From an uncultured Clostridia bacterium (GTDB taxonomy: Bacteria; Bacillota; Clostridia; Oscillospirales; Oscillospiraceae), in assembly GCA_945873695.1 (NCBI GenBank), contig CAMCDX010000001.1, forward strand, positions 1 to 64,000: a stretch of 64,000 nucleotides of DNA, in the 5' to 3' direction. Below are positions 1-64,000 of the stretch, one piece after another. The notes under the pieces are model-generated. The model had not been told where the DNA came from. It did no database searches and worked only from the letters and a program-made list of their open reading frames with translations. Made by a program: the position numbers and the translations under genes. The number at the start of each line of letters is the position of its first letter. The first letter of the stretch is position 1.

Positions 1-138
1 CTTGCGAGCGTCACGGCAGGCCTTGCAGCGCTGGGGCTCGTTCTGGAAGCCGCGCTCCGCGTAGAACTCCTGCTCACCGGCGGTGAACACGAATTCCTGA
101 CCGCACTCTTTGCACACTAAAGTCTTGTCTTCGTACAT
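1..138 (-). CDS. Small zinc-ribbon protein (partial, C-terminus beyond left edge)
   Basis: Only the first 46 codons are in the window; the gene runs off the left end. The ATG at 136-138 (complement) follows a GAGAGGG ribosome binding site. Two CxxC pairs are visible, C9-C12 and C38-C41, the spacing of a treble-clef/zinc-ribbon fold like the small zf-trcl proteins common in Clostridia. It lies 38 bp downstream of sigH in the same direction and may be co-transcribed. Function unknown; metal binding is inferred from the cysteines. Confidence 0.7.
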   Translation of the reverse strand, partial: MYEDKTLVCKECGQEFVFTAGEQEFYAERGFQNEPQRCKACRDARK

Positions 139-176
139 GATTTTACCCTCTCTTTGAAAAGAAAAATATATTGCGT

Positions 177-794
177 TCAGCGTTTGCTGAGTTCGCCGGA
201 AAGTAACTGCTGCGCGACCTTGCGCCGGATGCGCTGCACAGCGTTGTCCACGGACTTTGGGGGCTTGCCTACCGTCTCGGCAATTTCCCTGCATGAAAGA
301 CCGTCTAAATAGTACCCCAAAATCTTCGCTTCAAATTCGGACAACTGTTTCCGGACACCGGATAAGAGGGCCGCTGTGTGCTCCCTGTCGATCAGGAACT
401 CCTCAGGGTTGCGCTGGGCCAGATTATTCGTGCCAGAGGTGTAGGAATTGCTGTCAAAGAATGGCGTATCCAAAGGGACCGACTGATTAAGGGGGGCGTG
501 CTTATCCCGCGCCGCGGCGCGGAGGACGGAATACAGCCGGTTTCGTATGCAGATCTCCGCGAAAGTCCGAAAAGACGCCTCCTTGGCGCTGTCATATTCC
601 CGGACCGCGTGGATGAGGCCCACCATGCCTTCCTGGGTCAGGTCCTCACTGTCGCCCCCCGCCAGAAAGAAGGGACGGGCGCAGGTGCGGACCATCCGGT
701 TATACCGGGTGACCAGGACCTCCTCCGCCTGCCGGACGCCGCCGGCGGCCAAGGCGCAGAGCGCTTCATCGCTCTGGGTATCCAGGTCGGTCAT
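177..794 (-). CDS. sigH: RNA polymerase sporulation sigma factor SigH (Spo0H family)
   Basis: Sigma-70 family factor of about 205 aa. Region 2 is seen as DLTQEGMVGLIHAVREYD followed by SFRTFAEICIRNRLYS; region 4 near the C-terminus holds the helix-turn-helix LSCREIAETVGK with KSVDNAVQRIRRK. Length and both motifs match SigH, which drives early stationary-phase and sporulation-onset genes. The frame is open up to an ATG at 818, but that codon sits 6 bp from a strong -10 box, so the next Met at 794 is preferred; a leaderless start at 818 is possible. It follows glmM on the same strand but has its own promoter. Confidence 0.93.
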   Translation of the reverse strand: MTDLDTQSDEALCALAAGGVRQAEEVLVTRYNRMVRTCARPFFLAGGDSEDLTQEGMVGLIHAVREYDSAKEASFRTFAEICIRNRLYSVLRAAARDKHAPLNQSVPLDTPFFDSNSYTSGTNNLAQRNPEEFLIDREHTAALLSGVRKQLSEFEAKILGYYLDGLSCREIAETVGKPPKSVDNAVQRIRRKVAQQLLSGELSKR

Positions 795-823
795 CGTGTG
801 CTCATAGGAATTGTACATAGGCT

Positions 824-853
824 ATTATACCTGTCTTGTCTGTGAAATGTCAA
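824..853 (-). promoter_or_regulatory. SigA-type promoter of sigH
   Basis: On the minus strand TTGACA (848-853), an 18-bp spacer and TATAAT (824-829), a consensus vegetative promoter directly ahead of sigH. Confidence 0.8.
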
Positions 854-883
854 GCAAATTATCAAAAATTCCTTCGGTCTGGC

Positions 884-2239
884 TTAAAATTTTAGTGATT
901 TTATAAAATTCACCAGCCGTTGGGCCACGTCGGAAGCGGTCTCGGTGGTCTTGGCCTCCACCATGACCCGGATCAGGGCCTCGGTCCCGGAGGCACGGAC
1001 CAGAACCCGGCCGGCGCCCGCCAGGGCGTCCTCCTCCCTCTTCACGGCCTCCGCCAGCTCCGGCGAGGCCATGATTTTCTCCTTCACGCCGCCGCTGTGG
1101 GGCACCTCCACGTTGATGAGGACCTGGGGATAGGAGGCGCAGACGGAGGCCAGCTCGCTGGCCTTCTTCCCGGACCGGGCCAGCACCTGGAGGAACTGGA
1201 GGGCCGTCACCTCGCCGTCGCCGGTGGTCTCCAGGGCGGTGAAGATGGTGTGGCCGGACTGTTCACCGCCGATGCGGTAATCGTGGCGGAGCATCTCCTC
1301 CAGCACATTCCGGTCGCCCACGGCGGTGCACACCAGGTCGATGCCGTTGTTGCGGCAGAACTCGTGGAGGCCCAGATTGCTCATGACCGTGGCCACGATG
1401 GTGTTGCCGTTCAGCTCACCCCGGCGCTTCATATCCGTGGCGCAGACGGCCATCACCTTGTCGCCGTCGATGGTGTTTCCCGTCTCGTCCACCAGCAGGC
1501 ACCGGTCCGCGTCGCCGTCAAAGGCCACACCGATATCGTAGCCGCCCCGTACCACCGCGTCCGCCAGACTTTCCAGATGGGTGGAACCGCAGCGGTTATT
1601 GATGTTGACGCCGTCGGGGTCCTTGTGGATGAAGTCGGTATGGGCCTTGAACCGGCCGAACAGCTCCGGCGCGGTGGCGCTGGCGGCGCCGTTGGCGCAG
1701 TCCACCAGAATGTGGAGCCCCGCCAGGTCGCTCTCGATGGTGGAGGCCACGAAGTCAATATAGTCCCGCTTCAGCTGGCGCATGCCGTGGTGGCGGCAGC
1801 CGATCTCCCCCCGGGTGCGGAGCTTCATAGGGGTGTCAGAGAGGATCTTCTCCTCGATGCGCTCCTCCACCTCGTCGCTGAGCTTGTAGCCCTGGCCGCT
1901 GAAGACCTTGATGCCGTTGTGCTCGTAGGGGTTGTGGCTGGCGGAGAGGACGATGCCCGCGTCCGCCTTCTCCTGGCGGCTGAGATACGCCACGGCGGGG
2001 GTCGGGATGGTGCCCACCGGCTTCACATCGCCGCCCACGGAGCAGATGCCCGCCATGATGGCGGACTCCAGCATGTCGGAGGAAATGCGGGTGTCCTTGC
2101 CGATGACCACGGTGGGACGGCTTCCCTTCTCCTCCATCAGCACGGTGGCCACGGCCTGGCCCACGCGGAAGGCCATATCGGCGGTGAGGTTTTCGCCGAC
2201 GACGCCGCGAATGCCGTCGGTACCGAACAATTTACCCAT
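884..2239 (-). CDS. glmM: Phosphoglucosamine mutase GlmM
   Basis: 451 aa, the usual length. Converts glucosamine-6-phosphate to glucosamine-1-phosphate for UDP-GlcNAc and peptidoglycan synthesis. The phosphoserine loop reads GIVLSASHNPYEHNG with Ser101 as the phosphorylated residue; the metal-binding loop AFDGDADRC and the sugar-binding GEQSGH are present; RVLVRASGTEALIRVMVE is the C-terminal phosphate-binding segment. It sits 60 bp downstream of ruvB on the same strand. Confidence 0.97.
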   Translation of the reverse strand: MGKLFGTDGIRGVVGENLTADMAFRVGQAVATVLMEEKGSRPTVVIGKDTRISSDMLESAIMAGICSVGGDVKPVGTIPTPAVAYLSRQEKADAGIVLSASHNPYEHNGIKVFSGQGYKLSDEVEERIEEKILSDTPMKLRTRGEIGCRHHGMRQLKRDYIDFVASTIESDLAGLHILVDCANGAASATAPELFGRFKAHTDFIHKDPDGVNINNRCGSTHLESLADAVVRGGYDIGVAFDGDADRCLLVDETGNTIDGDKVMAVCATDMKRRGELNGNTIVATVMSNLGLHEFCRNNGIDLVCTAVGDRNVLEEMLRHDYRIGGEQSGHTIFTALETTGDGEVTALQFLQVLARSGKKASELASVCASYPQVLINVEVPHSGGVKEKIMASPELAEAVKREEDALAGAGRVLVRASGTEALIRVMVEAKTTETASDVAQRLVNFIKSLKF

Positions 2240-2299
2240 AGTACTGGTTCCCTTCTTGATTGTTGATTCAACGCGCCGTGAAAGGGCGCTGGCGGTAAT

Positions 2300-3361
2300 T
2301 TAAAGTGTCAGCTGCTCCATGGCGTTCTCCGGCATGGCGCCGCCGGGGATGGCCCGGTGGAGATGCTGGTAGGCCTTCTGGGTGACGCACCGGCCCCGGG
2401 GCGTCCGGGTCAGGAAGCCCAGCTGCATCAGGTAGGGCTCGTAGACGTCCTCCAGAGTCACCGCTTCCTCGCCGATGGTGGCCGCCAGGGTTTCCAGGCC
2501 CACGGGACCGCCGTTGTAGTTGTCGATGATGGCTCCCAGCATCCGCAGGTCCACCGGGTCCAGCCCTAAGTAGTCGATCTCCAGGGCGCACAACGCCTGG
2601 TCCGCCACCTCTTTCGTGATAACGCCGTCGGCCTTCACCTGGGCGAAGTCCCGGACACGGCGCAGCATCCGGTTGGCGATTCTCGGCGTGCCCCGGCTGC
2701 GGCGGGCGATCTCGTAGGCGCCCTCTGGGACGATGTCCACGTTCAGGATGCCGGCGCTTCTCGTCACGATCTTCGCCAGCTCCTCCGGGGTGTAGAGCTC
2801 CAGCCGCAGGGTGACACCGAAGCGGTCCCGGAGGGGTGCGGACAGCTGGCCCGCCCGGGTGGTGGCGCCGATGAGGGTGAATTTGGGCAGGTCCAGCCGG
2901 ATGGAGTTGGCGCTGGGGCCCTTGCCCACGATGATGTCCAGGGCGTAGTCCTCCATGGCGGGATACAAAATCTCCTCCACGGAGCGGTTCAGCCGGTGGA
3001 TCTCATCCACGAACAGGATGTCCCCCTCGTTCAGGTTGGTCAGCAGCGCCGCCAGGTCGCCGGGCTTCTCAATGGCGGGGCCGGAGGTGATGCGGATGCC
3101 CGCCCCCATCTCCTGGGCGATGATGCCCGCCAGGGTGGTTTTGCCCAGGCCCGGAGGGCCGTGGAGCAGCACGTGGTCCAGGGCTTCCTCCCGCTTGCGG
3201 GCGGCCTGGATGAAGATGGCCAGGTTGTCCTTGGCCTTTTCCTGGCCGATGTACTCCGTCAGGGTCTTGGGCCGCAAAGAGCTCTCCTGGGCGTCCTCCG
3301 CCAGGAAGGTCTTGGCCACAATGGGCTCCTCATAAATATCGTTTCCAAAGTCGATGCTCAA
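2300..3361 (-). CDS. ruvB: Holliday junction branch-migration helicase RuvB
   Basis: 353 aa AAA+ ATPase. Walker [10 protein letters not shown], Walker B LFVDEIHR, sensor GATTRAG and arginine-finger region PLRDRFGV are all visible, followed by the winged-helix domain ending in FLTRTPRGR. It powers branch migration with RuvA. The start is TTG (3359-3361 complement), the codon that gives the family N-terminus M-S-I-D-F. Part of ruvC-ruvA-ruvB. Confidence 0.97.
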
Positions 3362-3403
3362 AATGTCACTTCCCTTTTGGGGTGTATTCGGCCGGCGGCG
3401 TTG

Positions 3404-4009
3404 TTACTTCACCATTTTCTTCAAGCTCTGGCGGATGATCTCCTCCAGGGGCAGGGTCTCCACGTCCACGCCCTTGAGGGCCATCTGGACCTCCTGGCTG
3501 GAGTAGCCCAGCACCGCCAGAGCCTGGGCAGCTTCTGTTGCCTTGCTGGCGAACAGCGGCGCCGCCGGGACGCCCTTGCCGCCGGAGAAGTCCAGTCCTC
3601 CCGCGGTTTCCCGGGCCATTTTGTCCTTCAGCTCCAGAATGATGCGCTGGGCGATCTTCTTGCCGATGCCCGGCGCCGCCGTCAGGGCCTTGGCGTCCTC
3701 CGTGACCACGGCCATGGCCAGGGCCTCCGGGGTGGCGGCGGACAGAATGGCCAGAGCCGCCTTGGGTCCCACGCCGCTGACGCCAATCAGCATCCGAAAG
3801 CTGTTCAGCTCGTTTTGAGTAGCAAAGCCGTATAGCTCGAAGATGCCCTCCCCTACGTTCAGATGGGTATACAACTTCCCCCGCTGGCCCTTTTTCAGGG
3901 CCGCCAGGGTGTTGTTGGTGGTTTTGCAGGCGTAGCCCACCCCGCCGCAGTCGATGACCGCCAGACCGGGTAAAATCTCCGCCACGGTGCCGTCCAGATA
4001 GTAAAACAT
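3404..4009 (-). CDS. ruvA: Holliday junction DNA-binding protein RuvA
   Basis: 201 aa. N-terminal OB-fold starting M-F-Y-Y-L-D-G, two helix-hairpin-helix segments (around FRMLIGVSGVGPKAALAIL and AAPGIGKKIAQRIILELKDK), and a C-terminal RuvB-contacting domain with AQALAVLGYSSQEV. It forms the tetramer that holds four-way junctions. It lies 10 bp after ruvC and 42 bp before ruvB on the same strand. Confidence 0.97.
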   Translation of the reverse strand: MFYYLDGTVAEILPGLAVIDCGGVGYACKTTNNTLAALKKGQRGKLYTHLNVGEGIFELYGFATQNELNSFRMLIGVSGVGPKAALAILSAATPEALAMAVVTEDAKALTAAPGIGKKIAQRIILELKDKMARETAGGLDFSGGKGVPAAPLFASKATEAAQALAVLGYSSQEVQMALKGVDVETLPLEEIIRQSLKKMVK

Positions 4010-4019
4010 CTCTTTCTCC

Positions 4020-4529
4020 TTAAACCGTCTCTTTCACGTCTCCCGCCTGGGGCAGCCGTGAAGTAAAACTCCTTGCATGGCACAAGGCCAGCGCCAGCGC
4101 GTCCGCCGCGTCGTCCGGCCGGGGGACGCTTTTCAGCTTTAAAAGCCGCTTCGTCATGTCCATGACCTGACGCTTCTCCGCCTTGCCGTAGCCCGTCACC
4201 GCCAGCTTCACCTGGGAGGGCGTGTACTCGTACAAAGGGATTCCGCACTTCTCGGCGGCGTACAGGATGACGCCCCGGCCATGGGCCACGGCAATGCCGG
4301 TGGTGATGTTGGTGTTGAAGAACAGCTCCTCAATGGAGATGACATCCGGCTTCAGCTGGCCGATCAGGTCCTCCATGTCCGTACCGATCTGATACAGCCG
4401 CCGGCTCAGGGGCAGCCCCGCCGGAGTGGTGATGGCTCCGTAGGTCACCATATGGACTTGTGCCCGCTCCGCCTCCACCAGGCCGAAGCCGATGGTGGCG
4501 AAGCCCGGGTCGATGCCTAAGATGCGCAT
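4020..4529 (-). CDS. ruvC: Holliday junction resolvase RuvC
   Basis: 169 aa. Begins MRILGIDPGFATIGFGLV, where the Asp of GIDPG is the first catalytic acidic residue; ISIEELFF supplies the next, and the C-terminal PDDAADALALALCH the last pair. Cuts Holliday junctions with RuvAB. The ATG at 4529 follows GGAAGGAGAGG; the longer open frame upstream is rejected because it would run through the promoter. First gene of ruvCAB. Confidence 0.97.
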   Translation of the reverse strand: MRILGIDPGFATIGFGLVEAERAQVHMVTYGAITTPAGLPLSRRLYQIGTDMEDLIGQLKPDVISIEELFFNTNITTGIAVAHGRGVILYAAEKCGIPLYEYTPSQVKLAVTGYGKAEKRQVMDMTKRLLKLKSVPRPDDAADALALALCHARSFTSRLPQAGDVKETV

Positions 4530-4560
4530 GGGCCTCTCCTTCCAGCTTACATTCTGTAAT

Positions 4561-4589
4561 AGTATAGCAAATCCGGCGGCGATGCGCAA
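4561..4589 (-). promoter_or_regulatory. Promoter of ruvCAB
   Basis: Minus strand TTGCGC (4584-4589), 17-bp spacer, TATACT (4561-4566); about 32 bp from the ruvC start. Confidence 0.6.
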
Positions 4590-4592
4590 CCA

Positions 4593-4620
4593 GAAAAAAG
4601 AGCGCCCGCCGGGCGCTCTC
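4593..4620 (-). terminator. Rho-independent terminator after the DUF4179 gene
   Basis: Perfect GC-rich stem AGAGCGCCCG / CGGGCGCTCT on the minus strand followed by six T. It ends the ECF sigma/DUF4179 transcript just upstream of the ruvC promoter. Confidence 0.85.
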
Positions 4621-4625
4621 CTCGC

Positions 4626-5993
4626 TTATTTGATGGGAATGGTGATGGGAGTGATCTCGGTGGTGGTACGGGAATAGGTAGGCTGCAGCCAGACCACGTC
4701 CTCCTGATAGTCCGGCAGGGGCAGCATCTCCTCAAAGTACCCACTGCCGTCGGTGGTGGTGCCCCGGCGGTTGGCTTCGTACTGGTTCCCCTCCTCGTCA
4801 TAGAAGGTGGAGTACCAGACCTGGTGGGTGTGATTCTCCTTCCGCTGCTTCACCCGGAAGGTCAGAACCCAGCCGCCGTCTCGCTTTTCGGCGCTTTGGA
4901 AGATGACGCCCTCCGGCAGCCGCTCCGCCGTCCGGTGCGCCAAGTCCACCCGGACCCGCTCCAAGTCCTTGTCCAGCCACTCCGCCCCGGTGACGTGGAG
5001 GGTCAGGTGCTGGCTGTCCGCAAAATAGGGGCTTTCCAGCCGGAAGGAAACATTGGCCGGGGAGTCCGGGTCACCGCTGGCGGAGACGCCGTTGGAGATG
5101 GGCTTGAACCGCTCTCCGTCCTCGTTCTCCAGATAGAACTCCAGCCCCTTCAGCCAGGCGGTATTTGCCGGATCGTCGGACACGTTCACCCGCACGTGGG
5201 TGGGATAGACCTCCACCTCCGTCACCGTCAGGGACTGGCCGTCCAGCGTAAAGGTCTGGTTCACCGGGACGATCTCGCCCTTGGCAGTGAACTGGGGATC
5301 AAACTCCAAGGTAAAGGTGAATTCCGCCAGATAGTCCGGCTTCTCCTCTTCCACCGGCTCCAGCATCTCGTCCTCATAGGATGTGGTGGATGCTTCGGGA
5401 GCCGCCGACCGGTCCGGCTCCACATAGGTGGTGACGCCGAAGGTCATGGTGAAGCTGTCGGGAACATTGCCCTCGCCGTAGTCCAGGGTAACGTTCAGCA
5501 GGGTCCCCGGAGGCTGATTCCAGTCACAGCCAATGGTGGAGCAGACCTGTTCCGGCTCGTAACGGGGCATCTCGGCTGTCAGGTTGTCGTAGCCGTCGGC
5601 GCTCAGGGTGAAGAAGATGTTCAGCTGCTTCTGGTCCACAATGACGTATTCGATGGTGGCGGTAATGCCGTTCACCGTCTGGCTCTGTCCCATAGGCTGG
5701 ACATACTCGTTTTCCACAGCGGCGGACAGGCTGGGGGACCAGGCCACGGCCTTGGCCAGCTCTCGCAGCACCGGGATATTCCCGCAGGCCCTGGCGAAGG
5801 GCACAGACAGGTTCACCAGCAGGACGAAACCGGCGAAGCAGGCCGCCAGCCCGGTGGCGGAGAGGCCGAAAGCACGTCGTTTCCTCCGTGAAGCTCTTTC
5901 CCTTGCCAGTGCTTTTTGCACAGTTCCTTCCAGTTCCACCGGGGTATGCTCCAGCTCTGTCAGCAGAGCCTGGTATTCCTCGTTCCGGGTCAT
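4626..5993 (-). CDS. DUF4179-type membrane protein, probable anti-sigma partner
   Basis: 455 aa. A charged N-terminal cytoplasmic segment of about 40 residues is followed by one membrane segment (around residues 42-64, GLSATGLAACFAGFVLLVNL) and a large extracytoplasmic beta-rich region, the layout of DUF4179 proteins. These are usually encoded right after an ECF sigma factor and act as its regulator. Here the start codon overlaps the stop of the ECF gene by 4 bp (ATGA), so the pair is translationally coupled. The sensed signal cannot be read from sequence. Confidence 0.75.
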   Translation of the reverse strand: MTRNEEYQALLTELEHTPVELEGTVQKALARERASRRKRRAFGLSATGLAACFAGFVLLVNLSVPFARACGNIPVLRELAKAVAWSPSLSAAVENEYVQPMGQSQTVNGITATIEYVIVDQKQLNIFFTLSADGYDNLTAEMPRYEPEQVCSTIGCDWNQPPGTLLNVTLDYGEGNVPDSFTMTFGVTTYVEPDRSAAPEASTTSYEDEMLEPVEEEKPDYLAEFTFTLEFDPQFTAKGEIVPVNQTFTLDGQSLTVTEVEVYPTHVRVNVSDDPANTAWLKGLEFYLENEDGERFKPISNGVSASGDPDSPANVSFRLESPYFADSQHLTLHVTGAEWLDKDLERVRVDLAHRTAERLPEGVIFQSAEKRDGGWVLTFRVKQRKENHTHQVWYSTFYDEEGNQYEANRRGTTTDGSGYFEEMLPLPDYQEDVVWLQPTYSRTTTEITPITIPIK

Positions 5994-6463
5994 GCGTCTC
6001 CCTCCTCTCCCAATTCCAGCCTCAGCAGGGCCAGGGCCTTTCTCTGCCGGGTGGCCACGGTGCCCTGGGGGATCCCCAGGGCCTGGGCGGTCTCCGCTTG
6101 GGTGTACCCGGCGAAGAACCGCAGGATGATGACTGTCCTCAGGTCCTCCGGCAAACGGCGGATGGCCTCCTTCAGCGGCAGCTGGTCATAAGTATCCGGC
6201 CCGGCGGTATCGGGAAGGGCCTCCTCCCCGGCGAACCGCTTCCGGCGGCGGAGCTCCCTGTGGCAGGTATTGATGAGGATGCGGGTGAGCCACGTCTCAA
6301 AAAACTCCGGCTGGCGCAGCTTCCTCAGCGCCCGCAGGGCCTGGTACACCGCCTCGTCCACCGCCTCCAGGGCATCGGCCTCACTGCCCAGGTACAGCCA
6401 GGCGGTGCGGTACAGCCGATCCCGGAGAGCCTCCGTCCGGGCGGCGAATTCCGTTTTGTCCAT
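5990..6463 (-). CDS. ECF-type RNA polymerase sigma factor
   Basis: 157 aa. Sigma region 2 (DRLYRTAWLYLGSEADALEAVDEAVYQAL) and region 4 (LPEDLRTVIILRFFAGYTQAETAQALGIPQGTVATRQRKAL) are both present, with no region 1 or 3, as in extracytoplasmic-function sigma factors. The next gene encodes its likely anti-sigma factor. No clear vegetative promoter is seen upstream, which would fit autoregulation. Confidence 0.9.
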   Translation of the reverse strand: MDKTEFAARTEALRDRLYRTAWLYLGSEADALEAVDEAVYQALRALRKLRQPEFFETWLTRILINTCHRELRRRKRFAGEEALPDTAGPDTYDQLPLKEAIRRLPEDLRTVIILRFFAGYTQAETAQALGIPQGTVATRQRKALALLRLELGEEGDA

Positions 6464-6536
6464 CGGGTCACCCCCTCTTTCTGCCTGTTAGAGTTTCCGG
6501 CATCCGTTTTTGTTTTTGAAAGGGAACACTTTTTTA

Positions 6537-6567
6537 CAAAAAATCAGCACGGCTCTCGCCGTGCTGA
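6537..6567 (-). terminator. Rho-independent terminator after xerD
   Basis: Minus strand stem CAGCACGGC-GAGA-GCCGTGCTG followed by TTTTTTG, directly after the xerD stop. Confidence 0.85.
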
Positions 6568-6572
6568 CCGAT

Positions 6573-7457
6573 TCACGCTCTTGGGTGGGCCTTCTGATAC
6601 ACGTCCTTCAGCTGCCGCTTCACCACATGGGTGTAGATCTGGGTGGAGGAGATATCCGCGTGACCCAGCATCTCCTGGATGGAGCGGAGGTCCGCGCCGT
6701 TTTCCAGCAGGTGGACGGCGAAGGAGTGGCGCAGGGTGTGAGGGGTGATGTCCTTCTCAATGCCCGCCTTCTCCTGGTAGTACTTGATGATCTTCCAGAA
6801 GCCCTGACGGCTCATCCGCTCACCGTTCATGTTGACGAACAGGGCCGTCTCCTCGCTGTCGGCAATGAGCTGGGGGCGGATATCCCGGACATAGTCCTGC
6901 AGCGCCTTGACAGCGGTGTGGTACAGGGGGATGATCCGCTCCTTGCCCTTGCTCTCGCATCGGATGAAGCCGGCGGCCAGGTTCAGATCGTCCAGGTCCA
7001 GGGAGATCAGCTCGCTGACCCGGATGCCGGTGGCGTACAGCAGTTCCAGCATGGCGTGGTCCCGGAAGCCCTTGGCGTCCACGCACTGGGGCTGGTCCAG
7101 AAACAGCTCCACTTCCTTGCTGGTCAAGATCTCCGGGTACTTCCGCTCCGCCTTGGCGGCGGTGATGCCCTTGGCGGGATTGACCTTCACCACGTCCCGG
7201 GAGAGCAGATAGTTATAAAAGGACTTCACCGAGGCCAGGAACCGGGTGACGGAGGCGGCGGACTTGCCGTGGCCCTGCATCCAGGCCATGTAGTCCCGCA
7301 CCATCTCCGGCTTGGCCCGTTTCAGGTCGCAGCCCTGGTGTTCCCGCAGGTAGTCGGAAAACTGGGTCACGTCCCGCAGGTAGGAGCTGATGGTATTCTG
7401 GGAGGCGTGCTTCTCCCCGGCAAGATAGGCGCCGTATTCCGCGATATAGTCGACCAG
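6573..7457 (-). CDS. xerD: Tyrosine site-specific recombinase XerD
   Basis: Tyrosine recombinase acting in chromosome dimer resolution. Catalytic set visible: Arg in ATGIRVSELISL, Lys in SKGKERIIPL, HTLRHSF (His, Arg), LGHADIS (His) and the nucleophile Tyr in STQIYTHV. Typical XerD needs about 294 aa. The first in-frame ATG/GTG is at 7370, which would drop the first N-terminal helix. The frame stays homologous back to a CTG at 7457 (L-V-D-Y-I-A-E-Y), then stops without a standard start. Removing one G from the G8 tract at 7465-7472 would join this frame to a GTG that overlaps the spoIIM stop (GTGA). So the recorded sequence has either a 1-base homopolymer error, a phase-variable tract, or an unusual start. 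Confidence 0.85.
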   Translation of the reverse strand: MVDYIAEYGAYLAGEKHASQNTISSYLRDVTQFSDYLREHQGCDLKRAKPEMVRDYMAWMQGHGKSAASVTRFLASVKSFYNYLLSRDVVKVNPAKGITAAKAERKYPEILTSKEVELFLDQPQCVDAKGFRDHAMLELLYATGIRVSELISLDLDDLNLAAGFIRCESKGKERIIPLYHTAVKALQDYVRDIRPQLIADSEETALFVNMNGERMSRQGFWKIIKYYQEKAGIEKDITPHTLRHSFAVHLLENGADLRSIQEMLGHADISSTQIYTHVVKRQLKDVYQKAHPRA

Positions 7458-7481
7458 GGAAAGTCCCCCCCCTTCTGAAAA

Positions 7482-8102
7482 TCACAAGGTCAAATGCCCC
7501 AGCGCCAGGCGCAGCAACGCCGGCGGCAGAGCCAATTCCACACACACACCCGCCAGCAGCACGGCCCCGCACAAAGCGGCGCGGCGCCACCAGGCCCGGC
7601 CCGCCGGCGGAGGGCGCTGCCCTCTCCCAAAGGACACCGCCGCAAGGCCCGCGGCGAGCCCCCACCCGGGGACCGCCAGCAGGAAATAACATGGCAGCGT
7701 CACCAGACACCGCCAGCCAAGGACCGCCAGCGCCACCAGCAGCCCGTCCGCCCCGAAGGCCGCCGTGAAGCAGCAGACGGAGAAGGACAGGAAAAAGCCA
7801 AAGACCACCGTCAGGCAGGGCAGCAGCACCACCCCCACCGCCGAGAAACCCAGCAGAAACGCCAGCAGCGGATACCGGAAGTACAGCGCCAGCGCCGGAA
7901 GCACCGCGTCAGGGGAAGCCGTCCGCTCCAGCCGGACGTAATCCCGCAGATAAGCGCCCAACTGCTCCCCTACGTCCTCCGGCACCCGGCCCGCCAGGAC
8001 CTGTCCCAAAAAAACGCCGCCGGCGAAGCAGAGCGCCAGCAGCACCAGCCGCGGCAGGGACCCGGTCCCCGGCGCAGTCAGCGCGAACCCCTTCCGTCTC
8101 AT
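7482..8102 (-). CDS. spoIIM: Stage II sporulation protein M (engulfment)
   Basis: 206 aa integral membrane protein with five or so hydrophobic segments, a SpoIIM-family pattern; a hydrophilic extracellular stretch (about residues 40-65, GRVPEDVGEQLGAYLRDYV) follows the first segment. In sporulation SpoIIM anchors SpoIID and SpoIIP for septal peptidoglycan thinning and engulfment. Two ATGs (8108, 8102) compete; 8102 has the better spacing from GAGGTGAGG. A SigE-like promoter lies just upstream. The gene precedes xerD, and its stop region contains the overlapping GTG discussed for xerD. Confidence 0.85.
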   Translation of the reverse strand: MRRKGFALTAPGTGSLPRLVLLALCFAGGVFLGQVLAGRVPEDVGEQLGAYLRDYVRLERTASPDAVLPALALYFRYPLLAFLLGFSAVGVVLLPCLTVVFGFFLSFSVCCFTAAFGADGLLVALAVLGWRCLVTLPCYFLLAVPGWGLAAGLAAVSFGRGQRPPPAGRAWWRRAALCGAVLLAGVCVELALPPALLRLALGHLTL

Positions 8103-8122
8103 CAGCATCCTCACCTCGCCAC

Positions 8123-8151
8123 AGCCTATGCGGCGGTGGGAGAGATTATGA
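8123..8151 (-). promoter_or_regulatory. Candidate SigE promoter of spoIIM
   Basis: Minus strand TCATAAT (8145-8151), exactly 14 bp, CATAGGCT (8123-8130). Compared with the SigE consensus (KMATATT, N14, CATACAMT) it matches 6 of 7 and 6 of 8 positions. A transcript start near 8116 would leave a short leader ending in GAGGTGAGG. Confidence 0.5.
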
Positions 8152-8457
8152 GGAAAGAGGTAACGTAAACCTTGTACTTTTTTAATATAGTGCAAATTTC
8201 CTGATTTTTCAAGGAATTTACCGCAACTTCTCTTTTTTTGTAATTTATGACAAAATCTTATGTAAACCATATTATGTAAACTAATGAAACAAAGTTGCCG
8301 AAGGCCCTCAGCAACTTTTCCAAAAGGCCCACATCTGGTGGCCTTTCGCCGGGCGGCGCCCCACATCTGCCGCCGGGGCCTCCCTCCCCCATCGGCTCCG
8401 GCGGCGGAAGAACGGAGGCGGGAGAACCATGGAGACAGTACAATTTTTTGTGGATTT
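8152..8457. other. Non-coding gap between the TIGR04086-type gene and spoIIM
   Basis: About 300 bp. The left half (8165-8285) is AT-rich and carries a direct repeat of TTATGTAAAC (8262-8281 region); the right half is GC-rich. Long overlapping open frames across 8280-8460 lack coding character. No RNA gene or clear terminator recognised. Confidence 0.4.
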
Positions 8458-8889
8458 TCACGACTGGAGCCGTGCCCCCTTCCGGGGCCGCTTCCGCTTT
8501 CCACGCCGGCCCCTGCCGCCGGTCAGGCCAGCCAGCAGACCACCCGCCAGGGCGCACAGCAGCAGCACGCCGCCCCGGCCAGTCCAGGCCACCCCCTCCC
8601 AGCACAGCAGTCCCACCGCCGCCAGCACGGCGGCGAAGACGGCGGCGCAGGCGCAGGCCGCCGCCATCCGGCCCCAGGGCGATACGGCGGCACACCGCAG
8701 CGCTCCGGCCAGAGACGCGCACAGGCAGGCGGCTCCCAGCAGCGGGAAGGCCCCCGACTCCGGCATCGCCCCCTTCACCAGCAGCAGCGATTCCAGCAGC
8801 GCCCACAGCAGATACAGCCCCAGGGACAGTGCGGCGCCTCCCGTCAAAGCTCCCCAGGGCGACACCGCCCGCCTCTTTCCTTTTTCCAT
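8458..8889 (-). CDS. TIGR04086-like small membrane protein
   Basis: 143 aa with four hydrophobic segments, Ala/Leu/Gly-rich, ending in a very basic tail (GRGRRGKRKRPRKGARLQS). Size, topology and position directly after yajC match the TIGR04086 family of uncharacterised Clostridia membrane proteins. The start follows the yajC terminator by only a few bases, so expression may depend on read-through. Function unknown. Confidence 0.7.
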   Translation of the reverse strand: MEKGKRRAVSPWGALTGGAALSLGLYLLWALLESLLLVKGAMPESGAFPLLGAACLCASLAGALRCAAVSPWGRMAAACACAAVFAAVLAAVGLLCWEGVAWTGRGGVLLLCALAGGLLAGLTGGRGRRGKRKRPRKGARLQS

Positions 8890-8890
8890 A

Positions 8891-8941
8891 AAAAAACCTC
8901 CCCCGTCACATGCTCTTGTGAGAGCATATGACCGGGGAGGT
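8891..8941 (-). terminator. Strong rho-independent terminator after yajC
   Basis: Minus strand 21-bp arms ACCTCCCCGGTCATATGCTCT / AGAGCATGTGACGGGGGAGGT (one or two mismatches), 4-base loop, then seven T. It lies between yajC and the next membrane-protein gene. Confidence 0.85.
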
Positions 8942-8957
8942 CATGATTATGCGGAGA

Positions 8958-9353
8958 TCAGTCCTTCTTCTCCTCTTCGGGAGCGGGGATCTCGTCCACA
9001 GGCTCCTCAGGGGCAGTAGGCTCCTCGGGAACATCAGAGGACTCGGCATCCTTCTTCTTACCCTTCTTGCCCTTCTCCTCAGCGGGCTGCTCGCCGGTCT
9101 GGACGCCCACAGTGGACACAGCCCACTTGGTCAGCTCCATCCGAACACGGTCCTCGCTGGTCTCGATGATGATGGTGTCGCTGTTGACCATCACGATCTT
9201 ACCCACGATACCGCCGATGCTGGTGATGACATCGCCCTTCTTCAGACCGTCGCGCATCTCCTGAGCCTTCTTCTTCCGCTTGTTCTCGGGGCGGATCATC
9301 AAGAAGTACAGGATGACGAACATTAAGACGAGCATGAGAATGGAAGATTCCAT
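8958..9353 (-). CDS. yajC: Preprotein translocase subunit YajC
   Basis: 131 aa. One N-terminal membrane helix (LMLVLMFVILYFLMI) followed by the family signature RPENKRKKKAQEMRDGLKKGDVI and a small beta domain (ITSIGGIVGKIV). The C-terminal third is a low-complexity Lys/Glu/Pro tail, longer than in many YajC proteins. Accessory subunit of SecDF-YajC in protein export. Encoded after tgt with its own promoter. Confidence 0.95.
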   Translation of the reverse strand: MESSILMLVLMFVILYFLMIRPENKRKKKAQEMRDGLKKGDVITSIGGIVGKIVMVNSDTIIIETSEDRVRMELTKWAVSTVGVQTGEQPAEEKGKKGKKKDAESSDVPEEPTAPEEPVDEIPAPEEEKKD

Positions 9354-9395
9354 AAACGCTATTCTCCTTTTCTTCCGTAAAATCAGAATGTAACT

Positions 9396-9423
9396 ATTAT
9401 ACCAAATACCACCGGTTTTGCAA
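9396..9423 (-). promoter_or_regulatory. Promoter of yajC
   Basis: Minus strand TTGCAA (9418-9423), 16-bp spacer, TATAAT (9396-9401) preceded by TGG (extended -10). Confidence 0.75.
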
Positions 9424-9442
9424 GCCTTTTTTCCAGAGGCCG

Positions 9443-10582
9443 TCAGGTATCCGCCCGTTTCTCAAGATTCCCGCTGTACCGGGCCCGGAACTGGACAAAA
9501 GTACCCTCGTCGATAGCGGCCCGGATCTTCGCCATCAGATCGTTGTAGAACCACAGGTTGTGGAGCACGGCGAACCGCAGGGCCAGCACCTCGTCTGCCT
9601 TGAACAGGTGCCGCAGATAGGCCCGGGAGAAGCTCCGGCACACGGGACAGCCGCAGCTGGGGCTGATGGGACGGTCATCGGTCTGGTACTTCTCGTTCAG
9701 GATGTTCACCGTTCCCTCCCAGGTGAAGAGCTTGCCGTGGCGGCCGTTGCGGGAGGGCATCACGCAGTCGAAGAAGTCCACGCCCCGGCTGACGGCCTCG
9801 ATGATGTTGCTGGGGGTACCCACGCCCATGAGATACCGGGGTTTTTCCGGGGGCATATGAGGCTCCACCACGTCGATCATCTCGTACATCACCTCGGCGG
9901 GTTCCCCCACTGCCAGGCCGCCGATGGCGAAGCCGTCGCAGTCGATCTTGGCGATCTGCTGCATATGCCAGGCCCGCAGATCAGCGTAAGTGGCGCCCTG
10001 GTTGATGCCGAAGAGCATCTGCTTGGGGTTCACGGTGTCCGGCAGGCTGTTGAGCCGGTCGTGCTCGAGCTTGCACCGCTCCAGCCACCGCAGGGTCCGT
10101 TCACAGCTGGCCTTGGCGTACTCATAGGGAGCGGGGTTCTCCACGCACTCGTCAAAGGCCATGGCAATGTCGCTGCCCAGGTCGGACTGGACCTGCATGG
10201 ACTCCTCGGGACCCATGAAGATCTTGCGGCCGTCGATGTGGGAGGCGAAGGTGACGCCCTCCTCCTTGATCTTCCGCAGGGACGCCAGGGAGAACACCTG
10301 GAACCCGCCGGAGTCCGTCAGGATGGGGCCGTCCCAGTTCATGAACTTGTGGAGGCCGCCCATCTGCCGCACGATCTTGTCGCCGGGCCGCAGGTGCAGG
10401 TGGTAGGTGTTGCTCAGCTCGATCTGGCAGCCCACCTCCTTCAGGTCGTGGGCGGAGACGCCGCCCTTGATGGCGGCCTGGGTGCCCACGTTCATAAAGA
10501 CGGGGGTCTGCACCACGCCGCCGTGGGCGCAGGTAAACTCGCCGCGCCGGGCGCGGCCTTCGGTTTTGATGACTTTGAACAT
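9443..10582 (-). CDS. tgt: Queuine tRNA-ribosyltransferase (tRNA-guanine transglycosylase)
   Basis: 379 aa. Exchanges guanine-34 of GUN-anticodon tRNAs for preQ1. Seen: LTDSGGFQVFSL with the nucleophile-region Asp, DECVENPAPYEYA, GGLAVGEP, MGVGTPSNIIEAVSRGVDFFDCVMPSRNGRHG, and the zinc site CGCPVCRSFSRAYLRHL with a later His. The ATG at 10582 gives the family start MFKVIKTEGRARRGEF. It works with QueA, encoded two genes upstream on the same transcript. Confidence 0.97.
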   Translation of the reverse strand: MFKVIKTEGRARRGEFTCAHGGVVQTPVFMNVGTQAAIKGGVSAHDLKEVGCQIELSNTYHLHLRPGDKIVRQMGGLHKFMNWDGPILTDSGGFQVFSLASLRKIKEEGVTFASHIDGRKIFMGPEESMQVQSDLGSDIAMAFDECVENPAPYEYAKASCERTLRWLERCKLEHDRLNSLPDTVNPKQMLFGINQGATYADLRAWHMQQIAKIDCDGFAIGGLAVGEPAEVMYEMIDVVEPHMPPEKPRYLMGVGTPSNIIEAVSRGVDFFDCVMPSRNGRHGKLFTWEGTVNILNEKYQTDDRPISPSCGCPVCRSFSRAYLRHLFKADEVLALRFAVLHNLWFYNDLMAKIRAAIDEGTFVQFRARYSGNLEKRADT

Positions 10583-10592
10583 ATGGTTACTC

Positions 10593-11342
10593 CTAATCAT
10601 AGTTGTCTCGTTGACCAACGCGGGGAGATACAGCCTCGCCGGACCCAGTAAACGCATTCAGTCCCAGCAGGCGATTCAGAATCTCCGCCCGCTCCGGCGT
10701 CCGGCTCAGCGGCTCTCGCCCAGTCCGTAACACACCGTCCCGCCAGCTGGTCTCTGGCACTGCGCCGCAGGCCCGGCGGATGCGCAGCGGCCCTACCCGA
10801 AGGGCCATCGCCGCATCCCAGTAATTGAGCCAGCAAATGCTCCGGGGCCGCTTTCTGTCCCCGGTCAGATACCCGCCCTCCAGAGGCCCACGGTCGTCCA
10901 CACAGCCCCAGAAAGGGCGGAACACCGCGATGCAGCGGCGGAAGGTATCCTCCACAGTTTCCGGCGAAAACAGCCGGGAAGACCCGGCAGCCTCCGGGAT
11001 ATCCACCACAAAGGTGTCCACGAATTTGGGATCGCAGTTCCCGGTGTGCAGGCGATATCCCACGCTCCCCTTCTCCTCCAGCGAGGAGAAAAAAGAAATG
11101 GAATACCCCAGCTCCCCCAGTTGAGCGTTCCCCTGGTTCACAGGTCGGCCCAGCAGAGCCTTTCGGAACGACTCCCCGTCCCAGGCGAAAGGCTTTGCGT
11201 CTCGCCTCCGGCGGACGGCTCGGTAGTTGGGACAGAAATCCGATTCCGCCTCCCGAAAGATGGAGAACAGGGCGAAAGCTTCCTCCGCCAGGGCCTGCGG
11301 CGTCTTTTTTACCGGCTTTCGCCATAAAATAAGATGCGTCAT
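10593..11342 (-). CDS. Uncharacterised protein between queA and tgt
   Basis: 249 aa, soluble, no signal peptide or membrane segment. Start overlaps the queA stop (TGATG) and the gene ends 10 bp before tgt, so it is translationally coupled inside a queuosine operon. The central part (VDTFVVDIPEAAGS, FRPFWGCVDDRG, SICWLNYWDAAMAL) is Trp/Phe/Asp-rich and faintly recalls the Imm52 immunity-protein fold. That is a weak resemblance; a tRNA-modification role is only suggested by position. Confidence 0.7.
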   Translation of the reverse strand: MTHLILWRKPVKKTPQALAEEAFALFSIFREAESDFCPNYRAVRRRRDAKPFAWDGESFRKALLGRPVNQGNAQLGELGYSISFFSSLEEKGSVGYRLHTGNCDPKFVDTFVVDIPEAAGSSRLFSPETVEDTFRRCIAVFRPFWGCVDDRGPLEGGYLTGDRKRPRSICWLNYWDAAMALRVGPLRIRRACGAVPETSWRDGVLRTGREPLSRTPERAEILNRLLGLNAFTGSGEAVSPRVGQRDNYD

Positions 11343-12367
11343 CAGGAGAGGAACATCGCATCGCCGAAGCTGAAGAAGCGGTACCGTTCCTTCACCGCTT
11401 CTTCATACGCTGCCAGCACGTGTTCCCGGCCAGCGAAGGCGGACACCAGCATGATAAGAGTGCTCTCCGGCAGATGGAAGTTGGTCACCAGGCCGTCCAT
11501 CACCTTGAACCGGTAGCCGGGGTAGATATAGATGTTCGTCCATCCCGCCTTGGCCTCCATGTGGCCGTCGTCAGCGGCCCAGGATTCCAGCGTCCGGCAG
11601 GAGGTGGTCCCCACGCAGATGACCCGGCCGCCGTTGGCCTTGGTTTTGTTGATGAGGTCCGCCGTCTCCTGGGGAATGACGCAGTACTCGCTGTGCATCT
11701 CGTGGTCGGTGATCTCCTCCTCCTTCACGGGTCGGAAGGTGCCCAGGCCTACGTGAAGGGTCACATAGCCGATGCCGACCCCCTTGGCGGCGATCTTCTC
11801 CAGCAGCTCCGGCGTGAAGTGAAGTCCCGCCGTAGGGGCCGCCGCGCTGCCCACCACTTTGGAGTAGACTGTCTGGTACCGCTCCTGATCCTGAAGCTCC
11901 TCCTTGATATAGGGCGGCAGGGGCATCTTGCCCAGGCGCTCCAGCACCTCCAGGAAAATGCCCTCGTAGTCGAAGCGGACCATGCGGTTGCCGTCAGGCA
12001 GCTCCTCCACCACCTCGGCGGTCAGCTCCCCGTTGCCGAAGCTGAGCTTGGCGCCGATCCGCATCTTTCTTCCCGGCCGCACCAGGCACTCCCAGGTCTT
12101 CTCCCCCCGGTCGATGAGCAGCAGCACCTCGCAGGCCCCGCCGCCGGGCAGCCGCTGGCCCAGGAGGCGGGCGGGCAGTACCCGGGAGTTATTCAAAATC
12201 AAGCAGTCGCCGGGGTTCAAAAAGTCCGGCAGCTCATAGAAATGGTGGTGCCCCACGGCGCCGGTGGCCCGGTCCAGGGTCATCAGCCGGGAGGTGTCCC
12301 GCTTGTCCAGAGGCGTCTGGGCGATCAGCTCCTGGGGCAGATCATAGTAAAAATCACTGGTCTTCAT
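11342..12367 (-). CDS. queA: S-adenosylmethionine:tRNA ribosyltransferase-isomerase QueA
   Basis: 341 aa. Starts [20 protein letters not shown], the family N-terminus, with [11 protein letters not shown] soon after; [14 protein letters not shown] and [10 protein letters not shown] are conserved substrate-pocket motifs; the end holds [20 protein letters not shown]. It transfers the ribosyl part of SAM to preQ1-tRNA to make epoxyqueuosine. It lies 13 bp after spoIID and is coupled to the next gene by TGATG. Confidence 0.97.
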
Positions 12368-12380
12368 GGTTCTCCTGTCC

Positions 12381-13778
12381 TCACCGAATGGTGATATCTG
12401 TGTAATAAAATTCAAGGATCTCGTCATAGGTATAGCCTTGCTCGGCCATGGCCTTGGCGCCGTACTGGCTCATACCCACATTGTGGCCGCTGCCGGTGCC
12501 GGTGATGACAAAGATGCCGGAGGCTTTCGAGGACGTGACCTTGCTGGATTTGCCACCGATGACGGCTTTGCCGGAGCTGGTCAGCACGTACAGCTCTCCC
12601 GCCGGCAGCGTGGTGACAGTACCGCCGCCGGAGATGACGGAGACCCCCGCCAAGGTGGAGAGCTTGGTGCCGGCGCCGTTGACATAGTATGCCCCGCCGG
12701 CGGAAGTCTGCTCCCCGCTGCCGCCAGTGATCTCAAAGCGCATGCTGCGGACGTTTTTGCCGTAAGTGCTGCTGTAAAAGGCCATGCGGCAGGCCTCCCC
12801 CCGCACCGTCAGCTCCTTTCCCGCGGTGTCCACAAAGGTGACCCGGGAGACGTTCCCCTGGTCGGTCCGTCCGGAGATATACACATCCTGGACGGTACCG
12901 ATGTTGTAGCCGCTGTTTTGCAGCACCCAGGTCAGCTCCTCGGCGGTGTAAGTAACGGTCCAGCTGTAATTTGGGATATTCGTCTCCGCCTCGAAGGGGT
13001 CCTCCTTCCCCTTCAGATAGGGGACCTCGGTACCCCAGACGTTGACGGCGTCCTCAGTGGCGCCGCCGTCGGAGCTATGGTACACCGCGTTCATCACCAG
13101 CTCCCCGTCGTAGTAAAGACACTCCCCCGCTGTGGCGTCCACCGCGTCGTCGGTGACGGCGGTAGCGCCGTTAGTGCCGTTGTACACCTGGCAGCAGGTG
13201 GCGGCGCAGACATCGAAGCCACAGTCCTTCAAATGCTTGCTGTGGCCCTGGACGTAGGTCCGGGCGCAGACCGCCTGGGCCTCCAGGGCGGCGCTGGGCC
13301 AGCCGGGGCCCATCTCATAGGGAAGAACACCCTTCACGTAGTCCTCCAAATCTACCACATTCACCACCTGGAGGCCGCTGCCGCTGCGGGTATATTCAAA
13401 GCCGCCGCAGTACTTGTAGCCCTTGAACCAAGTGATGGGGGACCGGTCCTGGGGCAGGACGCCCAGGGTGTCCTCCTCCGTCTCGAACAGGACCTCATCT
13501 GTTCCGGTGACCGTTACCTGGATGCCGCCGCCCTCCCTGGGAGACATGGTGATGGCCGTCTCCTCCGTCCAGTCCAGGGCCTCAAAACACCGGTCCTCGT
13601 CGAAGTAGCCGAACTCGTAGCCCTCGCCTACGGCGTTCTCCAGATTGGCGGAGGACAGGACCGAGGAGCCGTACCGCAGGCCCACCTTCACCGTGCCGTT
13701 CACCACGGCGGAGGCGGAAACCGCCGTCAATGCGAAAAATGTCACAACAAGCAGCGTCGTCAGAAGCAGTTTTTTCAT
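12381..13778 (-). CDS. spoIID: SpoIID/LytB-domain protein, sporulation peptidoglycan lytic transglycosylase
   Basis: 465 aa. A signal peptide ([24 protein letters not shown]) leads into a SpoIID core: [16 protein letters not shown] contains the conserved Glu needed for glycan cleavage, followed by [19 protein letters not shown] and the C-terminal [25 protein letters not shown]. In sporulation SpoIID, with SpoIIP and SpoIIM, thins septal wall for engulfment. A SigE-like promoter stands upstream and a GGGAGG ribosome site precedes the ATG at 13778. Longer than B. subtilis SpoIID owing to an inserted region around residues 360-420. A housekeeping LytB-type role cannot be excluded. Confidence 0.88.
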
Positions 13779-13801
13779 GGAACCTCCCAATATCACCGGC
13801 C

Positions 13802-13830
13802 TTGACCAGATAGAAAAAGTATGCTAATAT
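13802..13830 (+). promoter_or_regulatory. SigA-type promoter of asd
   Basis: TTGACC (13802-13807), 17-bp spacer, TAATAT (13825-13830). Leader to asd is about 140 nt. It overlaps, on the opposite strand, the candidate SigE promoter of spoIID. Confidence 0.65.
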
Positions 13831-13844
13831 ACATACAAATGTCC
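13816..13844 (-). promoter_or_regulatory. Candidate SigE promoter of spoIID
   Basis: Minus strand GGACATT (13838-13844), 14 bp, CATACTTT (13816-13823). The match to the SigE consensus is partial (-35 is weak), but spacing is exact and the expected start lies about 30 bp before the spoIID ATG. Confidence 0.4.
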
Positions 13845-13975
13845 GCTCTGGAAATACATATCTGAAATCTCATCAATATCTTGTATTATAGTACAAAGCG
13901 GAGCCACATTCAACCAAAAATCGACGGGAGCCTGAAAGCCCTCCGCCGTATCAAGTGAGCAGGAGGAAACGTATC

Positions 13976-15067
13976 ATGAAACAGTACAAAGTCGGCATCA
14001 TCGGCTGCACCGGCATGGTGGGCCAGCGGTTCATCACCCTGATGGAGAACCATCCCTGGTTCCAGCTCACCGCCCTGGCGGCTAGCGCCCGCAGTGCCGG
14101 CAAAACCTATGAGGAGGCCGTGGAGGGCCGCTGGGCCCTGGACATTCCCTGTCCCGAAGAGGCTAAGAAGCTGGTGGTCCTGGACGCGGAGGCCGACGCC
14201 GAAAAGCTGGCGGACCTGGTGGACTTCTGCTTCTGCGCCGTGGATATGAAGAAGGAAGAGATCCGGGCCCTGGAAGAGAAGTACGCCAAGCTGGAGTGCC
14301 CCGTCGTCTCCAACAACTCCGCCCACCGCTGGACCGACGACGTGCCCATGGTGGTGCCGGAGATCAACGCCCAGCACCTGGAGGTCATCGACGCCCAGCG
14401 CAAGCGCCTGGGCACCAAGCGGGGCTTCATCGCCGTGAAGAGCAACTGCTCTCTCCAGAGCTACGTCCCCGCCCTGCATCCCCTGCGGAAGTACGGTCTG
14501 GAAAACGTCCTGGTCTGCACCTACCAGGCCATCTCCGGCGCCGGCAAGACCTTCCAGCGCTGGCCCGAGATGGTGGACAACTGCATCCCCTTCATCGGCG
14601 GCGAGGAGGAAAAGAGCGAGCAGGAGCCTCTGAAGCTGTGGGGCCACATCGAGGACGGCAAAATCGTCAAGGCCGAGGGTCCCGCCATCACCGCCCAGTG
14701 CTTCCGGGTGGCCTGCCAGGACGGTCATATGGCCGCCGTGTTCATGAAGTTCGCTGACGGCAAGGCCCCCTCCATCGACCAGATCAAGGCTAACTGGGCC
14801 GCCTTCCGGGGCCCCGCCCAGGAACTGGACCTGCCCTCCGCCCCCAAGCAGTTCCTCCACTACTTTGAGGAGGAGAACCGCCCCCAGACCCGTCTGGACC
14901 GGAATTTGGAGCACGGCATGGCGGTGTCCATCGGCCGTCTGCGGCCCGACACCCAGTACGACTACAAGTTCGTCTGCCTGAGCCACAACACCCTCCGGGG
15001 CGCCGCCGGCGGCGCCGTCCTGCTGGCGGAACTGCTGTGCAAGAAGGGCTACATCGAGGCGAAGTAA
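13976..15067 (+). CDS. asd: Aspartate-semialdehyde dehydrogenase
   Basis: 363 aa, of the archaeal/fungal-type ASADH branch rather than the Gram-negative one. N-terminal NADP-binding [13 protein letters not shown]; catalytic Cys in [21 protein letters not shown] next; substrate His/Arg region in [14 protein letters not shown]. Makes aspartate semialdehyde for lysine, threonine and methionine. The ATG at 13976 has AGGAGG at good spacing; a start at 13955 is rejected. It precedes dapA, separated by a terminator and a new promoter. Confidence 0.95.
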
Positions 15068-15090
15068 TCGCTCACAAATCCATACCAAAG

Positions 15091-15124
15091 AAAGCGGATG
15101 CCCGATCCGGGCATCCGCTTTTCT
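15091..15124 (+). terminator. Rho-independent terminator after asd
   Basis: Stem AAGCGGATGCCCG / CGGGCATCCGCTT with a 3-base loop and a T-rich tail, 24 bp after the asd stop. Confidence 0.85.
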
Positions 15125-15154
15125 CACCTCTTCCCCCCAAATAAAAAGCAGGTT

Positions 15155-15182
15155 TTGCATGGTTTTCCGCACATTTTAGAAT
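15155..15182 (+). promoter_or_regulatory. Likely promoter of dapA
   Basis: TTGCAT (15155-15160), 16-bp spacer, TAGAAT (15177-15182). Leader of roughly 70 nt; no riboswitch fold was recognised. Confidence 0.45.
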
Positions 15183-15256
15183 GATATTGCATAATGTAGT
15201 TCTGTACAATGAACAGCGAAGCGAAAACCCTTTCGGATCGTATAGGAGGTACGGAT

Positions 15257-16147
15257 ATGCGCAAGCCCCTTTTCACCGGCTCCGGCGTGGCCATCGTCAC
15301 GCCCTTCACCACAGATACCGTGGACTTACATACCCTGGGCAAACTGCTGGACTTCCAGCTGGAAAACGGCACCGACGCCGTTATCGTCTGCGGCACCACC
15401 GGCGAGGCCAGCACCATGACCTACGGCGAGCGGATGCGGACCATCGAATACTGCGTGGACCATGTGAACGGCCGGGTGCCGGTGATCGCCGGCAGCGGCT
15501 CCAATTCCACGGAGGTGGCCATCGCCCTCAGCCGGGACGCCCAGCGGGCCGGAGCCGACGGTCTGCTGGTGGTAACGCCCTACTACAACAAGGCCACCCA
15601 GACCGGGCTCGTCCGGCACTACACCGCCATTGCCGATGCGGTGGAAAAGCCCGTCATCCTCTACGACGTGCCTTCCCGCACCGGCGTCACCATCGCGCCG
15701 GAGACCTACGCTGAGCTGGCAAAGCACCCCAACATCAACGGCGTCAAAGAGGCTGGAAGCAACTTCAGCAATATCCAGAAGACCCGGAACCTCTGCCCCA
15801 CCGACTTCTCCATCTGGTCCGGCAACGACGACGAGACGGCTCCCATCTGCCTGCTGGGAGGTGTGGGAGTCATCTCCGTGGCGGCCAACGTGGTGCCGGA
15901 GCAGATGCACCGGCTGACAGAGCTGTGTCTGGCGGGAGACTTTGCCGCCGCCGGTAAGCTGCAATTGCACTTGAAGGCTCTGTGCGACGCCCTGTTCTGC
16001 GAGGTGAACCCCATCCCGGTGAAGACAGCTCTGGACCTGCTGGGCTGGAACGCAGGCCCCCTGCGGCTGCCCCTGTGCGAGCCCAGTGAGGCCAACCGGG
16101 AGCGGATACGGAAAACACTGGTAAAGTACGGACTGCTGACGGAATGA
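15257..16147 (+). CDS. dapA: 4-hydroxy-tetrahydrodipicolinate synthase
   Basis: 296 aa TIM-barrel aldolase condensing pyruvate with aspartate semialdehyde, the product of the upstream asd, in lysine/diaminopimelate synthesis. Motifs: CGTTGEASTM (pyruvate-binding), VVTPYYNKAT with the catalytic Tyr, VPSRTGV with the substrate Arg, and the Schiff-base Lys in INGVKEAGSN. The ATG at 15257 has a TAGGAGGT site 6 bp ahead, so the upstream in-frame ATG at 15209 is rejected. Important to spore formers for dipicolinate as well. Confidence 0.97.
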   Translation: MRKPLFTGSGVAIVTPFTTDTVDLHTLGKLLDFQLENGTDAVIVCGTTGEASTMTYGERMRTIEYCVDHVNGRVPVIAGSGSNSTEVAIALSRDAQRAGADGLLVVTPYYNKATQTGLVRHYTAIADAVEKPVILYDVPSRTGVTIAPETYAELAKHPNINGVKEAGSNFSNIQKTRNLCPTDFSIWSGNDDETAPICLLGGVGVISVAANVVPEQMHRLTELCLAGDFAAAGKLQLHLKALCDALFCEVNPIPVKTALDLLGWNAGPLRLPLCEPSEANRERIRKTLVKYGLLTE

Positions 16148-16178
16148 GGAAAGGGATGGCCGCTGCCGTCCCTTCTGA

Positions 16179-17045
16179 TCATCTGGTGGTCTCCGCCGAG
16201 ATCAGGACCTTGGTGATGGCGCCGTCTTTCATAGTGCGGAGCCCCACCGCCAGTGTCTGCTGGAACTCACCGGCGCCGGGAGAGCAGTAAAACGCCCGTT
16301 CCAGCGTCTGCCCTACTGGGATACGTACCCGGGTGAACTCCTGGCCGCCGCTCCCCACGGTATAGGGCCGCATGACCTGGCACTCGATCTCGCAGGAACT
16401 CTCGTTTTTGATGGTCAGCAGCGCGTACTTTCCGGCAGGACAGAAAAAGGTCTCTGAAACGCCGGTGTCCGACTCGAACCGGGCGTTTTTCAGGCTGTAT
16501 CCCAGGTTTGTCTTGTCCACCTGAGACACGTTGACCTCCCGGATAGACCCGGCGCTGATGCCCAGCTTCGGCGCGGTAGGCAGGGACATGAACTCCTTTT
16601 CCCGGATAGCTTCCAGCTCAGAGGTCTTTCCATGGGTGACCGTCACCGTCCCCTCCGGCAGATTCGCGGGAGCTTTTTCTCCTGGCTTCAGCTCGATAAC
16701 GCCAGTGGTCTTGACCACCGGGAAAAAGTTGACACAGTTTTTCTCCCCGTCCCACTTGGGGGACTGGCTCATATCGAAGAGCTCCGCCACTTTTTTGACG
16801 GCGATGTAATTGGTGGTGCCGCCCTTGGCGTCGGTATAGGTGATGGTGACGGGCACCTTCTCCCCGTTGGCGGCGGTCATGGAGGCGCCGGGGGCCGCCT
16901 TCACCTGGTCATAGACCTCCACGCCCACCTTGCCGAAGCCGGCTGTGCCGTTGAAGATGCCCGCCGCCCCCGCTGGCACGATCAGGGTAACCAGCATCGC
17001 CATGGTCATCATCCCGCTTAAAAAGGATATCCAGTTCTTCTTCAT
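16179..17045 (-). CDS. Secreted protein of unknown function
   Basis: 288 aa. Clear signal peptide (basic MKKNW start, then a hydrophobic stretch ending AGAAG near residue 30). The mature part has a region around residues 55-110 with YIAVKKVAELFDMSQSPKWDGEKNCVNFF, reminiscent of copper-amine-oxidase-N/stalk repeats in Clostridia surface proteins, followed by a beta-rich tail (YALLTIKNESSCEIECQV). The ATG at 17045 has GAGG at good spacing; a GTG 12 bp further up is possible. It follows the DUF4367 gene closely. Confidence 0.75.
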   Translation of the reverse strand: MKKNWISFLSGMMTMAMLVTLIVPAGAAGIFNGTAGFGKVGVEVYDQVKAAPGASMTAANGEKVPVTITYTDAKGGTTNYIAVKKVAELFDMSQSPKWDGEKNCVNFFPVVKTTGVIELKPGEKAPANLPEGTVTVTHGKTSELEAIREKEFMSLPTAPKLGISAGSIREVNVSQVDKTNLGYSLKNARFESDTGVSETFFCPAGKYALLTIKNESSCEIECQVMRPYTVGSGGQEFTRVRIPVGQTLERAFYCSPGAGEFQQTLAVGLRTMKDGAITKVLISAETTR

Positions 17046-17053
17046 ACTTTTCC

Positions 17054-17716
17054 TCACTTTCCGCAGTCGATCTGTTCCGCGATCTTGATGATCTCCTCTT
17101 TTTCCGGCGTGCCCGCCACCTCCAGAACATAGGGGCCGTCCGTCCAGAGAAGCAGAGTCTCCTCCCCGGTCTCACGGACGTAAAGCTCCGCTTCCGTGCC
17201 GTTGATGACCGGATGCCCCTCCAGGGTATACTCCGGTCCCAGATCTATGGTCAGGGTATCCGTCATGTGCTGAACCACCCGGAAGCTGCCTCCCTCGCCG
17301 TCCTGGTAGGTCCATACGTACCGGGTCCAGGTCTCGGATTCTTTCCGATAGGTATCCGTTTCCGCATAACCCTTTGGCACATAGCCCAGGACGGCAGGCT
17401 GGAAGCCCTCCGGCTTTTCCCCCGCCCGGTATGCGTACCGGGTGCCCTCCGCTGTTTCTGCGCGAAAGATTCGGAACACGCTCCCCCGAAGAGCTGCCGC
17501 GCCGGCAGCCAGCAGGGCCGCGACCAGGGCGGCGATGAGCAGTGTTCGTTTCCAGCGCCAGGCCGGTGCCTTCACGCCTGTCAGCAAGGATCTCATCTTC
17601 CTCTCAAATCCCTGGGAAAAGGCGTGAGCGCAGTCCTCCCGGCCGGGCAGTGTGTTCAGGAACAGCTCCGCCGCTTTCGGTGCCGATTCGTACAGCATCT
17701 CATCTGTGATTGTCAT
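17054..17716 (-). CDS. DUF4367-type membrane protein, probable anti-sigma factor
   Basis: 220 aa. Cytoplasmic N-terminus of about 60 residues, one membrane segment (TLLIAALVAALLAAGAAAL), then an extracytoplasmic domain with YVPKGYAETDTYRKESETW and the closing pattern LLLWTDGPYVLEVAG...EEIIKIAEQI typical of DUF4367. Its start overlaps the end of a broken ECF sigma gene by 4 bp, the usual sigma/anti-sigma arrangement. If the sigma gene is really dead this protein has lost its partner. Confidence 0.75.
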   Translation of the reverse strand: MTITDEMLYESAPKAAELFLNTLPGREDCAHAFSQGFERKMRSLLTGVKAPAWRWKRTLLIAALVAALLAAGAAALRGSVFRIFRAETAEGTRYAYRAGEKPEGFQPAVLGYVPKGYAETDTYRKESETWTRYVWTYQDGEGGSFRVVQHMTDTLTIDLGPEYTLEGHPVINGTEAELYVRETGEETLLLWTDGPYVLEVAGTPEKEEIIKIAEQIDCGK

Positions 17717-18238
17717 ACTGGTTCCCCCCTTTCCGCCAGCTCCGCGGCCAGCTTTTTCTTAGCCCGGGCCACGATCTGCCGCAGGTTCCCCGGCGTGGTG
17801 CCCAGCAGCGCCGCGGTCTCCTCCCCCCGAGAAGCCCAGATAAAACCGCAGCAGCAGTGCCTGCCGGTATCGGGGCGGCAGGGCAGCCATGGCGGCGGCC
17901 AGGGTGCCGGTCTCCTCCGGCGGCCCTTCACGATACAGGAAGGGCACCTCATCAATGTCCACCGTCTGGTGACGCCGCCTTACCCGGTAGAGGTCGATGG
18001 CCTTCCGTTCCGCCACTGTCACCGCCAGCACCCTGGCCCGGGGGCCCAGCTCCGTCGGCACCATCTCCACGTGCTCCGCCAGGCTGATGAAGGCCAGATG
18101 CACTGCGTCCTCCGTGTCCTGCCGGTTCTCCAGCACCTGATAAGCCACGTGGTACATCAGGCCCCGGTAGGCCAGGTACAGCGCTTCGAAACGGTCCCGG
18201 TCCTCCGGCGTCCCGATGGCTTGCAAGTAGGCCAGCAA
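17713..18238 (-). pseudogene. ECF sigma factor, frameshifted in region 4
   Basis: The TTG start at 18238 (GGAGGG 8 bp upstream) opens an ECF sigma factor: region 2 has FEALYLAYRGLMYHVAYQVL and DTEDAVHLAFISLAEHV, and region 4 begins LPPRYRQALLLRFYLGFS. At a run of six G (17823-17828 on plus as C) the frame breaks. The rest of region 4 (GEETAALLGTTPGNLRQIV, then ARAKKKLAAEL) continues in another frame to 17713. Deleting one G restores a single 174-codon gene ending on the DUF4367 start. Either a true frameshift, slippage-based phase variation, or a homopolymer sequencing error. Confidence 0.8.
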
Positions 18239-18324
18239 ACTTCATCCCTCCCCTCTGTTCTCTGTAACGCTGTTGATAATGCAAATGTGACGGCAGCCGC
18301 CCGAAATTTTTCAGGCGGCGCCGT

Positions 18325-19455
18325 TTATTGCTCTTCCATGGCCCGAAGAGACAACTCTATGGCGCCCAGGTCCTGATAATCCACATCTCCAATATACACT
18401 TCGCCAAAAGTGGTATCTATCAGCATTTCGGCGTTGTCCAGCCAGCCGTGGACTTCTTACAGGAACGCAGCCACGGCTTCTGTGTCAAAGCTATGGTACG
18501 GAGAACCCCAATTGATATCAAACTCCACACGGTCCTCCCGGAGCACCGCTGGCTGCATCGTTTCCTCCAAAGAAAACAGTTGATAAAAATACGTACAGTA
18601 CCCTTGCCCCATAAAAGGCACATAACGCAATAGGTAATCCTGTTCATCCACTTTCAGGGCGTATACGGCGTTCCCTCCGGCATGGGAAACCTCCGCTTCC
18701 TCTTTCCAGCACAGATTTCCGACTGTATCCCAGATGCGCAGCTCATAGAGCTCCGCCCTTCCTCCCGAGGGGTATTCATAGGTCCAACGCTCCACGGTCT
18801 CCGGCGCTCCGTTTTGGTCAAAATCGTATGTCCCCGGCAGGGGCTCCCGGACCATTTCCCTGGAAGCGCCGGTCAGGCGGCCCTGGTCCATGACCAGCGC
18901 GCAGGTGTATGTGTGCTGCTCCTCCCCGTCTCCGCCCCGGCCCACGGTCAGCAGCAGGGTCTCCGCGGCCAGCCACGTTCCCCAGTCCTCTGGCAGGAAT
19001 GTGTACTCCGGGATAGGACTGCCGTCCGGCAGGGTGAAGTCCCATCTGGTCCAGTAGTCTGTGGAGATGACCTTCACCGCCGTCCATGTCCGTCCGCCGT
19101 AGGCCAACGCCACCAGATCGTTTCCCGGGGACCAGGAAACGGACTGCCAAAGATACCCTTTGTCCTCCCATTTGACCTCCCCGGTCTTTCGGTCCACGAT
19201 CTGGATCGTTTCCGGCACAACCACGCCGCTGACATAGAGGTCACTTTTTCCTGTTGTCAGTACCTCCAACCGACCATCGAGAGAGACCGTCTCCCCTTCC
19301 AGCTCCGCTACCGGCGTGTTCGCCAGCAGTTCCTCATAAGCCGCCTTTGCCGCCAGTGCGTCCGCCCGTTCTGTCAGCCACGGCCGTGCTCCACAGGCCA
19401 CCGCAGCCGTCACCGCCAGCAGGGCAAACAAGGCCAATGTCTGCTGTTTCTGCAT
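18325..19455 (-). pseudogene. Secreted or lipid-anchored protein gene with an in-frame TAA
   Basis: Reads as 332 aa from the ATG at 19455 to a TAA at 18457-18459. N-terminal signal with Cys near residue 21 (VTAAVACGARP), perhaps an imperfect lipobox. The body has WD/beta-propeller-like strands (WQSVSWSPGNDLVALAYGG) and an Asp-rich loop YDFDQNGAPE. After the TAA the same frame continues with coding character for 43 more codons (EVHGWLDNAEMLID, then DVDYQDLGAIELSLRAMEEQ) to a second TAA at 18325. So the original protein was probably about 376 aa and a CAA or GAA codon became TAA. The shortened protein may still be made. Confidence 0.65.
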
Positions 19456-19456
19456 A

Positions 19457-19508
19457 AAAATACCACTCCATCACCGTTATACGAACAGTATATGGAGTGG
19501 TATTTTTT
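19457..19508 (-). terminator. Terminator of the ABC-F gene that overlaps the next gene's ribosome site
   Basis: Perfect 15-bp arms AAAATACCACTCCAT / ATGGAGTGGTATTTT around a 20-base loop, T-rich on the 3' side in both directions. On minus it lies after the ABC-F stop. Its 3' arm holds the GGAGTGG that would be the Shine-Dalgarno of the gene starting at 19455, only 9 bp away, so read-through transcripts would hide that site. Confidence 0.75.
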
Positions 19509-19541
19509 ATGTCAACTACAATTCGATTGCAAAGCAGGCCG

Positions 19542-21155
19542 TCAACCTGCGTTTTGTGCCCGGCGGAATTCGATATAGTCCTCGTAGGTGCCCATCTTGT
19601 CGATGAGCTTGCCGTTCTCGAACTCCATGATGCGGTTGGCCACGGTCTGGACAAACTCGTGGTCGTGGCTGGAGAACAGGACGACCCCCTTGAAGTCGAT
19701 GAGGCCGTTGTTGACGGCAGTGATGGACTCCAGGTCCAGGTGGTTGGTGGGCTGGTCCAGCACCAGCACGTTGGAGCCGAACAGCATCATCCGGGACAGC
19801 ATGCACCGCACCTTCTCGCCGCCGGAGAGGACCTTCACGGGCTTGAACACATCGTCACCGGAGAACAGCATCCGGCCCAGGAAGGCCCGCTTGAAGGACT
19901 CTGTCCCCTCCTCCGCGTTATCCGCCGTATACTGGGCCAGCCAGTCCAGCAGGTTCAGGTCGCAGTCGTTGAAGAAGGCGGAGTTGTCCAGGGGGAAGTA
20001 GCTGGTGGTGATGGTGGTGCCCCACTTATAGCTGCCCTCGTCGGGCTCCAACTCGCCCATCAGAATTTTGAACAGGGTGGTCTTGGCGATCTCGTCCTCG
20101 CCCACGAAGGCCACCTTCTCGTCCCGGTTGATGCGGAAGCTGACGTTGTCCAGCACCTTGCGGCCGTCCACGGTCTTGGAGAGGTTCTCAACGGTCAGGA
20201 TCTCCTTGCCGCACTCCCGGTCCATCTTGAAGCCCACGAAGGGATACCGGCGGGAGGAAGCGGGCATCTCCTCCACGCTCAGCTTGTCCAGGAGCTTCCG
20301 GCGGGCAGTGGCCTGCTTGCTCTTGGACTTGTTGGCGGAGAAGCGCTGGATAAACAGCTGCAGCTCCTTGATCTTCTCCTCGTTCTTTCGGTTCTGGTCC
20401 CGGATCATCCGCTGGACCAGCTGGCTGGACTCGTACCAGAACTCGTAGTTGCCCACGTACATTTTGATGCCGCCGTAGTCCACATCCACGATGTTGGTAC
20501 AGACGGTATTCAGGAAGTGGCGGTCATGGCTGACCACCAGCGTGAGGGCCTCGCAGTCCATCAGGAAATCCTCCAGCCACTCGATGGCCTGGATGTCCAG
20601 GTGGTTGGTGGGCTCGTCCAGCAGGATGATGTCCGGTTTCCCGAACAGTGCCTGAGCCAGCAGCACCTTCACCTTTTCCTTGGCGGTGAGGGTACTCATT
20701 TCGCTGTACAGAATATCGTTGGAGAGGCCCAGGCCCTGAATCAGGCGGCTCACATCGGATTCAGCCTCCCAGCCGTTCATCTCCGCGAACTCCGCCTCCA
20801 GCTCACTGGCCTTCACGCCGTCTTCGTCGGTGAAGTCCTCCTTCTCGTAGAGAGCGTCCTTCTCCTTCATGATGTCGTAGAGACGCTGGTTGCCCATGAT
20901 GACGGTGTCCAGGACCGTGTAGGCGTCGTACTGGAAGTGGTCCTGCTTCAGGATGGACATGCGCTGGTCCTTGGAGATGACCACCTCGCCGCTGGTGGGC
21001 TCCAGGTCGCCGGAGAGGATGCGGAGGAAGGTGGACTTGCCGGCGCCGTTGGCGCCGATGATGCCGTAGCAGTTGCCGGGGACGAACTTCAGGTCCACGT
21101 GCTTGAACAGTGTCTGGCCGCTGAAATTCATGCTGACGTCGTTGACTGTGATCAT
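19542..21155 (-). CDS. ABC-F family ATP-binding protein (ribosome-associated type)
   Basis: 537 aa with two nucleotide-binding domains and no membrane segments. Domain 1: Walker A GIIGANGAGKST, Walker B DIILLDEPTNHLD. The inter-domain linker is long, helical and charged (about residues 245-310), as in translation-factor ABC-F proteins. Domain 2 has LSGGEKVRC but an altered Walker A, VGEDEIAKTTL, and LDQPTNHLD with Gln for the catalytic Glu. The first signature is LTAKE rather than LSGGQ. Likely acts on stalled or antibiotic-bound ribosomes; resistance is not implied by sequence alone. Confidence 0.9.
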   Translation of the reverse strand: MITVNDVSMNFSGQTLFKHVDLKFVPGNCYGIIGANGAGKSTFLRILSGDLEPTSGEVVISKDQRMSILKQDHFQYDAYTVLDTVIMGNQRLYDIMKEKDALYEKEDFTDEDGVKASELEAEFAEMNGWEAESDVSRLIQGLGLSNDILYSEMSTLTAKEKVKVLLAQALFGKPDIILLDEPTNHLDIQAIEWLEDFLMDCEALTLVVSHDRHFLNTVCTNIVDVDYGGIKMYVGNYEFWYESSQLVQRMIRDQNRKNEEKIKELQLFIQRFSANKSKSKQATARRKLLDKLSVEEMPASSRRYPFVGFKMDRECGKEILTVENLSKTVDGRKVLDNVSFRINRDEKVAFVGEDEIAKTTLFKILMGELEPDEGSYKWGTTITTSYFPLDNSAFFNDCDLNLLDWLAQYTADNAEEGTESFKRAFLGRMLFSGDDVFKPVKVLSGGEKVRCMLSRMMLFGSNVLVLDQPTNHLDLESITAVNNGLIDFKGVVLFSSHDHEFVQTVANRIMEFENGKLIDKMGTYEDYIEFRRAQNAG

Positions 21156-21223
21156 GTCATTTCCTTTCTATACGCACAACAGGCGCGGAGCGAGCGCTCC
21201 GCGTCTGCTGTCATGTTGTTTTG

Positions 21224-22450
21224 TTATTTCACATAGGCCCGGTGGAAGACCTTCTTGCCCTTCTTGATGACCACGCCGTCGCCCTCGAAGTCGCTCTGGT
21301 CGAAGGCCACGTCGATGGAGGCCACCTTCTGGTCATTAACCGCCACGCCGCCCTGCTGGATGAGGCGCCGGGCCTCGCCGTTGGAGGCGCACAGGCCGCA
21401 GGCTACCAGAAGATTGATGGCGCCGATCTTGCCGTTCTCAAACTTGTCGGCGGTGAGCTGAGAGAAAGGCATATTTTCCAGAGAACCCTTGCCGGAGAAC
21501 AGGCCCCGGGCGGTCTCCTGGGCCTTGTTGGCCTCCTCCTCACCGTGGACCAGCTTGGTCAGCTCATAGGCCAAAATCTCCTTGGCGGTGTTCAGCTGGC
21601 TGCCCTCCCACTTGTCCATCTCGTCGATCTGCTCCAGGGGCAGGAAGGTCAGCATGCGGATGCACTTGAGGACATCGGCATCCTCAATGTTCCGCCAGTA
21701 CTGGTAGAAATCATAGGGAGAGGTCTTGTTGGGGTCCAGCCACACAGCGCCGGAAGCGGTCTTGCCCATCTTCTTGCCCTCGGAAGTCAGCAGCAGGGTG
21801 ATGGTCATGGCGTGGGCGTCCTTTCCAAGCTTGCGGCGGATCAGCTCGGTGCCGCCCAGCATGTTGCTCCACTGGTCGTTGCCGCCGAACTGCATGTTGC
21901 AGCCGTAGTGCTGGAACAGGTAGTAGAAGTCGTAGGACTGCATGGGCATGTAGTTGAACTCCAGGAAGCTCAGGCCCTTCTCCATCCGCTGCTTGAAGCA
22001 CTCGGCCCGCAGCATGTTGTTCACGGAGAAGCAGGCGCCGATGTCCCGGATGAAGTCCACGTAATTGAGGTTCAACAGCCAGTCGGCGTTGTTGACCATC
22101 TGGGCCTTGCCCTCGCCGAAGTCGATGAACCGGGACATCTGCTTCTTGAAGCAGTCGCAGTTGTGCTGGATGGTCTCCTTGGTCATCATGGAGCGCATGT
22201 CGGTGCGGCCGGAGGGGTCGCCGATCATGGCGGTGCCGCCGCCGATCAGGGCGATGGGCTTGTTGCCGGCCATCTGCAGCCGCTTCATCAGGCACAGGGC
22301 CATGAAGTGGCCCACGTGGAGGCTGTCGGCAGTGGGGTCAAAGCCGATATAGAAGGTGGCCTTGCCGTTGTTCACCAGTTCCCGGATCTCGTTCTCGTCG
22401 GTCACCTGGGCAATCAGGCCCCGGGCAACCAGTTCTTCATAAATCTGCAT
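21224..22450 (-). CDS. tyrS: Tyrosyl-tRNA synthetase
   Basis: 408 aa class I synthetase. YIGFDPTADSLHVGHFM gives the HIGH-type motif (HVGH), GGNDQWSNMLGG the tyrosine pocket, and KKMGKTASGAVWL the KMSKS-type loop; a C-terminal S4 RNA-binding domain follows (GEARRLIQQGGVAVNDQKV). The ATG at 22450 is chosen because upstream codons fall in the T-box leader. Expression is controlled by that T-box. Confidence 0.97.
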   Translation of the reverse strand: MQIYEELVARGLIAQVTDENEIRELVNNGKATFYIGFDPTADSLHVGHFMALCLMKRLQMAGNKPIALIGGGTAMIGDPSGRTDMRSMMTKETIQHNCDCFKKQMSRFIDFGEGKAQMVNNADWLLNLNYVDFIRDIGACFSVNNMLRAECFKQRMEKGLSFLEFNYMPMQSYDFYYLFQHYGCNMQFGGNDQWSNMLGGTELIRRKLGKDAHAMTITLLLTSEGKKMGKTASGAVWLDPNKTSPYDFYQYWRNIEDADVLKCIRMLTFLPLEQIDEMDKWEGSQLNTAKEILAYELTKLVHGEEEANKAQETARGLFSGKGSLENMPFSQLTADKFENGKIGAINLLVACGLCASNGEARRLIQQGGVAVNDQKVASIDVAFDQSDFEGDGVVIKKGKKVFHRAYVK

Positions 22451-22495
22451 GGTTTTCTCTCCTGTTCTGCAACTTTCGTATTTGCCGGAACGGGC

Positions 22496-22772
22496 AAAAT
22501 AGAAGCCCCCGTCCCGTAAAAGGACAGAGGGCGAAATGCTTTCGCGGTACCACCTCTGGTTCGCCGCTCCCTCACGGAAAACGGCCTCGTGGAGTGCCAA
22601 CACACTCCCGCGCGGTAACGGGCGCGACCGGGACACGCCTACTGGGTTCCGAAAAACTGTTGGGGTGCCGGCTCCGCGGTGTATTCGGCGGGCGTCCCTC
22701 TCCCCTTTCCACCGTCCAGGGGCTCTCTAGGCAGGGCGTTCCGCGTACTTCTCCGCATCAATGCCATATACG
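22496..22772 (-). promoter_or_regulatory. T-box riboswitch (Tyr specifier) upstream of tyrS
   Basis: On the minus strand the T-box sequence AGAGGTGGTACCGCG lies at 22543-22557. Stem I shows the AGTA motif near 22746 on the 5' side and GAA-TAC-A on the 3' side, placing a UAC tyrosine specifier at 22681-22683. A terminator hairpin with a TTCTATTTTG tail ends the leader at 22496-22533, 46 bp before the tyrS ATG. Uncharged tRNA-Tyr should favour the antiterminator. Confidence 0.93.
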
Positions 22773-22778
22773 TAGGGT

Positions 22779-22807
22779 ATTTTATCTGATTTGAACGGGA
22801 TTGTCAA
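22779..22807 (-). promoter_or_regulatory. Promoter of the tyrS T-box leader
   Basis: Minus strand TTGACA (22802-22807), 17-bp spacer, TAAAAT (22779-22784). Confidence 0.8.
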
Positions 22808-22878
22808 TGGAAAATAGCAAATATGTTTCGGGACCGGGAAACGAAGGGTGTCTCCTCCATTCCCCGATCCGGGAAAAC

Positions 22879-24561
22879 TCATATGGACTTCCGATAGGCC
22901 TCCGCCGCGTCCAGCAACTCCCCGGCGCTGGCCAAGAGGGCCTCCGTGATCTTGCTGCCGCCGGTGATCCGGGCCAGCTCCGCCTTCCGGGCCTCCCGGT
23001 TCAGCAGGACAACGTGTGTAAAGGTCCTTCCCTTTTCTTCTCCCTTCTCCACGGAGAAATGGGTGTCAGCCATGGCCGCCAACTGGGGCAGATGAGTGAC
23101 GCAGAGCACCTGCTTGCGGCGGCTGACCTGGGCCAGCTTTTCCGCCACCTTCTGGGCCGCCCGGCCGGAGACGCCGGTGTCCACTTCGTCGAACACCAGG
23201 GTCCCGATGGCCTCCTGCTCCGCCAGCACGTTTTTCAGCGCCAGCATGATACGGGCCAGCTCGCCGCCGGAGGCGATCTTGGCGATGGGCCGCAGGTCCT
23301 CTCCCACATTGGCAGACATCAGGAACCGGATACCGTCACAGCCATCGGGGGCCGGCGCCTTTTCCTCAAACTGGATGTGGAACCGGACTTTGTGCATATC
23401 CAGGTCCCCCAGTTCCTTCTGGATACGGTCCTCCAGGAGTTTGGCCGCCGCCTTCCGGGCCTTTGTCAGCTCCTCGCCTGCCGCACGGACCGCCGTCTCC
23501 GCCTTTTTCAGCTGCTTTTCCAGCCGGACCAGGGTGTCGTCCGCTGTCTCAATGGCGTCCAGCTCCGCCCGGCATTTGTCCAGGTATGCCAGGCAGTCCT
23601 CCACTGTGGCGCCGTACTTCTTTTTCAGCCGGTACAGCTGATCCGACCGGCTCTCCACTGCGTCCAGCTCCTCCGGGGAAAAGTCAAATTCCGCCCGCTT
23701 ATCCCGGATGATCTCGGCAAGGTCATATGCTTCACAGCGCAGTTCTTCCAGGCGCTTGTACAGTTCCGCCAGGTCGTCGCCCAGGGTGCGGATGGTGCCC
23801 ATGGCGTCTTCCGCCTCCCGCAGCCGGTCCACCGCGCCGGCAGCGCCGTCATCGCCGGAGAGGCAGTAGTCCGCCCCGGACAGGGCACCCATGTATTTCT
23901 CACCGTTCCGCAGCAGGTTCCGGCGGGCCGCCAGTTCCTCCTCCTCTCCGGGCACCAGCTCCGCCCGCTCCAGCTCATTGATCTGGAACCGCAGGCTGTC
24001 CACCCGGCGGGCCTTCTCCGCCTCGTCCATTCGCAGGGCCCGTATGTTGGCCTGGAGCTCCGCCATGGCGTCGTATTCCCTTCGATAGGCCGCCAGCAGC
24101 GCCTCCGTCCGGCCAAAGCGGTCCAGGTAGGCGCCGTGCTGCTCCTCATCCAGCAGCTGCTGGCCGTCGTGCTGGCCGTGGATGTTCAGCAGGTCGGCGC
24201 CGATGCGCCGCAGCTGGCTGACGGTGATGGGCCGGCCGTTGGCCCGGCAGAGGTTCTTGCCGTCCCCGGTCATCTCCCGCTGGAGCAGCAGATTTCCGTC
24301 CTCATCAGGAGTCACGCCAGTCTCCGCCAATCCCGGCAGGTCCGCCGGGACATGGGAGAACTCGGCGCTGACGAAGGCCTTCTCCGCTCCGGTACGGATC
24401 AGCTCCCGGGAGGTCCGGCCCCCCAGCACCGCGCCCATGGCATCGATGACGATAGACTTGCCGGCGCCGGTTTCGCCGGTGAGGGCGTTGAACCCGGGCC
24501 GGAACTGGATGTCCGCCGACTCAATCACCGCGATATTCTCAATATGAAGCAATTCCAGCAT
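22879..24561 (-). CDS. recN: DNA repair protein RecN
   Basis: 560 aa SMC-like ATPase. Walker A NALTGETGAGKSIVIDA at the N-terminus, long coiled coil from about residue 150 to 370, then the C-terminal ATPase half with IASGGELARIMLALKNVL and LVFDEVDTGVSGRAAQ. Works in double-strand break repair. Last gene of the dxs-tlyA-nadK-argR-recN run, 179 bp after argR. The argR-recN order is conserved in Firmicutes. Confidence 0.97.
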   Translation of the reverse strand: MLELLHIENIAVIESADIQFRPGFNALTGETGAGKSIVIDAMGAVLGGRTSRELIRTGAEKAFVSAEFSHVPADLPGLAETGVTPDEDGNLLLQREMTGDGKNLCRANGRPITVSQLRRIGADLLNIHGQHDGQQLLDEEQHGAYLDRFGRTEALLAAYRREYDAMAELQANIRALRMDEAEKARRVDSLRFQINELERAELVPGEEEELAARRNLLRNGEKYMGALSGADYCLSGDDGAAGAVDRLREAEDAMGTIRTLGDDLAELYKRLEELRCEAYDLAEIIRDKRAEFDFSPEELDAVESRSDQLYRLKKKYGATVEDCLAYLDKCRAELDAIETADDTLVRLEKQLKKAETAVRAAGEELTKARKAAAKLLEDRIQKELGDLDMHKVRFHIQFEEKAPAPDGCDGIRFLMSANVGEDLRPIAKIASGGELARIMLALKNVLAEQEAIGTLVFDEVDTGVSGRAAQKVAEKLAQVSRRKQVLCVTHLPQLAAMADTHFSVEKGEEKGRTFTHVVLLNREARKAELARITGGSKITEALLASAGELLDAAEAYRKSI

Positions 24562-24601
24562 AGTCTGGCCCTCCCTTCCTCAACTCGGAAACTCCGATTC
24601 C

Positions 24602-24630
24602 GTCCCGGCAGAATTCACTTCTGCCGGGAC
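24602..24630. repeat. Perfect inverted repeat in the argR-recN gap
   Basis: Arms GTCCCGGCAG / CTGCCGGGAC, 9-base loop. The rest of the 179-bp gap (24562-24740) holds two more GC-rich hairpins (near 24695-24710 and 24712-24735). None has a T-run, so they look like RNA structure or palindromic repeat sequence rather than terminators. Confidence 0.6.
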
Positions 24631-24740
24631 ACCTCTGCCCGCCGCAGCGACCGCCTGCATCGTATGTGGGCGAGGGGATTCAGCGGAGCCGGGCAGCGCC
24701 CGGCGCAGCGTCTAAGGGGACGCCGGTCCCCCTTGGATGT

Positions 24741-25190
24741 TTATAGCATTTCCTTGATCTCTTCGCAGAAGATGGCCGCCGATTCGGCGTCCTTCATCAC
24801 CAGGAACCCCGTGTCGTCTCCCGCCAGGGAGCCCACCATATAGCTGATATCCATATTGTCCAGGGCGGAGCAGGCGGCGCTGGCCAGACCCGGCATGGTC
24901 TTCAGGACCACGATGTTCTGGGCGCTTTCGATGCTGGTGATGCTCTCCCGGAAGATGGTGCGCAGCTTCTCGGCGATATTCAACTTCGTCCGATTGCCGG
25001 AGACAGCGTATTTGTATACGCCGTGGCCAATCGGCTCCTTAATGAGGTGCATCTGCTTGATATCCCGGGAGATGGTGGCCTGGGTGCTGGTCACCCCCCG
25101 CTCCTGAAGCCGGGCAAGCATCTGCTCCTGGGTCTCGATATTTTCCTGGGAAATGATCTCCAGGATCAAGGCCTGACGGTCATTTTTCAT
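24741..25190 (-). CDS. argR: Arginine repressor ArgR/AhrC
   Basis: 149 aa. N-terminal winged helix MKNDRQALILEIISQENIET with TSTQATISRDIKQM as recognition region; C-terminal hexamerisation and arginine-binding domain with GDDTGFLVMKD. Two adjacent ATGs (25193, 25190) follow GGGAGGA; either could be used. Start overlaps the end of nadK by 11 bp. Confidence 0.95.
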   Translation of the reverse strand: MKNDRQALILEIISQENIETQEQMLARLQERGVTSTQATISRDIKQMHLIKEPIGHGVYKYAVSGNRTKLNIAEKLRTIFRESITSIESAQNIVVLKTMPGLASAACSALDNMDISYMVGSLAGDDTGFLVMKDAESAAIFCEEIKEML

Positions 25191-26064
25191 CATTAAATCC
25201 TCCCGGCAGCATTTTTTGGGCAAAAATCTCGCAGAAGCTCCGCTCTGACAGCCGCGCCAGCTTGGTGACATACTTGCTCCGGCGGACCAGCACCTGGTCG
25301 TCGGACCGCAGGGCGAAGGCCCGGCTCTCATCCACGAACAGGTACACCGGCTTCCGGCCGTTCCGCTCCAGCTCGATGGTCAGCGTGTGCTCCGGCGACA
25401 GGACGTAGGAAGAAAAGCGCATGTTGTGGATGCAGATAGGACAGACCACCATGGTCTGGGCCACCGGCTCCACCACCGGGCCGCCGGCGGACAGAGAGTA
25501 CGCCGTGGAGCCCGTGGGGGTGGCCACGATGACGCCATCTCCGGCGATGTCCGCCAGATGGCGGCCGTCGGAGGATATCTTCAGGTGGATCACGTGGGAG
25601 ATGGGGCCCTCCCGGATGACAGCGTCGTTGAGGCCCAAGTTGGTGTAAACCTGTTTTCCTTCACGGATCACGGACACATCCAGCATCATCCGTTCCTCGG
25701 TTACAAAGTCCCAGTCCTTCAGCCGCCGCAGAGCCTCCAGCTCGCCGGCCTCCAGCTCGGCAATGAAGCCCAGGCCACCCATATTGATGCCCAGCACCGG
25801 GATCTTGTGGAGGGCTACCAGCTTGGCAAGATGGAGGATGGTGCCGTCTCCGCCGAAGGTGATCAGCAGGTCGGCGGACCGCAGCTCCTGGGGCAGCGGC
25901 CGCACGTCATAGTCACCAAAAGCCCCCTCCTTTTGGTCCCGGAAGGGAGAGCAGACCACCGTTCGGAAGCCCAGCTCCCGCAGAATGGCCTCCGCTCTCC
26001 GGGTGGTCTCCATGCCCCGGTCCCGGCTGGGGTTGGGACAGAGGATGATCTTCTTTTGGTTCAT
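25180..26064 (-). CDS. nadK: NAD kinase
   Basis: 294 aa. Phosphorylates NAD to NADP. The GGDGT motif is in LLITFGGDGTILH, GINMGGLGFIAE follows, and TPTGSTAYSLSAGGPVV is the conserved nucleotide loop. ATG at 26064 gives MNQKKIILCPNPSRD; it overlaps the end of tlyA by 4 bp. Confidence 0.96.
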   Translation of the reverse strand: MNQKKIILCPNPSRDRGMETTRRAEAILRELGFRTVVCSPFRDQKEGAFGDYDVRPLPQELRSADLLITFGGDGTILHLAKLVALHKIPVLGINMGGLGFIAELEAGELEALRRLKDWDFVTEERMMLDVSVIREGKQVYTNLGLNDAVIREGPISHVIHLKISSDGRHLADIAGDGVIVATPTGSTAYSLSAGGPVVEPVAQTMVVCPICIHNMRFSSYVLSPEHTLTIELERNGRKPVYLFVDESRAFALRSDDQVLVRRSKYVTKLARLSERSFCEIFAQKMLPGGFNDEK

Positions 26065-26882
26065 ACGGCGCCCTCCCCGTGCTCCTTCAGCGTCTCGTGG
26101 GACTCCGCCACCAACGCCTTCAAATCGAATTCCTTCGGCTGCCACTCACCCTTTTCCAGATACCCCAGGTACTCGATGTTCCCCTCGGGGCCACGAATAG
26201 GAGAATAAGTCAAACCTAGGACTGTAAAGCCGGATTCCTTCACATAATCCAAGAAGTGCTCCAGCACCTCCAGATGGACCGCCGGGTCCCGGACCACGCC
26301 TTTTTTGCCCACCTTTTCCTTCCCCGCCTCGAACTGGGGCTTCACCAGGCAGGCCACGTGGCCCCCGTCCTTCAAGACGTTGTGAACCGCAGGCAAAATC
26401 AGCTTCAGGGAGATGAAACTGACGTCGATGGAGGCAAAGTCCAGCTCGTCGGGGATCTGCTCATGGTCCAGATACCGGGCGTTAGTCCGCTCCATGCAGA
26501 CCACACGGGAGTCCTCCCGCAGCTTCCAGGCCAGCTGGCCATAGCCCACGTCCACGGCGTAGACCTTGGCGGCGCCGTTTTGCAGCATACAGTCGGTAAA
26601 GCCGCCGGTGGAGGCGCCGATATCACCGCAGACAGCGTCCTTCAGCGCCACTGGGAAGGTGGCCATGGCCTTTTCCAGCTTCAGGCCGCCCCGGCTGACG
26701 TATTTCAGGGCATTGCCCCGGACCTCGATCTCCGCGTCGTTGGGGACAGCGGTGCCGGGCTTGTCCACCCGCTGGCCCTTCACAAACACCAGGCCGCTCA
26801 TAATAGTGGTCTGGGCCTTCTGGCGGCTCTCCTGGAGCCCCCGCTCCACCAACAGCACGTCCAGTCTCGTTTTATTGCTCAT
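26061..26882 (-). CDS. tlyA: TlyA family rRNA 2'-O-methyltransferase (hemolysin A-like)
   Basis: 273 aa. N-terminal S4 RNA-binding domain (TRLDVLLVERGLQESRQKAQ) and C-terminal Rossmann methyltransferase with the SAM loop GDIGASTGGFTDCML and LVKPQFEAG. The family methylates 16S/23S rRNA in some bacteria. Start overlaps the end of dxs by 11 bp; order dxs-tlyA-nadK-argR-recN is a classic Firmicutes cluster. Confidence 0.93.
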   Translation of the reverse strand: MSNKTRLDVLLVERGLQESRQKAQTTIMSGLVFVKGQRVDKPGTAVPNDAEIEVRGNALKYVSRGGLKLEKAMATFPVALKDAVCGDIGASTGGFTDCMLQNGAAKVYAVDVGYGQLAWKLREDSRVVCMERTNARYLDHEQIPDELDFASIDVSFISLKLILPAVHNVLKDGGHVACLVKPQFEAGKEKVGKKGVVRDPAVHLEVLEHFLDYVKESGFTVLGLTYSPIRGPEGNIEYLGYLEKGEWQPKEFDLKALVAESHETLKEHGEGAV

Positions 26883-28728
26883 GTTTTCTCCCTTTCTCAA
26901 CAGCCTCGGCAATGCCGGCGGCGTCCAGACCGAAGCTGTGCTCCAGCTCCGCCACACTGCCCGCCGGGGCAAAGGTCTTGCCCAGATTTTGCAGAATCAG
27001 ATGCCTGGGGGCCCGACCTGCCGCCGCCAGGATGGCGGCCACCCGCTGGCCCACGCAGCCGGCGCCGAAGACGTCCTCCGCCACCAGCAGAGTATCCGTG
27101 CGGCCCACCGCCGCCAGGGTCTCCCCGTCCAGCGGGGAGATGCGGTTCAGCTTCAGCACCTCGGCGCTGATGCCCTTTTCCGCCAGCAGCTCTGCCGCCG
27201 CCAGCAGAGGGTCCACGCCCATGCCGTAGCCCAGCAGCGTCACATCGCTTCCCTGCCGGAGGCAGGCCATCGGCTGGTCCGCCGTGTCACCCCGGAAGGT
27301 CCCCTCTCCGCCCCGGGGATAGCGGACCGCCACCGGGCCGTCCAGCTCAAAGAGGGCCTGGCGCAGCATGTGCCGCAGTTCGGCGAAACTGGAGGGGCAC
27401 AGCACCGTGAATCCCGGGATGGTGGACAGGAACAGGGCGTCGAAACAGCCGTGGTGGGTCTCGCCGTCGGCGCCCACCAGGCCCGCCCGGTCCACGCCCA
27501 GCACTACGTGGAGGTGCTCCAGCGCCACGTCGTGGATCAACTGGTCGTAGCCCCGCTGCAAAAAGGTGGAGTACACGGCGAACACCGGCAGCATCCCCTG
27601 GGATGCCAGGCCGGCAGCCATGGAGACGCCGTGTCCCTCAGCGATGGCCACGTCGAAGAACCGGTCCGGGAACTCCCTGGCAAAGCCGGAGAGGCCGGTG
27701 CCGTCCGCCATGGCGGCGGTGATGGCGCAGACCCGGGGGTCCTCTGCCGCGCAGTCCGCCAGGGCCTTGCCGAAGACGGAGGAAAAGCTCTCCCCCGACG
27801 GCTTTTTCAGGAGACCTGTGACCGGGTCGAAGGGATTGACGCCATGGAACTTGCCGGGGTCCTTCTCAGCGAAGGAGTACCCCTTGCCCTTGACGGTGTT
27901 CACATGGACCACCACCGGGCAGTTCAGGTCTCTGGCCCACTGGAGCATATCGCACAGCCGGGGCAGGTCGTGGCCGTCGATGGGGCCCAAATAGGTGAAG
28001 CCCATGTCCTCGAACAGGGTACTCCCCGGCCACAGCGTCTTTTTCAGCGAGGTCTTCACCTTGTGATTGAAGCGGTACAGCCTGTTTTTCTCCGGCTGCT
28101 TGCCGAAAAGGCTTCGGTACCACTTTTTGAAATGGTAGTAGGCGGGCTTGGACCGCAGCCGGGCCAGGTGGCCGGGCATGGCTCCCACGTTGGGATTGAT
28201 GGACATGCCGTTGTCGTTGAGGATGACCACCAGGGGCTCCCCGGAGGCGCCGGCATTGTTCAGTCCCTCGTAGGCCAGGCCGCCGGTGAGGGCGCCGTCG
28301 CCGATGAGGGCCAGGACGCTGTAATCCTCGTGCCGCAGCGTTCTGGCTCTTGCCATGCCCAGGGCAACAGACACGGAGTTGGAGGCATGCCCCGCAATGA
28401 AGGCGTCGTGGACACTCTCATAGGGCTTTGGAAAGCCGGAAAGCCCCCCGAACTGGCGGAGGGTGGCAAACAGCTCCCGACGGCCTGTCAGGGCCTTGTG
28501 GACGTAGCACTGGTGGCCTACGTCGAACACCAGCCGGTCCCGGGAGGTGTCGAACACCCGGTGGATGGCCACTGTCAGCTCTACAGCTCCCAGGTTGGAG
28601 GCCAGGTGGCCGCCGGTCCGGGACACATTTTCGATCAAAAACTCCCGCAGCTCCTGACACAGCCGGGGCAGTTGTTCTTTCTCCAGCCCCTTCACGTCGG
28701 CGGGAGAGTGGATGGTTTCCAATATCAT
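26872..28728 (-). CDS. dxs: 1-deoxy-D-xylulose-5-phosphate synthase
   Basis: 618 aa thiamine-diphosphate enzyme, first step of the MEP isoprenoid pathway. GHQCYVHKALTGR near the N-terminus, the ThDP motif GDGALTGG..EGLNNAG around residue 145, the central pyrimidine-domain DGTGLSGFA and AEGHGVSMAAGLA, and a C-terminal transketolase domain. It complements ispA upstream in the same transcription unit, with oapA and OLE RNA between them. Confidence 0.97.
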   Translation of the reverse strand: MILETIHSPADVKGLEKEQLPRLCQELREFLIENVSRTGGHLASNLGAVELTVAIHRVFDTSRDRLVFDVGHQCYVHKALTGRRELFATLRQFGGLSGFPKPYESVHDAFIAGHASNSVSVALGMARARTLRHEDYSVLALIGDGALTGGLAYEGLNNAGASGEPLVVILNDNGMSINPNVGAMPGHLARLRSKPAYYHFKKWYRSLFGKQPEKNRLYRFNHKVKTSLKKTLWPGSTLFEDMGFTYLGPIDGHDLPRLCDMLQWARDLNCPVVVHVNTVKGKGYSFAEKDPGKFHGVNPFDPVTGLLKKPSGESFSSVFGKALADCAAEDPRVCAITAAMADGTGLSGFAREFPDRFFDVAIAEGHGVSMAAGLASQGMLPVFAVYSTFLQRGYDQLIHDVALEHLHVVLGVDRAGLVGADGETHHGCFDALFLSTIPGFTVLCPSSFAELRHMLRQALFELDGPVAVRYPRGGEGTFRGDTADQPMACLRQGSDVTLLGYGMGVDPLLAAAELLAEKGISAEVLKLNRISPLDGETLAAVGRTDTLLVAEDVFGAGCVGQRVAAILAAAGRAPRHLILQNLGKTFAPAGSVAELEHSFGLDAAGIAEAVEKGRKHEQ

Positions 28729-28744
28729 ACTTGTCGCCTTTCTC

Positions 28745-29302
28745 TCAGCGATGGAACAGGTGTAAAAAACGGCCGGTCCAGTAGACCACCTTGGTGCTCT
28801 GCTTCATGGCGAAGGTCTTGCCCAGTGCCTTGCCGCCGATGGTCAGGCCGGAAATCAAGGCGGTGACCGCCACGGAGATCAGCACGGACTTCACGCTCAG
28901 GGCATTTTGAAGCCGAACCACGATGATGGCGCCGGTGGTGCCGCTGACGATGCCGCAGATGTCCCCCACCACATCGTTGCAGACGCTGGAGACGTGGCTG
29001 GCGTTCCGCAGCAGGCGCAGCGCCTCCCTGGCCCCCGGCTCCTTGTGGGCCGCCATGGAGTGAAAGGGACGGGCGTCCGCCGCCGTGACCGCAACACCGA
29101 GGATATCGAACAGGATGCCCAGGCCAATGAACAGCGCCAAAATCAAAAGGGCGACCGCCACACCCGCGCCGTCCAGCATCGATTCCGACGCCAGGCTCAG
29201 CGCCGCGGACAGGGCGACCGCCAGCAGAAAGACCGTAATGGCCCAACGGTATTGGGAGGGGCTTTTTTTCTTCTCCTCCCCAGGATGCTTTGTTTTTTTC
29301 AA
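28745..29302 (-). CDS. oapA: OLE-associated protein OapA (membrane protein)
   Basis: About 185 aa, with four or so hydrophobic segments (WAITVFLLAVALSAAL, VAVALLILALFIGLGILF, and two near residues 115-155) and a basic N-terminus. Size, topology and location immediately after a large structured RNA gene and before dxs match OapA, the membrane partner that binds OLE RNA in Bacillus halodurans and other Firmicutes. An acidic motif near the second segment (FDILGVAVTAADARPFHS) fits the conserved Asp residues described for the family. The start is taken as TTG at 29302, 9 bp after GGAGGT; the open frame extends to a TTG at 29326. Alternative: an unrelated CNNM/DUF21-like membrane protein. Confidence 0.8.
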   Translation of the reverse strand: MKKTKHPGEEKKKSPSQYRWAITVFLLAVALSAALSLASESMLDGAGVAVALLILALFIGLGILFDILGVAVTAADARPFHSMAAHKEPGAREALRLLRNASHVSSVCNDVVGDICGIVSGTTGAIIVVRLQNALSVKSVLISVAVTALISGLTIGGKALGKTFAMKQSTKVVYWTGRFLHLFHR

Positions 29303-29324
29303 ACAGGATGACCTCCGTTGTATC

Positions 29325-29372
29325 AAAAACGCTAAGCCGGCGGCAGCGGAAAAAGTAAATCTTACGGCTTAG
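29325..29372 (-). terminator. Hairpin with T-run at the 3' end of the OLE RNA region
   Basis: Minus strand stem CTAAGCCG / CGGCTTAG (29332-29339 and 29365-29372) with a 25-base loop, followed by CGTTTTTG. It lies 9 bp before the GGAGGT of oapA, so partial read-through would be needed for co-expression. Confidence 0.55.
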
Positions 29373-29987
29373 GTACGGGTCGGATTTCCCCGCGGCGCAC
29401 CTCTCGTTGCCGATGGAGGCGGTTCCCCTTTCAGTGCCGCAGCGTGTCGTCGCCAGTTCACGCTACCCGATTGCCACTTAGTCCGCACTGCAATCCTTTT
29501 TTCGCCCGGAAAGACAGCCTAGGTGATTTCCACCCCAGTCCGTCCGTCTCTTTAGCCTCTTTTGCAGCCAGGGTTTCAGAGAGCAGGGGGCCGCCGGCTG
29601 CTCCGGCCGGGAGCGAAGGCGGCCTGGCCTCTCATTCGCCATACCCACGCAAGGCAGGCTACGTCTGCACACAGCGTTACGGCCCCGCAGGGCCGATGCA
29701 CCGCATTGCAGGTTCATCATCTGCTTCGTACACAGCTCGGAAATACCGCGATGGGAGTACGGCTGTGCACAAGAGCAGGTCTCCACGGAAACAGGGTCGG
29801 GATAACCATGCCATTGGAAAGCGCCCTGAGTCCGCAAGCGCGCGCCGCGCGCTTCCCCCCAGCACCCACCCAAAACTGGGCGTATCAAGCAGGCACCAGA
29901 GGTTTCATCGGTGTGCCCTTCAGAGGATTTTTAGGCCCTCCCTAGGAGACGGCAGATCTGACTAGAATACTGCGCCGCCGCTTAGCG
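29326..29987 (-). ncRNA. ole: OLE RNA (ornate large extremophilic RNA)
   Basis: About 660 nt with no credible protein gene in any frame, its own promoter, dense GC-rich complementary segments and a 3' hairpin. The location is diagnostic: OLE RNA genes lie in the nusB-xseA-xseB-ispA / dxs-tlyA-nadK-argR-recN cluster, directly upstream of oapA, and are around 600 nt. This is seen here exactly (ispA ends at 30104, oapA starts at 29302). OLE RNA forms a membrane ribonucleoprotein with OapA and is linked to Mg2+, ethanol and cold stress in B. halodurans. The call rests on synteny, size and structure; I could not align it to the family model. Ends are estimates. Confidence 0.85.
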
Positions 29988-29993
29988 AGATTC

Positions 29994-30022
29994 AGTATAA
30001 CACGATTCTCATAAATATACAA
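29994..30022 (-). promoter_or_regulatory. Promoter of the OLE RNA gene
   Basis: Minus strand TTGTAT (30017-30022), 17-bp spacer, TATACT (29994-29999) preceded by TGT (extended -10). The surrounding 30000-30060 stretch is strongly AT-rich compared with its neighbours. Confidence 0.7.
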
Positions 30023-30103
30023 CATATTCTGTATATACAAATTATGAATTTTTTGATAGCGGGCAGGCAAATGCCGGGGAGAAAATCCTCCCCGGCGCCG
30101 GTC

Positions 30104-30979
30104 TTATTTTTTTCGCTCCGCTAAACTGTCCGCCAGGGCAGCCAGGAATCCGTCCTCGTCCCAGGGCGCCACCGCGTCCCTGGCGGCCCGGGTGCAGGCC
30201 AGCACCTTTTTTCCGCAGCCCTCCAGGCCCAGCAGGTCCACGAAGGTCACCTTGCCCTCCTCCTTGTCGGAGCCAATGGGCTTGCCGAAGTCGGCGTCAC
30301 CGATGACATCCAGCATATCGTCCCGGATCTGGAAGGCCAGTCCCAGCTGGTAGCCGTACTCCTCCGCGGCGGACAGCAGCGATTCCCGTCCGCCGGCGGC
30401 CGCCACGCCCAGCTTGCAGGCCCCAGCGATCATGGCGCCGGTCTTCAACCGGTGGACCTCCGTCAGTTCCTCCTCCGTTTTAGGGGCGTGGAGGGTGTCG
30501 ATCACCTGGCCAGCCACCATGCCGTCGGCCCCCGCGGCGCCCGCCAGGATCAGGGCGCAATTTGCCCGCCGCTCCGGCGTCAGGCCTGGGGCGGTCAGGA
30601 TCAGGCGGAAGGCCTCGGGCTGGAGGGCGTCCCCCGCCAGTACCGCCAAGGTCTCGCCGTAGACCTTGTGGTTGGTGGGCTTTCCCCGGCGGAGGTCATC
30701 GTCATCCATGCAGGGCAGGTCGTCGTGGATCAGCGAATAGGTATGCACCAGCTCCAGGGCGCAGGCCACCGGCAGGGTATCACGCCAGTCCATCCCCGCC
30801 AGCCGGGCGAACTCCAGCGTCAGCACCGGCCGGATGCGCTTGCCACCCGCCAGCAGGGAGTACCGCATGGCTTCGTACAGGTCGGCCCAGTGGGTGGTCT
30901 CCTCGAACTGGGTGCGGAGAAAATGCTCGATCTCCTGGCGGTACGTCTCGTACCGCTGGTCAAACGCCGCTTTTTCCAT
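30104..30979 (-). CDS. ispA: Polyprenyl (farnesyl/geranyl) diphosphate synthase
   Basis: 291 aa. First Asp-rich motif LIHDDLPCMDDDDLRRGKPTNH with Lys-Arg-Arg-type phosphate contacts around it, second motif FQIRDDMLDVIGD. Condenses isopentenyl diphosphate onto allylic diphosphates; chain length is not certain from sequence. Starts 3 bp after xseB and precedes the OLE RNA gene. Confidence 0.93.
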   Translation of the reverse strand: MEKAAFDQRYETYRQEIEHFLRTQFEETTHWADLYEAMRYSLLAGGKRIRPVLTLEFARLAGMDWRDTLPVACALELVHTYSLIHDDLPCMDDDDLRRGKPTNHKVYGETLAVLAGDALQPEAFRLILTAPGLTPERRANCALILAGAAGADGMVAGQVIDTLHAPKTEEELTEVHRLKTGAMIAGACKLGVAAAGGRESLLSAAEEYGYQLGLAFQIRDDMLDVIGDADFGKPIGSDKEEGKVTFVDLLGLEGCGKKVLACTRAARDAVAPWDEDGFLAALADSLAERKK

Positions 30980-30981
30980 GG

Positions 30982-31218
30982 TCAGTCCTCCTGTTCCGCA
31001 AAGGGCAGCTCCACGGGGGCGCCGTCGGCGCCCTTCATCAGCTTCACCACCTGCTGCTCCGCCTGGTCCAGCTGTTTGGAGCAGGACGCGATCAGCTTCG
31101 TGCCCTCCTCAAAGAGGGCCAGGGAATCCGCCAGGGGCGCGTCGCCCTTCTCCAGGGCTGCCACGATCTCCTCCAGCCGTTGGAGCTGCTGCTCGAATGC
31201 CGCTTTCTTTCCACTCAT
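30982..31218 (-). CDS. xseB: Exodeoxyribonuclease VII small subunit
   Basis: 78 aa, helical, with the family pattern FEQQLQRLEEIVAALEKGDAPLADSLALFEEGTKL. Overlaps xseA by 4 bp (ATGA) and is followed at 3 bp by ispA. Confidence 0.95.
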   Translation of the reverse strand: MSGKKAAFEQQLQRLEEIVAALEKGDAPLADSLALFEEGTKLIASCSKQLDQAEQQVVKLMKGADGAPVELPFAEQED

Positions 31219-32417
31219 GGATGTACCTCCTCAACTTTGGCGGTGAAGCCGCCCTCTCCCAGTGTAACGGAGACCCGGTCCCCGGGCGACGCGTCACGAT
31301 AGCTTTTCATGATCTGTCCTTGTTCATTCTGGGCCATGGCGTAGCCCCGGCCCAGGACCTTCAGGGGGCTCATGGCGTCCAGGGACGCCGCCAGGGCGGC
31401 GAAGCTCTGCCGCTTCCGGGCCATCTGGCCGGAGGCCAGGTCCCCCAGCCGCTGCTGGACGTGGACCAGCTCCATCCGCTTGTCCTGCACATAGGCCAGC
31501 TGGTCCGTCATCACCCGCTTTTGGGCCAGGGAGTCCAGCTTCTCCCGCAGGGCCTCCAGCCGGGCCGTTTCGCTCTGCTCCATCCGCTCCCCGGCGCCCC
31601 GGAGCCACCGCAGCAGCTCCACCTGATCCGGTACGGCGATCTCGGCGGCGTTGGAGGGCGTGCTGGCCCGTGCGTCCGCCACGAAGTCGGAGATGGTCAC
31701 ATCCGGCTCATGGCCCACGGCGGAAATCACCGGCGTCTTGCAGTCGTAGATGGCCCGGGCCACCCGCTCGTCGTTGAAGGCCCACAGATCCTCCATGGAG
31801 CCGCCGCCCCGGCCGGTGATGATGACGTCGCCGGTCTTCCACTTATCCGCGTATCGGATGGCCCCGGCGATCTCCGGCGGTGCCTCGGCGCCCTGGACCC
31901 GCACCGGCAGCAAAATCACCTTGGCAATCGGGTAGCGGCGGCGCAGGATGCGGATCATATCGTGGACCGCGGCGCCGGCAGAGGAAGTGACGATGGCGAT
32001 CTTCTCCGGGTAGGCGGGCAGGGGCTTCTTGTGGGCGGGGTCGAACAGGCCCTCGGCGTACAGCTTGGCCTTCAGCTGCTCGAAGGCAGCCGCCAGGTCC
32101 CCCACGCCCTCGGGGGTCATGGTGTTGCAGTACAGCTGGTAGGCCCCGTCCCGGGGGAACACCGTCACCCGGCCCGTCACCAGCACCTTCATGCCGTTCT
32201 CCGGCCGGAACCGAAGTTTCATAGCGGCGCTCTTGAACATGACGCAGCGGATGGCGCCCTCCGGGTCCTTCAGGGAGAAATAATGGTGGCCGGATGGGTA
32301 CATCTTGTAGTTGGACAGCTCGCCCCGGACGCAGATGTTTTGCAGCATGGGCTCGCCGTCCAACAGGAGCTTGACCAGATTGTTGACTTCGGTAACGCCG
32401 AAGATGTGTTGTTCCAT
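31215..32417 (-). CDS. xseA: Exodeoxyribonuclease VII large subunit
   Basis: 400 aa. N-terminal OB-fold (VRGELSNYKMYPSGHHYFSLKD), catalytic core with IAIVTSSAGAAVHDMI and ITGRGGGSMEDLWAFNDE, then a long coiled region ending GRGYAMAQNEQGQI. Degrades single-stranded DNA with XseB. Separated from nusB by a terminator but in the same order as other Firmicutes. Confidence 0.96.
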   Translation of the reverse strand: MEQHIFGVTEVNNLVKLLLDGEPMLQNICVRGELSNYKMYPSGHHYFSLKDPEGAIRCVMFKSAAMKLRFRPENGMKVLVTGRVTVFPRDGAYQLYCNTMTPEGVGDLAAAFEQLKAKLYAEGLFDPAHKKPLPAYPEKIAIVTSSAGAAVHDMIRILRRRYPIAKVILLPVRVQGAEAPPEIAGAIRYADKWKTGDVIITGRGGGSMEDLWAFNDERVARAIYDCKTPVISAVGHEPDVTISDFVADARASTPSNAAEIAVPDQVELLRWLRGAGERMEQSETARLEALREKLDSLAQKRVMTDQLAYVQDKRMELVHVQQRLGDLASGQMARKRQSFAALAASLDAMSPLKVLGRGYAMAQNEQGQIMKSYRDASPGDRVSVTLGEGGFTAKVEEVHP

Positions 32418-32454
32418 GGGCTGCCTCCTAACAGGTTGTCCCTTGACGGGAAAA

Positions 32455-32504
32455 CAAAGAAAAGCAGAGCCGGACGGGGAACTTTCCCCCTGCCCCGCTC
32501 TGCC
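32455..32504 (-). terminator. Terminator after nusB
   Basis: Minus strand stem built from GGCAGAGC / GGCTCTGC with an inner GGGGAAA-type loop pairing, followed by TTTTCTTTG. It may attenuate transcription into xseA. Confidence 0.6.
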
Positions 32505-32510
32505 GTTTGC

Positions 32511-32960
32511 TTATTCGCCGGTCTCCTGCCGCACGAAGCTGCCCAGGATGCCGTTGATGAACTTCACCGTCTCCGGCGTCTCATACTTCTTGGCGATCTC
32601 CACCGCCTCGTTGATGGAGACGCTGTTGGGGATATCCGGCATGTACAGGATCTCGTACATAGCCACCCGCATGATGGCGGAGGCCACCAGGGGGATGCGG
32701 GCAAAGTTCCAGCCCTTGGCGTACTTGGCGATGTAGCCGTCCAGTTCCGCCCCGTGTTCGTCCACGCCCTTCACCAGACGGCGGATGTACTCCGCCTGCT
32801 TGGCGTTGGGAGACTCCTGGTAGATCTCGTCCTCCGCCGCCAGGGTGGCAAAGGTCTCCGCCGTCAGGCGGTCATCCAGCAGGGCATCCACATCCTTGTC
32901 CGTGAAGCTCAACTCATAGGAGAGATGGATCGCAATCTCCCGCGCAGTGTTCCGTACCAT
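32511..32960 (-). CDS. nusB: Transcription antitermination protein NusB
   Basis: 149 aa, all-helical. Starts M-V-R-N-T-A-R-E-I-A-I-H-L, with the conserved C-terminal SVSINEAVEIAKKYETPETVKF and FINGILG. Takes part in rRNA antitermination with NusE. Encoded 25 bp after asp23. Confidence 0.95.
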   Translation of the reverse strand: MVRNTAREIAIHLSYELSFTDKDVDALLDDRLTAETFATLAAEDEIYQESPNAKQAEYIRRLVKGVDEHGAELDGYIAKYAKGWNFARIPLVASAIMRVAMYEILYMPDIPNSVSINEAVEIAKKYETPETVKFINGILGSFVRQETGE

Positions 32961-32985
32961 AAACTTTCTCGTCCTTTTCTCTCTT

Positions 32986-33363
32986 TTACGCCAGGGTCAC
33001 GCCGCCCACGTGGATGTTCACGGCGCTCACAGAACAGCCGGTCATGGCCTCCACCGCGGAGATAACCGCCTTCTGGGCGTTCTCCGCCACCTCGGGGATG
33101 GGGGTGCCGTACTGCACCGTCAGGTACAGGTCCAGCACCAGGGCCGCGCCGGTCATATCGATCTTGACGCCCTTGGCGCCCTTCTGCGCGTTCTTCTTAT
33201 TGCTCACCAGGTCCGTGACGCTGCCGCCCAGAGGGGTCATCATGCCGGAGACGCCTTCCACGTCCCGCACGGCCCCCACGGCGATGGCGGCGATGACCTC
33301 CTCGGAGATGTTGATGCTGCCATTTTCCTCCGGCAGGGTCATATAATCCTTGCTCTCGCCCAT
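32986..33363 (-). CDS. Asp23/Gls24 family envelope-stress protein
   Basis: 125 aa. Asp23/Gls24 pattern: GSINISEEVIAAIAVGAVRDVEGV near the N-terminus and YGTPIPEVAENAQKAVISAVEAMTG followed by VNIHVGGV. The family includes YqhY, whose gene lies before nusB in Bacillus, and is linked to membrane and fatty-acid homeostasis. Has its own promoter. Confidence 0.93.
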   Translation of the reverse strand: MGESKDYMTLPEENGSINISEEVIAAIAVGAVRDVEGVSGMMTPLGGSVTDLVSNKKNAQKGAKGVKIDMTGAALVLDLYLTVQYGTPIPEVAENAQKAVISAVEAMTGCSVSAVNIHVGGVTLA

Positions 33364-33420
33364 TCTATCGAATCTCCTTACTCATTTATCCTTGGTAAAA
33401 GGTCATATTCTTAGGTTGTT

Positions 33421-33449
33421 ATTGTACCATGTCCCGCCGTAAATTACAA
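33421..33449 (-). promoter_or_regulatory. Promoter of the asp23-nusB unit
   Basis: Minus strand TTGTAA (33444-33449), 17-bp spacer, TACAAT (33421-33426). It overlaps nothing upstream; the spoIIIAH stop is at 33453. Confidence 0.65.
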
Positions 33450-33452
33450 CTG

Positions 33453-34034
33453 CTAATTTGCGGCCATGATCTTGATTCCGCTGGCGGGGTAGCCAGTCTC
33501 CGTCATGGTGATGTCGGTGATTTTGGCCACATCCTCTTTCGTCAGCTCCCCGGTGCCGGTAGACACCACCACACTGATGCTGTCCTCTCCCATGAAGGCC
33601 ACGCAGTCGGCGTAGCCCTTGGCGGTAACCAGGTTCTCAATCTGGGCCTCCTTCATGGTGTAGGACGCCAGGACGGCGATGCCCTCGCTGGCCTCGTTGG
33701 CCACGGTCTGGTCCGCGCCCTCCTGCTCCGCCGCCTCCTGAAGGAGGCTGACGGCGCTGTCCCGGGCCTGCTGCCGGGTCAGCCGGGCAGAGGCAAAGTA
33801 GTCGGAGCCGGTATAGACCTCCGTCTCATCCACCTGGCCCGGCTCCTCTTCCCCGCCGTCCTCCCGGCCGGAAACCAGGGCGGCCTCGCCCAGGATCTTG
33901 GTGCCGGTCTCCTGGGTTTCCTTGGCCTCTTCCGTCGCCCGGTCCCCGGAGAACTTCCAGTTCAGCGCCGCAGCGCCGCATACCAGCAGCGCCATGGCCA
34001 CTACCACCGCGTTTCGTCTCAGTCTGCTGCTCAT
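33453..34034 (-). CDS. spoIIIAH: Stage III sporulation protein AH
   Basis: 193 aa. One N-terminal membrane segment (NAVVVAMALLVCGAAALNW) then an acidic linker and the ring-building motif domain with FASARLTRQQARDSAVSLLQEAA. SpoIIIAH on the mother-cell side binds forespore SpoIIQ across the intermembrane space. The ATG at 34034 has GGAGGAGG upstream. Last gene of spoIIIA. Confidence 0.93.
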   Translation of the reverse strand: MSSRLRRNAVVVAMALLVCGAAALNWKFSGDRATEEAKETQETGTKILGEAALVSGREDGGEEEPGQVDETEVYTGSDYFASARLTRQQARDSAVSLLQEAAEQEGADQTVANEASEGIAVLASYTMKEAQIENLVTAKGYADCVAFMGEDSISVVVSTGTGELTKEDVAKITDITMTETGYPASGIKIMAAN

Positions 34035-34057
34035 AGGTCCTTTCCTCCTCCAAACGA

Positions 34058-34573
34058 TCACTGCCATTTTGCCACGGTGACCCGATCGGCGGAAAGGCCG
34101 GTCAGAGCCGTCACCGCCTCGGTCACCGCCAGCTTCACCTCCGCCCGGTCGCCTCCCTGGCACACCACCAGAGCTCCCCGGTACGTGGGCCGCCGAGTCT
34201 GGGTCACCACCGGCTCCTCGCCGTCGTCTCCATCCGTCAGCACCGTCTCGGACCGCCGCTCGTAGTCCTCCGGCGCCTCCACGGAGCCTTTGTAAGAGAG
34301 TTCCGTGTCCTGGGCCAGCTGGCGAATGTCCTCGGTATCCACCGTCAGCATCACCTGGACCTGGCCCACGCCGCTGATCTTGGAGAGGATATCCTCCATC
34401 TCCCCTTCCACATCCCGCTCCGTCCGGGTCTCCGGCACGCCGCCGGAGATTGCCGTCTCCCGCCGCCCACTGGGCCATAACAGCAGCACGACGCCGATCA
34501 GCACCACCAGCGCCACGAATTTGTATTTCTCCCATAGTATCCGTACTCCTTCAGTTTTCTTCTTCCTGTCCAT
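34058..34573 (-). CDS. spoIIIAG: Stage III sporulation protein AG
   Basis: 171 aa. Membrane segment YKFVALVVLIGVVLLLWPSG, then VEGEMEDILSKISGVGQVQVMLTVD, a secretin-like ring-building domain known in SpoIIIAG, which forms a large ring in the feeding-tube apparatus. The ATG at 34573 overlaps spoIIIAF by 23 bp. Confidence 0.93.
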   Translation of the reverse strand: MDRKKKTEGVRILWEKYKFVALVVLIGVVLLLWPSGRRETAISGGVPETRTERDVEGEMEDILSKISGVGQVQVMLTVDTEDIRQLAQDTELSYKGSVEAPEDYERRSETVLTDGDDGEEPVVTQTRRPTYRGALVVCQGGDRAEVKLAVTEAVTALTGLSADRVTVAKWQ

Positions 34574-35036
34574 GCCAAACCTGCCTCTCCCGGGAGATTC
34601 CCAGTGTTTCCGCCATGTAGGACGACAGCTCTTCGGACCAAGGGCCGTGGATCTCCGTCCGGACAGGCACCGGCACACCGTCGCCGCCGGTCTCCGTCTC
34701 CACCCGGACCCGGACCTCCAGACCCAGCTCCTCCGCTTTGTCCGATATATATGACGCTGTCCGCTCCGCTATGCCTGACGCCAGGGCCTCCTCCTGGTCA
34801 GCGGACAGCTCCTCCTGCCGCTTCTCGATGGCCCTGGCCCAGTCCTCCATCCCCGTGTCCAGGCCGGAGAGGTCGATCTCCGCCGCCGGCCGCAGCAGCA
34901 CCGCCAGCAGCAAAAGGCCCCCGCTAAAGCCGGCGATCTTCCGCAGGCTCCCCTCCGGCACCAGGGTCTGCACCACCGACAGCAGCAGCGTCACCGTCAC
35001 CACCGCCGTCAGCCACTCCCGCGCCGCCGCCATCAT
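34551..35036 (-). CDS. spoIIIAF: Stage III sporulation protein AF
   Basis: 161 aa. Two N-terminal hydrophobic segments (LTAVVTVTLLLSVVQTL and IAGFSGGLLLLAVLL) followed by a periplasm-like soluble domain with ring-building-like features (ELGLEVRVRVETE). Start ATGATG overlaps the spoIIIAE stop. Confidence 0.92.
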   Translation of the reverse strand: MMAAAREWLTAVVTVTLLLSVVQTLVPEGSLRKIAGFSGGLLLLAVLLRPAAEIDLSGLDTGMEDWARAIEKRQEELSADQEEALASGIAERTASYISDKAEELGLEVRVRVETETGGDGVPVPVRTEIHGPWSEELSSYMAETLGISRERQVWHGQEEEN

Positions 35037-36109
35037 ACCGTCACCGCCGATACCGACGCCAGGATGGACACCAGCAGCAGCAGGGCGCAGGCACCGGTCA
35101 TGCCCAGCACCAGCCCAAAGGCTCCCCCCAGGCCGTCGATGAGCTTGCACAGTCCCGGAGCGCCCACGGCGGAGGCCAGGAAGGCGGTGAGCTTGTACAG
35201 CAAATACTGGATGCCCAGCTGCAAAAAGGGGTAGGCGCAGGCCGCCAGCACCGCCAGCATCCCGAAAACGCCGATGGTGCCCCGAAGCAGTCCCGCTCCC
35301 GCCAGCACCGTCTCCGACACCTCGGAGATGATCCCCCCCACCACCGGCACCACGCCGGAGATGGCAGCTTTCGCCACCTTCACCCGGGCGCTGTCCGCCG
35401 TGCCGGACACCACCCGGACCACGGAGAGGTATACCGTGAAGGCGATGAGAGGCGTGGTCAGCAGCCATGTGGTCACCTTCTTCACCCCCGCTGCGATGGC
35501 CCCCAGCGGCCCCTCCGGCAGGCAGGCGGAGGCGGTGAGGACGCCGATGTACAGGTACACCAGCGGCAGCAGCACTCCCTTGGCCAGCCGTAAAAACAGG
35601 TCCACCAGGAACACCGTGGCCACCTGCTGGAAGGTGGCGGTGGTGATGGCGCCGGAGGCGGCGGTTGCCGCCGCCAGGGTGGGCAGCAGCGCCTGGGAGA
35701 AGGCGGACAGGTCCTCCATGGTCCGGGCCCCCAGGCCGATGAGATTGTCCAGGCTCCCCGCCGCCGCCAGGGTTACGGATAGTGCCCCCGCCATGGGCAG
35801 GAAGGGTGATGACCGTCCTCCCGCTCCCTGGTGGAAGCCCTCCACCGCACCGCACAGCACCACGATCAACAAAATGGACGCCGCGCCCCGGACACGCTGT
35901 GTCAGCACTTCCTTTGCCTGGTCCCCGGTCCAGGCCAGCACCTTCGCCACACCGCCGGTGAAGTCCTCCGGCTCGGTATCTTCCAGATCCTCCAGTACCT
36001 CCTCCGCCCCGGGGGGCAGGGCATCGGTCACGTCTTCGGGGATGTCCGCCCCCCGGGCGGGCACCGTCAGCGCCGCCGTCAGCGCCAGCGCCAGGATCAT
36101 CATTCTCAT
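35033..36109 (-). CDS. spoIIIAE: Stage III sporulation protein AE
   Basis: 358 aa. N-terminal signal-like segment (MRMMILALALTAALTVPARG) and at least six membrane segments; conserved GAITTATFQQVATVFLVDL and SGVVPVVGGIISEVSETVL are the family hallmarks. Large membrane component of the SpoIIIA channel. Start overlaps the spoIIIAD stop by 4 bp. Confidence 0.95.
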   Translation of the reverse strand: MRMMILALALTAALTVPARGADIPEDVTDALPPGAEEVLEDLEDTEPEDFTGGVAKVLAWTGDQAKEVLTQRVRGAASILLIVVLCGAVEGFHQGAGGRSSPFLPMAGALSVTLAAAGSLDNLIGLGARTMEDLSAFSQALLPTLAAATAASGAITTATFQQVATVFLVDLFLRLAKGVLLPLVYLYIGVLTASACLPEGPLGAIAAGVKKVTTWLLTTPLIAFTVYLSVVRVVSGTADSARVKVAKAAISGVVPVVGGIISEVSETVLAGAGLLRGTIGVFGMLAVLAACAYPFLQLGIQYLLYKLTAFLASAVGAPGLCKLIDGLGGAFGLVLGMTGACALLLLVSILASVSAVTV

Positions 36110-36495
36110 CCCATCAGCTCCATCAGCAGTTCCAGCACCGCCCGTAGCAGCGGCAGGGACACCAGCAGGGCGCAGACCGCTCCCGCCGTCTCCACCACCG
36201 ACGCCAGGGCGGATTCCCCGGCATCCCGGCAGAGGCCGGCCCCCACCTTCACTACCAGGGCAATGGCTACCGTTTTGTACAGCGGCCCGAACAGGGCCAG
36301 AGACACGCCGCTGTTCTCCGCCAGTTCCTTGAGGAAGGCGGTCAGCTCCTCCAGGGCGGAGGAGAGGAACAGCAGCACCGCCACGGCGGCGGCCAGGGTG
36401 ACCAGCAGGGCCGTCTCCGGGCTGCCCCGCTTCACCACCACCGCCAGCAGCGCCCCGATAACGCACAGGGCCGCCGCCTGCATGGCCTGTTCCAC
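36106..36495 (-). CDS. spoIIIAD: Stage III sporulation protein AD
   Basis: 129 aa membrane protein with four hydrophobic segments; ALFGPLYKTVAIALVVKVGAG and CRDAGESALASVVETAGAVC are SpoIIIAD signatures. Two bases separate it from spoIIIAC. Confidence 0.95.
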   Translation of the reverse strand: MEQAMQAAALCVIGALLAVVVKRGSPETALLVTLAAAVAVLLFLSSALEELTAFLKELAENSGVSLALFGPLYKTVAIALVVKVGAGLCRDAGESALASVVETAGAVCALLVSLPLLRAVLELLMELMG

Positions 36496-36497
36496 GG

Positions 36498-36692
36498 CTA
36501 GAGATCAAACAGCGTCTTGATGAGGTCAAAGAGGTCGCTGATCTCCCGGACCATCATCATCAGCACCACCACAAGGCCCGCCAGGGTGGTCATCATGGCC
36601 TGCTCCTCCCGGCCGGAGCGGACCAGCAGTTGGTTCAGCACCGCCACCAGGATGCCGATGGCGGCAATCTTAAAAATCAAATCCACATCCAT
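36498..36692 (-). CDS. spoIIIAC: Stage III sporulation protein AC
   Basis: 64 aa, two membrane helices, family start MDVDLIFKIAAIGILVAVLN, then LLVRSGREEQAMMTTLAG. Small subunit of the SpoIIIA assembly. Confidence 0.96.
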   Translation of the reverse strand: MDVDLIFKIAAIGILVAVLNQLLVRSGREEQAMMTTLAGLVVVLMMMVREISDLFDLIKTLFDL

Positions 36693-36702
36693 ACGCTCGT
36701 CC

Positions 36703-37200
36703 TCATATCAGCAAGATCACCACCAGCGCGGCGGCGGAGAAGCACAGGGCGGTGGTCCGCTTCTCCCGCTCCGCCCGGGTCCGCCGCCGCTCTGCCAGGC
36801 TGTCTCCCAGCCGGGCGGAGGCCAGGGCCAGTCCCCGGCAGAGCTGCTCCTCGTCTCCCTGGAGGCTGGCCGCCGCCTCTTCCACGGCGGCCCGGTCCTC
36901 CCGGCACAGGGGCAGGTCCTCCGCAACCCGCCGCCAGGCCGCCGCCGGGGACTCTCCCCGGTTCGCTGCCGCTGAGACGGCAGCGAAGAAGGCGGTGGTG
37001 TCCCCCGCCTGTTCCCGCCCCAGGTCCGCCAGCAGCCGGGGCAGGGGCGCTCTTGTGAGCCGCACCGCCTGGGCCAGCCGGTCCAGGGCCGCGGCCAGGT
37101 CGAACAGCGTCTCCAGTTCCCGGCGGCCCTCCCGGAGCCGGCACTGCCGGAGCCAGGCCCCGCCGCCCAGAACACACAGCGCTCCCATCAGCTTCATCAT
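36703..37200 (-). CDS. spoIIIAB: Stage III sporulation protein AB
   Basis: 165 aa. A hydrophobic helix at each end enclosing a helical domain (LFDLAAALDRLAQAVRLTRAPLP), which resembles the GspF platform protein. Start overlaps the spoIIIAA stop by 4 bp (ATGATG). Confidence 0.9.
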   Translation of the reverse strand: MMKLMGALCVLGGGAWLRQCRLREGRRELETLFDLAAALDRLAQAVRLTRAPLPRLLADLGREQAGDTTAFFAAVSAAANRGESPAAAWRRVAEDLPLCREDRAAVEEAAASLQGDEEQLCRGLALASARLGDSLAERRRTRAEREKRTTALCFSAAALVVILLI

Positions 37201-38108
37201 GGCAGCTCCTCCACCTGATAGGCCCGTCCCGCTTCCGTCCGCAGGATACGGACGGCCAGATGGAACACCCGGTCCGCCAGCAGCTGGCGGTACAAGGGCT
37301 TCTCCTCCAGTTCCTCCACCCCGGCGGCGTGGATGGTGGCCAGCAGCCCCACGCCGCAGCCGCAGGCCAGGGACATGGCCGCCAGGTCCTCCCGCTGGGT
37401 GATCTCGTCCACGGCGATGATCTGGGGATTCATGGCCCGGAGCACCATGGGGATGCCCAGGGCCTTGGGACAGCCGTCCAGCACATCGGTCCGGGGACCC
37501 ACATCCATCTGGGGTTCTCCCCGGTAGACCACCGCTACCTCCCCCCGCTCGTCCAGGAGGGCGATCCGCTGGGGCGCCGTGCCGCCGCTGCCGGAGGACA
37601 GACACCGCACCAGGTCCCGCAGCAACGTGGTCTTTCCGCCCCCTGGGGGAGATAAGATCAAGGTATTGCGGAACCGGCCCTCCCGGAACAGCTCCGGCGC
37701 CAGGCCGTCGGCGATGCCCTTCCGCTCCCGGGCAATGCGGACCACCGCCGAGCTCAGGTCCCGCAGGTTTGTATTTGCGCCGTTTTTCATCACCGCCGTG
37801 CCGCACAGCCCCACCCGGAAGCCGCCCCGCACCGGCAGGAACCCCTCCCGCAGCGTCTCCGCCGCGGCATAGCGGGAAAAGTCAGTGGCCAGGTCGCAGA
37901 GGGTCTCCAGCTCCTCCGGCTCCACCTCCGCCTCCAGCGGCATCTCTCCCGACGGCAGCAGCACCGTCATGGTCCGTCCCGCCCGCAGGCGGAACTCCTC
38001 CGCCAGGGCCTGCTGGTCTGCCGGCAGGGTCAGAGCCAGCTTCCGCAGCCGGGCGGGCAGGATGGCGGCGGCTTCTTCATAGCGCAGGATGTTCTTGTCC
38101 TTCTCCAA
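37197..38108 (-). CDS. spoIIIAA: Stage III sporulation protein AA (ATPase)
   Basis: 303 aa secretion-type ATPase. Walker A LILSPPGGGKTTLLRDL, Walker B-like IALLDERGE, and later IIAVDEITQREDL and ATIHAAG. Energises the SpoIIIA channel needed for late forespore gene expression. The start is placed at a TTG (38108) that gives a family-length protein and has AAAGGGGGG 8 bp upstream; upstream codons in the same frame lie in the promoter. First gene of the SigE-controlled spoIIIA operon. Confidence 0.94.
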   Translation of the reverse strand: MEKDKNILRYEEAAAILPARLRKLALTLPADQQALAEEFRLRAGRTMTVLLPSGEMPLEAEVEPEELETLCDLATDFSRYAAAETLREGFLPVRGGFRVGLCGTAVMKNGANTNLRDLSSAVVRIARERKGIADGLAPELFREGRFRNTLILSPPGGGKTTLLRDLVRCLSSGSGGTAPQRIALLDERGEVAVVYRGEPQMDVGPRTDVLDGCPKALGIPMVLRAMNPQIIAVDEITQREDLAAMSLACGCGVGLLATIHAAGVEELEEKPLYRQLLADRVFHLAVRILRTEAGRAYQVEELP

Positions 38109-38138
38109 GGGCGCAGCCCCCCTTTCTTTGGTTGGTCT

Positions 38139-38167
38139 ACTGTATGAGAGCTCGTCCGGGGATATGA
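38139..38167 (-). promoter_or_regulatory. SigE promoter of the spoIIIA operon
   Basis: Minus strand TCATATC (38161-38167), exactly 14 bp, CATACAGT (38139-38146), a close match to the mother-cell SigE consensus. Transcript start near 38132, about 25 nt before spoIIIAA. Confidence 0.8.
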
Positions 38168-38197
38168 CTGAATTTTGTTCCCCTGACCAGGGGATGC

Positions 38198-38230
38198 AAA
38201 AAGGACCAGCCCTTTCGGACTGGCCCTTTT
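38198..38230 (-). terminator. Terminator downstream of the truncated host gene
   Basis: Minus strand stem GGGCCAGTCC-GAAA-GGGCTGGTCC followed by TTTTTGC; it sits between the 38233 stop and the spoIIIA promoter. Confidence 0.85.
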
Positions 38231-38232
38231 CA

Positions 38233-38931
38233 TTATTTCCCGAAGCCGCAGAAGTTCTTGGTCTCCTCGTAGTTTTCCGGCATCCGCACTGTGTTGGGCG
38301 GGAAGAACTCCCCCACCGGGAAGGAGATGTTCCGGAAGATGCCGCAGGGGTCCTCTCCGCCGCCGCTGCCGCAGGAGCACTCCTTGTCAGGCATACAGTA
38401 ATCGTACACCGGCACCAGCAGCTGGGAGTCCCGCTCCAGCCGCACGATGGAGAACTGGCCCAGGGTGACGTAGATGCGGCGGCTGTCATCGCCGCTGGAC
38501 AGCTCGCCGTCGAAGCAGCTGTTGACGAAGGAGGGCACCTCACACAGATCGCAGTCGCAGTCCCGCTTGCCGCAGCAGTCCAGGATACGGGCGTCCAGCA
38601 CGATGGGGTCCACCGCCTCCACCACGGCGATGGGGGCGTTGGCCCGGCGCATCATCGGGATGTCCGGCTCCCCGGTCCGCATCTCGCTGGAGAAGATCTT
38701 GGCGTTGCCCTCGCTGCCGAACAGGATGACCCGCTTGTCGAACACGCACAGCCCCTCCACGGTGACCGGCGCAGGGCAGCTCAGGTAGGCCTGGAGGGTC
38801 ACGGAGTAGAAGAACCGCATATCCACGGTATAGAAGCCACGGTTGAAGCTGACAGGCTCCACGTCCACGTATACGTACAGCAGTCTGGCGGTGCCGCCCT
38901 TCACGGACAGCGCCCGGTTGATGACATCCAC
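38233..38931 (-). CDS. Conserved Clostridia protein, apparently 5'-truncated at the prophage junction
   Basis: 232 aa from the first usable start, a GTG at 38931. No known domain; Cys-rich stretches (ILDCCGKRDCDCDLCE and DKECSCGSGGGEDPC) and a C-terminal FPVGEFFPPNTVRMPENYEE suggest metal binding or disulphides. The reading frame with protein-like character continues upstream (CCDKDCIEDLRFYPKLQY) to a TAA at 38995-38997, without ATG, GTG or TTG. So the true N-terminus and promoter seem lost to the prophage. I recall similar proteins beside spoIIIA in gut Clostridia but cannot name a function. Confidence 0.7.
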   Translation of the reverse strand: MDVINRALSVKGGTARLLYVYVDVEPVSFNRGFYTVDMRFFYSVTLQAYLSCPAPVTVEGLCVFDKRVILFGSEGNAKIFSSEMRTGEPDIPMMRRANAPIAVVEAVDPIVLDARILDCCGKRDCDCDLCEVPSFVNSCFDGELSSGDDSRRIYVTLGQFSIVRLERDSQLLVPVYDYCMPDKECSCGSGGGEDPCGIFRNISFPVGEFFPPNTVRMPENYEETKNFCGFGK

Positions 38932-39000
38932 ATACTGCAGTTTGGGATAGAACCGCAGATCCTCGATACAGTCTTTATCACAGCAAAGAGCAGTTTAAAG

Positions 39001-39029
39001 AAAAAGGCCGCTCGAAAGCGGCCTTTTTC
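39001..39029 (-). terminator. Bidirectional terminator at the phage left end
   Basis: AAAAAGGCCGCT-CGAA-AGCGGCCTTTTTC, a perfect 12-bp stem with A-run and T-run on each side; it lies immediately after the stop of the 2003-aa gene. Confidence 0.9.
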
Positions 39030-42000
39030 TCATTTTACCAGCCTCGGCATGGTAATGTCACTACTTTTCTTCTCAAACGGGTTCCAAACTTCCCCGTTCT
39101 CATCCGTCAACCTCGGCATAGTGATATCCTGCGGCTGAGCATTTGCTCCCCGCAGCAGCTTTAATGCCTCTTCCCTGCTCCGTCCCACGCTCTTCCCGGA
39201 GATCCACGGTGCATCGCTCAGCGTGCTCTCCTTGTACCCGGCGGCATAATAGAGGGCCGTTTTCTGGCTGTCGGTGATCTCCATGGCGTCTATGGCCGCC
39301 AGGACTTTTGCCTTCTTGCTCCCGGAAACAGTCTTTCCGTTGACCTTGTCCGCATACAGTCCGTCTGTGGCTCTCTTGAACTCCAGGAACTTCTCCGGAG
39401 AGATACCGGCAGCATAGGCCGTCTCCAGCTTCTCGAACTCGTAGTCCTCCATCATGCTCTCCAGGGCGGTCAGCTGCTCTTCCTCTGTCAGCCCTCCATA
39501 CTGGACCACGGTCTCATACCGCTGCTGATTGCTGACGGTCTGCTTGCCGGCTTCCGGCTTCAGCTCGCTGATCCGCAGCGCCAGCCCTTCTGCTGTGTCG
39601 GACGCCACGCCCGCTTCAGTCATTGCGGTATAGCGCCCGGCCTCTGCCTTCGCCTGGCTGTAAAAGGCCATGCTGTCCTTCAGCGCTGCCCTCTGGTCCG
39701 ATGTCAGGCCCTGCCCGTCTGCCCAGCTGGCAAACCTGGTGGCTTTCTCGCCCGCCGCCATGTTATCATTCCCGTTCAGGTCCAGATACATGGTGTAGGC
39801 CTCGGAAACCTGTGCCCAGCTCATCCCCATGTCCATCAGCTGGCGGAAAGTCTCCGGCCGCTTGCTCTCGCTGGTGGCGATGGTTTCCTGGTAGATCCGC
39901 AGCTTCTCCCGGTCGGACAGATCCGCCTCATTCAGCCGCACCATCTTTTCCCTGGTATCCGGTGCGGCCCCTGTCTCCGGGTCCTTCCTCCGCAGGATCT
40001 GGATGGTCTCATAGACCTTGGTCCGGTCGGAGCCCTCCGCCGCCATCTGCTGCACGGTCCTGGTCTGCTTCGCCGTCAGGCCCGTATCCCCGGAAGCGTA
40101 GAAGTCCCTTGTCTCAGACAGTCCTGAATTCCCGAACAGTACCGCCTGCGCCCATTTCCCCGGCGTCTGCTCCACCGGATACTGCATCCGCTGTTTGCCC
40201 CCGTATCCGTAGGTCCTGCCGCCCTGCAGCATAGTGCTGACGCCCTGGGCTGTCTTCTGGAGCTGCCGTCCGCCCGGCAGCAGTGTGCTGCCCAGCTCCA
40301 GCAGACTCCCGCCGATCTCTCCGGCGGACTTCTCCTCCGCCGTCAGCGCCTTTCCGACGCCCTGTACCGCCTCTGCCATGTTGGCGAACGGCATGGTCTG
40401 GTCGCCCAGGCCCAGCAGGCCCGCCGCATTCCTGATGAACGGGATATCGTTGGAGACGTTGTATGCAGCATCGGACGCTGCCGCGCCCCAGTCGAAGGGC
40501 CGCAGCTCCTTCTCATCGTCGTCTCCCAGCAGCCCTTCCCCGAACATGGCCTTCCACCCGGCATTCACAAGCTGCTTCAATCCCTCGTTGGTGGTCATGC
40601 CAAAGCCGGAAGACACGAAGTTAGCGATGTAGCCCAGCACATCAAACGGCGCCGGCGTGCCGCCGTAAACGGCCTCCGCCGCCCGGTTCAGCAGGAAGGC
40701 GGACACCAGTCCCCTGGTCACCACCGTGGCCACCGCCCGGGTGGCTGCCTTCTTTCCGTGTGTCTTCTCGATGTTCCGATACTTATAGGGCAAATCCTGG
40801 CTCAGATGCTCCCAGCTGTTCATGGCCTCCACCTGGAACATGTGCAGCATCTGGTTGACCACGTTCTTGCTCTCGAAGGCCATGGGGCGGCTGCCCTTCA
40901 TCCGGGAGGCCATGATCTGCGTGGCCCAGCGGTCTGCCTCCAGCATTGCCGCCTCGGATGGTTTCCCCTCCGCCACCAGCTGGTTGTACTTGCTCTGGAC
41001 CGCCAGGGCGGAGACCATGCTGTCCATGATGTCCGCCGGTTTGAACATAGCGGATACCATCCGGTCGAACTTGCTGTCGTTGGCCGTCAGGTACTCAATG
41101 CCCTTTTTCCCCGTCAGCAGGTCGCTCTGGTCGAAGAGCTGCGTCTCCTTGATGTTCCACAGCTTTCCCCGGGTGCTCTTAGCAAGGTCTGCCGCTGCCT
41201 TGGCGATGTACTTCCCATCTACCTCCGCAGCGATCTGCGCCAGCTGGGAGCTCTGGTTCAGCACGGAAGACACGTTCCCGGCCACCTGGGCCCGCCCGAA
41301 GGCAGCCACCAGCTTGTTGCCGGCGTTGAGACTGGTGCGGCCCGCCATGTACTCCATACCGCGGTCCGCCATGCTTTGCTTACCCGCCAGGAGGTTGGCA
41401 TAGTTGTCGATGTACTTCACGAACTCGCCGTACTTGCTTACCTTGGTCACGTTGTCGTACAGCTCGTCGATGTACTCGTCCATCATGGCCTTGGCATCCT
41501 CATAGGTGAGCTTCGTCCCCTCCGAGATCTTCCCTGCGTCCTTCAGCACCTCGGTCTGGGTGTGGAGATCCGCATAGCGCAGGCTCTCCGCGTGGTCGAT
41601 GGCGTTGTTGATCTCCTCTGGTCCGTAGGTCTTCCGCAGGTACCTGGAGACGCCCCGCAGGCGGGCGATATCGTCCGTGTGATAGAAGATATCGCCCAGA
41701 TAGCTCACATAGGACTCATAGCCCTTCGCCACATCGTAGTCGGTGTTCTTCCCTACACGCTGCTGGAAGAAGGGATTCCACCGTTTCCCTGGCTTGTAGT
41801 CCGCCGTCAAGCCGGAAATGGACGTTGGCAGGCTGGAGGCGTCGGTATTGACTCCCATGGACCGCAGGGCGCTCAGCAGCTTGTTCTGGGTGTCCACGCC
41901 CTGCATGTGGGGCGCGTAGCCCTTGATGAAACCGATGGTTCCGTACCCGTGTGCCGTCAGGAAGTCGTTCACCGCGTCGTAGAACAGGTCGTACTGCTCC

Positions 42001-45000
42001 GCATATTTCTGTACGGCGTTGTTGATCTTCACGCCGTCCAGCTCCCCGGACTGCAGCCGCTCCTGGTTCTGCGTCCAGCGGGCCAGCTGCTGGGCAAGGC
42101 CCCGCTCCTCGGCGTCCAGGCTGAATTCCCTGGCGGCGTCCGCCGGGTCCCATCCCTTTCGGATATTCTCCGCCGCGTTCTGGATGCCCTCTGCCATTTC
42201 CATGGAGGCCACGGTCTCACCCACGAAGCGGTCCTCCATGATCTGCTGCACGATGGCCCGCTCCGCTTTGGTCAGCTCGCTCCGCTGCCCCTGGCTGTCC
42301 TCAAAGGTCCGCACAGCGTCCAGCTGCCGCTGGATGAAGCGCATTTTCCCGGCCTCATTCTGCTGCACCGGGTAGATGTACTTCTCGTTGATGATCTCAC
42401 CCTGCCGGTCTCCGAAGATGTTCCGCATGACCCGCTCCGGCGTCCGCTCATTCATCTTCAGCATGGATATGGGCTTGAAGCCTCCCTCGTCCTTGAACAG
42501 CTCCGCCGCCATCCGCTCATTCTGCTCCCGGATCTGACGGCCCCGCTCCCGGACGCCGTCCACTGCCTTGTAGCTGTTCTCCACCGTGTAGTAGTCCGCC
42601 AGCTCCGTCACGGTGGCCCGTCTCATGGAAGCCGGGATATCCTCCACGGTGTAGTCCCCGTTGGCGATTCCCTTGGCAAATTTCTTTTCGCCTCTTGTAG
42701 GCTGCAACCTGGCTTCTGCCTGCCGGCGTGCCCGGACGGTGTCCTTCTTGCCCTGGTCCGCTCCCCGCCGGAAGTCCGTGTTGGTGTAGTCTCCCTGGTC
42801 TCCCACGACCTTCGGTCCTCCCAGCCTCTCAGTGGGGGTCTGCTGCGCTGTTTGCTTCGGCTCCCGGACCGTTTCCGTAAATTCCCCGTTGTTTCTTTCC
42901 TGATCCTGTGGTATACTGTTATCAGAAAGCTCGGAACCAGCCACGGTGTCCTGCGGTTTGACCGCGGGCCCGTCAGAGGCGGTATCCGGGCTTTTGTTTT
43001 GCCCAAAGATCATATTTCCGTTCTGGTCCACAGCCTCATGCAGGTAATATCGGTTTGCGCTGTCCTTGATCACGATGGCCGTCACGTAAACAGGCTCCCC
43101 CCGATACTGCACAGGAGCGGCAAACACATAGGAATCGTACCCGCGCCCCTTCCAGTTTTCTGTAAAGCCGATCTGCTTTCCGTACTGGATCACTCCAGGT
43201 ACTCCGGCCATCAGCTCTACCTTGGCCTCTCCAAAGCCATGACCCAGCAGACTGTTTTTGACCTTCGACTTGGAAAAAAGGACCTCGCCGAAGCCCGGCC
43301 GATTCACCTTCCCCCCGATGTTTTTGAGGAACGCCATCGCCCGTTCCGTTGCGATTCCTGTTTTTGGGACTTCCTGTCCTGTCACCACGGCCACAGGCTG
43401 CATACCGCTGATCTCTCCCAGGTTTTTCTGCAGCAGCGCAACAGCTCCCAGATGATCCGGTACGGTTTTGCTCTCGAATGCCGCATCTTCCATGCTTGTT
43501 TCCTGTCCCATGGACGTGCCGGCCTGTCCATTCTGCTCACCAGCAGAATGCTTTCTGCCACCTGCATCATACCAGTTTCCGTTTTCATCCGTGAGCCTCG
43601 GACGGATGCTGTCCAGTTCCGTTTCTGTCACGCCCTGATACAGCTTCGGCATGATGTCCTCCGCATCCCTGACCGCCTGCCGCGCCTCCTGGGAGAACAT
43701 GCCCTTTTCCCGCATCGTGTCATAGGCGTTGTCAATGGCCGCGTCCTGCACCTCGGTCTGGTACCCCCGGTACTTTCCCCTGGCGCCCGTCACGCCTTCT
43801 ACAGCGCCTCCAAGGCCGCCCAGCGCGCCGCCGATGATGCCGTCATACAGCATCTCACCGAAGTCAAAGTTTTCTCCGTATGTCCGTTTGATGTTCTCCC
43901 AAGCGCCTTCTTCGCTGTCGCTCTGATAAATCAGCTTTAAAAGCGGATTCACCAGGTCTTCAAGCATTTCTTCTGCGCCCTCGCTCACCGTCGATGCTCC
44001 AGTCTTCAGGATCGCGTTCAGCGCGGTCTTTCCCATTGGCGTTTTAGCCGCGGACTCAACCAGCTTTCCAATGACTCTCTCAGCCGCATCATCACCAAGT
44101 CCCTTACCAAAGGCTTTTGAGAATGGCGCTGCCAGATTCCCAAGCTTCTCCGTTAAAATGGACGTCAGCGCACTTGCCGATCCGTATGCCACCTGCTGTC
44201 CAAGGGTCGCTCCGTCCTGCTTTGCCTCCCTTGCGCCGCCGCCGAAGCCTCTCACCGCCATGGGCACCAGCGCCCCGGTCCCCATCGCTGCTCCCGCCGC
44301 GATGTCTCCGCCCATTTGGAGCCCCGCCACGCCGGCGTCCACGACGCCTCTTCCCAGCGTTCCAAGCCCCTCTTTGGCGTTCTCCACATCCGCCGCCGAG
44401 GACTCTCCCAGCTTCCCCGTGATCTCATGGGAAGCCTCCGTGGCTCTCTCCTGGGCATTCCCGGCTTTCTTCATGGCGTCCACCTTTCTCTGGGCGTCCT
44501 CCACGATATAGAGTTGGGACTGGATGTCCGCGTCCTTCCAAGTCCCCGGGGCTTTCAGGTTGTCTGCCCGCATGGCTTCCAGATCCCTCTGGGCCCTGGC
44601 AAGGGCTGTCTGGTATTGCTCCAGGCTTTCCTGGTTCTGACTGGTTCTGGTTTTCTGCCCCGTCTCGTAGAGCGTGGTCATCGTGCTGCTCAGATCCGAC
44701 GCGATCCCCTTTGCAGCGCCGGATCCTATCTTCACAAGCCTCCCGGCCAGCGTCGGCATCTCCACATCCCGGTAAGAGACCTTTCCTCCCCGGCCCGCGC
44801 CCGCCTGCTGTTGGACGGTCTTGGTCAGGAGAGGTGCTTTTTTCTCCGTGCTCAAATCTGATTCCATTTGCTCAACAGCCGGGGACGCATTTCGCGTCCC
44901 CGGCTGATAAGCTGTGTTTCCGACAGGTGCTTTTACCCGCTTATTCTCCAGTGCCTTCACCGGGTCAATCATCCGTACTGAAGTTTGTTTTCCGCCCTTT

Positions 45001-45041
45001 TTGTCCTTCAGTTCAACGGGATCTAGCATCTTAATACTCAT
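39030..45041 (-). CDS. Giant polyvalent virion protein (2003 aa), probable ejection protein
   Basis: Final gene of the phage late operon. Layout: residues 1-130 disordered and Gln/Lys-rich; 130-200 helical; Gly/Ala-rich membrane-active stretches at about 225-275 (GVAGLQMGGDIAAGAAMGTG) and 400-420; a compact alpha/beta domain at about 565-682 (FGEVLFSKSKVKNSLLGHGF, then YVFAAPVQYRGEPVYVTAIV) resembling BECR/LPD-type nuclease-like modules; a long helical region from about 700; and near 1230-1550 an LPD38-like segment (NQMLHMFQVEAMNSWEHLSQ). The motif PRLTDENG occurs near 480 and at the C-terminus. Such polyvalent proteins are packaged in podovirus-like phages and enter the host with DNA. Individual domain calls are by eye and tentative. 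Confidence 0.75.
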   Translation of the reverse strand: MSIKMLDPVELKDKKGGKQTSVRMIDPVKALENKRVKAPVGNTAYQPGTRNASPAVEQMESDLSTEKKAPLLTKTVQQQAGAGRGGKVSYRDVEMPTLAGRLVKIGSGAAKGIASDLSSTMTTLYETGQKTRTSQNQESLEQYQTALARAQRDLEAMRADNLKAPGTWKDADIQSQLYIVEDAQRKVDAMKKAGNAQERATEASHEITGKLGESSAADVENAKEGLGTLGRGVVDAGVAGLQMGGDIAAGAAMGTGALVPMAVRGFGGGAREAKQDGATLGQQVAYGSASALTSILTEKLGNLAAPFSKAFGKGLGDDAAERVIGKLVESAAKTPMGKTALNAILKTGASTVSEGAEEMLEDLVNPLLKLIYQSDSEEGAWENIKRTYGENFDFGEMLYDGIIGGALGGLGGAVEGVTGARGKYRGYQTEVQDAAIDNAYDTMREKGMFSQEARQAVRDAEDIMPKLYQGVTETELDSIRPRLTDENGNWYDAGGRKHSAGEQNGQAGTSMGQETSMEDAAFESKTVPDHLGAVALLQKNLGEISGMQPVAVVTGQEVPKTGIATERAMAFLKNIGGKVNRPGFGEVLFSKSKVKNSLLGHGFGEAKVELMAGVPGVIQYGKQIGFTENWKGRGYDSYVFAAPVQYRGEPVYVTAIVIKDSANRYYLHEAVDQNGNMIFGQNKSPDTASDGPAVKPQDTVAGSELSDNSIPQDQERNNGEFTETVREPKQTAQQTPTERLGGPKVVGDQGDYTNTDFRRGADQGKKDTVRARRQAEARLQPTRGEKKFAKGIANGDYTVEDIPASMRRATVTELADYYTVENSYKAVDGVRERGRQIREQNERMAAELFKDEGGFKPISMLKMNERTPERVMRNIFGDRQGEIINEKYIYPVQQNEAGKMRFIQRQLDAVRTFEDSQGQRSELTKAERAIVQQIMEDRFVGETVASMEMAEGIQNAAENIRKGWDPADAAREFSLDAEERGLAQQLARWTQNQERLQSGELDGVKINNAVQKYAEQYDLFYDAVNDFLTAHGYGTIGFIKGYAPHMQGVDTQNKLLSALRSMGVNTDASSLPTSISGLTADYKPGKRWNPFFQQRVGKNTDYDVAKGYESYVSYLGDIFYHTDDIARLRGVSRYLRKTYGPEEINNAIDHAESLRYADLHTQTEVLKDAGKISEGTKLTYEDAKAMMDEYIDELYDNVTKVSKYGEFVKYIDNYANLLAGKQSMADRGMEYMAGRTSLNAGNKLVAAFGRAQVAGNVSSVLNQSSQLAQIAAEVDGKYIAKAAADLAKSTRGKLWNIKETQLFDQSDLLTGKKGIEYLTANDSKFDRMVSAMFKPADIMDSMVSALAVQSKYNQLVAEGKPSEAAMLEADRWATQIMASRMKGSRPMAFESKNVVNQMLHMFQVEAMNSWEHLSQDLPYKYRNIEKTHGKKAATRAVATVVTRGLVSAFLLNRAAEAVYGGTPAPFDVLGYIANFVSSGFGMTTNEGLKQLVNAGWKAMFGEGLLGDDDEKELRPFDWGAAASDAAYNVSNDIPFIRNAAGLLGLGDQTMPFANMAEAVQGVGKALTAEEKSAGEIGGSLLELGSTLLPGGRQLQKTAQGVSTMLQGGRTYGYGGKQRMQYPVEQTPGKWAQAVLFGNSGLSETRDFYASGDTGLTAKQTRTVQQMAAEGSDRTKVYETIQILRRKDPETGAAPDTREKMVRLNEADLSDREKLRIYQETIATSESKRPETFRQLMDMGMSWAQVSEAYTMYLDLNGNDNMAAGEKATRFASWADGQGLTSDQRAALKDSMAFYSQAKAEAGRYTAMTEAGVASDTAEGLALRISELKPEAGKQTVSNQQRYETVVQYGGLTEEEQLTALESMMEDYEFEKLETAYAAGISPEKFLEFKRATDGLYADKVNGKTVSGSKKAKVLAAIDAMEITDSQKTALYYAAGYKESTLSDAPWISGKSVGRSREEALKLLRGANAQPQDITMPRLTDENGEVWNPFEKKSSDITMPRLVK

Positions 45042-45057
45042 AAGTTCCTCCTTTGCT

Positions 45058-46500
45058 TCATCCGTAATACTTTTGAGTCAGTGCGTTCAGTTCATTTCTC
45101 TGTTCATCGGAAAGGCTTTCCCAATATTGCGTTGCCATATTCTTCGCGTCATCGGCCCTTCCCTGGATCAAAGCGTTTCGGAATCGGTTCCTCAAGGTGT
45201 TGTAATCCATAGTCCCCTGCCCCTGGTATGCCGCCCAGGCCTGATCCGCCGTCATGCCCCCGGCCGCCGCCTGTGAATTTCTGCCCCACATGCCGTCCGC
45301 CGTGACGCCCAGGGCCTTCTGGAGCTGCATGACCTGGCTGGAAGTCAGACTGCCGTTGTTATACCCGCCTCCTGACGCTTTTTTCACTGCCTGCTGCGTC
45401 ATCTGCTGTATCGCCTGCTGCACGCTCCCTCCGCCATTCTCCCCCAGCGCCAGAGCCACCTGCTGCTGCGCTGCCTGCTTGCTGATGCCCGCCGCCGTCA
45501 GGGTCTCGTCGTCCGGCAGGATGCCCTTTGCCATCTGCTGCATGGCCCAGCTCCGGGCGCTCTCCTGATTCTGCATCGCCAGGTCCTGCTCGTTCCAGTA
45601 GTTCTGGTTGTCCAGCTGTTTCTGGTTCCAGTAGTTCTGCTGCGCCATCTGCTGCCGGCTCTGCACGTAGCTCGCCCACTGGCTCTGGATGTTCTGCAGG
45701 TAGCTGGCCAGTTCCTGTGCCGTCTGCATGTCTCCTGTGAGCTGGGCGTTGGTGATGGCGCTCTCCAGCTCCTTCACGGTGGCCAGCCGCTGCTTCTCAA
45801 TCTCACTGAGCTGGTTCTGGTAGTCCGTCTCCGTGGCGATGCGCTGGCTGTCCGCCATGCCTCCGGCGTATCCGTTGACCGCCATCTGCTGCCCCAGGTT
45901 CTTCTGCCCCAGCATCTTGGCGATGTAGGCCTGCCGTGCCAGCTTGTCGCTGTCCTGGTTGGTGGTGTCGATCTGACCCCGGTACCCGTTGACGGCATTC
46001 TGCACCGCCGCCTTGATGGCCGCCTGGGTCTGCTCCGCGTACTGGTCATACCCGGTCCCGGCCAGAAAGTCCTCAAAGGACCCGTACTGTGCCGCCTGTT
46101 CCTCCTGCCGCTTCTGGTCGATGTACTGCTGCGCCGCCTGGGAGATGCTGTCGTTCCCGGAGATGCCCAGGGCGTCATAGTGCGCCTGATTGGCCGCGAT
46201 CTTGTTGTTCCGCTGATTCATCAGGTATTCCACAACGTCAGCGGAAGCTCCGCGGTCCATGGCGCTCTGCATCTGGCTGGACCAGTCCGTTCCGCCGCCT
46301 GCGGCTGCTCCTCCGGGCGGTGTGCTGGTCAGGTTCTTGTTCGTTCCTCCGATCACCGTTCTGGATCCGCCGATCACAGTTCCGGATCCGCTGGTGCCTC
46401 CTGTGCTCGTCTTTCTTCTGACCGTTCCGGTCGCCACCTTGGATGCGTCATTGACAGACTTCGCCACAATGGCTTTTACCATGTCCGTTACACTTGCCAT
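45058..46500 (-). CDS. Phage internal/ejection-type virion protein
   Basis: 480 aa, Gln/Ala/Asn-rich and mostly helical. Coiled segments run from about residue 150 to 340 (NYWNQKQLDNQNYWNEQDLA shows a near-repeat). Near residues 390-420, QVMQLQKALGVTADGMWG resembles a short peptidoglycan-binding repeat. C-terminus LSDEQRNELNALTQKYYG. Lies between the holin and the giant protein, a position where podovirus ejection proteins are found. No catalytic motif seen. Confidence 0.65.
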   Translation of the reverse strand: MASVTDMVKAIVAKSVNDASKVATGTVRRKTSTGGTSGSGTVIGGSRTVIGGTNKNLTSTPPGGAAAGGGTDWSSQMQSAMDRGASADVVEYLMNQRNNKIAANQAHYDALGISGNDSISQAAQQYIDQKRQEEQAAQYGSFEDFLAGTGYDQYAEQTQAAIKAAVQNAVNGYRGQIDTTNQDSDKLARQAYIAKMLGQKNLGQQMAVNGYAGGMADSQRIATETDYQNQLSEIEKQRLATVKELESAITNAQLTGDMQTAQELASYLQNIQSQWASYVQSRQQMAQQNYWNQKQLDNQNYWNEQDLAMQNQESARSWAMQQMAKGILPDDETLTAAGISKQAAQQQVALALGENGGGSVQQAIQQMTQQAVKKASGGGYNNGSLTSSQVMQLQKALGVTADGMWGRNSQAAAGGMTADQAWAAYQGQGTMDYNTLRNRFRNALIQGRADDAKNMATQYWESLSDEQRNELNALTQKYYG

Positions 46501-46503
46501 GGC

Positions 46504-46983
46504 TTACTCCTCCTTCCCTCCGCTGGCTGTTTCCCCGGCACTGTCCACCGTCGCCTTCAGCACCGCGATCATCTTTTTCAAAAATTCCGGCAGCGGAGCG
46601 CCCATCTTGCCCACATTTTCCAGAATGCTGCCCAGCTCCATGAGTAAGTACCACGTCACGACCAGAGGGCAGATAATGACCGTATACTCAAAGGGGAGCG
46701 CCAGTCCCTGAATATCCCCCAGCAGATAGCCCACAACGGCGTCCAGAATGCCGGCCACCAGCACGGCGAAGATGCACCCCGCCTTGTGCCACAAGCCCTC
46801 CCTGGCGATCTGCGAGGACCATTCCCCGTTCTTCATGGCGGCCCCGTAGCCTGTGATATAGTCCACCGCCATGCAGGCCACCCAGGCCAGCACCAGCCAG
46901 CCGAACCAGCCCCACAGGGCCGTCATAGCCGCCAGGACTGCGGCCAGCGCCGCCTTGAATCTCGTCACATTCTCCATCATCAT
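46504..46983 (-). CDS. Phage holin (toxin-secretion/lysis holin, Phage_holin_4 type)
   Basis: 159 aa. Three hydrophobic segments: AALAAVLAAMTALWGWFGWL leading into VLAWVACMAVDYITG, then AGCIFAVLVAGILDAVVGYLL, then VIICPLVVTWYLLME. The pattern MAVDYITGYGAAMKNGEWSS is characteristic of the family. Makes membrane lesions that release the endolysin encoded just upstream. Confidence 0.9.
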   Translation of the reverse strand: MMMENVTRFKAALAAVLAAMTALWGWFGWLVLAWVACMAVDYITGYGAAMKNGEWSSQIAREGLWHKAGCIFAVLVAGILDAVVGYLLGDIQGLALPFEYTVIICPLVVTWYLLMELGSILENVGKMGAPLPEFLKKMIAVLKATVDSAGETASGGKEE

Positions 46984-46998
46984 TCTTTCCTCCTCTGT

Positions 46999-47982
46999 TC
47001 ACTCTGTCCAGTCCGCCCGGGTCTCCCGGACGTCCACATGCACGAATCCCTTCTTGCTGTAAATGCCCACGCCACCCCAGTCCGGCATGATGCTGCGGGC
47101 ATAGGCGGCCACGTCGGCCACGGACACACCCTTGACGGAGATGTCCGCCGCCGTGCCGTAGGTGTGCTGGCTGTTCGAAACGCCGCCCACCTTGGTGTTG
47201 TATGGCGGTGTGCGGTAGCCGCTGTGGATGGTGACCGCCTTGCCGAAATGGCTGCGGATGCTCTGCAGCACCATCACCAGCCGGGGCGCTACAAACACGG
47301 TGTCCGTTCCGTCGCCGCAGGCGAACTCCTTCACCGCAAAATTGGATGACAGCTTCTTTCCGCCGTCCTTTTTCTTGGAATACGCGTTGATCTCAACCAT
47401 GGGTCTCTCTCCTTCTCTCTCATTTGGCTCCAGTGCTTCCCAGAAGCACAGGAGCGTCGCCACCTTGCGGATGCTGGTCACCTTCCCGCCCGGGAAGATA
47501 CCCTGGGTGCTGCCGCCGCCGTCGAACATCAGTCCGTCCACGCACCCGATGTCCAACAGCTTGTCCTGCAGCTGCTCCCTGGTGAGGATGGCCCTGTCGC
47601 ACCACAGCAGCACCCGGCCGTTCTTCATCCAGCCCACCGCCGTCCGCTCCGCCGGGCGGGCCACATCCGGCGTCAGATCCCGCGCCAGCTTCTTCCCGTC
47701 CTTCAAGATGGGCACCGCTGACGTGAACCAGGTCAGCGTTCTGTCCGTGGACATGATCGGAGGCCCGTCCAGATCGCAGCCAAGGCCCCAGTCCTTGTAC
47801 TTGCTCTTGCTCAGGACCTTTCCTGCCACAATGCAGTCGTCACAGGGCTGGAACTTCTTGTTGAACACCCACCCGTTCATGATGTGGGTGCAGCCGGTCC
47901 TGGCCTGTACCTGCGCCGGCGTCAGCCGCAGCGCCCGGTTGTCAAACACCTCCATCCTGGAGGCTTTCATGATCGTGTACAT
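46999..47982 (-). CDS. Two-domain endolysin: phosphodiester-glycosidase-like plus M15 peptidase
   Basis: 327 aa. Residues 1-190 look like the NAGPA/phosphodiester glycosidase fold, with TERT-like strand MKNGRVLLWCDRAI and the signature LMFDGGGSTQGIF. Residues 205-327 are an M15-type peptidoglycan peptidase: SGYRTPPYNTKVGGVSNSQH then YGTAADISV and GFVHVDVRE supply the zinc-binding His/Asp/His. The peptidase half is the likely wall-cutting enzyme; the N-terminal half may help bind or cut a wall polymer. Paired with the holin. Confidence 0.88.
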   Translation of the reverse strand: MYTIMKASRMEVFDNRALRLTPAQVQARTGCTHIMNGWVFNKKFQPCDDCIVAGKVLSKSKYKDWGLGCDLDGPPIMSTDRTLTWFTSAVPILKDGKKLARDLTPDVARPAERTAVGWMKNGRVLLWCDRAILTREQLQDKLLDIGCVDGLMFDGGGSTQGIFPGGKVTSIRKVATLLCFWEALEPNEREGERPMVEINAYSKKKDGGKKLSSNFAVKEFACGDGTDTVFVAPRLVMVLQSIRSHFGKAVTIHSGYRTPPYNTKVGGVSNSQHTYGTAADISVKGVSVADVAAYARSIMPDWGGVGIYSKKGFVHVDVRETRADWTE

Positions 47983-47985
47983 TCG

Positions 47986-48426
47986 TCAACCCCCGGTATA
48001 TGCCGTCCAACCCGCCGGATAGGCGTCCGGCGCCCAGACGTTGCCGTCGATGGTGGACTGGTACAGATTGCCGTTATAGCTCACGATGTCGCCGGTGTTG
48101 TAGGCGTCGCTGGCCCCCAGTGGCTGCACCCACTCAGGGTATCCGCTCTCCGTCACGCCGATGGCCTTATAGAGGGAGGTGGCCGTGTCCGGCGTCCACT
48201 CCGCGGCAGAGGTGTGGTCCTGGAGAACCTGGTAAAGCTGCGGGTCTCCCACGCTGTTCTCGCCATAGCGGAACACGTCCTTGGCCTTGTACGCCTTCCC
48301 CGTCTCATATGCCGGGAACACGCTGGCAACGGCCAGCATGTCCTCCGCCTGTGTGTCAGCGTCCATCGTGGACAGAAACAGCTGCAAGGCTTTCCGCAGC
48401 TCCAGAGCTGCCTGTACTTTGTTCAT
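47986..48426 (-). CDS. Phage protein with C-terminal carbohydrate-binding module
   Basis: 146 aa. N-terminal helix (ELRKALQLFLSTM), then AYETGKAYKAKDVFRYGENS and a second unit YNTGDIVSYNGNLYQSTIDG ending YPAGWTAYTGG. This is the aromatic-rich pattern of ChtBD3/CBM5-12-type modules seen in phage tail and baseplate accessory proteins. Probably helps attach to surface glycans. Located between tip proteins and endolysin. Confidence 0.7.
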   Translation of the reverse strand: MNKVQAALELRKALQLFLSTMDADTQAEDMLAVASVFPAYETGKAYKAKDVFRYGENSVGDPQLYQVLQDHTSAAEWTPDTATSLYKAIGVTESGYPEWVQPLGASDAYNTGDIVSYNGNLYQSTIDGNVWAPDAYPAGWTAYTGG

Positions 48427-48429
48427 ACC

Positions 48430-48666
48430 TTAACCCTCCCCTGTCAGCAGGACATCCAAATATCCCTGCGTCTCCTCAATAACGTTTCCTCCATCCACCT
48501 CACAGCACATAGCACCATCCTTGAACAGATACGGTGTGCCGTGATAAGCCACGCCCTCTGCGTGGTTAGCATCCGTCAGCAGATACACGCCGTTCTTGTG
48601 AACACGGATGTAGTTGGCCTTTTCGGTCAGGAAGGATTCTCCTGTCGCAGTCGTGATTCTGTACAT
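48430..48666 (-). CDS. Small phage protein of unknown function
   Basis: 78 aa, acidic, beta-rich (MYRITTATGESFLTEKANYI, VYLLTDANHAEGVAYHG). No domain recognised. It ends 3 bp before the next gene and follows the 130-aa protein by 2 bp. Similar small proteins sit after tail-fibre genes in Firmicutes phages. Confidence 0.65.
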   Translation of the reverse strand: MYRITTATGESFLTEKANYIRVHKNGVYLLTDANHAEGVAYHGTPYLFKDGAMCCEVDGGNVIEETQGYLDVLLTGEG

Positions 48667-48668
48667 TC

Positions 48669-49061
48669 TTACACCTCCAAAAGTAAACGGATACGCCGAA
48701 GCTCATTCACATCCGCATTGTAAAAATCTTGATTCCAAACCCAAAAATCCTTGTGGTCCGTTCTCCGAAGGCGGTTCGATCCGGCATCCGCCCACAGCTT
48801 GTCCCACCGTGCCTGGTGCTTTGCATCCCGCCGCTCCAATGTGCCCCGGATGTCCTGCACCAGCTTTCCACGCTCCATTCCGAGGCCGTCATCGTCCCGT
48901 GAGAAGTGGTCGTAGGCGTTCTGGCTGGTGACCGCGCACAGGCGTCTCCCGTCCTCCAGAATCAGGTAGCCGTCCTGCGTCTCACAGGCTGTCCCGTACG
49001 GCAAGTTTACCGCGCCGCAAATGGCTTTCCCGCGAAACCGCCGTATTACGATATAGCGCAT
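48669..49061 (-). CDS. Phage protein of unknown function
   Basis: 130 aa. Starts MRYIVIRRFRGKAICGAVNL, followed by an acidic middle (YDHFSRDDDGLGMERGK) and a Trp-rich helical C-terminus (HQARWDKLWADAG, DFWVWNQDFYNADVNELRRI). No family name can be given. Part of the tightly spaced tail-tip/lysis cluster. Confidence 0.65.
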   Translation of the reverse strand: MRYIVIRRFRGKAICGAVNLPYGTACETQDGYLILEDGRRLCAVTSQNAYDHFSRDDDGLGMERGKLVQDIRGTLERRDAKHQARWDKLWADAGSNRLRRTDHKDFWVWNQDFYNADVNELRRIRLLLEV

Positions 49062-49089
49062 AGATGATCCTCCTCATACAGTGCGATGA

Positions 49090-49929
49090 TTAGACACAAA
49101 AGCCGGGGGCCACGCCGCGCGAAAAGTCCGCGGAGTTATAGTTGGCGCTGCCGCCGGTGCCGACAAGGCAGAAAATGGTGGAGTTGCCGGAATAGACGGA
49201 CCGGCACCACGCATAGGCCGCCGTGCCGGTGGCGTTGTGCTTGTAATGGATCTTGCTGTTGCCCGCCTTGTAATAGTCATACTGGGCCTGGTAATTCTGC
49301 TCCGCGCTTTTGGCGTAGGTCCTGGCGCCGTGGTATTCAAACTCCGAAAGCAGGAACAGGTAATCGGTGGTACTGGTGACATAACTGGCGGTGTTGGATC
49401 CGCCGCCGGTGTTGTCGCTGTACTTGGTCACCGCTTTCATCACAGCCCGCAGGTCAGCCGGCAAGGCTGCCAACAGACTGCCGGAGGGCGGGCTGGTGGG
49501 GGTGCCGCTGTTGCCCAGCAGGGTCTTTCTCATACTGGAACCGTTCCACCCGCCGCTGTTTGTGTTGCTGGCGTTCATCTGGAAATAAGACGCGGAGGAT
49601 CCGCTGCTGCCGTAATTGCTATCGCAGAGGGCAATATGTACGCCGCTGATCTTTCCGATCTTGAAATGGATCCGGTTGGCGCCCTCTCTTCTGCTGTTGT
49701 GGTTAAAGCCCAAAACAAAGGCGTCCACGGACAGGTTGGAGAAAGTGGTGTTTCCCACCGCGCCGTTGATGGTGATGGTTTTGGTATCGCCCACAGCCCA
49801 ATACTTCTCAGCAAGTCCCATTTGGCTGACCTTGCTGATCGTCTCCCAGCTGTTGTTGTTCAGCACCGGGTCGACCAACATTGGAGCCTCATGGGTTTCT
49901 CCCTTACGCATGAATAAACAGTTACCCAT
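49090..49929 (-). CDS. Lectin-like (DUF6273-type) phage tip protein, second of a tandem pair
   Basis: 279 aa. Starts M-G-N-C-L-F-M-R at the ATG that overlaps the previous stop (TGATG); a longer frame upstream is rejected. The C-terminal third has the C-type-lectin-like layout DYLFLLSEFEYHGART, AYAWCRSVYSGNSTIFCLVG, then FSRGVAPGFCV. DUF6273 domains of this sort occur at phage tail tips and as targets of diversity-generating retroelements. Probable receptor-binding protein. Many residues in the tip region are Ser, Gly, Asn or Tyr. Confidence 0.75.
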   Translation of the reverse strand: MGNCLFMRKGETHEAPMLVDPVLNNNSWETISKVSQMGLAEKYWAVGDTKTITINGAVGNTTFSNLSVDAFVLGFNHNSRREGANRIHFKIGKISGVHIALCDSNYGSSGSSASYFQMNASNTNSGGWNGSSMRKTLLGNSGTPTSPPSGSLLAALPADLRAVMKAVTKYSDNTGGGSNTASYVTSTTDYLFLLSEFEYHGARTYAKSAEQNYQAQYDYYKAGNSKIHYKHNATGTAAYAWCRSVYSGNSTIFCLVGTGGSANYNSADFSRGVAPGFCV

Positions 49930-50654
49930 CACGCAACCCCCTTGAGAATGAGTGTGGTTTTGTCGAACAGTGCGTTGCTTGGAAGTACCAAAGCGGGGCG
50001 GATGCCATACGAGTTGGAGCAGCCGCTGCCGCCGCAACTGCCGTCGGTGCTGACGCACCAGGCGCTGCCGGTGCCGTTGGCGTACGGGGAGCGGAGCCAC
50101 CAGCTGGCGGCCGCCCCGTTGAGGTAGCCGATACGCTTACTGTCGGTTGCTGCGGTCCCGCTGAAGTATGACAGGCAGGCACCGTCAATGGGGAAATACC
50201 TGTTGGTGCTCTGCGTCCAGCCTACCTCATAACCAGACAGCAGGAAGATCTTCGCAGCCAAACCGTTTGCTCCAGAAGCAACGGCAGAGTTGGCGGTTCC
50301 GTTTACATACGGAATCTTCACTTCTTTGATTGCAGCCTGGATGTCGGAATCAAACAGGCCAAGGAACGTGCTGTTGAGATACGAATGGATGGTGGAAGCC
50401 TTGTAGCTGTTTCTGTTGGAGCTGTGCCACGCGCGAGAATCGAAGATATCTTTCCTAAGTAACCACGTTCCATCACAGCTTGCATCATACAGACTGGAAC
50501 CACTGGGAGCCCCCTGATTTACTACCAGATACTCCACAGCACTCCCGTTCTCCATCAGGTACACGGAAGAACCAACAGAAAGTGTGCTTGCAAGAATACC
50601 CGTCATAGGAGCGGTTAGATTTTGGACCTCTTTGCTCAACAGGACATGCCCCAT
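49929..50654 (-). CDS. Lectin-like (DUF6273-type) phage tip protein, first of a tandem pair
   Basis: 241 aa. After a 60-residue N-terminal part (YLMENGSAVEYLVVNQG) the DUF6273-like core follows: TWLLRKDIFDSRAWH, SYLNSTFLGLFDSDIQAAI, IFLLSGYEVGW, then ASWWLRSPYANGTGSAW and GIRPALVLPSN. The spacing and the WWLRSP...GIRPAL signature are typical. The loop between them (GSCGGSGCSNS) is where variable residues sit in related proteins. Both flanking junctions are TGATG overlaps. Probable receptor-binding protein. Confidence 0.8.
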   Translation of the reverse strand: MGHVLLSKEVQNLTAPMTGILASTLSVGSSVYLMENGSAVEYLVVNQGAPSGSSLYDASCDGTWLLRKDIFDSRAWHSSNRNSYKASTIHSYLNSTFLGLFDSDIQAAIKEVKIPYVNGTANSAVASGANGLAAKIFLLSGYEVGWTQSTNRYFPIDGACLSYFSGTAATDSKRIGYLNGAAASWWLRSPYANGTGSAWCVSTDGSCGGSGCSNSYGIRPALVLPSNALFDKTTLILKGVA

Positions 50655-51583
50655 CACGCTACCTCCACAACGATGGGTATACTTACAGTCGGTGCATCCC
50701 CGAAGATATAGAACGTGATACCGCCGTCATAGGTCTCCGCATACCCGTTGGTGATGTAGGTCAGGTACTGATTCTCCGCTTCCACAAAGGCCGCATAGCC
50801 ATCGGAAGTGCCGTCCCCGGTGTAGGCGTGGTCTACCTTGGCGGTGTGCTTTGCCAGAACGCCGGTGATGGGAACGGACTGGGACTTCACGCCAGTGTCC
50901 TCGTTCTCCGTCCATGTGGTGCCGATGGTGGCGGTGTAGGTCTTGACAGAACTGATTTCAGGAAGCTGCCCCGTCGGCACCTTTCCGTCTGTCCCCAGCG
51001 TTGCCACGCCGGATGCCGCGCCTTTTTCAGAGGAAGGGATGGCGCCCACCTGTTTCGCGTTATAGTCGCCTGCCTGCGGTACCACAGCTCCGTTTCTGCC
51101 GTTAAAGGACATGACGCCCCCTCCTGCTGCCGCTGCTGCCTGCTCCGACCAGTATTTCGCGTTGTTGGTGTCCTCCCCTTCCCGGGTCCCGGTACCGCCG
51201 ACCGCCCAGCTCTCGGACGCCTTGGCGCCGTTCTCGGACCTTGCCACGTACCCGGTCTCCAGGTCCTGCCGCTGCGTTTCCGCTTCCTGTCTCTGCTGCT
51301 CTGCCTCGGCACGTCCGCTCTCCGCCTGTGCTCTGGCTGTCTCCGCCTCCACACGCAGGTTTTCAGCGGCCACCCGCAGTGCCTCCGCAGCCTCGATGCC
51401 GCTCTCCGTCTGCTCCATGGCGGTGATGGCTTCCACCGCCTCGTTGTAGGCCGGAGCGATAAGCTCCCGCACCATGCGGTCAAAGACGGCCTTGTTCTGC
51501 GCCGGTGTTCCGCTCAGTACGTCAGGCGCCGCGCAAACGCCCTTTGTGTCCATCTGCTGTGTCGTGATCTTCTCCAGCGCCAT
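50654..51583 (-). CDS. Phage tail fibre/adaptor protein with coiled coil
   Basis: 309 aa. N-terminal 60 residues are conserved-looking (MALEKITTQQMDTKGVCAAP). Residues 60-115 form a coiled coil of Ala/Glu/Arg heptads (LRVEAETARAQAESGRAEAE). FNGRNGAVVPQAGDYNAKQVG is a fibre-type beta motif. The C-terminal domain is beta-rich (ETYDGGITFYIFGDAPTVSI). Likely trimeric fibre that carries the lectin-like proteins encoded next. Confidence 0.8.
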   Translation of the reverse strand: MALEKITTQQMDTKGVCAAPDVLSGTPAQNKAVFDRMVRELIAPAYNEAVEAITAMEQTESGIEAAEALRVAAENLRVEAETARAQAESGRAEAEQQRQEAETQRQDLETGYVARSENGAKASESWAVGGTGTREGEDTNNAKYWSEQAAAAAGGGVMSFNGRNGAVVPQAGDYNAKQVGAIPSSEKGAASGVATLGTDGKVPTGQLPEISSVKTYTATIGTTWTENEDTGVKSQSVPITGVLAKHTAKVDHAYTGDGTSDGYAAFVEAENQYLTYITNGYAETYDGGITFYIFGDAPTVSIPIVVEVA

Positions 51584-51595
51584 ACGCTATCACTC

Positions 51596-53461
51596 CTATC
51601 TCTTGTAATTCCCGCCCGGTTCCCGCCACTCCAGGCCGAATAGATACAGGCCAAATGGCTCGTTCAGCTCCTTGTTCTGGAGGCGGAACCGAACCTTGTC
51701 CACCTTCTTGATCTTGATCTTCCCGAAAAGGGTCCGTGGCGTCTGATCCGCGCTGAAGACGAACTTGGCGAAGTCGATGTAGCTCCAGTCGAAGTACCTG
51801 GCCCGCTCCTTGGCGTCAAATACCTGGCTCCAGATGCCCCGCTTCTGGGCGAAGATCTTCACGCCGGTGAGCACCGCCGCCGCCAGGCGGCAGCTGACGG
51901 AGGTGAAGGTCTTGCTGTGGAAGAAGGCCTTCCCGTCAAAGTCGCTGGTCTCCCAGTAGGCGTCGATGGCCTCTCCGTCGTCGTTGTAGCTCTCCGGGTC
52001 GTCCACGTTGGTGCCGAACCGCCGCAGCTTTCCGTCCGCCGTGCCGAAACACAGGGCGTCTCCGTCCACCCACAGCACCCGGGCCTGGATGCCCGGCCAG
52101 TAATAACATTCGTACTGGTAGCTGCTGTACGGGCTGTTTTTCTCATAAGTCCGCTGCTGCAGGTCCAGGAGATACAGGTCTCCCGCCAGACTCAGCACGT
52201 AAAAGTCCCGGTAGACCACCCCAAAGGCATCCTCCTTCCCGTCGGCCTCCTGGAGGGCGCTTCCGATGTAATAGCTCCGCTCCTGGCTGTACTTCTCCCC
52301 GGTCAGCTCTTCCGCCGTGATGGCGTATACCCCCTGGTTTGTCAGGAACAGGGGTTCCTTTCCGCAGAAGGCGAAGCTGTCCGTGGCCACAGCGTTCTCT
52401 CCAATGAGGGTGTTTGTGATGCGGAAGATGGCCTCTCCGCTATTGTCCAGGCTGCCGGTGCGGATCACCACGTTCCGCCCGTCCGCTGCGCCGTCCAGAA
52501 AGGCCGCCAGGGCATTGTTCAGTACGGCGTAGCCCACCACCCGGCTGCCGTCACGGCTGAGCTTGGTGTAGCTGGTGTCCGGGATGAAGGTAGGGTCCTC
52601 GTAGGCGCTGTAATAGTCCATGCCCGCCTGCTCTGGATTCCCGGAGAGGAATACCCGATCCGCCGCACCTCCCACGCCGTATACGGCAAACATCGTGCAG
52701 TGGTTCACCCGGTCCAGATATCCCTCCCTAGTCTTTGCCGCCGTGATCTTCACGTTGTCCTGGCCGGTCACAGGCGGTTTTCCCGGTGCCGTGGAGAATG
52801 TGACAGTCCCCTTGGCCCGATCCACGGTGAAGTCTGTCCCCTCTGTCTTTTCCACCCATTCTCCATCGGTGTTCATGACTTCCGCCGTCACCGGGTCGCT
52901 GTCCAGCTCCTCTGTGGTCAGCTGATAGGTCTTGTCCGTTTCCGTGCCCAGAAAGGACTCCGTCCACTTTCTGCTCAGCAGGTTCAGGGCCTCGTAGGTC
53001 GTTCCTCCACCGCTTGGATTCCTGCTGATGATAATGGTGGGCACCTTGGCGTTCTCGGACACCGCCGCCAGGGTGGTCCCGTCGTACACCTGATAGGTGG
53101 TCCCGTCCAGCAGATACAGCTTCTGGTCGAAGACGAAGCCCCGGCTCCTGGCATCCGCCATGGCGCCCAATTCCGTGAAGGCGGTCTCCCCATCCCAGCG
53201 GTACAGCTTGTCCCCGGCGTGGACCAGGGCCTCCTCCCCCAGGCGGTAAACGCCGTTGACGCGGCCGCCGTTTGGCGCCGTGGCCACGGTCTTATAGCCC
53301 ATGCGCTTTCGCACCTTGCCCACCTGGTCCCGGATCATGTTTGGCGCCGCCGGCGACCGTGACGGATCCACGTTGGTAGGCGAGTTGTTCATGTCCACAC
53401 CCCGGAAATAGTCAATGACGGTGGTGTACTTGGGAGATTCGCTGGGAATATCAAACGCCAT
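51596..53461 (-). CDS. Phage tail/stopper protein, beta-propeller-like
   Basis: 621 aa from the ATG at 53461 (AGGAG upstream). Begins with FRGVDMNNSPTNVDPSRSPA, a pattern seen in podovirus tail nozzle/stopper proteins, and then repeated beta blades (LGEEALVHAGDKLYRWDGE, FVFDQKLYLLDGTTYQVYDG, DFYVLSLAGDLYLLDLQQR). The C-terminal part is compact with KVRFRLQNKELNEPFGLYLF. By order it should close the head-tail channel, like P22 gp10-type proteins; that comparison is inferred. Confidence 0.65.
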   Translation of the reverse strand: MAFDIPSESPKYTTVIDYFRGVDMNNSPTNVDPSRSPAAPNMIRDQVGKVRKRMGYKTVATAPNGGRVNGVYRLGEEALVHAGDKLYRWDGETAFTELGAMADARSRGFVFDQKLYLLDGTTYQVYDGTTLAAVSENAKVPTIIISRNPSGGGTTYEALNLLSRKWTESFLGTETDKTYQLTTEELDSDPVTAEVMNTDGEWVEKTEGTDFTVDRAKGTVTFSTAPGKPPVTGQDNVKITAAKTREGYLDRVNHCTMFAVYGVGGAADRVFLSGNPEQAGMDYYSAYEDPTFIPDTSYTKLSRDGSRVVGYAVLNNALAAFLDGAADGRNVVIRTGSLDNSGEAIFRITNTLIGENAVATDSFAFCGKEPLFLTNQGVYAITAEELTGEKYSQERSYYIGSALQEADGKEDAFGVVYRDFYVLSLAGDLYLLDLQQRTYEKNSPYSSYQYECYYWPGIQARVLWVDGDALCFGTADGKLRRFGTNVDDPESYNDDGEAIDAYWETSDFDGKAFFHSKTFTSVSCRLAAAVLTGVKIFAQKRGIWSQVFDAKERARYFDWSYIDFAKFVFSADQTPRTLFGKIKIKKVDKVRFRLQNKELNEPFGLYLFGLEWREPGGNYKR

Positions 53462-53524
53462 TTTCTTCTCGCTCCTTTCCAATCATTTTTGCCGCGGCGT
53501 GTACGTGGCAAAAATACATTGACC

Positions 53525-53605
53525 CAGCCGCCTTGGGCGGCGTTCACCAGTCCGCAGACTGGTGGTGGGGAATCCTCAAGGGGGAGCCTGCTCCCTCTTG
53601 ACGTT
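53525..53605. repeat. Run of three hairpins between connector and tail-protein genes
   Basis: CCGCCTTGGGCGGCG, CACCAGTCCGCAGACTGGTG, and TCAAGGGGGAGCCTGCTCCC continuing to TCTTGA lie one after another in a 145-bp gap with no gene. They have no T-run and resemble host-type palindromic repeats. Confidence 0.6.
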
Positions 53606-53606
53606 T

Positions 53607-54266
53607 TTACCACCACCCCGTTGTGTTTTTTACCCTGCTGACTGTCCCGCCCTTCGGCTGCTCCCGGTAGCTCATCTGCAGCTTCAGCAGCCCGTCCTCG
53701 AACTCATTGCGGAACATGGTAGCCATGGCTAGTTCGTCCTCCTTGTAGAGCTCCGCCGCCATGTACAGCGGCACCAGGGCAGCCGCCTCCTCCGCCAGCT
53801 CCAGTTCCGTCTCCTCCGGCGTTGCCGCCGTGATCTTCACCGGATAGGCGTCGTACCAGACGGTGTAGGTGCCCGCCATGTCTCCCGGCAGGATCAGCAC
53901 GTCGTCCCCCTCCAGGTCCCAGTCCTGGGCCCTGCCGTAGCCGTCCTCCGTCTCCAGCATCAGCTGGTTTCGCTCGATGCACCGGAATCTGGGACAGTAT
54001 TCCGTCAGCGTGATGCGGTAGTTTTTTTCCACAGTGGGCAGCACCAGCTCCTCCCCACTCTCCGCCGCCGTCACGCCCGGCTGCAGCCGGATGCGGAAGG
54101 TCTTCAGAATGGGCCTGCCCACTGTGGTGATCTGGAGCATGGCCTCGTTGGCCTTCCCCGGCATGGCGTCAATGTAGTCCTGGTTCACATCGTCCACGTT
54201 GATGGATGCGCCCTCGTTGGAGAACATGGTCTGCAGCGCAATGAGCTTGCATTCTCCCCAATTCAC
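53607..54266 (-). CDS. Phage head-tail connector/adaptor protein
   Basis: 219 aa. Begins MNWGECKLIALQTMFSNEGA (GTG start with AGGAGG upstream). INVDDVNQDYIDAMPGKANEAM and the later EEAAALVPLYMAAELYKEDELAMA are helices typical of gp6/gp4-like connectors that bind the portal. The middle is beta-rich. Placed directly after the capsid gene. Confidence 0.7.
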   Translation of the reverse strand: MNWGECKLIALQTMFSNEGASINVDDVNQDYIDAMPGKANEAMLQITTVGRPILKTFRIRLQPGVTAAESGEELVLPTVEKNYRITLTEYCPRFRCIERNQLMLETEDGYGRAQDWDLEGDDVLILPGDMAGTYTVWYDAYPVKITAATPEETELELAEEAAALVPLYMAAELYKEDELAMATMFRNEFEDGLLKLQMSYREQPKGGTVSRVKNTTGWW

Positions 54267-54283
54267 AAATGAATTCCTCCTTC

Positions 54284-54316
54284 AAAGAAAGGCCTGGGAA
54301 CCCCCAGGCCTTTCTA
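54284..54316 (-). terminator. Terminator after the capsid gene
   Basis: Minus strand GAAAGGCCTGGG / CCCAGGCCTTTC with a small loop, then TTTG; it lies between capsid and connector genes and may set capsid mRNA excess. Confidence 0.75.
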
Positions 54317-54331
54317 TTCTTTGTTGCTCTA

Positions 54332-55339
54332 TCAGAGCGCAGAACCGCCGGTCATGCCGCCAACCGCGACGAACCGCCAGTCGGCAAAGCCGGCCGCGAA
54401 GCGGCCGCGGCCCTTCCACAGGTTGTTGTCGTTGTTGTCATCCAGCACGGAGCGGACGATCAGCTTCACACGGTCCTGGAAAATGGAGCCGTCCATATCC
54501 GCCAGGATCTTGCTGTCCAGCAGGAACCAGGGCTTGTCCGTGATACCGGCCTTCTCCAGCGCCTCGGTCAGATAGGGGTCCACCAGGATGTTCCAGCGGC
54601 CGTACTGCTGGTTGTAGGCGTTGGTGCTGTCGGTGGGGTTCTTGTCAGAGCCCACTGCCGCGAAGGCCTTGTCCTTCAGGACGCCGTCATTGGGGATCCA
54701 GATGGTGTCCGGGGCGATGTTCAGCAGCTCGCCGTTGTCGCCCACGGTGTTCTGCATCCGGGTCTCCAGCAGGCTCAGGTTGGCCGCCGTCAGGTCGCCG
54801 GTGAACAGGTTGGACTGGGCCTTGCCCTTCACCTTGGCGGGGTGGTCCTTGGCGAACAGGGCCTTGTGGTCCGCCGCTGCGCAGTCGAAGGTCTTGGCGC
54901 CGAACTGCACGGTGGTGCCGGTCAGGCCGCCCACATACATGGCCCGGCCATAGCGCTCCCGGGTACGGGCATAAGCGGTGATCAGCTTGTTGGCCCGCTT
55001 CTTCATGGTGCTCAGGCGGTTGTCCTCCACCAGCTCCTGGGTCACGGCGAACTGGTTCTTCCAGGTCTCGTTGACGATGTCCTTGGGGAAGCCCTCCTCA
55101 AAGCCGGTGTTGGGGTACTGGCCGCCTTCACCCACGGGCTCGAAGTCGTCCATGGCGGTCTCGCCGGTGTAGCGCTCCGCCCAGTGCTTGCTGTTCTCCA
55201 TGCGGAACAGGTTGGGCAGCAGGCTGGCCTGCTCCAGGGCCTCACCGCGCTTTTCCAGATAGCTCTTGATGGGGAACTGGCTCTTGCCGAACATGGAATC
55301 CACCACGCCGGAGCCAATGCTTACAGTTACGAAACTCAT
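54332..55339 (-). CDS. Major capsid protein
   Basis: 335 aa. HK97/Mu gpT-like pattern: MFGKSQFPIKSYLEKRGEAL at the start, NTGFEEGFPKDIVNETWKNQF, AYARTRERYGRAMYVGGLTG, the central DKAFAAVGSDKNPTDSTNAY and near the end FAAGFADWRFVAVGG. Position after a decoration-like protein and before the connector supports it. No prohead protease is visible, so the scaffold may be removed another way. Confidence 0.85.
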   Translation of the reverse strand: MSFVTVSIGSGVVDSMFGKSQFPIKSYLEKRGEALEQASLLPNLFRMENSKHWAERYTGETAMDDFEPVGEGGQYPNTGFEEGFPKDIVNETWKNQFAVTQELVEDNRLSTMKKRANKLITAYARTRERYGRAMYVGGLTGTTVQFGAKTFDCAAADHKALFAKDHPAKVKGKAQSNLFTGDLTAANLSLLETRMQNTVGDNGELLNIAPDTIWIPNDGVLKDKAFAAVGSDKNPTDSTNAYNQQYGRWNILVDPYLTEALEKAGITDKPWFLLDSKILADMDGSIFQDRVKLIVRSVLDDNNDNNLWKGRGRFAAGFADWRFVAVGGMTGGSAL

Positions 55340-55357
55340 CGTTCTCTCTCCTCTCTC

Positions 55358-55741
55358 TTAGAACTTCACCAGCACGCCGGAACCGACGGCGGTGCCGTCC
55401 ATGCGGACGATCTCCGCCACGCCGGAGGCGGTGGTGGCCGTCACCTGCAGACCGTCGGTGTGCAGGGTCACCTTGCTGCCGATCTTCAGGTCGGTACCTA
55501 CGGCCTGCAGGGTGGTCTCAAAGGTCATGTAGTCCTGCACGGCGATGACCGGAGCCTCGCCGGCAGCGTTCTTGGGGCCAACCGCCACAAAGGCGGGCTT
55601 TGCGGCGGCTCCGCACTTGGTCAGCTTCCCGGCGCTGAGCACCAGCGCCTCGCCCAGCACGATGTCCTCACTGGCCGTCACGGGCAGATACTTGATGGGC
55701 GGGGTGTGACCCACGTCCATGCGAGAAAGCATAAAGCTCAT
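55358..55741 (-). CDS. Capsid decoration-like protein
   Basis: 127 aa from the ATG at 55741. Small all-beta protein (YLPVTASEDIVLGEALVLSA, FETTLQAVGTDLKIGSKVTL) of the DUF2190/head-decoration type encoded directly before many capsid genes. Probably stabilises the capsid surface. The upstream frame through a hairpin element is not used. Confidence 0.75.
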   Translation of the reverse strand: MSFMLSRMDVGHTPPIKYLPVTASEDIVLGEALVLSAGKLTKCGAAAKPAFVAVGPKNAAGEAPVIAVQDYMTFETTLQAVGTDLKIGSKVTLHTDGLQVTATTASGVAEIVRMDGTAVGSGVLVKF

Positions 55742-55773
55742 ATCGTCCTCTCTTTCTTCATATCCTTCGCTTT

Positions 55774-55875
55774 CGTCGTCACAAAGTCCGCTCCGCTTCG
55801 TTTCCACCTATGGTGAAAACTTCACGTGCTCCCTTGTTCCTCCTCTCCCCACCGCACATGTGCGGCGGGGTCCCC
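55774..55875. repeat. Bipartite hairpin element, copy B
   Basis: On the minus strand: hairpin CCCCGCCGCACATGTGCGGTGGGG, then a GA-rich linker AGAGGAGGAACAAGGGAGC, a second hairpin GTTTTCACCATAGGTGGAAAC, and the tail AGCGGACTTTGTGACGACG. Same order as copies A, C and D. Confidence 0.8.
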
Positions 55876-55906
55876 GGAAACGGCGAAAGCTCACTCATTT
55901 CGAAGC

Positions 55907-56013
55907 TCGTCCTCTCCCCACCGAACCCGCTCACCCGCAAGGGGTGCGCCGCATCCGTAAGCGGCAAAGCCGCCAACGGCTGCGCAGGCGCTGGGCTTCG
56001 GCGGGGGACCCCG
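55907..56013. repeat. Half copy of the bipartite hairpin element with an expanded loop
   Basis: Minus strand arms GGGGTCCCCCGCCGAAGCCC and GGGTTCGGTGGGGAGAGGA match hairpin 1 of the element, but the loop is replaced by a 50-bp sequence (55933-55982) that recurs at 61735. It abuts the 3' end of the scaffold gene. Confidence 0.7.
55933..55982. repeat. 50-bp repeat, copy 1 (nested)
   Basis: About 45 of 50 bases match 61735-61784 (both begin ACCCGCAAGGGGT and end GCCGCCAACGGCTG). It is itself hairpin-forming and sits in the loop of another repeat. Confidence 0.8.
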
Positions 56014-56015
56014 CT

Positions 56016-56954
56016 TCATCCTTTCTTGATATCCTTCAGATACTTGGTGTACGCGGCCTTGATCTCCGCATCGGTAGCGTCCGGCATCATCTCCCGGTAG
56101 GCGTCCCGCATGTCCGCGGGCACCTCCACCGGCTCGCTTCCGCCGCCGGCAGGCACCGGGTTCAGGTGCTGCTTCCCGGCAACGCCGTGGACCGCCGCCG
56201 TCTTGGCCGCCGCGATCTTCCTGGCCTCGATCTCCTTCCGGTTGGCCAGATAGAAGGCGTCCTCAATGGTATTGCCCATCTGCACCAGCCGGTTGAAATC
56301 GTCTCGCGTGGGCAGGGCGATGATATCGTCCATGCTCTTGATCTCCGGCCAGGTGGCGGAGATGTTCTTGATAGCCGCGCCGATGGCCTCCTGGGCCTGC
56401 TGGTTGACAGCCCGGGCCCTCTCCTGCGCCGCCTGCATCTGGGCCCGCATCAGCTGCTCCCGGACGGGTCCCAGCTGCTGGTCCACGATGCCCCGGATGG
56501 TCTCCGGCTGGATGCCGGCCTGCTGCAGCTGCTCTGCCTGCCTGCGCCGCTCCTTCTCCGCCTGATAGGTCCGGAACTCCGCCTCGGTGGTGATGGGCTT
56601 CCCGGTGTAGGGGTTCGTCTGACCTGCGAACATCTCGGCAAAGATCTGATCCCTCCGCAGCTGTTCCTCCGCCTGACGCTCCTGCGCCTCCCTGGCCCGT
56701 CTGGCCTCCGCCTGGCGGTGCCGCTCCTCCGGGCTCATTTCCCGGCGTGCAGGATGCTCTGTGCCGCCTTCCGCCGCTCCCGGCTCCTGGGCCCCGCCGT
56801 CGCTTCCATCTTCGCTCTCAGCGGCCGTCTGGCTGCCTTCCGGCGGGTTTTCTGCGCCGCCTTCCGCTTCCGCGCCTTCCTGTTCCTCCGCCTGGGTCGC
56901 TTCCAGGCCGAAAGCCTCGGCATATTCCGGGCTGATATTCTCGGTGATCTCCAT
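56016..56954 (-). CDS. Phage scaffold-like protein
   Basis: 312 aa. Very acidic N-terminal third (EEQEGAEAEGGAENPPEGSQ), long helical Arg/Glu/Gln-rich middle (SPEERHRQAEARRAREAQER), and a C-terminal helical tail (AYREMMPDATDAEIKAAYTK). Composition and place between portal and capsid are those of a scaffolding protein. The ATG at 56954 has AGGAGG upstream. Confidence 0.75.
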   Translation of the reverse strand: MEITENISPEYAEAFGLEATQAEEQEGAEAEGGAENPPEGSQTAAESEDGSDGGAQEPGAAEGGTEHPARREMSPEERHRQAEARRAREAQERQAEEQLRRDQIFAEMFAGQTNPYTGKPITTEAEFRTYQAEKERRRQAEQLQQAGIQPETIRGIVDQQLGPVREQLMRAQMQAAQERARAVNQQAQEAIGAAIKNISATWPEIKSMDDIIALPTRDDFNRLVQMGNTIEDAFYLANRKEIEARKIAAAKTAAVHGVAGKQHLNPVPAGGGSEPVEVPADMRDAYREMMPDATDAEIKAAYTKYLKDIKKG

Positions 56955-56992
56955 TTTTGTATCCTCCTGTTCGATTTTTTCGCTATTCGATG

Positions 56993-57109
56993 CGTCGTCT
57001 GAGCAAAGTCCGCTCATCTCCGTTTCCGCCGATCGGCGAAAACTGCGCTCGCTCCCTTGCTCCTCCTCTCCCCACTGGAACCGCTCCGCTGGGTTCCAGC
57101 GGGGGCCCC
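56993..57109. repeat. Bipartite hairpin element, copy C
   Basis: Minus strand: hairpin CCCCGCTGGAACC..GGTTCCAGTGGGG, linker AGAGGAGGAGCAAGGGAGC, hairpin TTTTCGCCGATCGGCGGAAA, tail AGCGGACTTTGC. Lies just upstream of the scaffold gene. Confidence 0.8.
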
Positions 57110-57138
57110 GTGAGCAAATTTCCTAATCGGCGTCCGTT

Positions 57139-57282
57139 TTACTTGCCGCTCTTGTTGCCGGTCCGAAGGTCGCTGCCCGTGATGCGGGTGCTGCCCTTGG
57201 GAGCGGGCCGGCTGCCGTTGGGCGCCTTGATGTTCTGGGTGCCGCTGTTCTGGATGCGGCCGGTGTAGCCCTTGTTCTTCAT
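57139..57282 (-). CDS. Small basic phage protein (47 aa)
   Basis: Starts M-K-N-K-G-Y-T-G-R-I at the ATG at 57282 with GAGAGAGGCAG upstream, and ends in TGNKSGK. Lys/Arg/Gly/Asn-rich and disordered. It sits between head genes flanked by palindromic elements. Function unknown; reality judged from ribosome site and codon use. Confidence 0.6.
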   Translation of the reverse strand: MKNKGYTGRIQNSGTQNIKAPNGSRPAPKGSTRITGSDLRTGNKSGK

Positions 57283-57300
57283 CTGCCTCTCTCCTTTCTC

Positions 57301-57415
57301 TCGTCGTCACAAAGTCCGCTCTGCTCATTCCCGCCTGCGGCAAGAATTCGCCACGCTACCTTGCTCCTCCTCTCCCCACCGAAACCGCTATGCTGGGTTT
57401 CGGCGGGGTGGCCCC
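57301..57415. repeat. Bipartite hairpin element, copy A
   Basis: Minus strand: hairpin CCCCGCCGAAACC..GGTTTCGGTGGGG, linker AGAGGAGGAGCAAGGTAGC, hairpin around TTCTTGCCGCAGGCGGGAA, tail AGCGGACTTTGTGACGACG. With the next element it fills the 315-bp gap 57283-57597, which has no gene. Confidence 0.8.
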
Positions 57416-57457
57416 TTTTGGATGTTTCCGCTGTCCATGCGTAAATCAATGTTCAAG

Positions 57458-57593
57458 ATGGCTGGCTTCCCCGGGTGCGCCACTTGCGCAGCGCACCGGG
57501 GGAGGTACTTCGGGGTGAAAATCCGATGCCTCGCACCGGCAAAAGCCCCTCGGGTGCCGTGATGGCGGTCACGCACCCGGGGAAGCCAGCCAT
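57458..57593. repeat. 136-bp inverted-repeat element with perfect 22-bp arms
   Basis: Left arm 57458-57479 and right arm 57572-57593 are exact reverse complements (starting ATGGCTGGCTTCCCCGGG). The 92-bp interior holds further hairpins (GGTGCGC..GCGCACC near the left arm). No transposase; MITE-like or a structured RNA element. Confidence 0.85.
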
Positions 57594-57597
57594 ATCC

Positions 57598-57756
57598 TTA
57601 CAGGCGCTCTGTCTCTTTCTCCTGCTCCTTCCGAAGCCGCTTGTCAAACCGGGCACACTTGGGATTCCGGCAGACGTACACCGTCTCTCTGGTTCCGTCC
57701 TCTTTCTCCTCTACCCGGTAGATCACCATCTCAAGCCCGCACTGTTTACAAACCAC
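57598..57756 (-). CDS. Small zinc-ribbon phage protein
   Basis: 52 aa from a GTG at 57756 with GGGAGGGC upstream. VVCKQCGLEMVIYRV and VYVCRNPKCARFD give a C-x2-C / C-x4-C zinc site; the tail is charged (RLRKEQEKETERL). Overlaps the end of the portal gene by 11 bp. Function unknown. Confidence 0.7.
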   Translation of the reverse strand: MVCKQCGLEMVIYRVEEKEDGTRETVYVCRNPKCARFDKRLRKEQEKETERL

Positions 57757-59818
57757 TTTGCTGCCCTCCCTGCATGGGCGTCTCCGCCGCCGTCTGCACA
57801 CCCGGTGAGCCGCCCATATCTCCGACTGCACCGCCGGCCATAGCCGCCTGTACCGCCTGCTGCTCCCGCTGCTGTTCCAGCTCCTTCTGCAGGTCCTTCT
57901 TCATCTGGGCCGCCGTTGGATAGTGCAGCTGCTCCATGATGGTCCAGAACCGCACCAGGGTGGCCAGCTCCGTGGGCACCCCGAAGGCGCCCTGCTGGAA
58001 GTTCATCCGGGTCTCCTGCCACATGGCCTCCCGGTTGGATGCCAGGGGCGCCGACGTGTCGCAGGAGAACAGGAAATCGGTGTTGTAAAGCCAGTTCCCC
58101 GCCTCGTCCTGATACAGGAAGTCGTGGCGGTCAAACAGCTTGTACTCCTTCTGGCCCTGCTCGTTGTAGGCCACCACCGGCCTGGGCTCGTCGCAGTAGG
58201 CCAGCAGGAACTTGAACATCAGCTCGAACAGGTCCTGATACTGTGCGTTCTTCATGGTCCGCTTGGACTCCAGACGGCCCGCCGCCTGTGCCGCCGCGAA
58301 CTCCTTAGCCTTGCCGCTGGTGGCGGTGGGGTCCTTCCGGCCCTGGAAGCTGTCGGTGATGCCGATGGTCTCCTTGGCCTCCTCGTAGATCATGGCCCGC
58401 AGCGCCAGGTCGCTGTTCACATCCACCTGGGTGTTCCGCACCTGGAAGCACTCGATGTCCGCCGGGCCGTCCACTTCCACCACCACGTTGTCCTCGTCGG
58501 TCACCGTCAGGTTCATGGACTTCTTCTTGGTGATGATGCTGCCTCCGCCCAGCACCTTCCGGTTGATCTTGGTAGACAGCTTGTTCAGGGTGTTCTGCTG
58601 GTCCTCGATGGCGTCAATGTCGCTGCCGCCCAGGAACCGCCCGCTCTTGCTGACGTTCTTCCGCAGCACCACCGGGAACACGTCCGGCTTGTAGTAGGGG
58701 ATCTTCGTCGGCTCCATCACAGGCTCCTGCCTCGTCAGAGCAAAGTCCGCTACATTCGCCCCGGCCATCCGGCCAGGTCTCATGCCGCTCCCTTGCTCCT
58801 CCTCTCCCTCCGCAAACGCTCCGCTGGTTTGCGTCGGGGTTGGAAACGGTGTCAGCAGTTCCGAGTTCTCAGCGTTCCAATAAAGCTGATTTCCAGGCAT
58901 ATCCCGGAACACCGGCTGGCCGTTCTCGTCCCTGGCCTGGCTCATAGCCGGGATCTTTGTGCCCATGGCGGTGGTCAGGTCCTCCGCCAGCTCTTCGTAC
59001 TCCTGCAGCTCTTCGGTAAACCGCTTGCTGCCGCAGTACGGGCACTGGACGCCGTCGCCCACGGCCCCGCACTTGGCGCAGACCTGCACCCGCCGGGTCT
59101 GGTAGTCCTCCAGATCCTCACACACCACATCGTTGACCCACCGGAACCGGCCCACGCCGCCCTTGTCGTTGCGATAGTATGCCGTGTGCAGCGTCACCAG
59201 CTCGTCGGAGGTGCTGTTGGCCCCGGCGCCGCGGAGCTCCGGGTCCTCCTCGTTCTCGTTGGACACGTCCACGCCGAACCGCCGCTTCACCTGCTTCTTG
59301 GTGACGTACTCGTCCACAAACAGGTAATCCATGTCCGCCACCTGGTCTATGCCGTCCTGGGGCACGACCTTCCGGGGATGCAGCAGCGTCAGCTTCAGGT
59401 CGCCCATCCAGCCCCGGCCCCGGGCCTGGGTAAACCACTCCAGCAGCAGCGCCATGCCGCCCTGGGTGGGGGTGATCCGCTCCGCCTCGTCGTTGATCCG
59501 CTCCATGGGCAGCCGGTCCAGCAGGTTCCGCAGCATGTCCTCCGCGATCTTGGCCAGAGGCTCGTCTTCCTCCCGCACCGCCGTCACCTTTGGCTGGGGG
59601 ATGTTGCTGTCCACCTGGCTCTCCACCACCTCGAAGGCCACGTTCCTCACGTGTGTAGCGCTCTTTTTGGATGCGGTACCGTCCGGCGTCATAATGACAT
59701 GACTTCCGTCCACGATGTCCTCCCGCCGCTGCATCCGCTCCTTCTCGTCCGCGTAGGCCGCCGCCGACAGCCTGTATCTCTCCTGCCAGTGGTCCAGTCG
59801 ATTGTTTTTCTTCTCCAT
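57746..59818 (-). CDS. Portal protein (P22-like), with inserted repeat and zinc ribbon
   Basis: 690 aa. N-terminal helical part (LDHWQERYRLSAAAYADEKE), QGGMALLLEWFTQARGRGWM, the clip/wing region ending SDIDAIEDQQNTLNKLSTKI (a hallmark of P22-type portals), and a C-terminal Gln-rich helical barrel. Two oddities: a zinc-ribbon insert near residues 245-270 (VCAKCGAVGDGVQCPYCGSK), and about residues 326-362 encoded by a copy of the bipartite hairpin element, in frame. It starts 117 bp after the TerS-like gene, with no large terminase between. Confidence 0.85.
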   Translation of the reverse strand: MEKKNNRLDHWQERYRLSAAAYADEKERMQRREDIVDGSHVIMTPDGTASKKSATHVRNVAFEVVESQVDSNIPQPKVTAVREEDEPLAKIAEDMLRNLLDRLPMERINDEAERITPTQGGMALLLEWFTQARGRGWMGDLKLTLLHPRKVVPQDGIDQVADMDYLFVDEYVTKKQVKRRFGVDVSNENEEDPELRGAGANSTSDELVTLHTAYYRNDKGGVGRFRWVNDVVCEDLEDYQTRRVQVCAKCGAVGDGVQCPYCGSKRFTEELQEYEELAEDLTTAMGTKIPAMSQARDENGQPVFRDMPGNQLYWNAENSELLTPFPTPTQTSGAFAEGEEEQGSGMRPGRMAGANVADFALTRQEPVMEPTKIPYYKPDVFPVVLRKNVSKSGRFLGGSDIDAIEDQQNTLNKLSTKINRKVLGGGSIITKKKSMNLTVTDEDNVVVEVDGPADIECFQVRNTQVDVNSDLALRAMIYEEAKETIGITDSFQGRKDPTATSGKAKEFAAAQAAGRLESKRTMKNAQYQDLFELMFKFLLAYCDEPRPVVAYNEQGQKEYKLFDRHDFLYQDEAGNWLYNTDFLFSCDTSAPLASNREAMWQETRMNFQQGAFGVPTELATLVRFWTIMEQLHYPTAAQMKKDLQKELEQQREQQAVQAAMAGGAVGDMGGSPGVQTAAETPMQGGQQSGL
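58733..58843. repeat. Bipartite hairpin element, copy D, inside the portal gene
   Basis: 111 bp (37 codons). Minus strand: arms CCCCGACGCAAACC / CGTTTGCGGAGGG, linker AGAGGAGGAGCAAGGGAGC, hairpin CTGGCCGGATGGCCGG, tail AGCGGACTTTGC. The frame stays open, giving a Glu/Gly-rich loop (AEGEEEQGSGMRPGRMAG). Confidence 0.8.
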
Positions 59819-59828
59819 CGTTTATCCT

Positions 59829-59920
59829 CCCGTAGGGCGGGGCGCCCCGCCCCGCCGCGTCGTCCTCGCACTCTCCTGTCGTCGCATATCCCGTAGGGCG
59901 GGGCGCCCCCGCCCCGCCGC
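59829..59920. repeat. Tandem GC-rich palindromic repeats between TerS-like and portal genes
   Basis: Copies at 59829-59858 and 59890-59920 differ by one C; each contains the perfect palindrome GCGGGGCGCCCCGC and both are followed by TCGTCCTC. They fill the gap where a large-terminase gene would be expected. Confidence 0.85.
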
Positions 59921-59935
59921 TCGTCCTCTCAATCG

Positions 59936-60424
59936 CTAAAACTCCCGTCCTCCGGCGTTTCCGCCCATCAGCATGTCCTCCAAGCTATTCCCAGCTTCTG
60001 TCTCTTCGTGTTTCATCTCCGGCAGCATCTGCCGCAGCATGTCCAGAGCCTTCAGAGCGCCCTTGACGTTGAACGCCCATTCTCCGCTTGGCACCCATTC
60101 CCGGTTGACGCTGTCCCATTCCATGACAGGCTCTTTCTGACAGCATTTCTGGTAGATGCCCCAGACCTCCGCCGCAATGGAGTGCTTCGTCACGCCAATG
60201 GCGTCGAATTGCTCCTGGAGCAGCGCATCCCGGTAGGCCTGTACATCGGGCTTGCGCAGCAGGCGGCTGGCCTGGCTGGCGGCTGTCTTCTCGGAGTAGC
60301 CGACCCGGATGGCCGCCTGTGTTCCGTTCAGGTCCACCAGATACTGCCGGACGAAGGCCCGTTCCCGTTCTGTCAGCTTTTTCCCCAGCTCCACCACCGT
60401 GGTCCCGCTCTTTTCGCCTTCCAA
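59936..60424 (-). CDS. Terminase small subunit (Terminase_2 type)
   Basis: 162 aa from a TTG at 60424 (AAAGGAG 8 bp upstream). The DNA-binding N-terminal domain LTERERAFVRQYLVDLNGTQ, AAIRVGYSEKTAASQASRLL is the Terminase_2 signature; the rest is helical and ends in a disordered tail. It should recognise phage DNA for packaging, but no large subunit follows. Confidence 0.88.
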   Translation of the reverse strand: MEGEKSGTTVVELGKKLTERERAFVRQYLVDLNGTQAAIRVGYSEKTAASQASRLLRKPDVQAYRDALLQEQFDAIGVTKHSIAAEVWGIYQKCCQKEPVMEWDSVNREWVPSGEWAFNVKGALKALDMLRQMLPEMKHEETEAGNSLEDMLMGGNAGGREF

Positions 60425-60558
60425 GGTCCCGCTCCTTTCGCGCCGTCATAAGTTGTCCTGATAATAGCCTAGCACGCCTTGACCTCTCGTTATCACACAC
60501 TTTTCAGGCTGTGAAAAAGCACCGGAAGCCCATGGCCTCCAGTGCTTTGACGGTGATT

Positions 60559-60828
60559 TTATTCGAACCATTTCTCATAGAAAACTTTTCGCATAGCATA
60601 CAGTTTGGTTTCCGACACGTAATGCTCCCTGGATATGGCTGTGATGCTCTTCCGGCTGCACATGACCTCCCGCAGGGCAGCACCATAAGCGCCTCCCACA
60701 TCGTCGCAGAGGCGCTGGATCTTGTCCTGTATTCGTTTTGGCTGGCTGTCGCAGTTGAGGCAGATGTACCGCACCAGCCCCTGCTTCTCCTCCGGCAGGT
60801 CAACGCCTCTGAGCTTCTTAAACCCCAT
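60559..60828 (-). CDS. Small HTH-like phage protein
   Basis: 89 aa. The ATG at 60828 overlaps the end of the Rep gene by 11 bp. QPKRIQDKIQRLCDDVGGAY followed by SITAISREHYVSETKLYAMR is a probable helix-turn-helix; it recalls small late-gene activators placed before terminase genes. Two Cys pairs are not arranged as a zinc site. A longer open frame upstream is a shadow of the Rep gene. Confidence 0.65.
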   Translation of the reverse strand: MGFKKLRGVDLPEEKQGLVRYICLNCDSQPKRIQDKIQRLCDDVGGAYGAALREVMCSRKSITAISREHYVSETKLYAMRKVFYEKWFE

Positions 60829-61624
60829 AGTCGCCCCCTCCATCATCGTCTGACAGAGCCATGGCCATCTCCTTGTGGCCGCCCACCTTCCGCCGCGGGT
60901 CTTTGCGCTTTGGTATGTACCGCACGAAGTTCTGGCCCTTCTCCGGGTCGTACCGGGTGCCCGGCAGCTCCACGGCCCCGGCCGGGACACGCAGCTGGCC
61001 TCCGCTGGTGACGATCTCCCGGGTGACCTTTGGCTTTGCCAGGTTCCTGGAGCATGTCCACTTCTTCTCGTCCGGCACGCCCCTGGCCTGTTTGACCAGA
61101 TACACCGCCAGGTCGTAGTAGTCCTTCTGGTGCCGCAGGAACTTGACATCCACGCTGCCAAGACCCCAGATGCTGTCCACAGTCTCACTGCCCAGCCAGA
61201 GCTGCCGGTCCCTCCAAGCGAACGCGGCGCCGCCGATAATGATATGCACATGTGGCCGCACCAGCTCTCCAGTGTCGCCATCGATCTCTGAAGCTGCCAG
61301 GACCCACTTGCACACCAGTCCCATCTTCCGCAGCCGGTATGCCAGGCGGTCGATAAACTTCCGCCCTGCTTTTCTGGCTCCTTCGAAGGTTCCTCCGATA
61401 GACTCCAGCCCTTCCTGGTCAAATTTCGCCGTCAACCACAGGTCACCAGGCACAAAATTGCAGTTGAGTGTCCTTGTCAGCTTGAGCTTCGCATGTTCCG
61501 TGTTCCCCACGATCTTCTTCTCGCTGCTATTCCCCCGGACGCGCCCGCCCCGCTTCGCCGGCCACCGTGCGATCTTCGTTTTCCTCCGTTCGATCACGTT
61601 CCCGCTGACGATCTTGGTTATCAT
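60818..61624 (-). CDS. HUH-family rolling-circle replication initiator (Rep)
   Basis: 268 aa from the ATG at 61624 (CAGGAGGG upstream). Contains the HUH metal motif in RPHVHIIIGGAAF and, about 60 residues later, a Tyr motif YYDLAVYLVKQARG with Y-x2-K, like G2P/microvirus-type Reps. N-terminus basic (ERRKTKIARWPAKRGGRVRG). Such proteins nick one strand to start rolling-circle replication or conjugative transfer. Unusual next to head genes of a tailed phage. Confidence 0.8.
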   Translation of the reverse strand: MITKIVSGNVIERRKTKIARWPAKRGGRVRGNSSEKKIVGNTEHAKLKLTRTLNCNFVPGDLWLTAKFDQEGLESIGGTFEGARKAGRKFIDRLAYRLRKMGLVCKWVLAASEIDGDTGELVRPHVHIIIGGAAFAWRDRQLWLGSETVDSIWGLGSVDVKFLRHQKDYYDLAVYLVKQARGVPDEKKWTCSRNLAKPKVTREIVTSGGQLRVPAGAVELPGTRYDPEKGQNFVRYIPKRKDPRRKVGGHKEMAMALSDDDGGGDYGV

Positions 61625-61732
61625 GTATAAACCCTCCTGTCCCGTTTTGGCCATGGTTGGTCCATCCTTTCCTGCGTGATAAAAGCATAGGTACCCGCGC
61701 ACCTGCCCGGGAGCCGCCTTAACATTTCTCAA

Positions 61733-62002
61733 CTACCCGCAAGGGGTATGCGACATCCGTAAGCGGCATAGCCGCCAACGGCTGTCCAAAGGCTCTTTTC
61801 CAATTCCCAGCCGGGAGGCGGACCGCTGTTCCGTCTCCCTGGGAAAAGAGCCTTCCGCCCAAACATAGGCGTTTAAGAGCCCCTCAAAGAACGCACGCGC
61901 GTCCTTTGAATTGATATAGGTGTGTTCACTTCTCAAATCCGCCCCGGCCCAGCCGGAGTAGATTTCAAAGGTGATCTTTCCTACGGTATTCGCTCTTGAC
62001 AT
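61733..62002 (-). CDS. Possible small phage protein, C-terminus made of repeat sequence
   Basis: 89 aa from the ATG at 62002 (M-S-R-A-N-T-V-G-K). The first 55 residues look protein-like (FEIYSGWAGADLRSEHTYIN), but the rest is encoded by an inverted repeat (61790-61853) and the second 50-bp repeat, which supplies the stop codon. No ribosome site is seen, and the start lies in the -35 of the divergent XRE promoter. Function unknown; may not be real. Confidence 0.4.
   Translation of the reverse strand: MSRANTVGKITFEIYSGWAGADLRSEHTYINSKDARAFFEGLLNAYVWAEGSFPRETEQRSASRLGIGKEPLDSRWRLCRLRMSHTPCG
61735..61784. repeat. 50-bp repeat, copy 2
   Basis: Partner of 55933-55982. Next to it, arms AGGCTCTTTTCC (61790-61801) and GGAAAAGAGCCT (61842-61853) form another inverted repeat. 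Confidence 0.8.
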
Positions 62003-62024
62003 TACGTCCAATTGGTCATAGACT
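61996..62024 (+). promoter_or_regulatory. Promoter of the XRE regulator
   Basis: TTGACA (61996-62001), 17-bp spacer, TAGACT (62019-62024); about 32 bp before the XRE start. Confidence 0.7.
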
Positions 62025-62055
62025 AGATTTTACTATGGATAAAGGAGAATCAGAC

Positions 62056-62343
62056 ATGGAGTATAAGGATGATTTTACGTTTCCGCCCTCTGTTTCAAAT
62101 TTGAATGGTTTAGAATTATCAACTATATACCCCTCTCATCTCGCCTTAAAACTTCGCCGTGAACAGATCAACCTCACTCAACAAGAAGTTGCGTATAAGG
62201 CTAAGATTGCGCTTCGTCAGTATCAGCGGTTTGAATCCGGAGAGCGCAGCATGAGTTCCGCATCTTTAAGAATAGGGCTTTCTATCTGTCATGTTCTCAA
62301 ATTGGACCCTTTACGTTTTGTGACGCTTCCTGATTCCGAATAA
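62056..62343 (+). CDS. XRE-family HTH regulator (candidate phage repressor)
   Basis: 95 aa from the ATG at 62056 (AAAGGAGA 8 bp upstream). HTH: LALKLRREQINLTQQEVAYK and QYQRFESGERSMSSASLRIG. No C-terminal dimerisation or peptidase domain. It is the only plus-strand gene among the phage genes and is followed by its own terminator. It may control lysogeny; a host-derived regulator is possible. Confidence 0.85.
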   Translation: MEYKDDFTFPPSVSNLNGLELSTIYPSHLALKLRREQINLTQQEVAYKAKIALRQYQRFESGERSMSSASLRIGLSICHVLKLDPLRFVTLPDSE

Positions 62344-62354
62344 TAGGCGTTATT

Positions 62355-62384
62355 GCCAGCCGGGTTGCCCCGGCTGGCTTTTTT
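62355..62384 (+). terminator. Terminator after the XRE gene
   Basis: Stem GCCAGCCGGG / CCCGGCTGGC with a short loop, then TTTTTT. Confidence 0.9.
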
Positions 62385-62409
62385 AGCGCTCACATACCCA
62401 AATACTTTT

Positions 62410-62547
62410 TCATTTTCTCTTCCCCTCCTTCCCATTGATCACCTGTACCACCCGGACATGCCCAAACTGTTCCAACGCCATGGCGACAGCCTCCTTCGTG
62501 GCAAGTTTTTCACCGTAGTCCTCAATGTCGATCACGATGCGGACCAT
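62410..62547 (-). CDS. Small phage protein (45 aa)
   Basis: Starts M-V-R-I-V-I-D-I-E-D-Y at an ATG overlapping the previous stop (TGATG). Sequence FGHVRVVQVINGKEG looks like a single beta-alpha-beta unit. Likely real by coupling and codon use; function unknown. Confidence 0.6.
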   Translation of the reverse strand: MVRIVIDIEDYGEKLATKEAVAMALEQFGHVRVVQVINGKEGKRK

Positions 62548-63347
62548 CACCCAACGACCATCCAATCCTCCGCCAGCATGTCCGCCTGGCTGGCCAGCCA
62601 GCCCATCTGGACGCCGGAGGTCCCGCAGAAAGCAATGGCCTTATTTCCGATAGCCTCATGCTCGACATTCACGAAAACGCCCTCGGCGGTCATATAGCTG
62701 ATACGGTTCGCCAACTCAATGTGCTGGTTCTTCCCGTTCCACCCAGCCCGGGCCACCTTCTTCCCCGCCTTCATTTCCTCGATGGCCCTGCCGAAGCTCA
62801 TGTAGTTCCATCCCGGATCACCGCATGTCTCACCCAGGTCTGCCGAAACCTCTTTGGTGTCCATTTTCGGCACTGCGTCGCCATCCACACCATGTACCGC
62901 CGTCTGGAGCAGGAAGCCCAGCAGGAACCACACCTTGTCCTTGATCTTCTTCATGCAGATGTCCGCGCCCAGCTTTTCGTCGTAGTTCTCGGCGCTGACG
63001 CAAGCGGAGCTCTCCACGATCTCGAAGCCGTTCCGCAGGACGGCCCGGACCACGGTGCACTTGTCGCCCATGGTGGTGACATCGGCGGCCACGATGAAGT
63101 CATCCACCATCTCCTGGCTGATGGAGGGCTTGTCCGTCTTCAGATGGGGATTGACCGTCATCTTCAGATAGGCCCGCTCAAATACGTACTTTGGGCTCCA
63201 GCTCTCGTAGCCGTCCGCATACCGGACCTTGTAGCCGGATTCCACAACTGCGCCCGTTGGGCACATTTCGTGAAGCGTGAAAACCTTACCGTCAATACGG
63301 TTCGCAGGCTCCGCCTCAATCAGCTTCGTTCCGATGTACTTGTCCAT
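62547..63347 (-). CDS. Gp49-family / Thoeris anti-defense Tad2 (DUF2829) fusion protein
   Basis: 266 aa. Residues 1-65: MDKYIGTKLIEAEPANRIDG and VRYADGYESWSPKYVFERAY, a common phage lead module. Residues 73-150: the N4 Gp49/Sf6 gene 66 family (MVDDFIVAADVTTMGDKCTV, NGFEIVESSACVSAENYDEK). Residues 181-266: a Tad2-type domain (NYMSFGRAIEEMKAGKKVAR, AGWNGKNQHIELA, and WLASQADMLAEDWMVV). Stand-alone Tad2 proteins bind the cyclic ADP-ribose signal of Thoeris and block it. An insertion (EGVFVNVEHEAIGNKAIAFC) lengthens the domain. Whether this fusion binds the signal is inference. Confidence 0.8.
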   Translation of the reverse strand: MDKYIGTKLIEAEPANRIDGKVFTLHEMCPTGAVVESGYKVRYADGYESWSPKYVFERAYLKMTVNPHLKTDKPSISQEMVDDFIVAADVTTMGDKCTVVRAVLRNGFEIVESSACVSAENYDEKLGADICMKKIKDKVWFLLGFLLQTAVHGVDGDAVPKMDTKEVSADLGETCGDPGWNYMSFGRAIEEMKAGKKVARAGWNGKNQHIELANRISYMTAEGVFVNVEHEAIGNKAIAFCGTSGVQMGWLASQADMLAEDWMVVG

Positions 63348-63362
63348 AAAAAATCCTCCTTT

Positions 63363-63563
63363 TTATTTGAAAACGGCTCTGCCGCTTCCTTCTTTCACGT
63401 TCCGGACTTCCTCCACCAATTCGGCCACACATTCATCGCAGAGGTCCAATTCTCCATCAGGCAGCCCTTGCCCAGTCATATGGTTGATTCCCTTTGGTGA
63501 AAGAGCCAGTCCATCTTCCAGCAAAATGACTTTCCCTCATTTATCGCATACAAACGCTCTCAT
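63363..63563 (-). pseudogene. Zinc-ribbon phage protein with TGA in place of a Cys codon
   Basis: Reads M-R-A-F-V-C-D-K-TGA-G-K then a clean coding frame to a TAA at 63363 (LALSPKGINHMTGQGLPDGE, LDLCDECVAELVEE). The conserved pattern is CDKCGK...CDEC, so the TGA at 63537-63539 replaces the second Cys of the zinc site. Start overlaps the previous stop (ATGA). Nonsense mutation is most likely. Confidence 0.7.
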
Positions 63564-63724
63564 GTCCCTCTCCCTCCCAGAAATGTCCGCAGCATCCTCT
63601 GCTTCCACTCCGGCTCCTCCTTTTTTTCGAATTTACAGCGAACTAATCCGCACCCGGCAATATCTGACCATGCAGTACATACCTCTCCGGTGATCCTGCA
63701 CTTGCTGTTTGCATAATTAAACAT
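63560..63724 (-). CDS. Small Cys-rich phage protein (54 aa)
   Basis: Starts M-F-N-Y-A-N-S-K at 63724, coupled by TGATG to the upstream gene. CRITGEVC and CGLVRC give two Cys pairs; the tail (WKQRMLRTFLGGRGT) is basic. It ends in an ATGA overlap with the next gene. Function unknown. Confidence 0.6.
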   Translation of the reverse strand: MFNYANSKCRITGEVCTAWSDIAGCGLVRCKFEKKEEPEWKQRMLRTFLGGRGT

Positions 63725-64000
63725 CAGCCCTCACCGCCTTTCAGCGCCGCCTCTTTACGGGCCTTTACTACTTCCCTCCTGGAAGAGCGCCACATCATCA
63801 TGAGCATTTCGCTTACAGACCTGTCCCGATCTTTCCTATGTGGCTTTTTAACAACCTGCAAACCATACTTCCCCGGCACAAGCACGCCGACATTGTAAGG
63901 TATGATGGATTTCACAGCCTCAAAGACATCTTCCTGCATGACATAGTAGTTATAGTCGCCGATGAAGTTGTGTCCGTTCTTGGAGCGGAAGTCCTCAATG
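63724..64000 (-). CDS. MmcB/VRR-nuclease-like phage protein (partial)
   Basis: The gene enters from the right edge; 91 C-terminal codons are visible. IEDFRSKNGHNFIGDYNYYV then VFEAVKSIIPYNVGVLVPG and LQVVKKPHRK match the C-terminal half of small restriction-fold (MmcB-like) nucleases common in phages. The catalytic N-terminal half lies outside, so activity cannot be judged. Confidence 0.65.
   Translation of the reverse strand, partial: IEDFRSKNGHNFIGDYNYYVMQEDVFEAVKSIIPYNVGVLVPGKYGLQVVKKPHRKDRDRSVSEMLMMMWRSSRREVVKARKEAALKGGEG

Follow-up and report, generated by a model that had tools for sequence, protein, structure and literature searches.

The window analysed here, a stretch of 64,000 nucleotides at the start of a contig of 92,079 bp (G000:C1) from an uncultured member of the Oscillospiraceae, holds one junction of a prophage of about 40 kb that splits a conserved gene in two at codon 33. 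We consider it rather probable that the interrupted gene works in the mother cell and that the prophage leaves precisely during sporulation and so restores it, as SP-beta does in spsM. Sequence comparison shows the integration itself, its site, the restorability of the gene and the recurrence of the split.

A conserved gene is separated from its start

The gene fragment at 38233 has no start codon because the prophage is inserted in the gene. Its first possible start in translation is a GTG at 38931, and upstream of it on the minus strand the frame remains open, without any ATG, GTG or TTG, back to a TAA at 38997-38995, as the preliminary description had accurately reported. DNA matches of relatives to this gene nearly all begin at about 38985 or within the gene, not upstream. 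Intact relatives possess about 30 codons more at this end (MPEKVMPGPVEDxxGIREAVCIHTRKIYDSC-RDKDCIEDL), preceded by AGGAGG. The features of the window are as follows, with the basis of each assignment in brackets.

38233..38979, minus strand: C-terminal part of the host gene, codon 33 to stop (DNA match to intact relatives; open frame; joins codons 1-32)
38978..38979, minus strand: GA crossover dinucleotide, codon 33 (junctions compared across 15 split genomes; best centre of the attP palindrome)
38980..39001, minus strand: half of the attachment site on the phage side, forming one arm of the attP palindrome (pairing with the other arm; kept in related prophages)
38995..38997, minus strand: phage-derived in-frame TAA upstream of the start-less fragment (translation)
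38980..64000, no strand: prophage portion within the window, continuing to about G000:C1 79059 (both junctions, phage genes)
38999..39030, no strand: terminator-like inverted repeat at the phage end (arms 38999-39012 and 39017-39030)
39030..45041, minus strand: 2003-aa phage protein with a large polyvalent protein-associated domain, LPD3 (Pfam PF18798)
46999..47982, minus strand: phage endolysin (PHROG 894)
57746..59818, minus strand: P22-like phage portal protein (Pfam PF16510; PHROG 156)
59936..60424, minus strand: phage terminase small subunit (Pfam PF03592)

The missing codons 1-32, which were found once in the genome, stand beyond the window at 79157-79062 of this contig and have the same strand as the fragment. 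They are accompanied by the start and ribosome-binding site of the host gene, and this N-terminal piece runs into a stop two codons past codon 32. When joined in silico, codons 1-32 and 38979-38233 yield an intact ORF of 280 aa with the layout seen in relatives, so the insertion lies within coding sequence and the frame is restored on joining the flanks, as precise excision would do. Since the N-terminus is located 40 kb away and joining recovers the full-length ORF, the gene is split rather than simply decapitated.

These results uphold the earlier proposal that a prophage interrupts a conserved host gene, through the different sequence of intact-gene relatives upstream of about 38985, the N-terminus found at the other prophage end next to the integrase gene, and a matching core at both ends, although the latter is very short (GA). 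The proposal also held that the native start and promoter are lost in the lysogen; they are indeed separated from the fragment, but outright loss was rejected, both having been moved to the other prophage end, about 40 kb off.

The complete element measures about 40.08 kb, both of its junctions being on the one contig, and between its ends there are structural and packaging genes, including portal, small and large terminase subunits, endolysin and virion proteins. The phage terminator that had been placed at this boundary was recovered as the repeat at 38999-39030, which stands behind the last phage gene, 39030-45041. Relatives of the very large protein encoded by that gene occupy the same place in G073, G087, G079 and G106.

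Attachment site and integrase

The crossover dinucleotide, 38979-38978, falls inside the stretch of about 38970-39000 within the 5' end of the gene where the attachment core had been predicted, and its partner GA is found at G000:C1 79061-79060, beyond the window. The core shared by the two ends is, by comparison, this GA, and integration through a long shared core was rejected. Rejoining the two phage arms gives an imperfect palindrome with 16 of 22 positions paired and its best centre at GA, a result equalled by none of 100,000 shuffles. The 2-bp core and the symmetric attP are, as judged from sequence, those of a large serine integrase. Such an enzyme, of 512 aa, is encoded by the last ORF before attR (C1:77492-79030), which ends 29 bases from the attR core, and its PF00239 (Resolvase), PF07508 (Recombinase) and PF13408 (zinc-ribbon) domains all score over the cut-off. 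By these features, the ~40-kb element is a temperate phage that used its own large serine integrase to enter the gene at the GA of codon 33. No tRNA was found in the window.

Most prophages of the same clade have TC after the integrase-side arm, and their integrase is near the N-terminal piece of the gene. G079 (L071) and G087 (L079) have GA in that place and their integrase near the C-terminal piece (compare G000:C1 79030-79061). On this comparison, the two represent a naturally occurring switch of orientation, in which the core dinucleotide is flipped and the prophage reversed. The central dinucleotide determines orientation in Bxb1 and phiC31, and the joint flip of core and prophage fits that rule.

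Recurrence of the split

The host gene was found in 80 of 86 genomes of the genus (Oscillibacter/Dysosmobacter) and in 42/42 of the near-complete ones, split copies included. It is interrupted at codon 33 in 15 of the 80, and a sixteenth genome, G031, shows an interruption at codon ~155. O. valericigenes Sjm18-20, whose genome (G106, AP012044.1) is complete, carries this same codon-33 junction. Other families of the order have codon-33 splits as well; where one contig bears both parts, 7-41 kb separate the N-terminus from the rest. Three IMG/VR contigs carry an integrase consistent with the same site, two of them read directly and the third (L182) assigned by identity only, through a match to the O. 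valericigenes integrase. SpoIVA, used as an assembly control, gave one match per genome in 58/58 of the genus genomes that yielded it (Fisher p ~9e-5).

The codon-33 integrases belong to at least two groups, 67-84% and ~35-47% identical to the G000 integrase, and those at codon 155 are distant from either group. In a class-wide sample, further partial matches occur near codons 30, 70-97, 155 and 235; in G444, G573 and G587 the gene family appears in at least three pieces, as if interrupted at several codons or duplicated. The splits at codon ~155 are due to cassettes of 3-4 kb (L090:2983-6047 in G031; L239, L240 and L241 in G109, G193 and G243, respectively), which carry a distant large serine recombinase together with a metabolic gene. 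From their translations, we take the ORF of the G031 cassette to be threonine dehydratase-like and that of the G109 cassette glucosamine-6-phosphate deaminase-like. In G083 (L088, 821-2243) the integrase beside the split matches as two separate, slightly overlapping pieces, hence a frameshift in it is possible, which may keep that prophage from leaving.

Selection on the split gene

All C-terminal fragments produced by codon-33 splits are open frames, and those N-terminal pieces that were examined have kept promoter, ribosome-binding site and start intact. Pairs of split species (27) have a median omega of 0.11, no higher than the 0.15 of pairs of intact ones (255); taken alone, this may reflect recent insertion. 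Between G159 and G203, the most telling pair, both split, integrase dS (0.23) and host dS (0.27) are similar, the host fragment has accumulated 0 nonsynonymous and 38 synonymous changes, and the prophages are collinear over several long stretches at ~89-94%. For this one species pair, the pattern is that expected from an inherited integration plus continued function. The pair G058/G166 has 0 nonsynonymous changes as well, but its integrase dS (0.69) exceeds the host dS (0.24), and it was therefore set aside as evidence for selection while split. The integrase dS is likewise larger than the host dS between G000 and G090 (0.75 and 0.36), pointing to separate and perhaps recent insertions.

Upstream promoter and likely role of the host gene

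A two-block motif, CACC-N15-GCATA[CG]ACTG, precedes the start in 73 of 76 sequences, namely those that could be aligned on GCATA[CG]ACTGGA, in which CACC stands 15 variable bases before almost without exception. The blocks are conserved at ~1.5-2 bits each and the spacer at less than 0.6 bits; several relatives from other families show a similar block spacing upstream of the gene. Sigma-E promoters have a different -35 element. The arrangement is like that of B. subtilis sigma-K promoters, AC-N16-CATAnnnT with blocks 14-16 bp apart (PMC517825). A genome-wide, mismatch-tolerant scan for the motif gave no signal above control. Between this sigma-K-like promoter and the ribosome-binding site, most relatives have a short inverted repeat, TGAAAG...CTTTCA (G000:C1 79158-79260 and equivalents), perhaps forming a 5' mRNA hairpin.

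Concerning distribution, SpoIVA is found in 31/31 near-complete genus genomes, and across the order the host gene is missing from 10 of 18 SpoIVA-less genomes vs 40 of 279 SpoIVA-bearing ones (p ~1e-4, phylogeny uncontrolled and lists read by eye). A search of 12 genus genomes for YabG (PF05582), intended as a control for sigma-K genes, gave no match. The host protein is Cys-rich, often with a Cys-rich tail, and sequence searches of Pfam, NCBIfam and the PDB, even using 51 diverse relatives, returned no credible family match. A first structure model was poor (pLDDT 42); a second (pLDDT 73) had no credible PDB match, with TM-scores of ~0.1-0.2, and so no fold is claimed. Given the sigma-K-type promoter and the Cys-rich product, together with the distribution, a late mother-cell gene for the spore coat or surface is most likely; this is our best guess, but a guess. 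O. valericigenes has all sporulation sigma factors, sigma K included, and its spores have not been seen (PMC3558957).

Proposed excision and alternative explanations

The sporulation function, the timing of excision and the directionality factor are the parts of the proposal that we infer. The phage integrase has inserted the ~40 kb at the GA in codon 33 of the conserved Oscillospirales gene, so that one prophage end has the promoter, ribosome-binding site and codons 1-32 and the opposite end codons 33-280. If the prophage left precisely in the mother cell, the gene would be restored when needed, and, mother-cell DNA not being passed on, the spore would retain the prophage, as with SP-beta and spsM. 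Restoration of this kind would explain why the site is so often occupied and why both halves are kept intact. A small ORF at C1:74226 to ~74430 (minus strand, beyond the window) is common to 5/5 same-clade prophages where it could be searched for, even where these have little else in common, and is a candidate recombination directionality factor. No convincing sigma-E or sigma-K promoter was found before either the integrase or this ORF, and the motif ATAGGACAA...CATAGG, conserved before the latter, was rejected as a promoter for lying too near the ribosome-binding site.

The main competitor to sporulation-timed excision, which we regard as a real possibility though the less probable one, is that a conserved but dispensable gene is disrupted passively, serving the phage as an ever-present attB, switched off in lysogens and regained only on phage induction. 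This would agree with the lack of an identified mother-cell promoter on the excision genes, with the absence of the host gene from 50/297 genomes of the order, and with the G000/G090 insertions (integrase dS 0.75 vs host dS 0.36), separate and perhaps recent; serine integrases, moreover, commonly hit conserved genes lacking known sporulation control (PMC10083194). A merely dispensable gene is nevertheless hard to reconcile with fragments that all stay open and, in the pieces examined, keep promoter, ribosome-binding site and start, with the 0 nonsynonymous to 38 synonymous changes of G159/G203, or with presence in every one of the 42 near-complete genus genomes, split ones counted.

We hold it very improbable that the fragment is expressed from the internal GTG at 38931, or that the 33-aa N-terminal peptide is made as a separate product. 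That GTG is in frame and the N-terminal piece does retain its promoter and ribosome-binding site, yet no AGGAGG-like site precedes 38931, a start there would drop ~50 residues, among them a run of almost invariant ones, and a terminator-like repeat on the phage side stands before the start-less fragment. An assembly artefact, by which a metagenomic contig joins unrelated sequences, has next to no likelihood: the G000 assembly is only 78% complete, in 138 contigs, and the halves are on different contigs in many other split genomes, but in G000 both halves and the prophage share one contig, the junction recurs in the complete Sjm18-20 genome, on one contig of G086 and in IMG/VR contigs, two of them read directly and a third matched by integrase identity, and SpoIVA is unsplit in all 58 genus genomes that yielded it. 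For the phenomenon as a whole this explanation was rejected on that recurrence.

Extending sporulation-timed excision beyond this prophage, we tentatively suggest, at somewhat less than even confidence, that one uncharacterised sigma-K-type gene family of Clostridia may be a general exchange point for programmed, sporulation-timed rearrangement. Fixed codons (~33 and ~155) would there be occupied repeatedly by unrelated phages and by small integrase cassettes with metabolic cargo, all departing in the mother cell, so that many gut species would make the spore protein only after excision. If the timing is as proposed, one identifiable gene would link lysogeny to spore formation in a major, hard-to-culture gut group, a link open to PCR tests in cultured strains, O. 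valericigenes among them. The results also point to an unstudied, probably spore-related protein family and provide a naturally occurring collection of integrases for which attB and attP have been inferred, some of them pairing a flipped core dinucleotide with a reversed prophage.

Comparison with known systems

Intervening elements are already known in sigK, spsM, spoVFB, gerE and yabG (PMC5595907, PMC10747680), spoVFB being interrupted by vfbin according to the citation in PMC10747680; no description of the present target gene was found in a full-text search of the main texts of freely available papers. As in gin/gerE of B. cereus (PMC5595907) and yin/yabG of C. botulinum (PMC10747680), a serine recombinase adjoins the attachment site, the genes hit there being sporulation genes. 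The targets of gin, yin and vfbin are nevertheless different, and yin is known from one strain whereas the codon-33 split occurs in many species. Like gin, the small codon-155 cassettes are without evident phage genes. With skin in sigK of B. subtilis and C. difficile (PMC5025042) the present case shares a serine-recombinase element in a mother-cell gene, here a probable one; skin is a defective prophage-like remnant in a sigma factor gene, and here an apparently complete prophage lies in a probable sigma-K target gene. Distantly related integrases converging on one target gene and site were also described by Durrant et al. 2022 (PMC10083194), whose main text stresses competence and prolyl isomerase targets and whose supplementary lists may include this host gene.

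The closest parallel is SP-beta of B. subtilis, a prophage with the SprA/SprB system that lies in the sigma-K gene spsM and is excised in the mother cell at sporulation (PMC4191935). The target genes are different and unrelated-looking, SP-beta is much larger than the ~40 kb found here, and its reported shared core is 16 bp vs 2 bp by comparison in our case; excision timed to sporulation, demonstrated for SP-beta, is what we propose for the present prophage by inference. By analogy, both would be active-type prophages lodged in a sigma-K gene (here one with a sigma-K-like promoter) and equipped with a large serine integrase, with attachment sites containing inverted repeats, whose precise joining would restore the reading frame.
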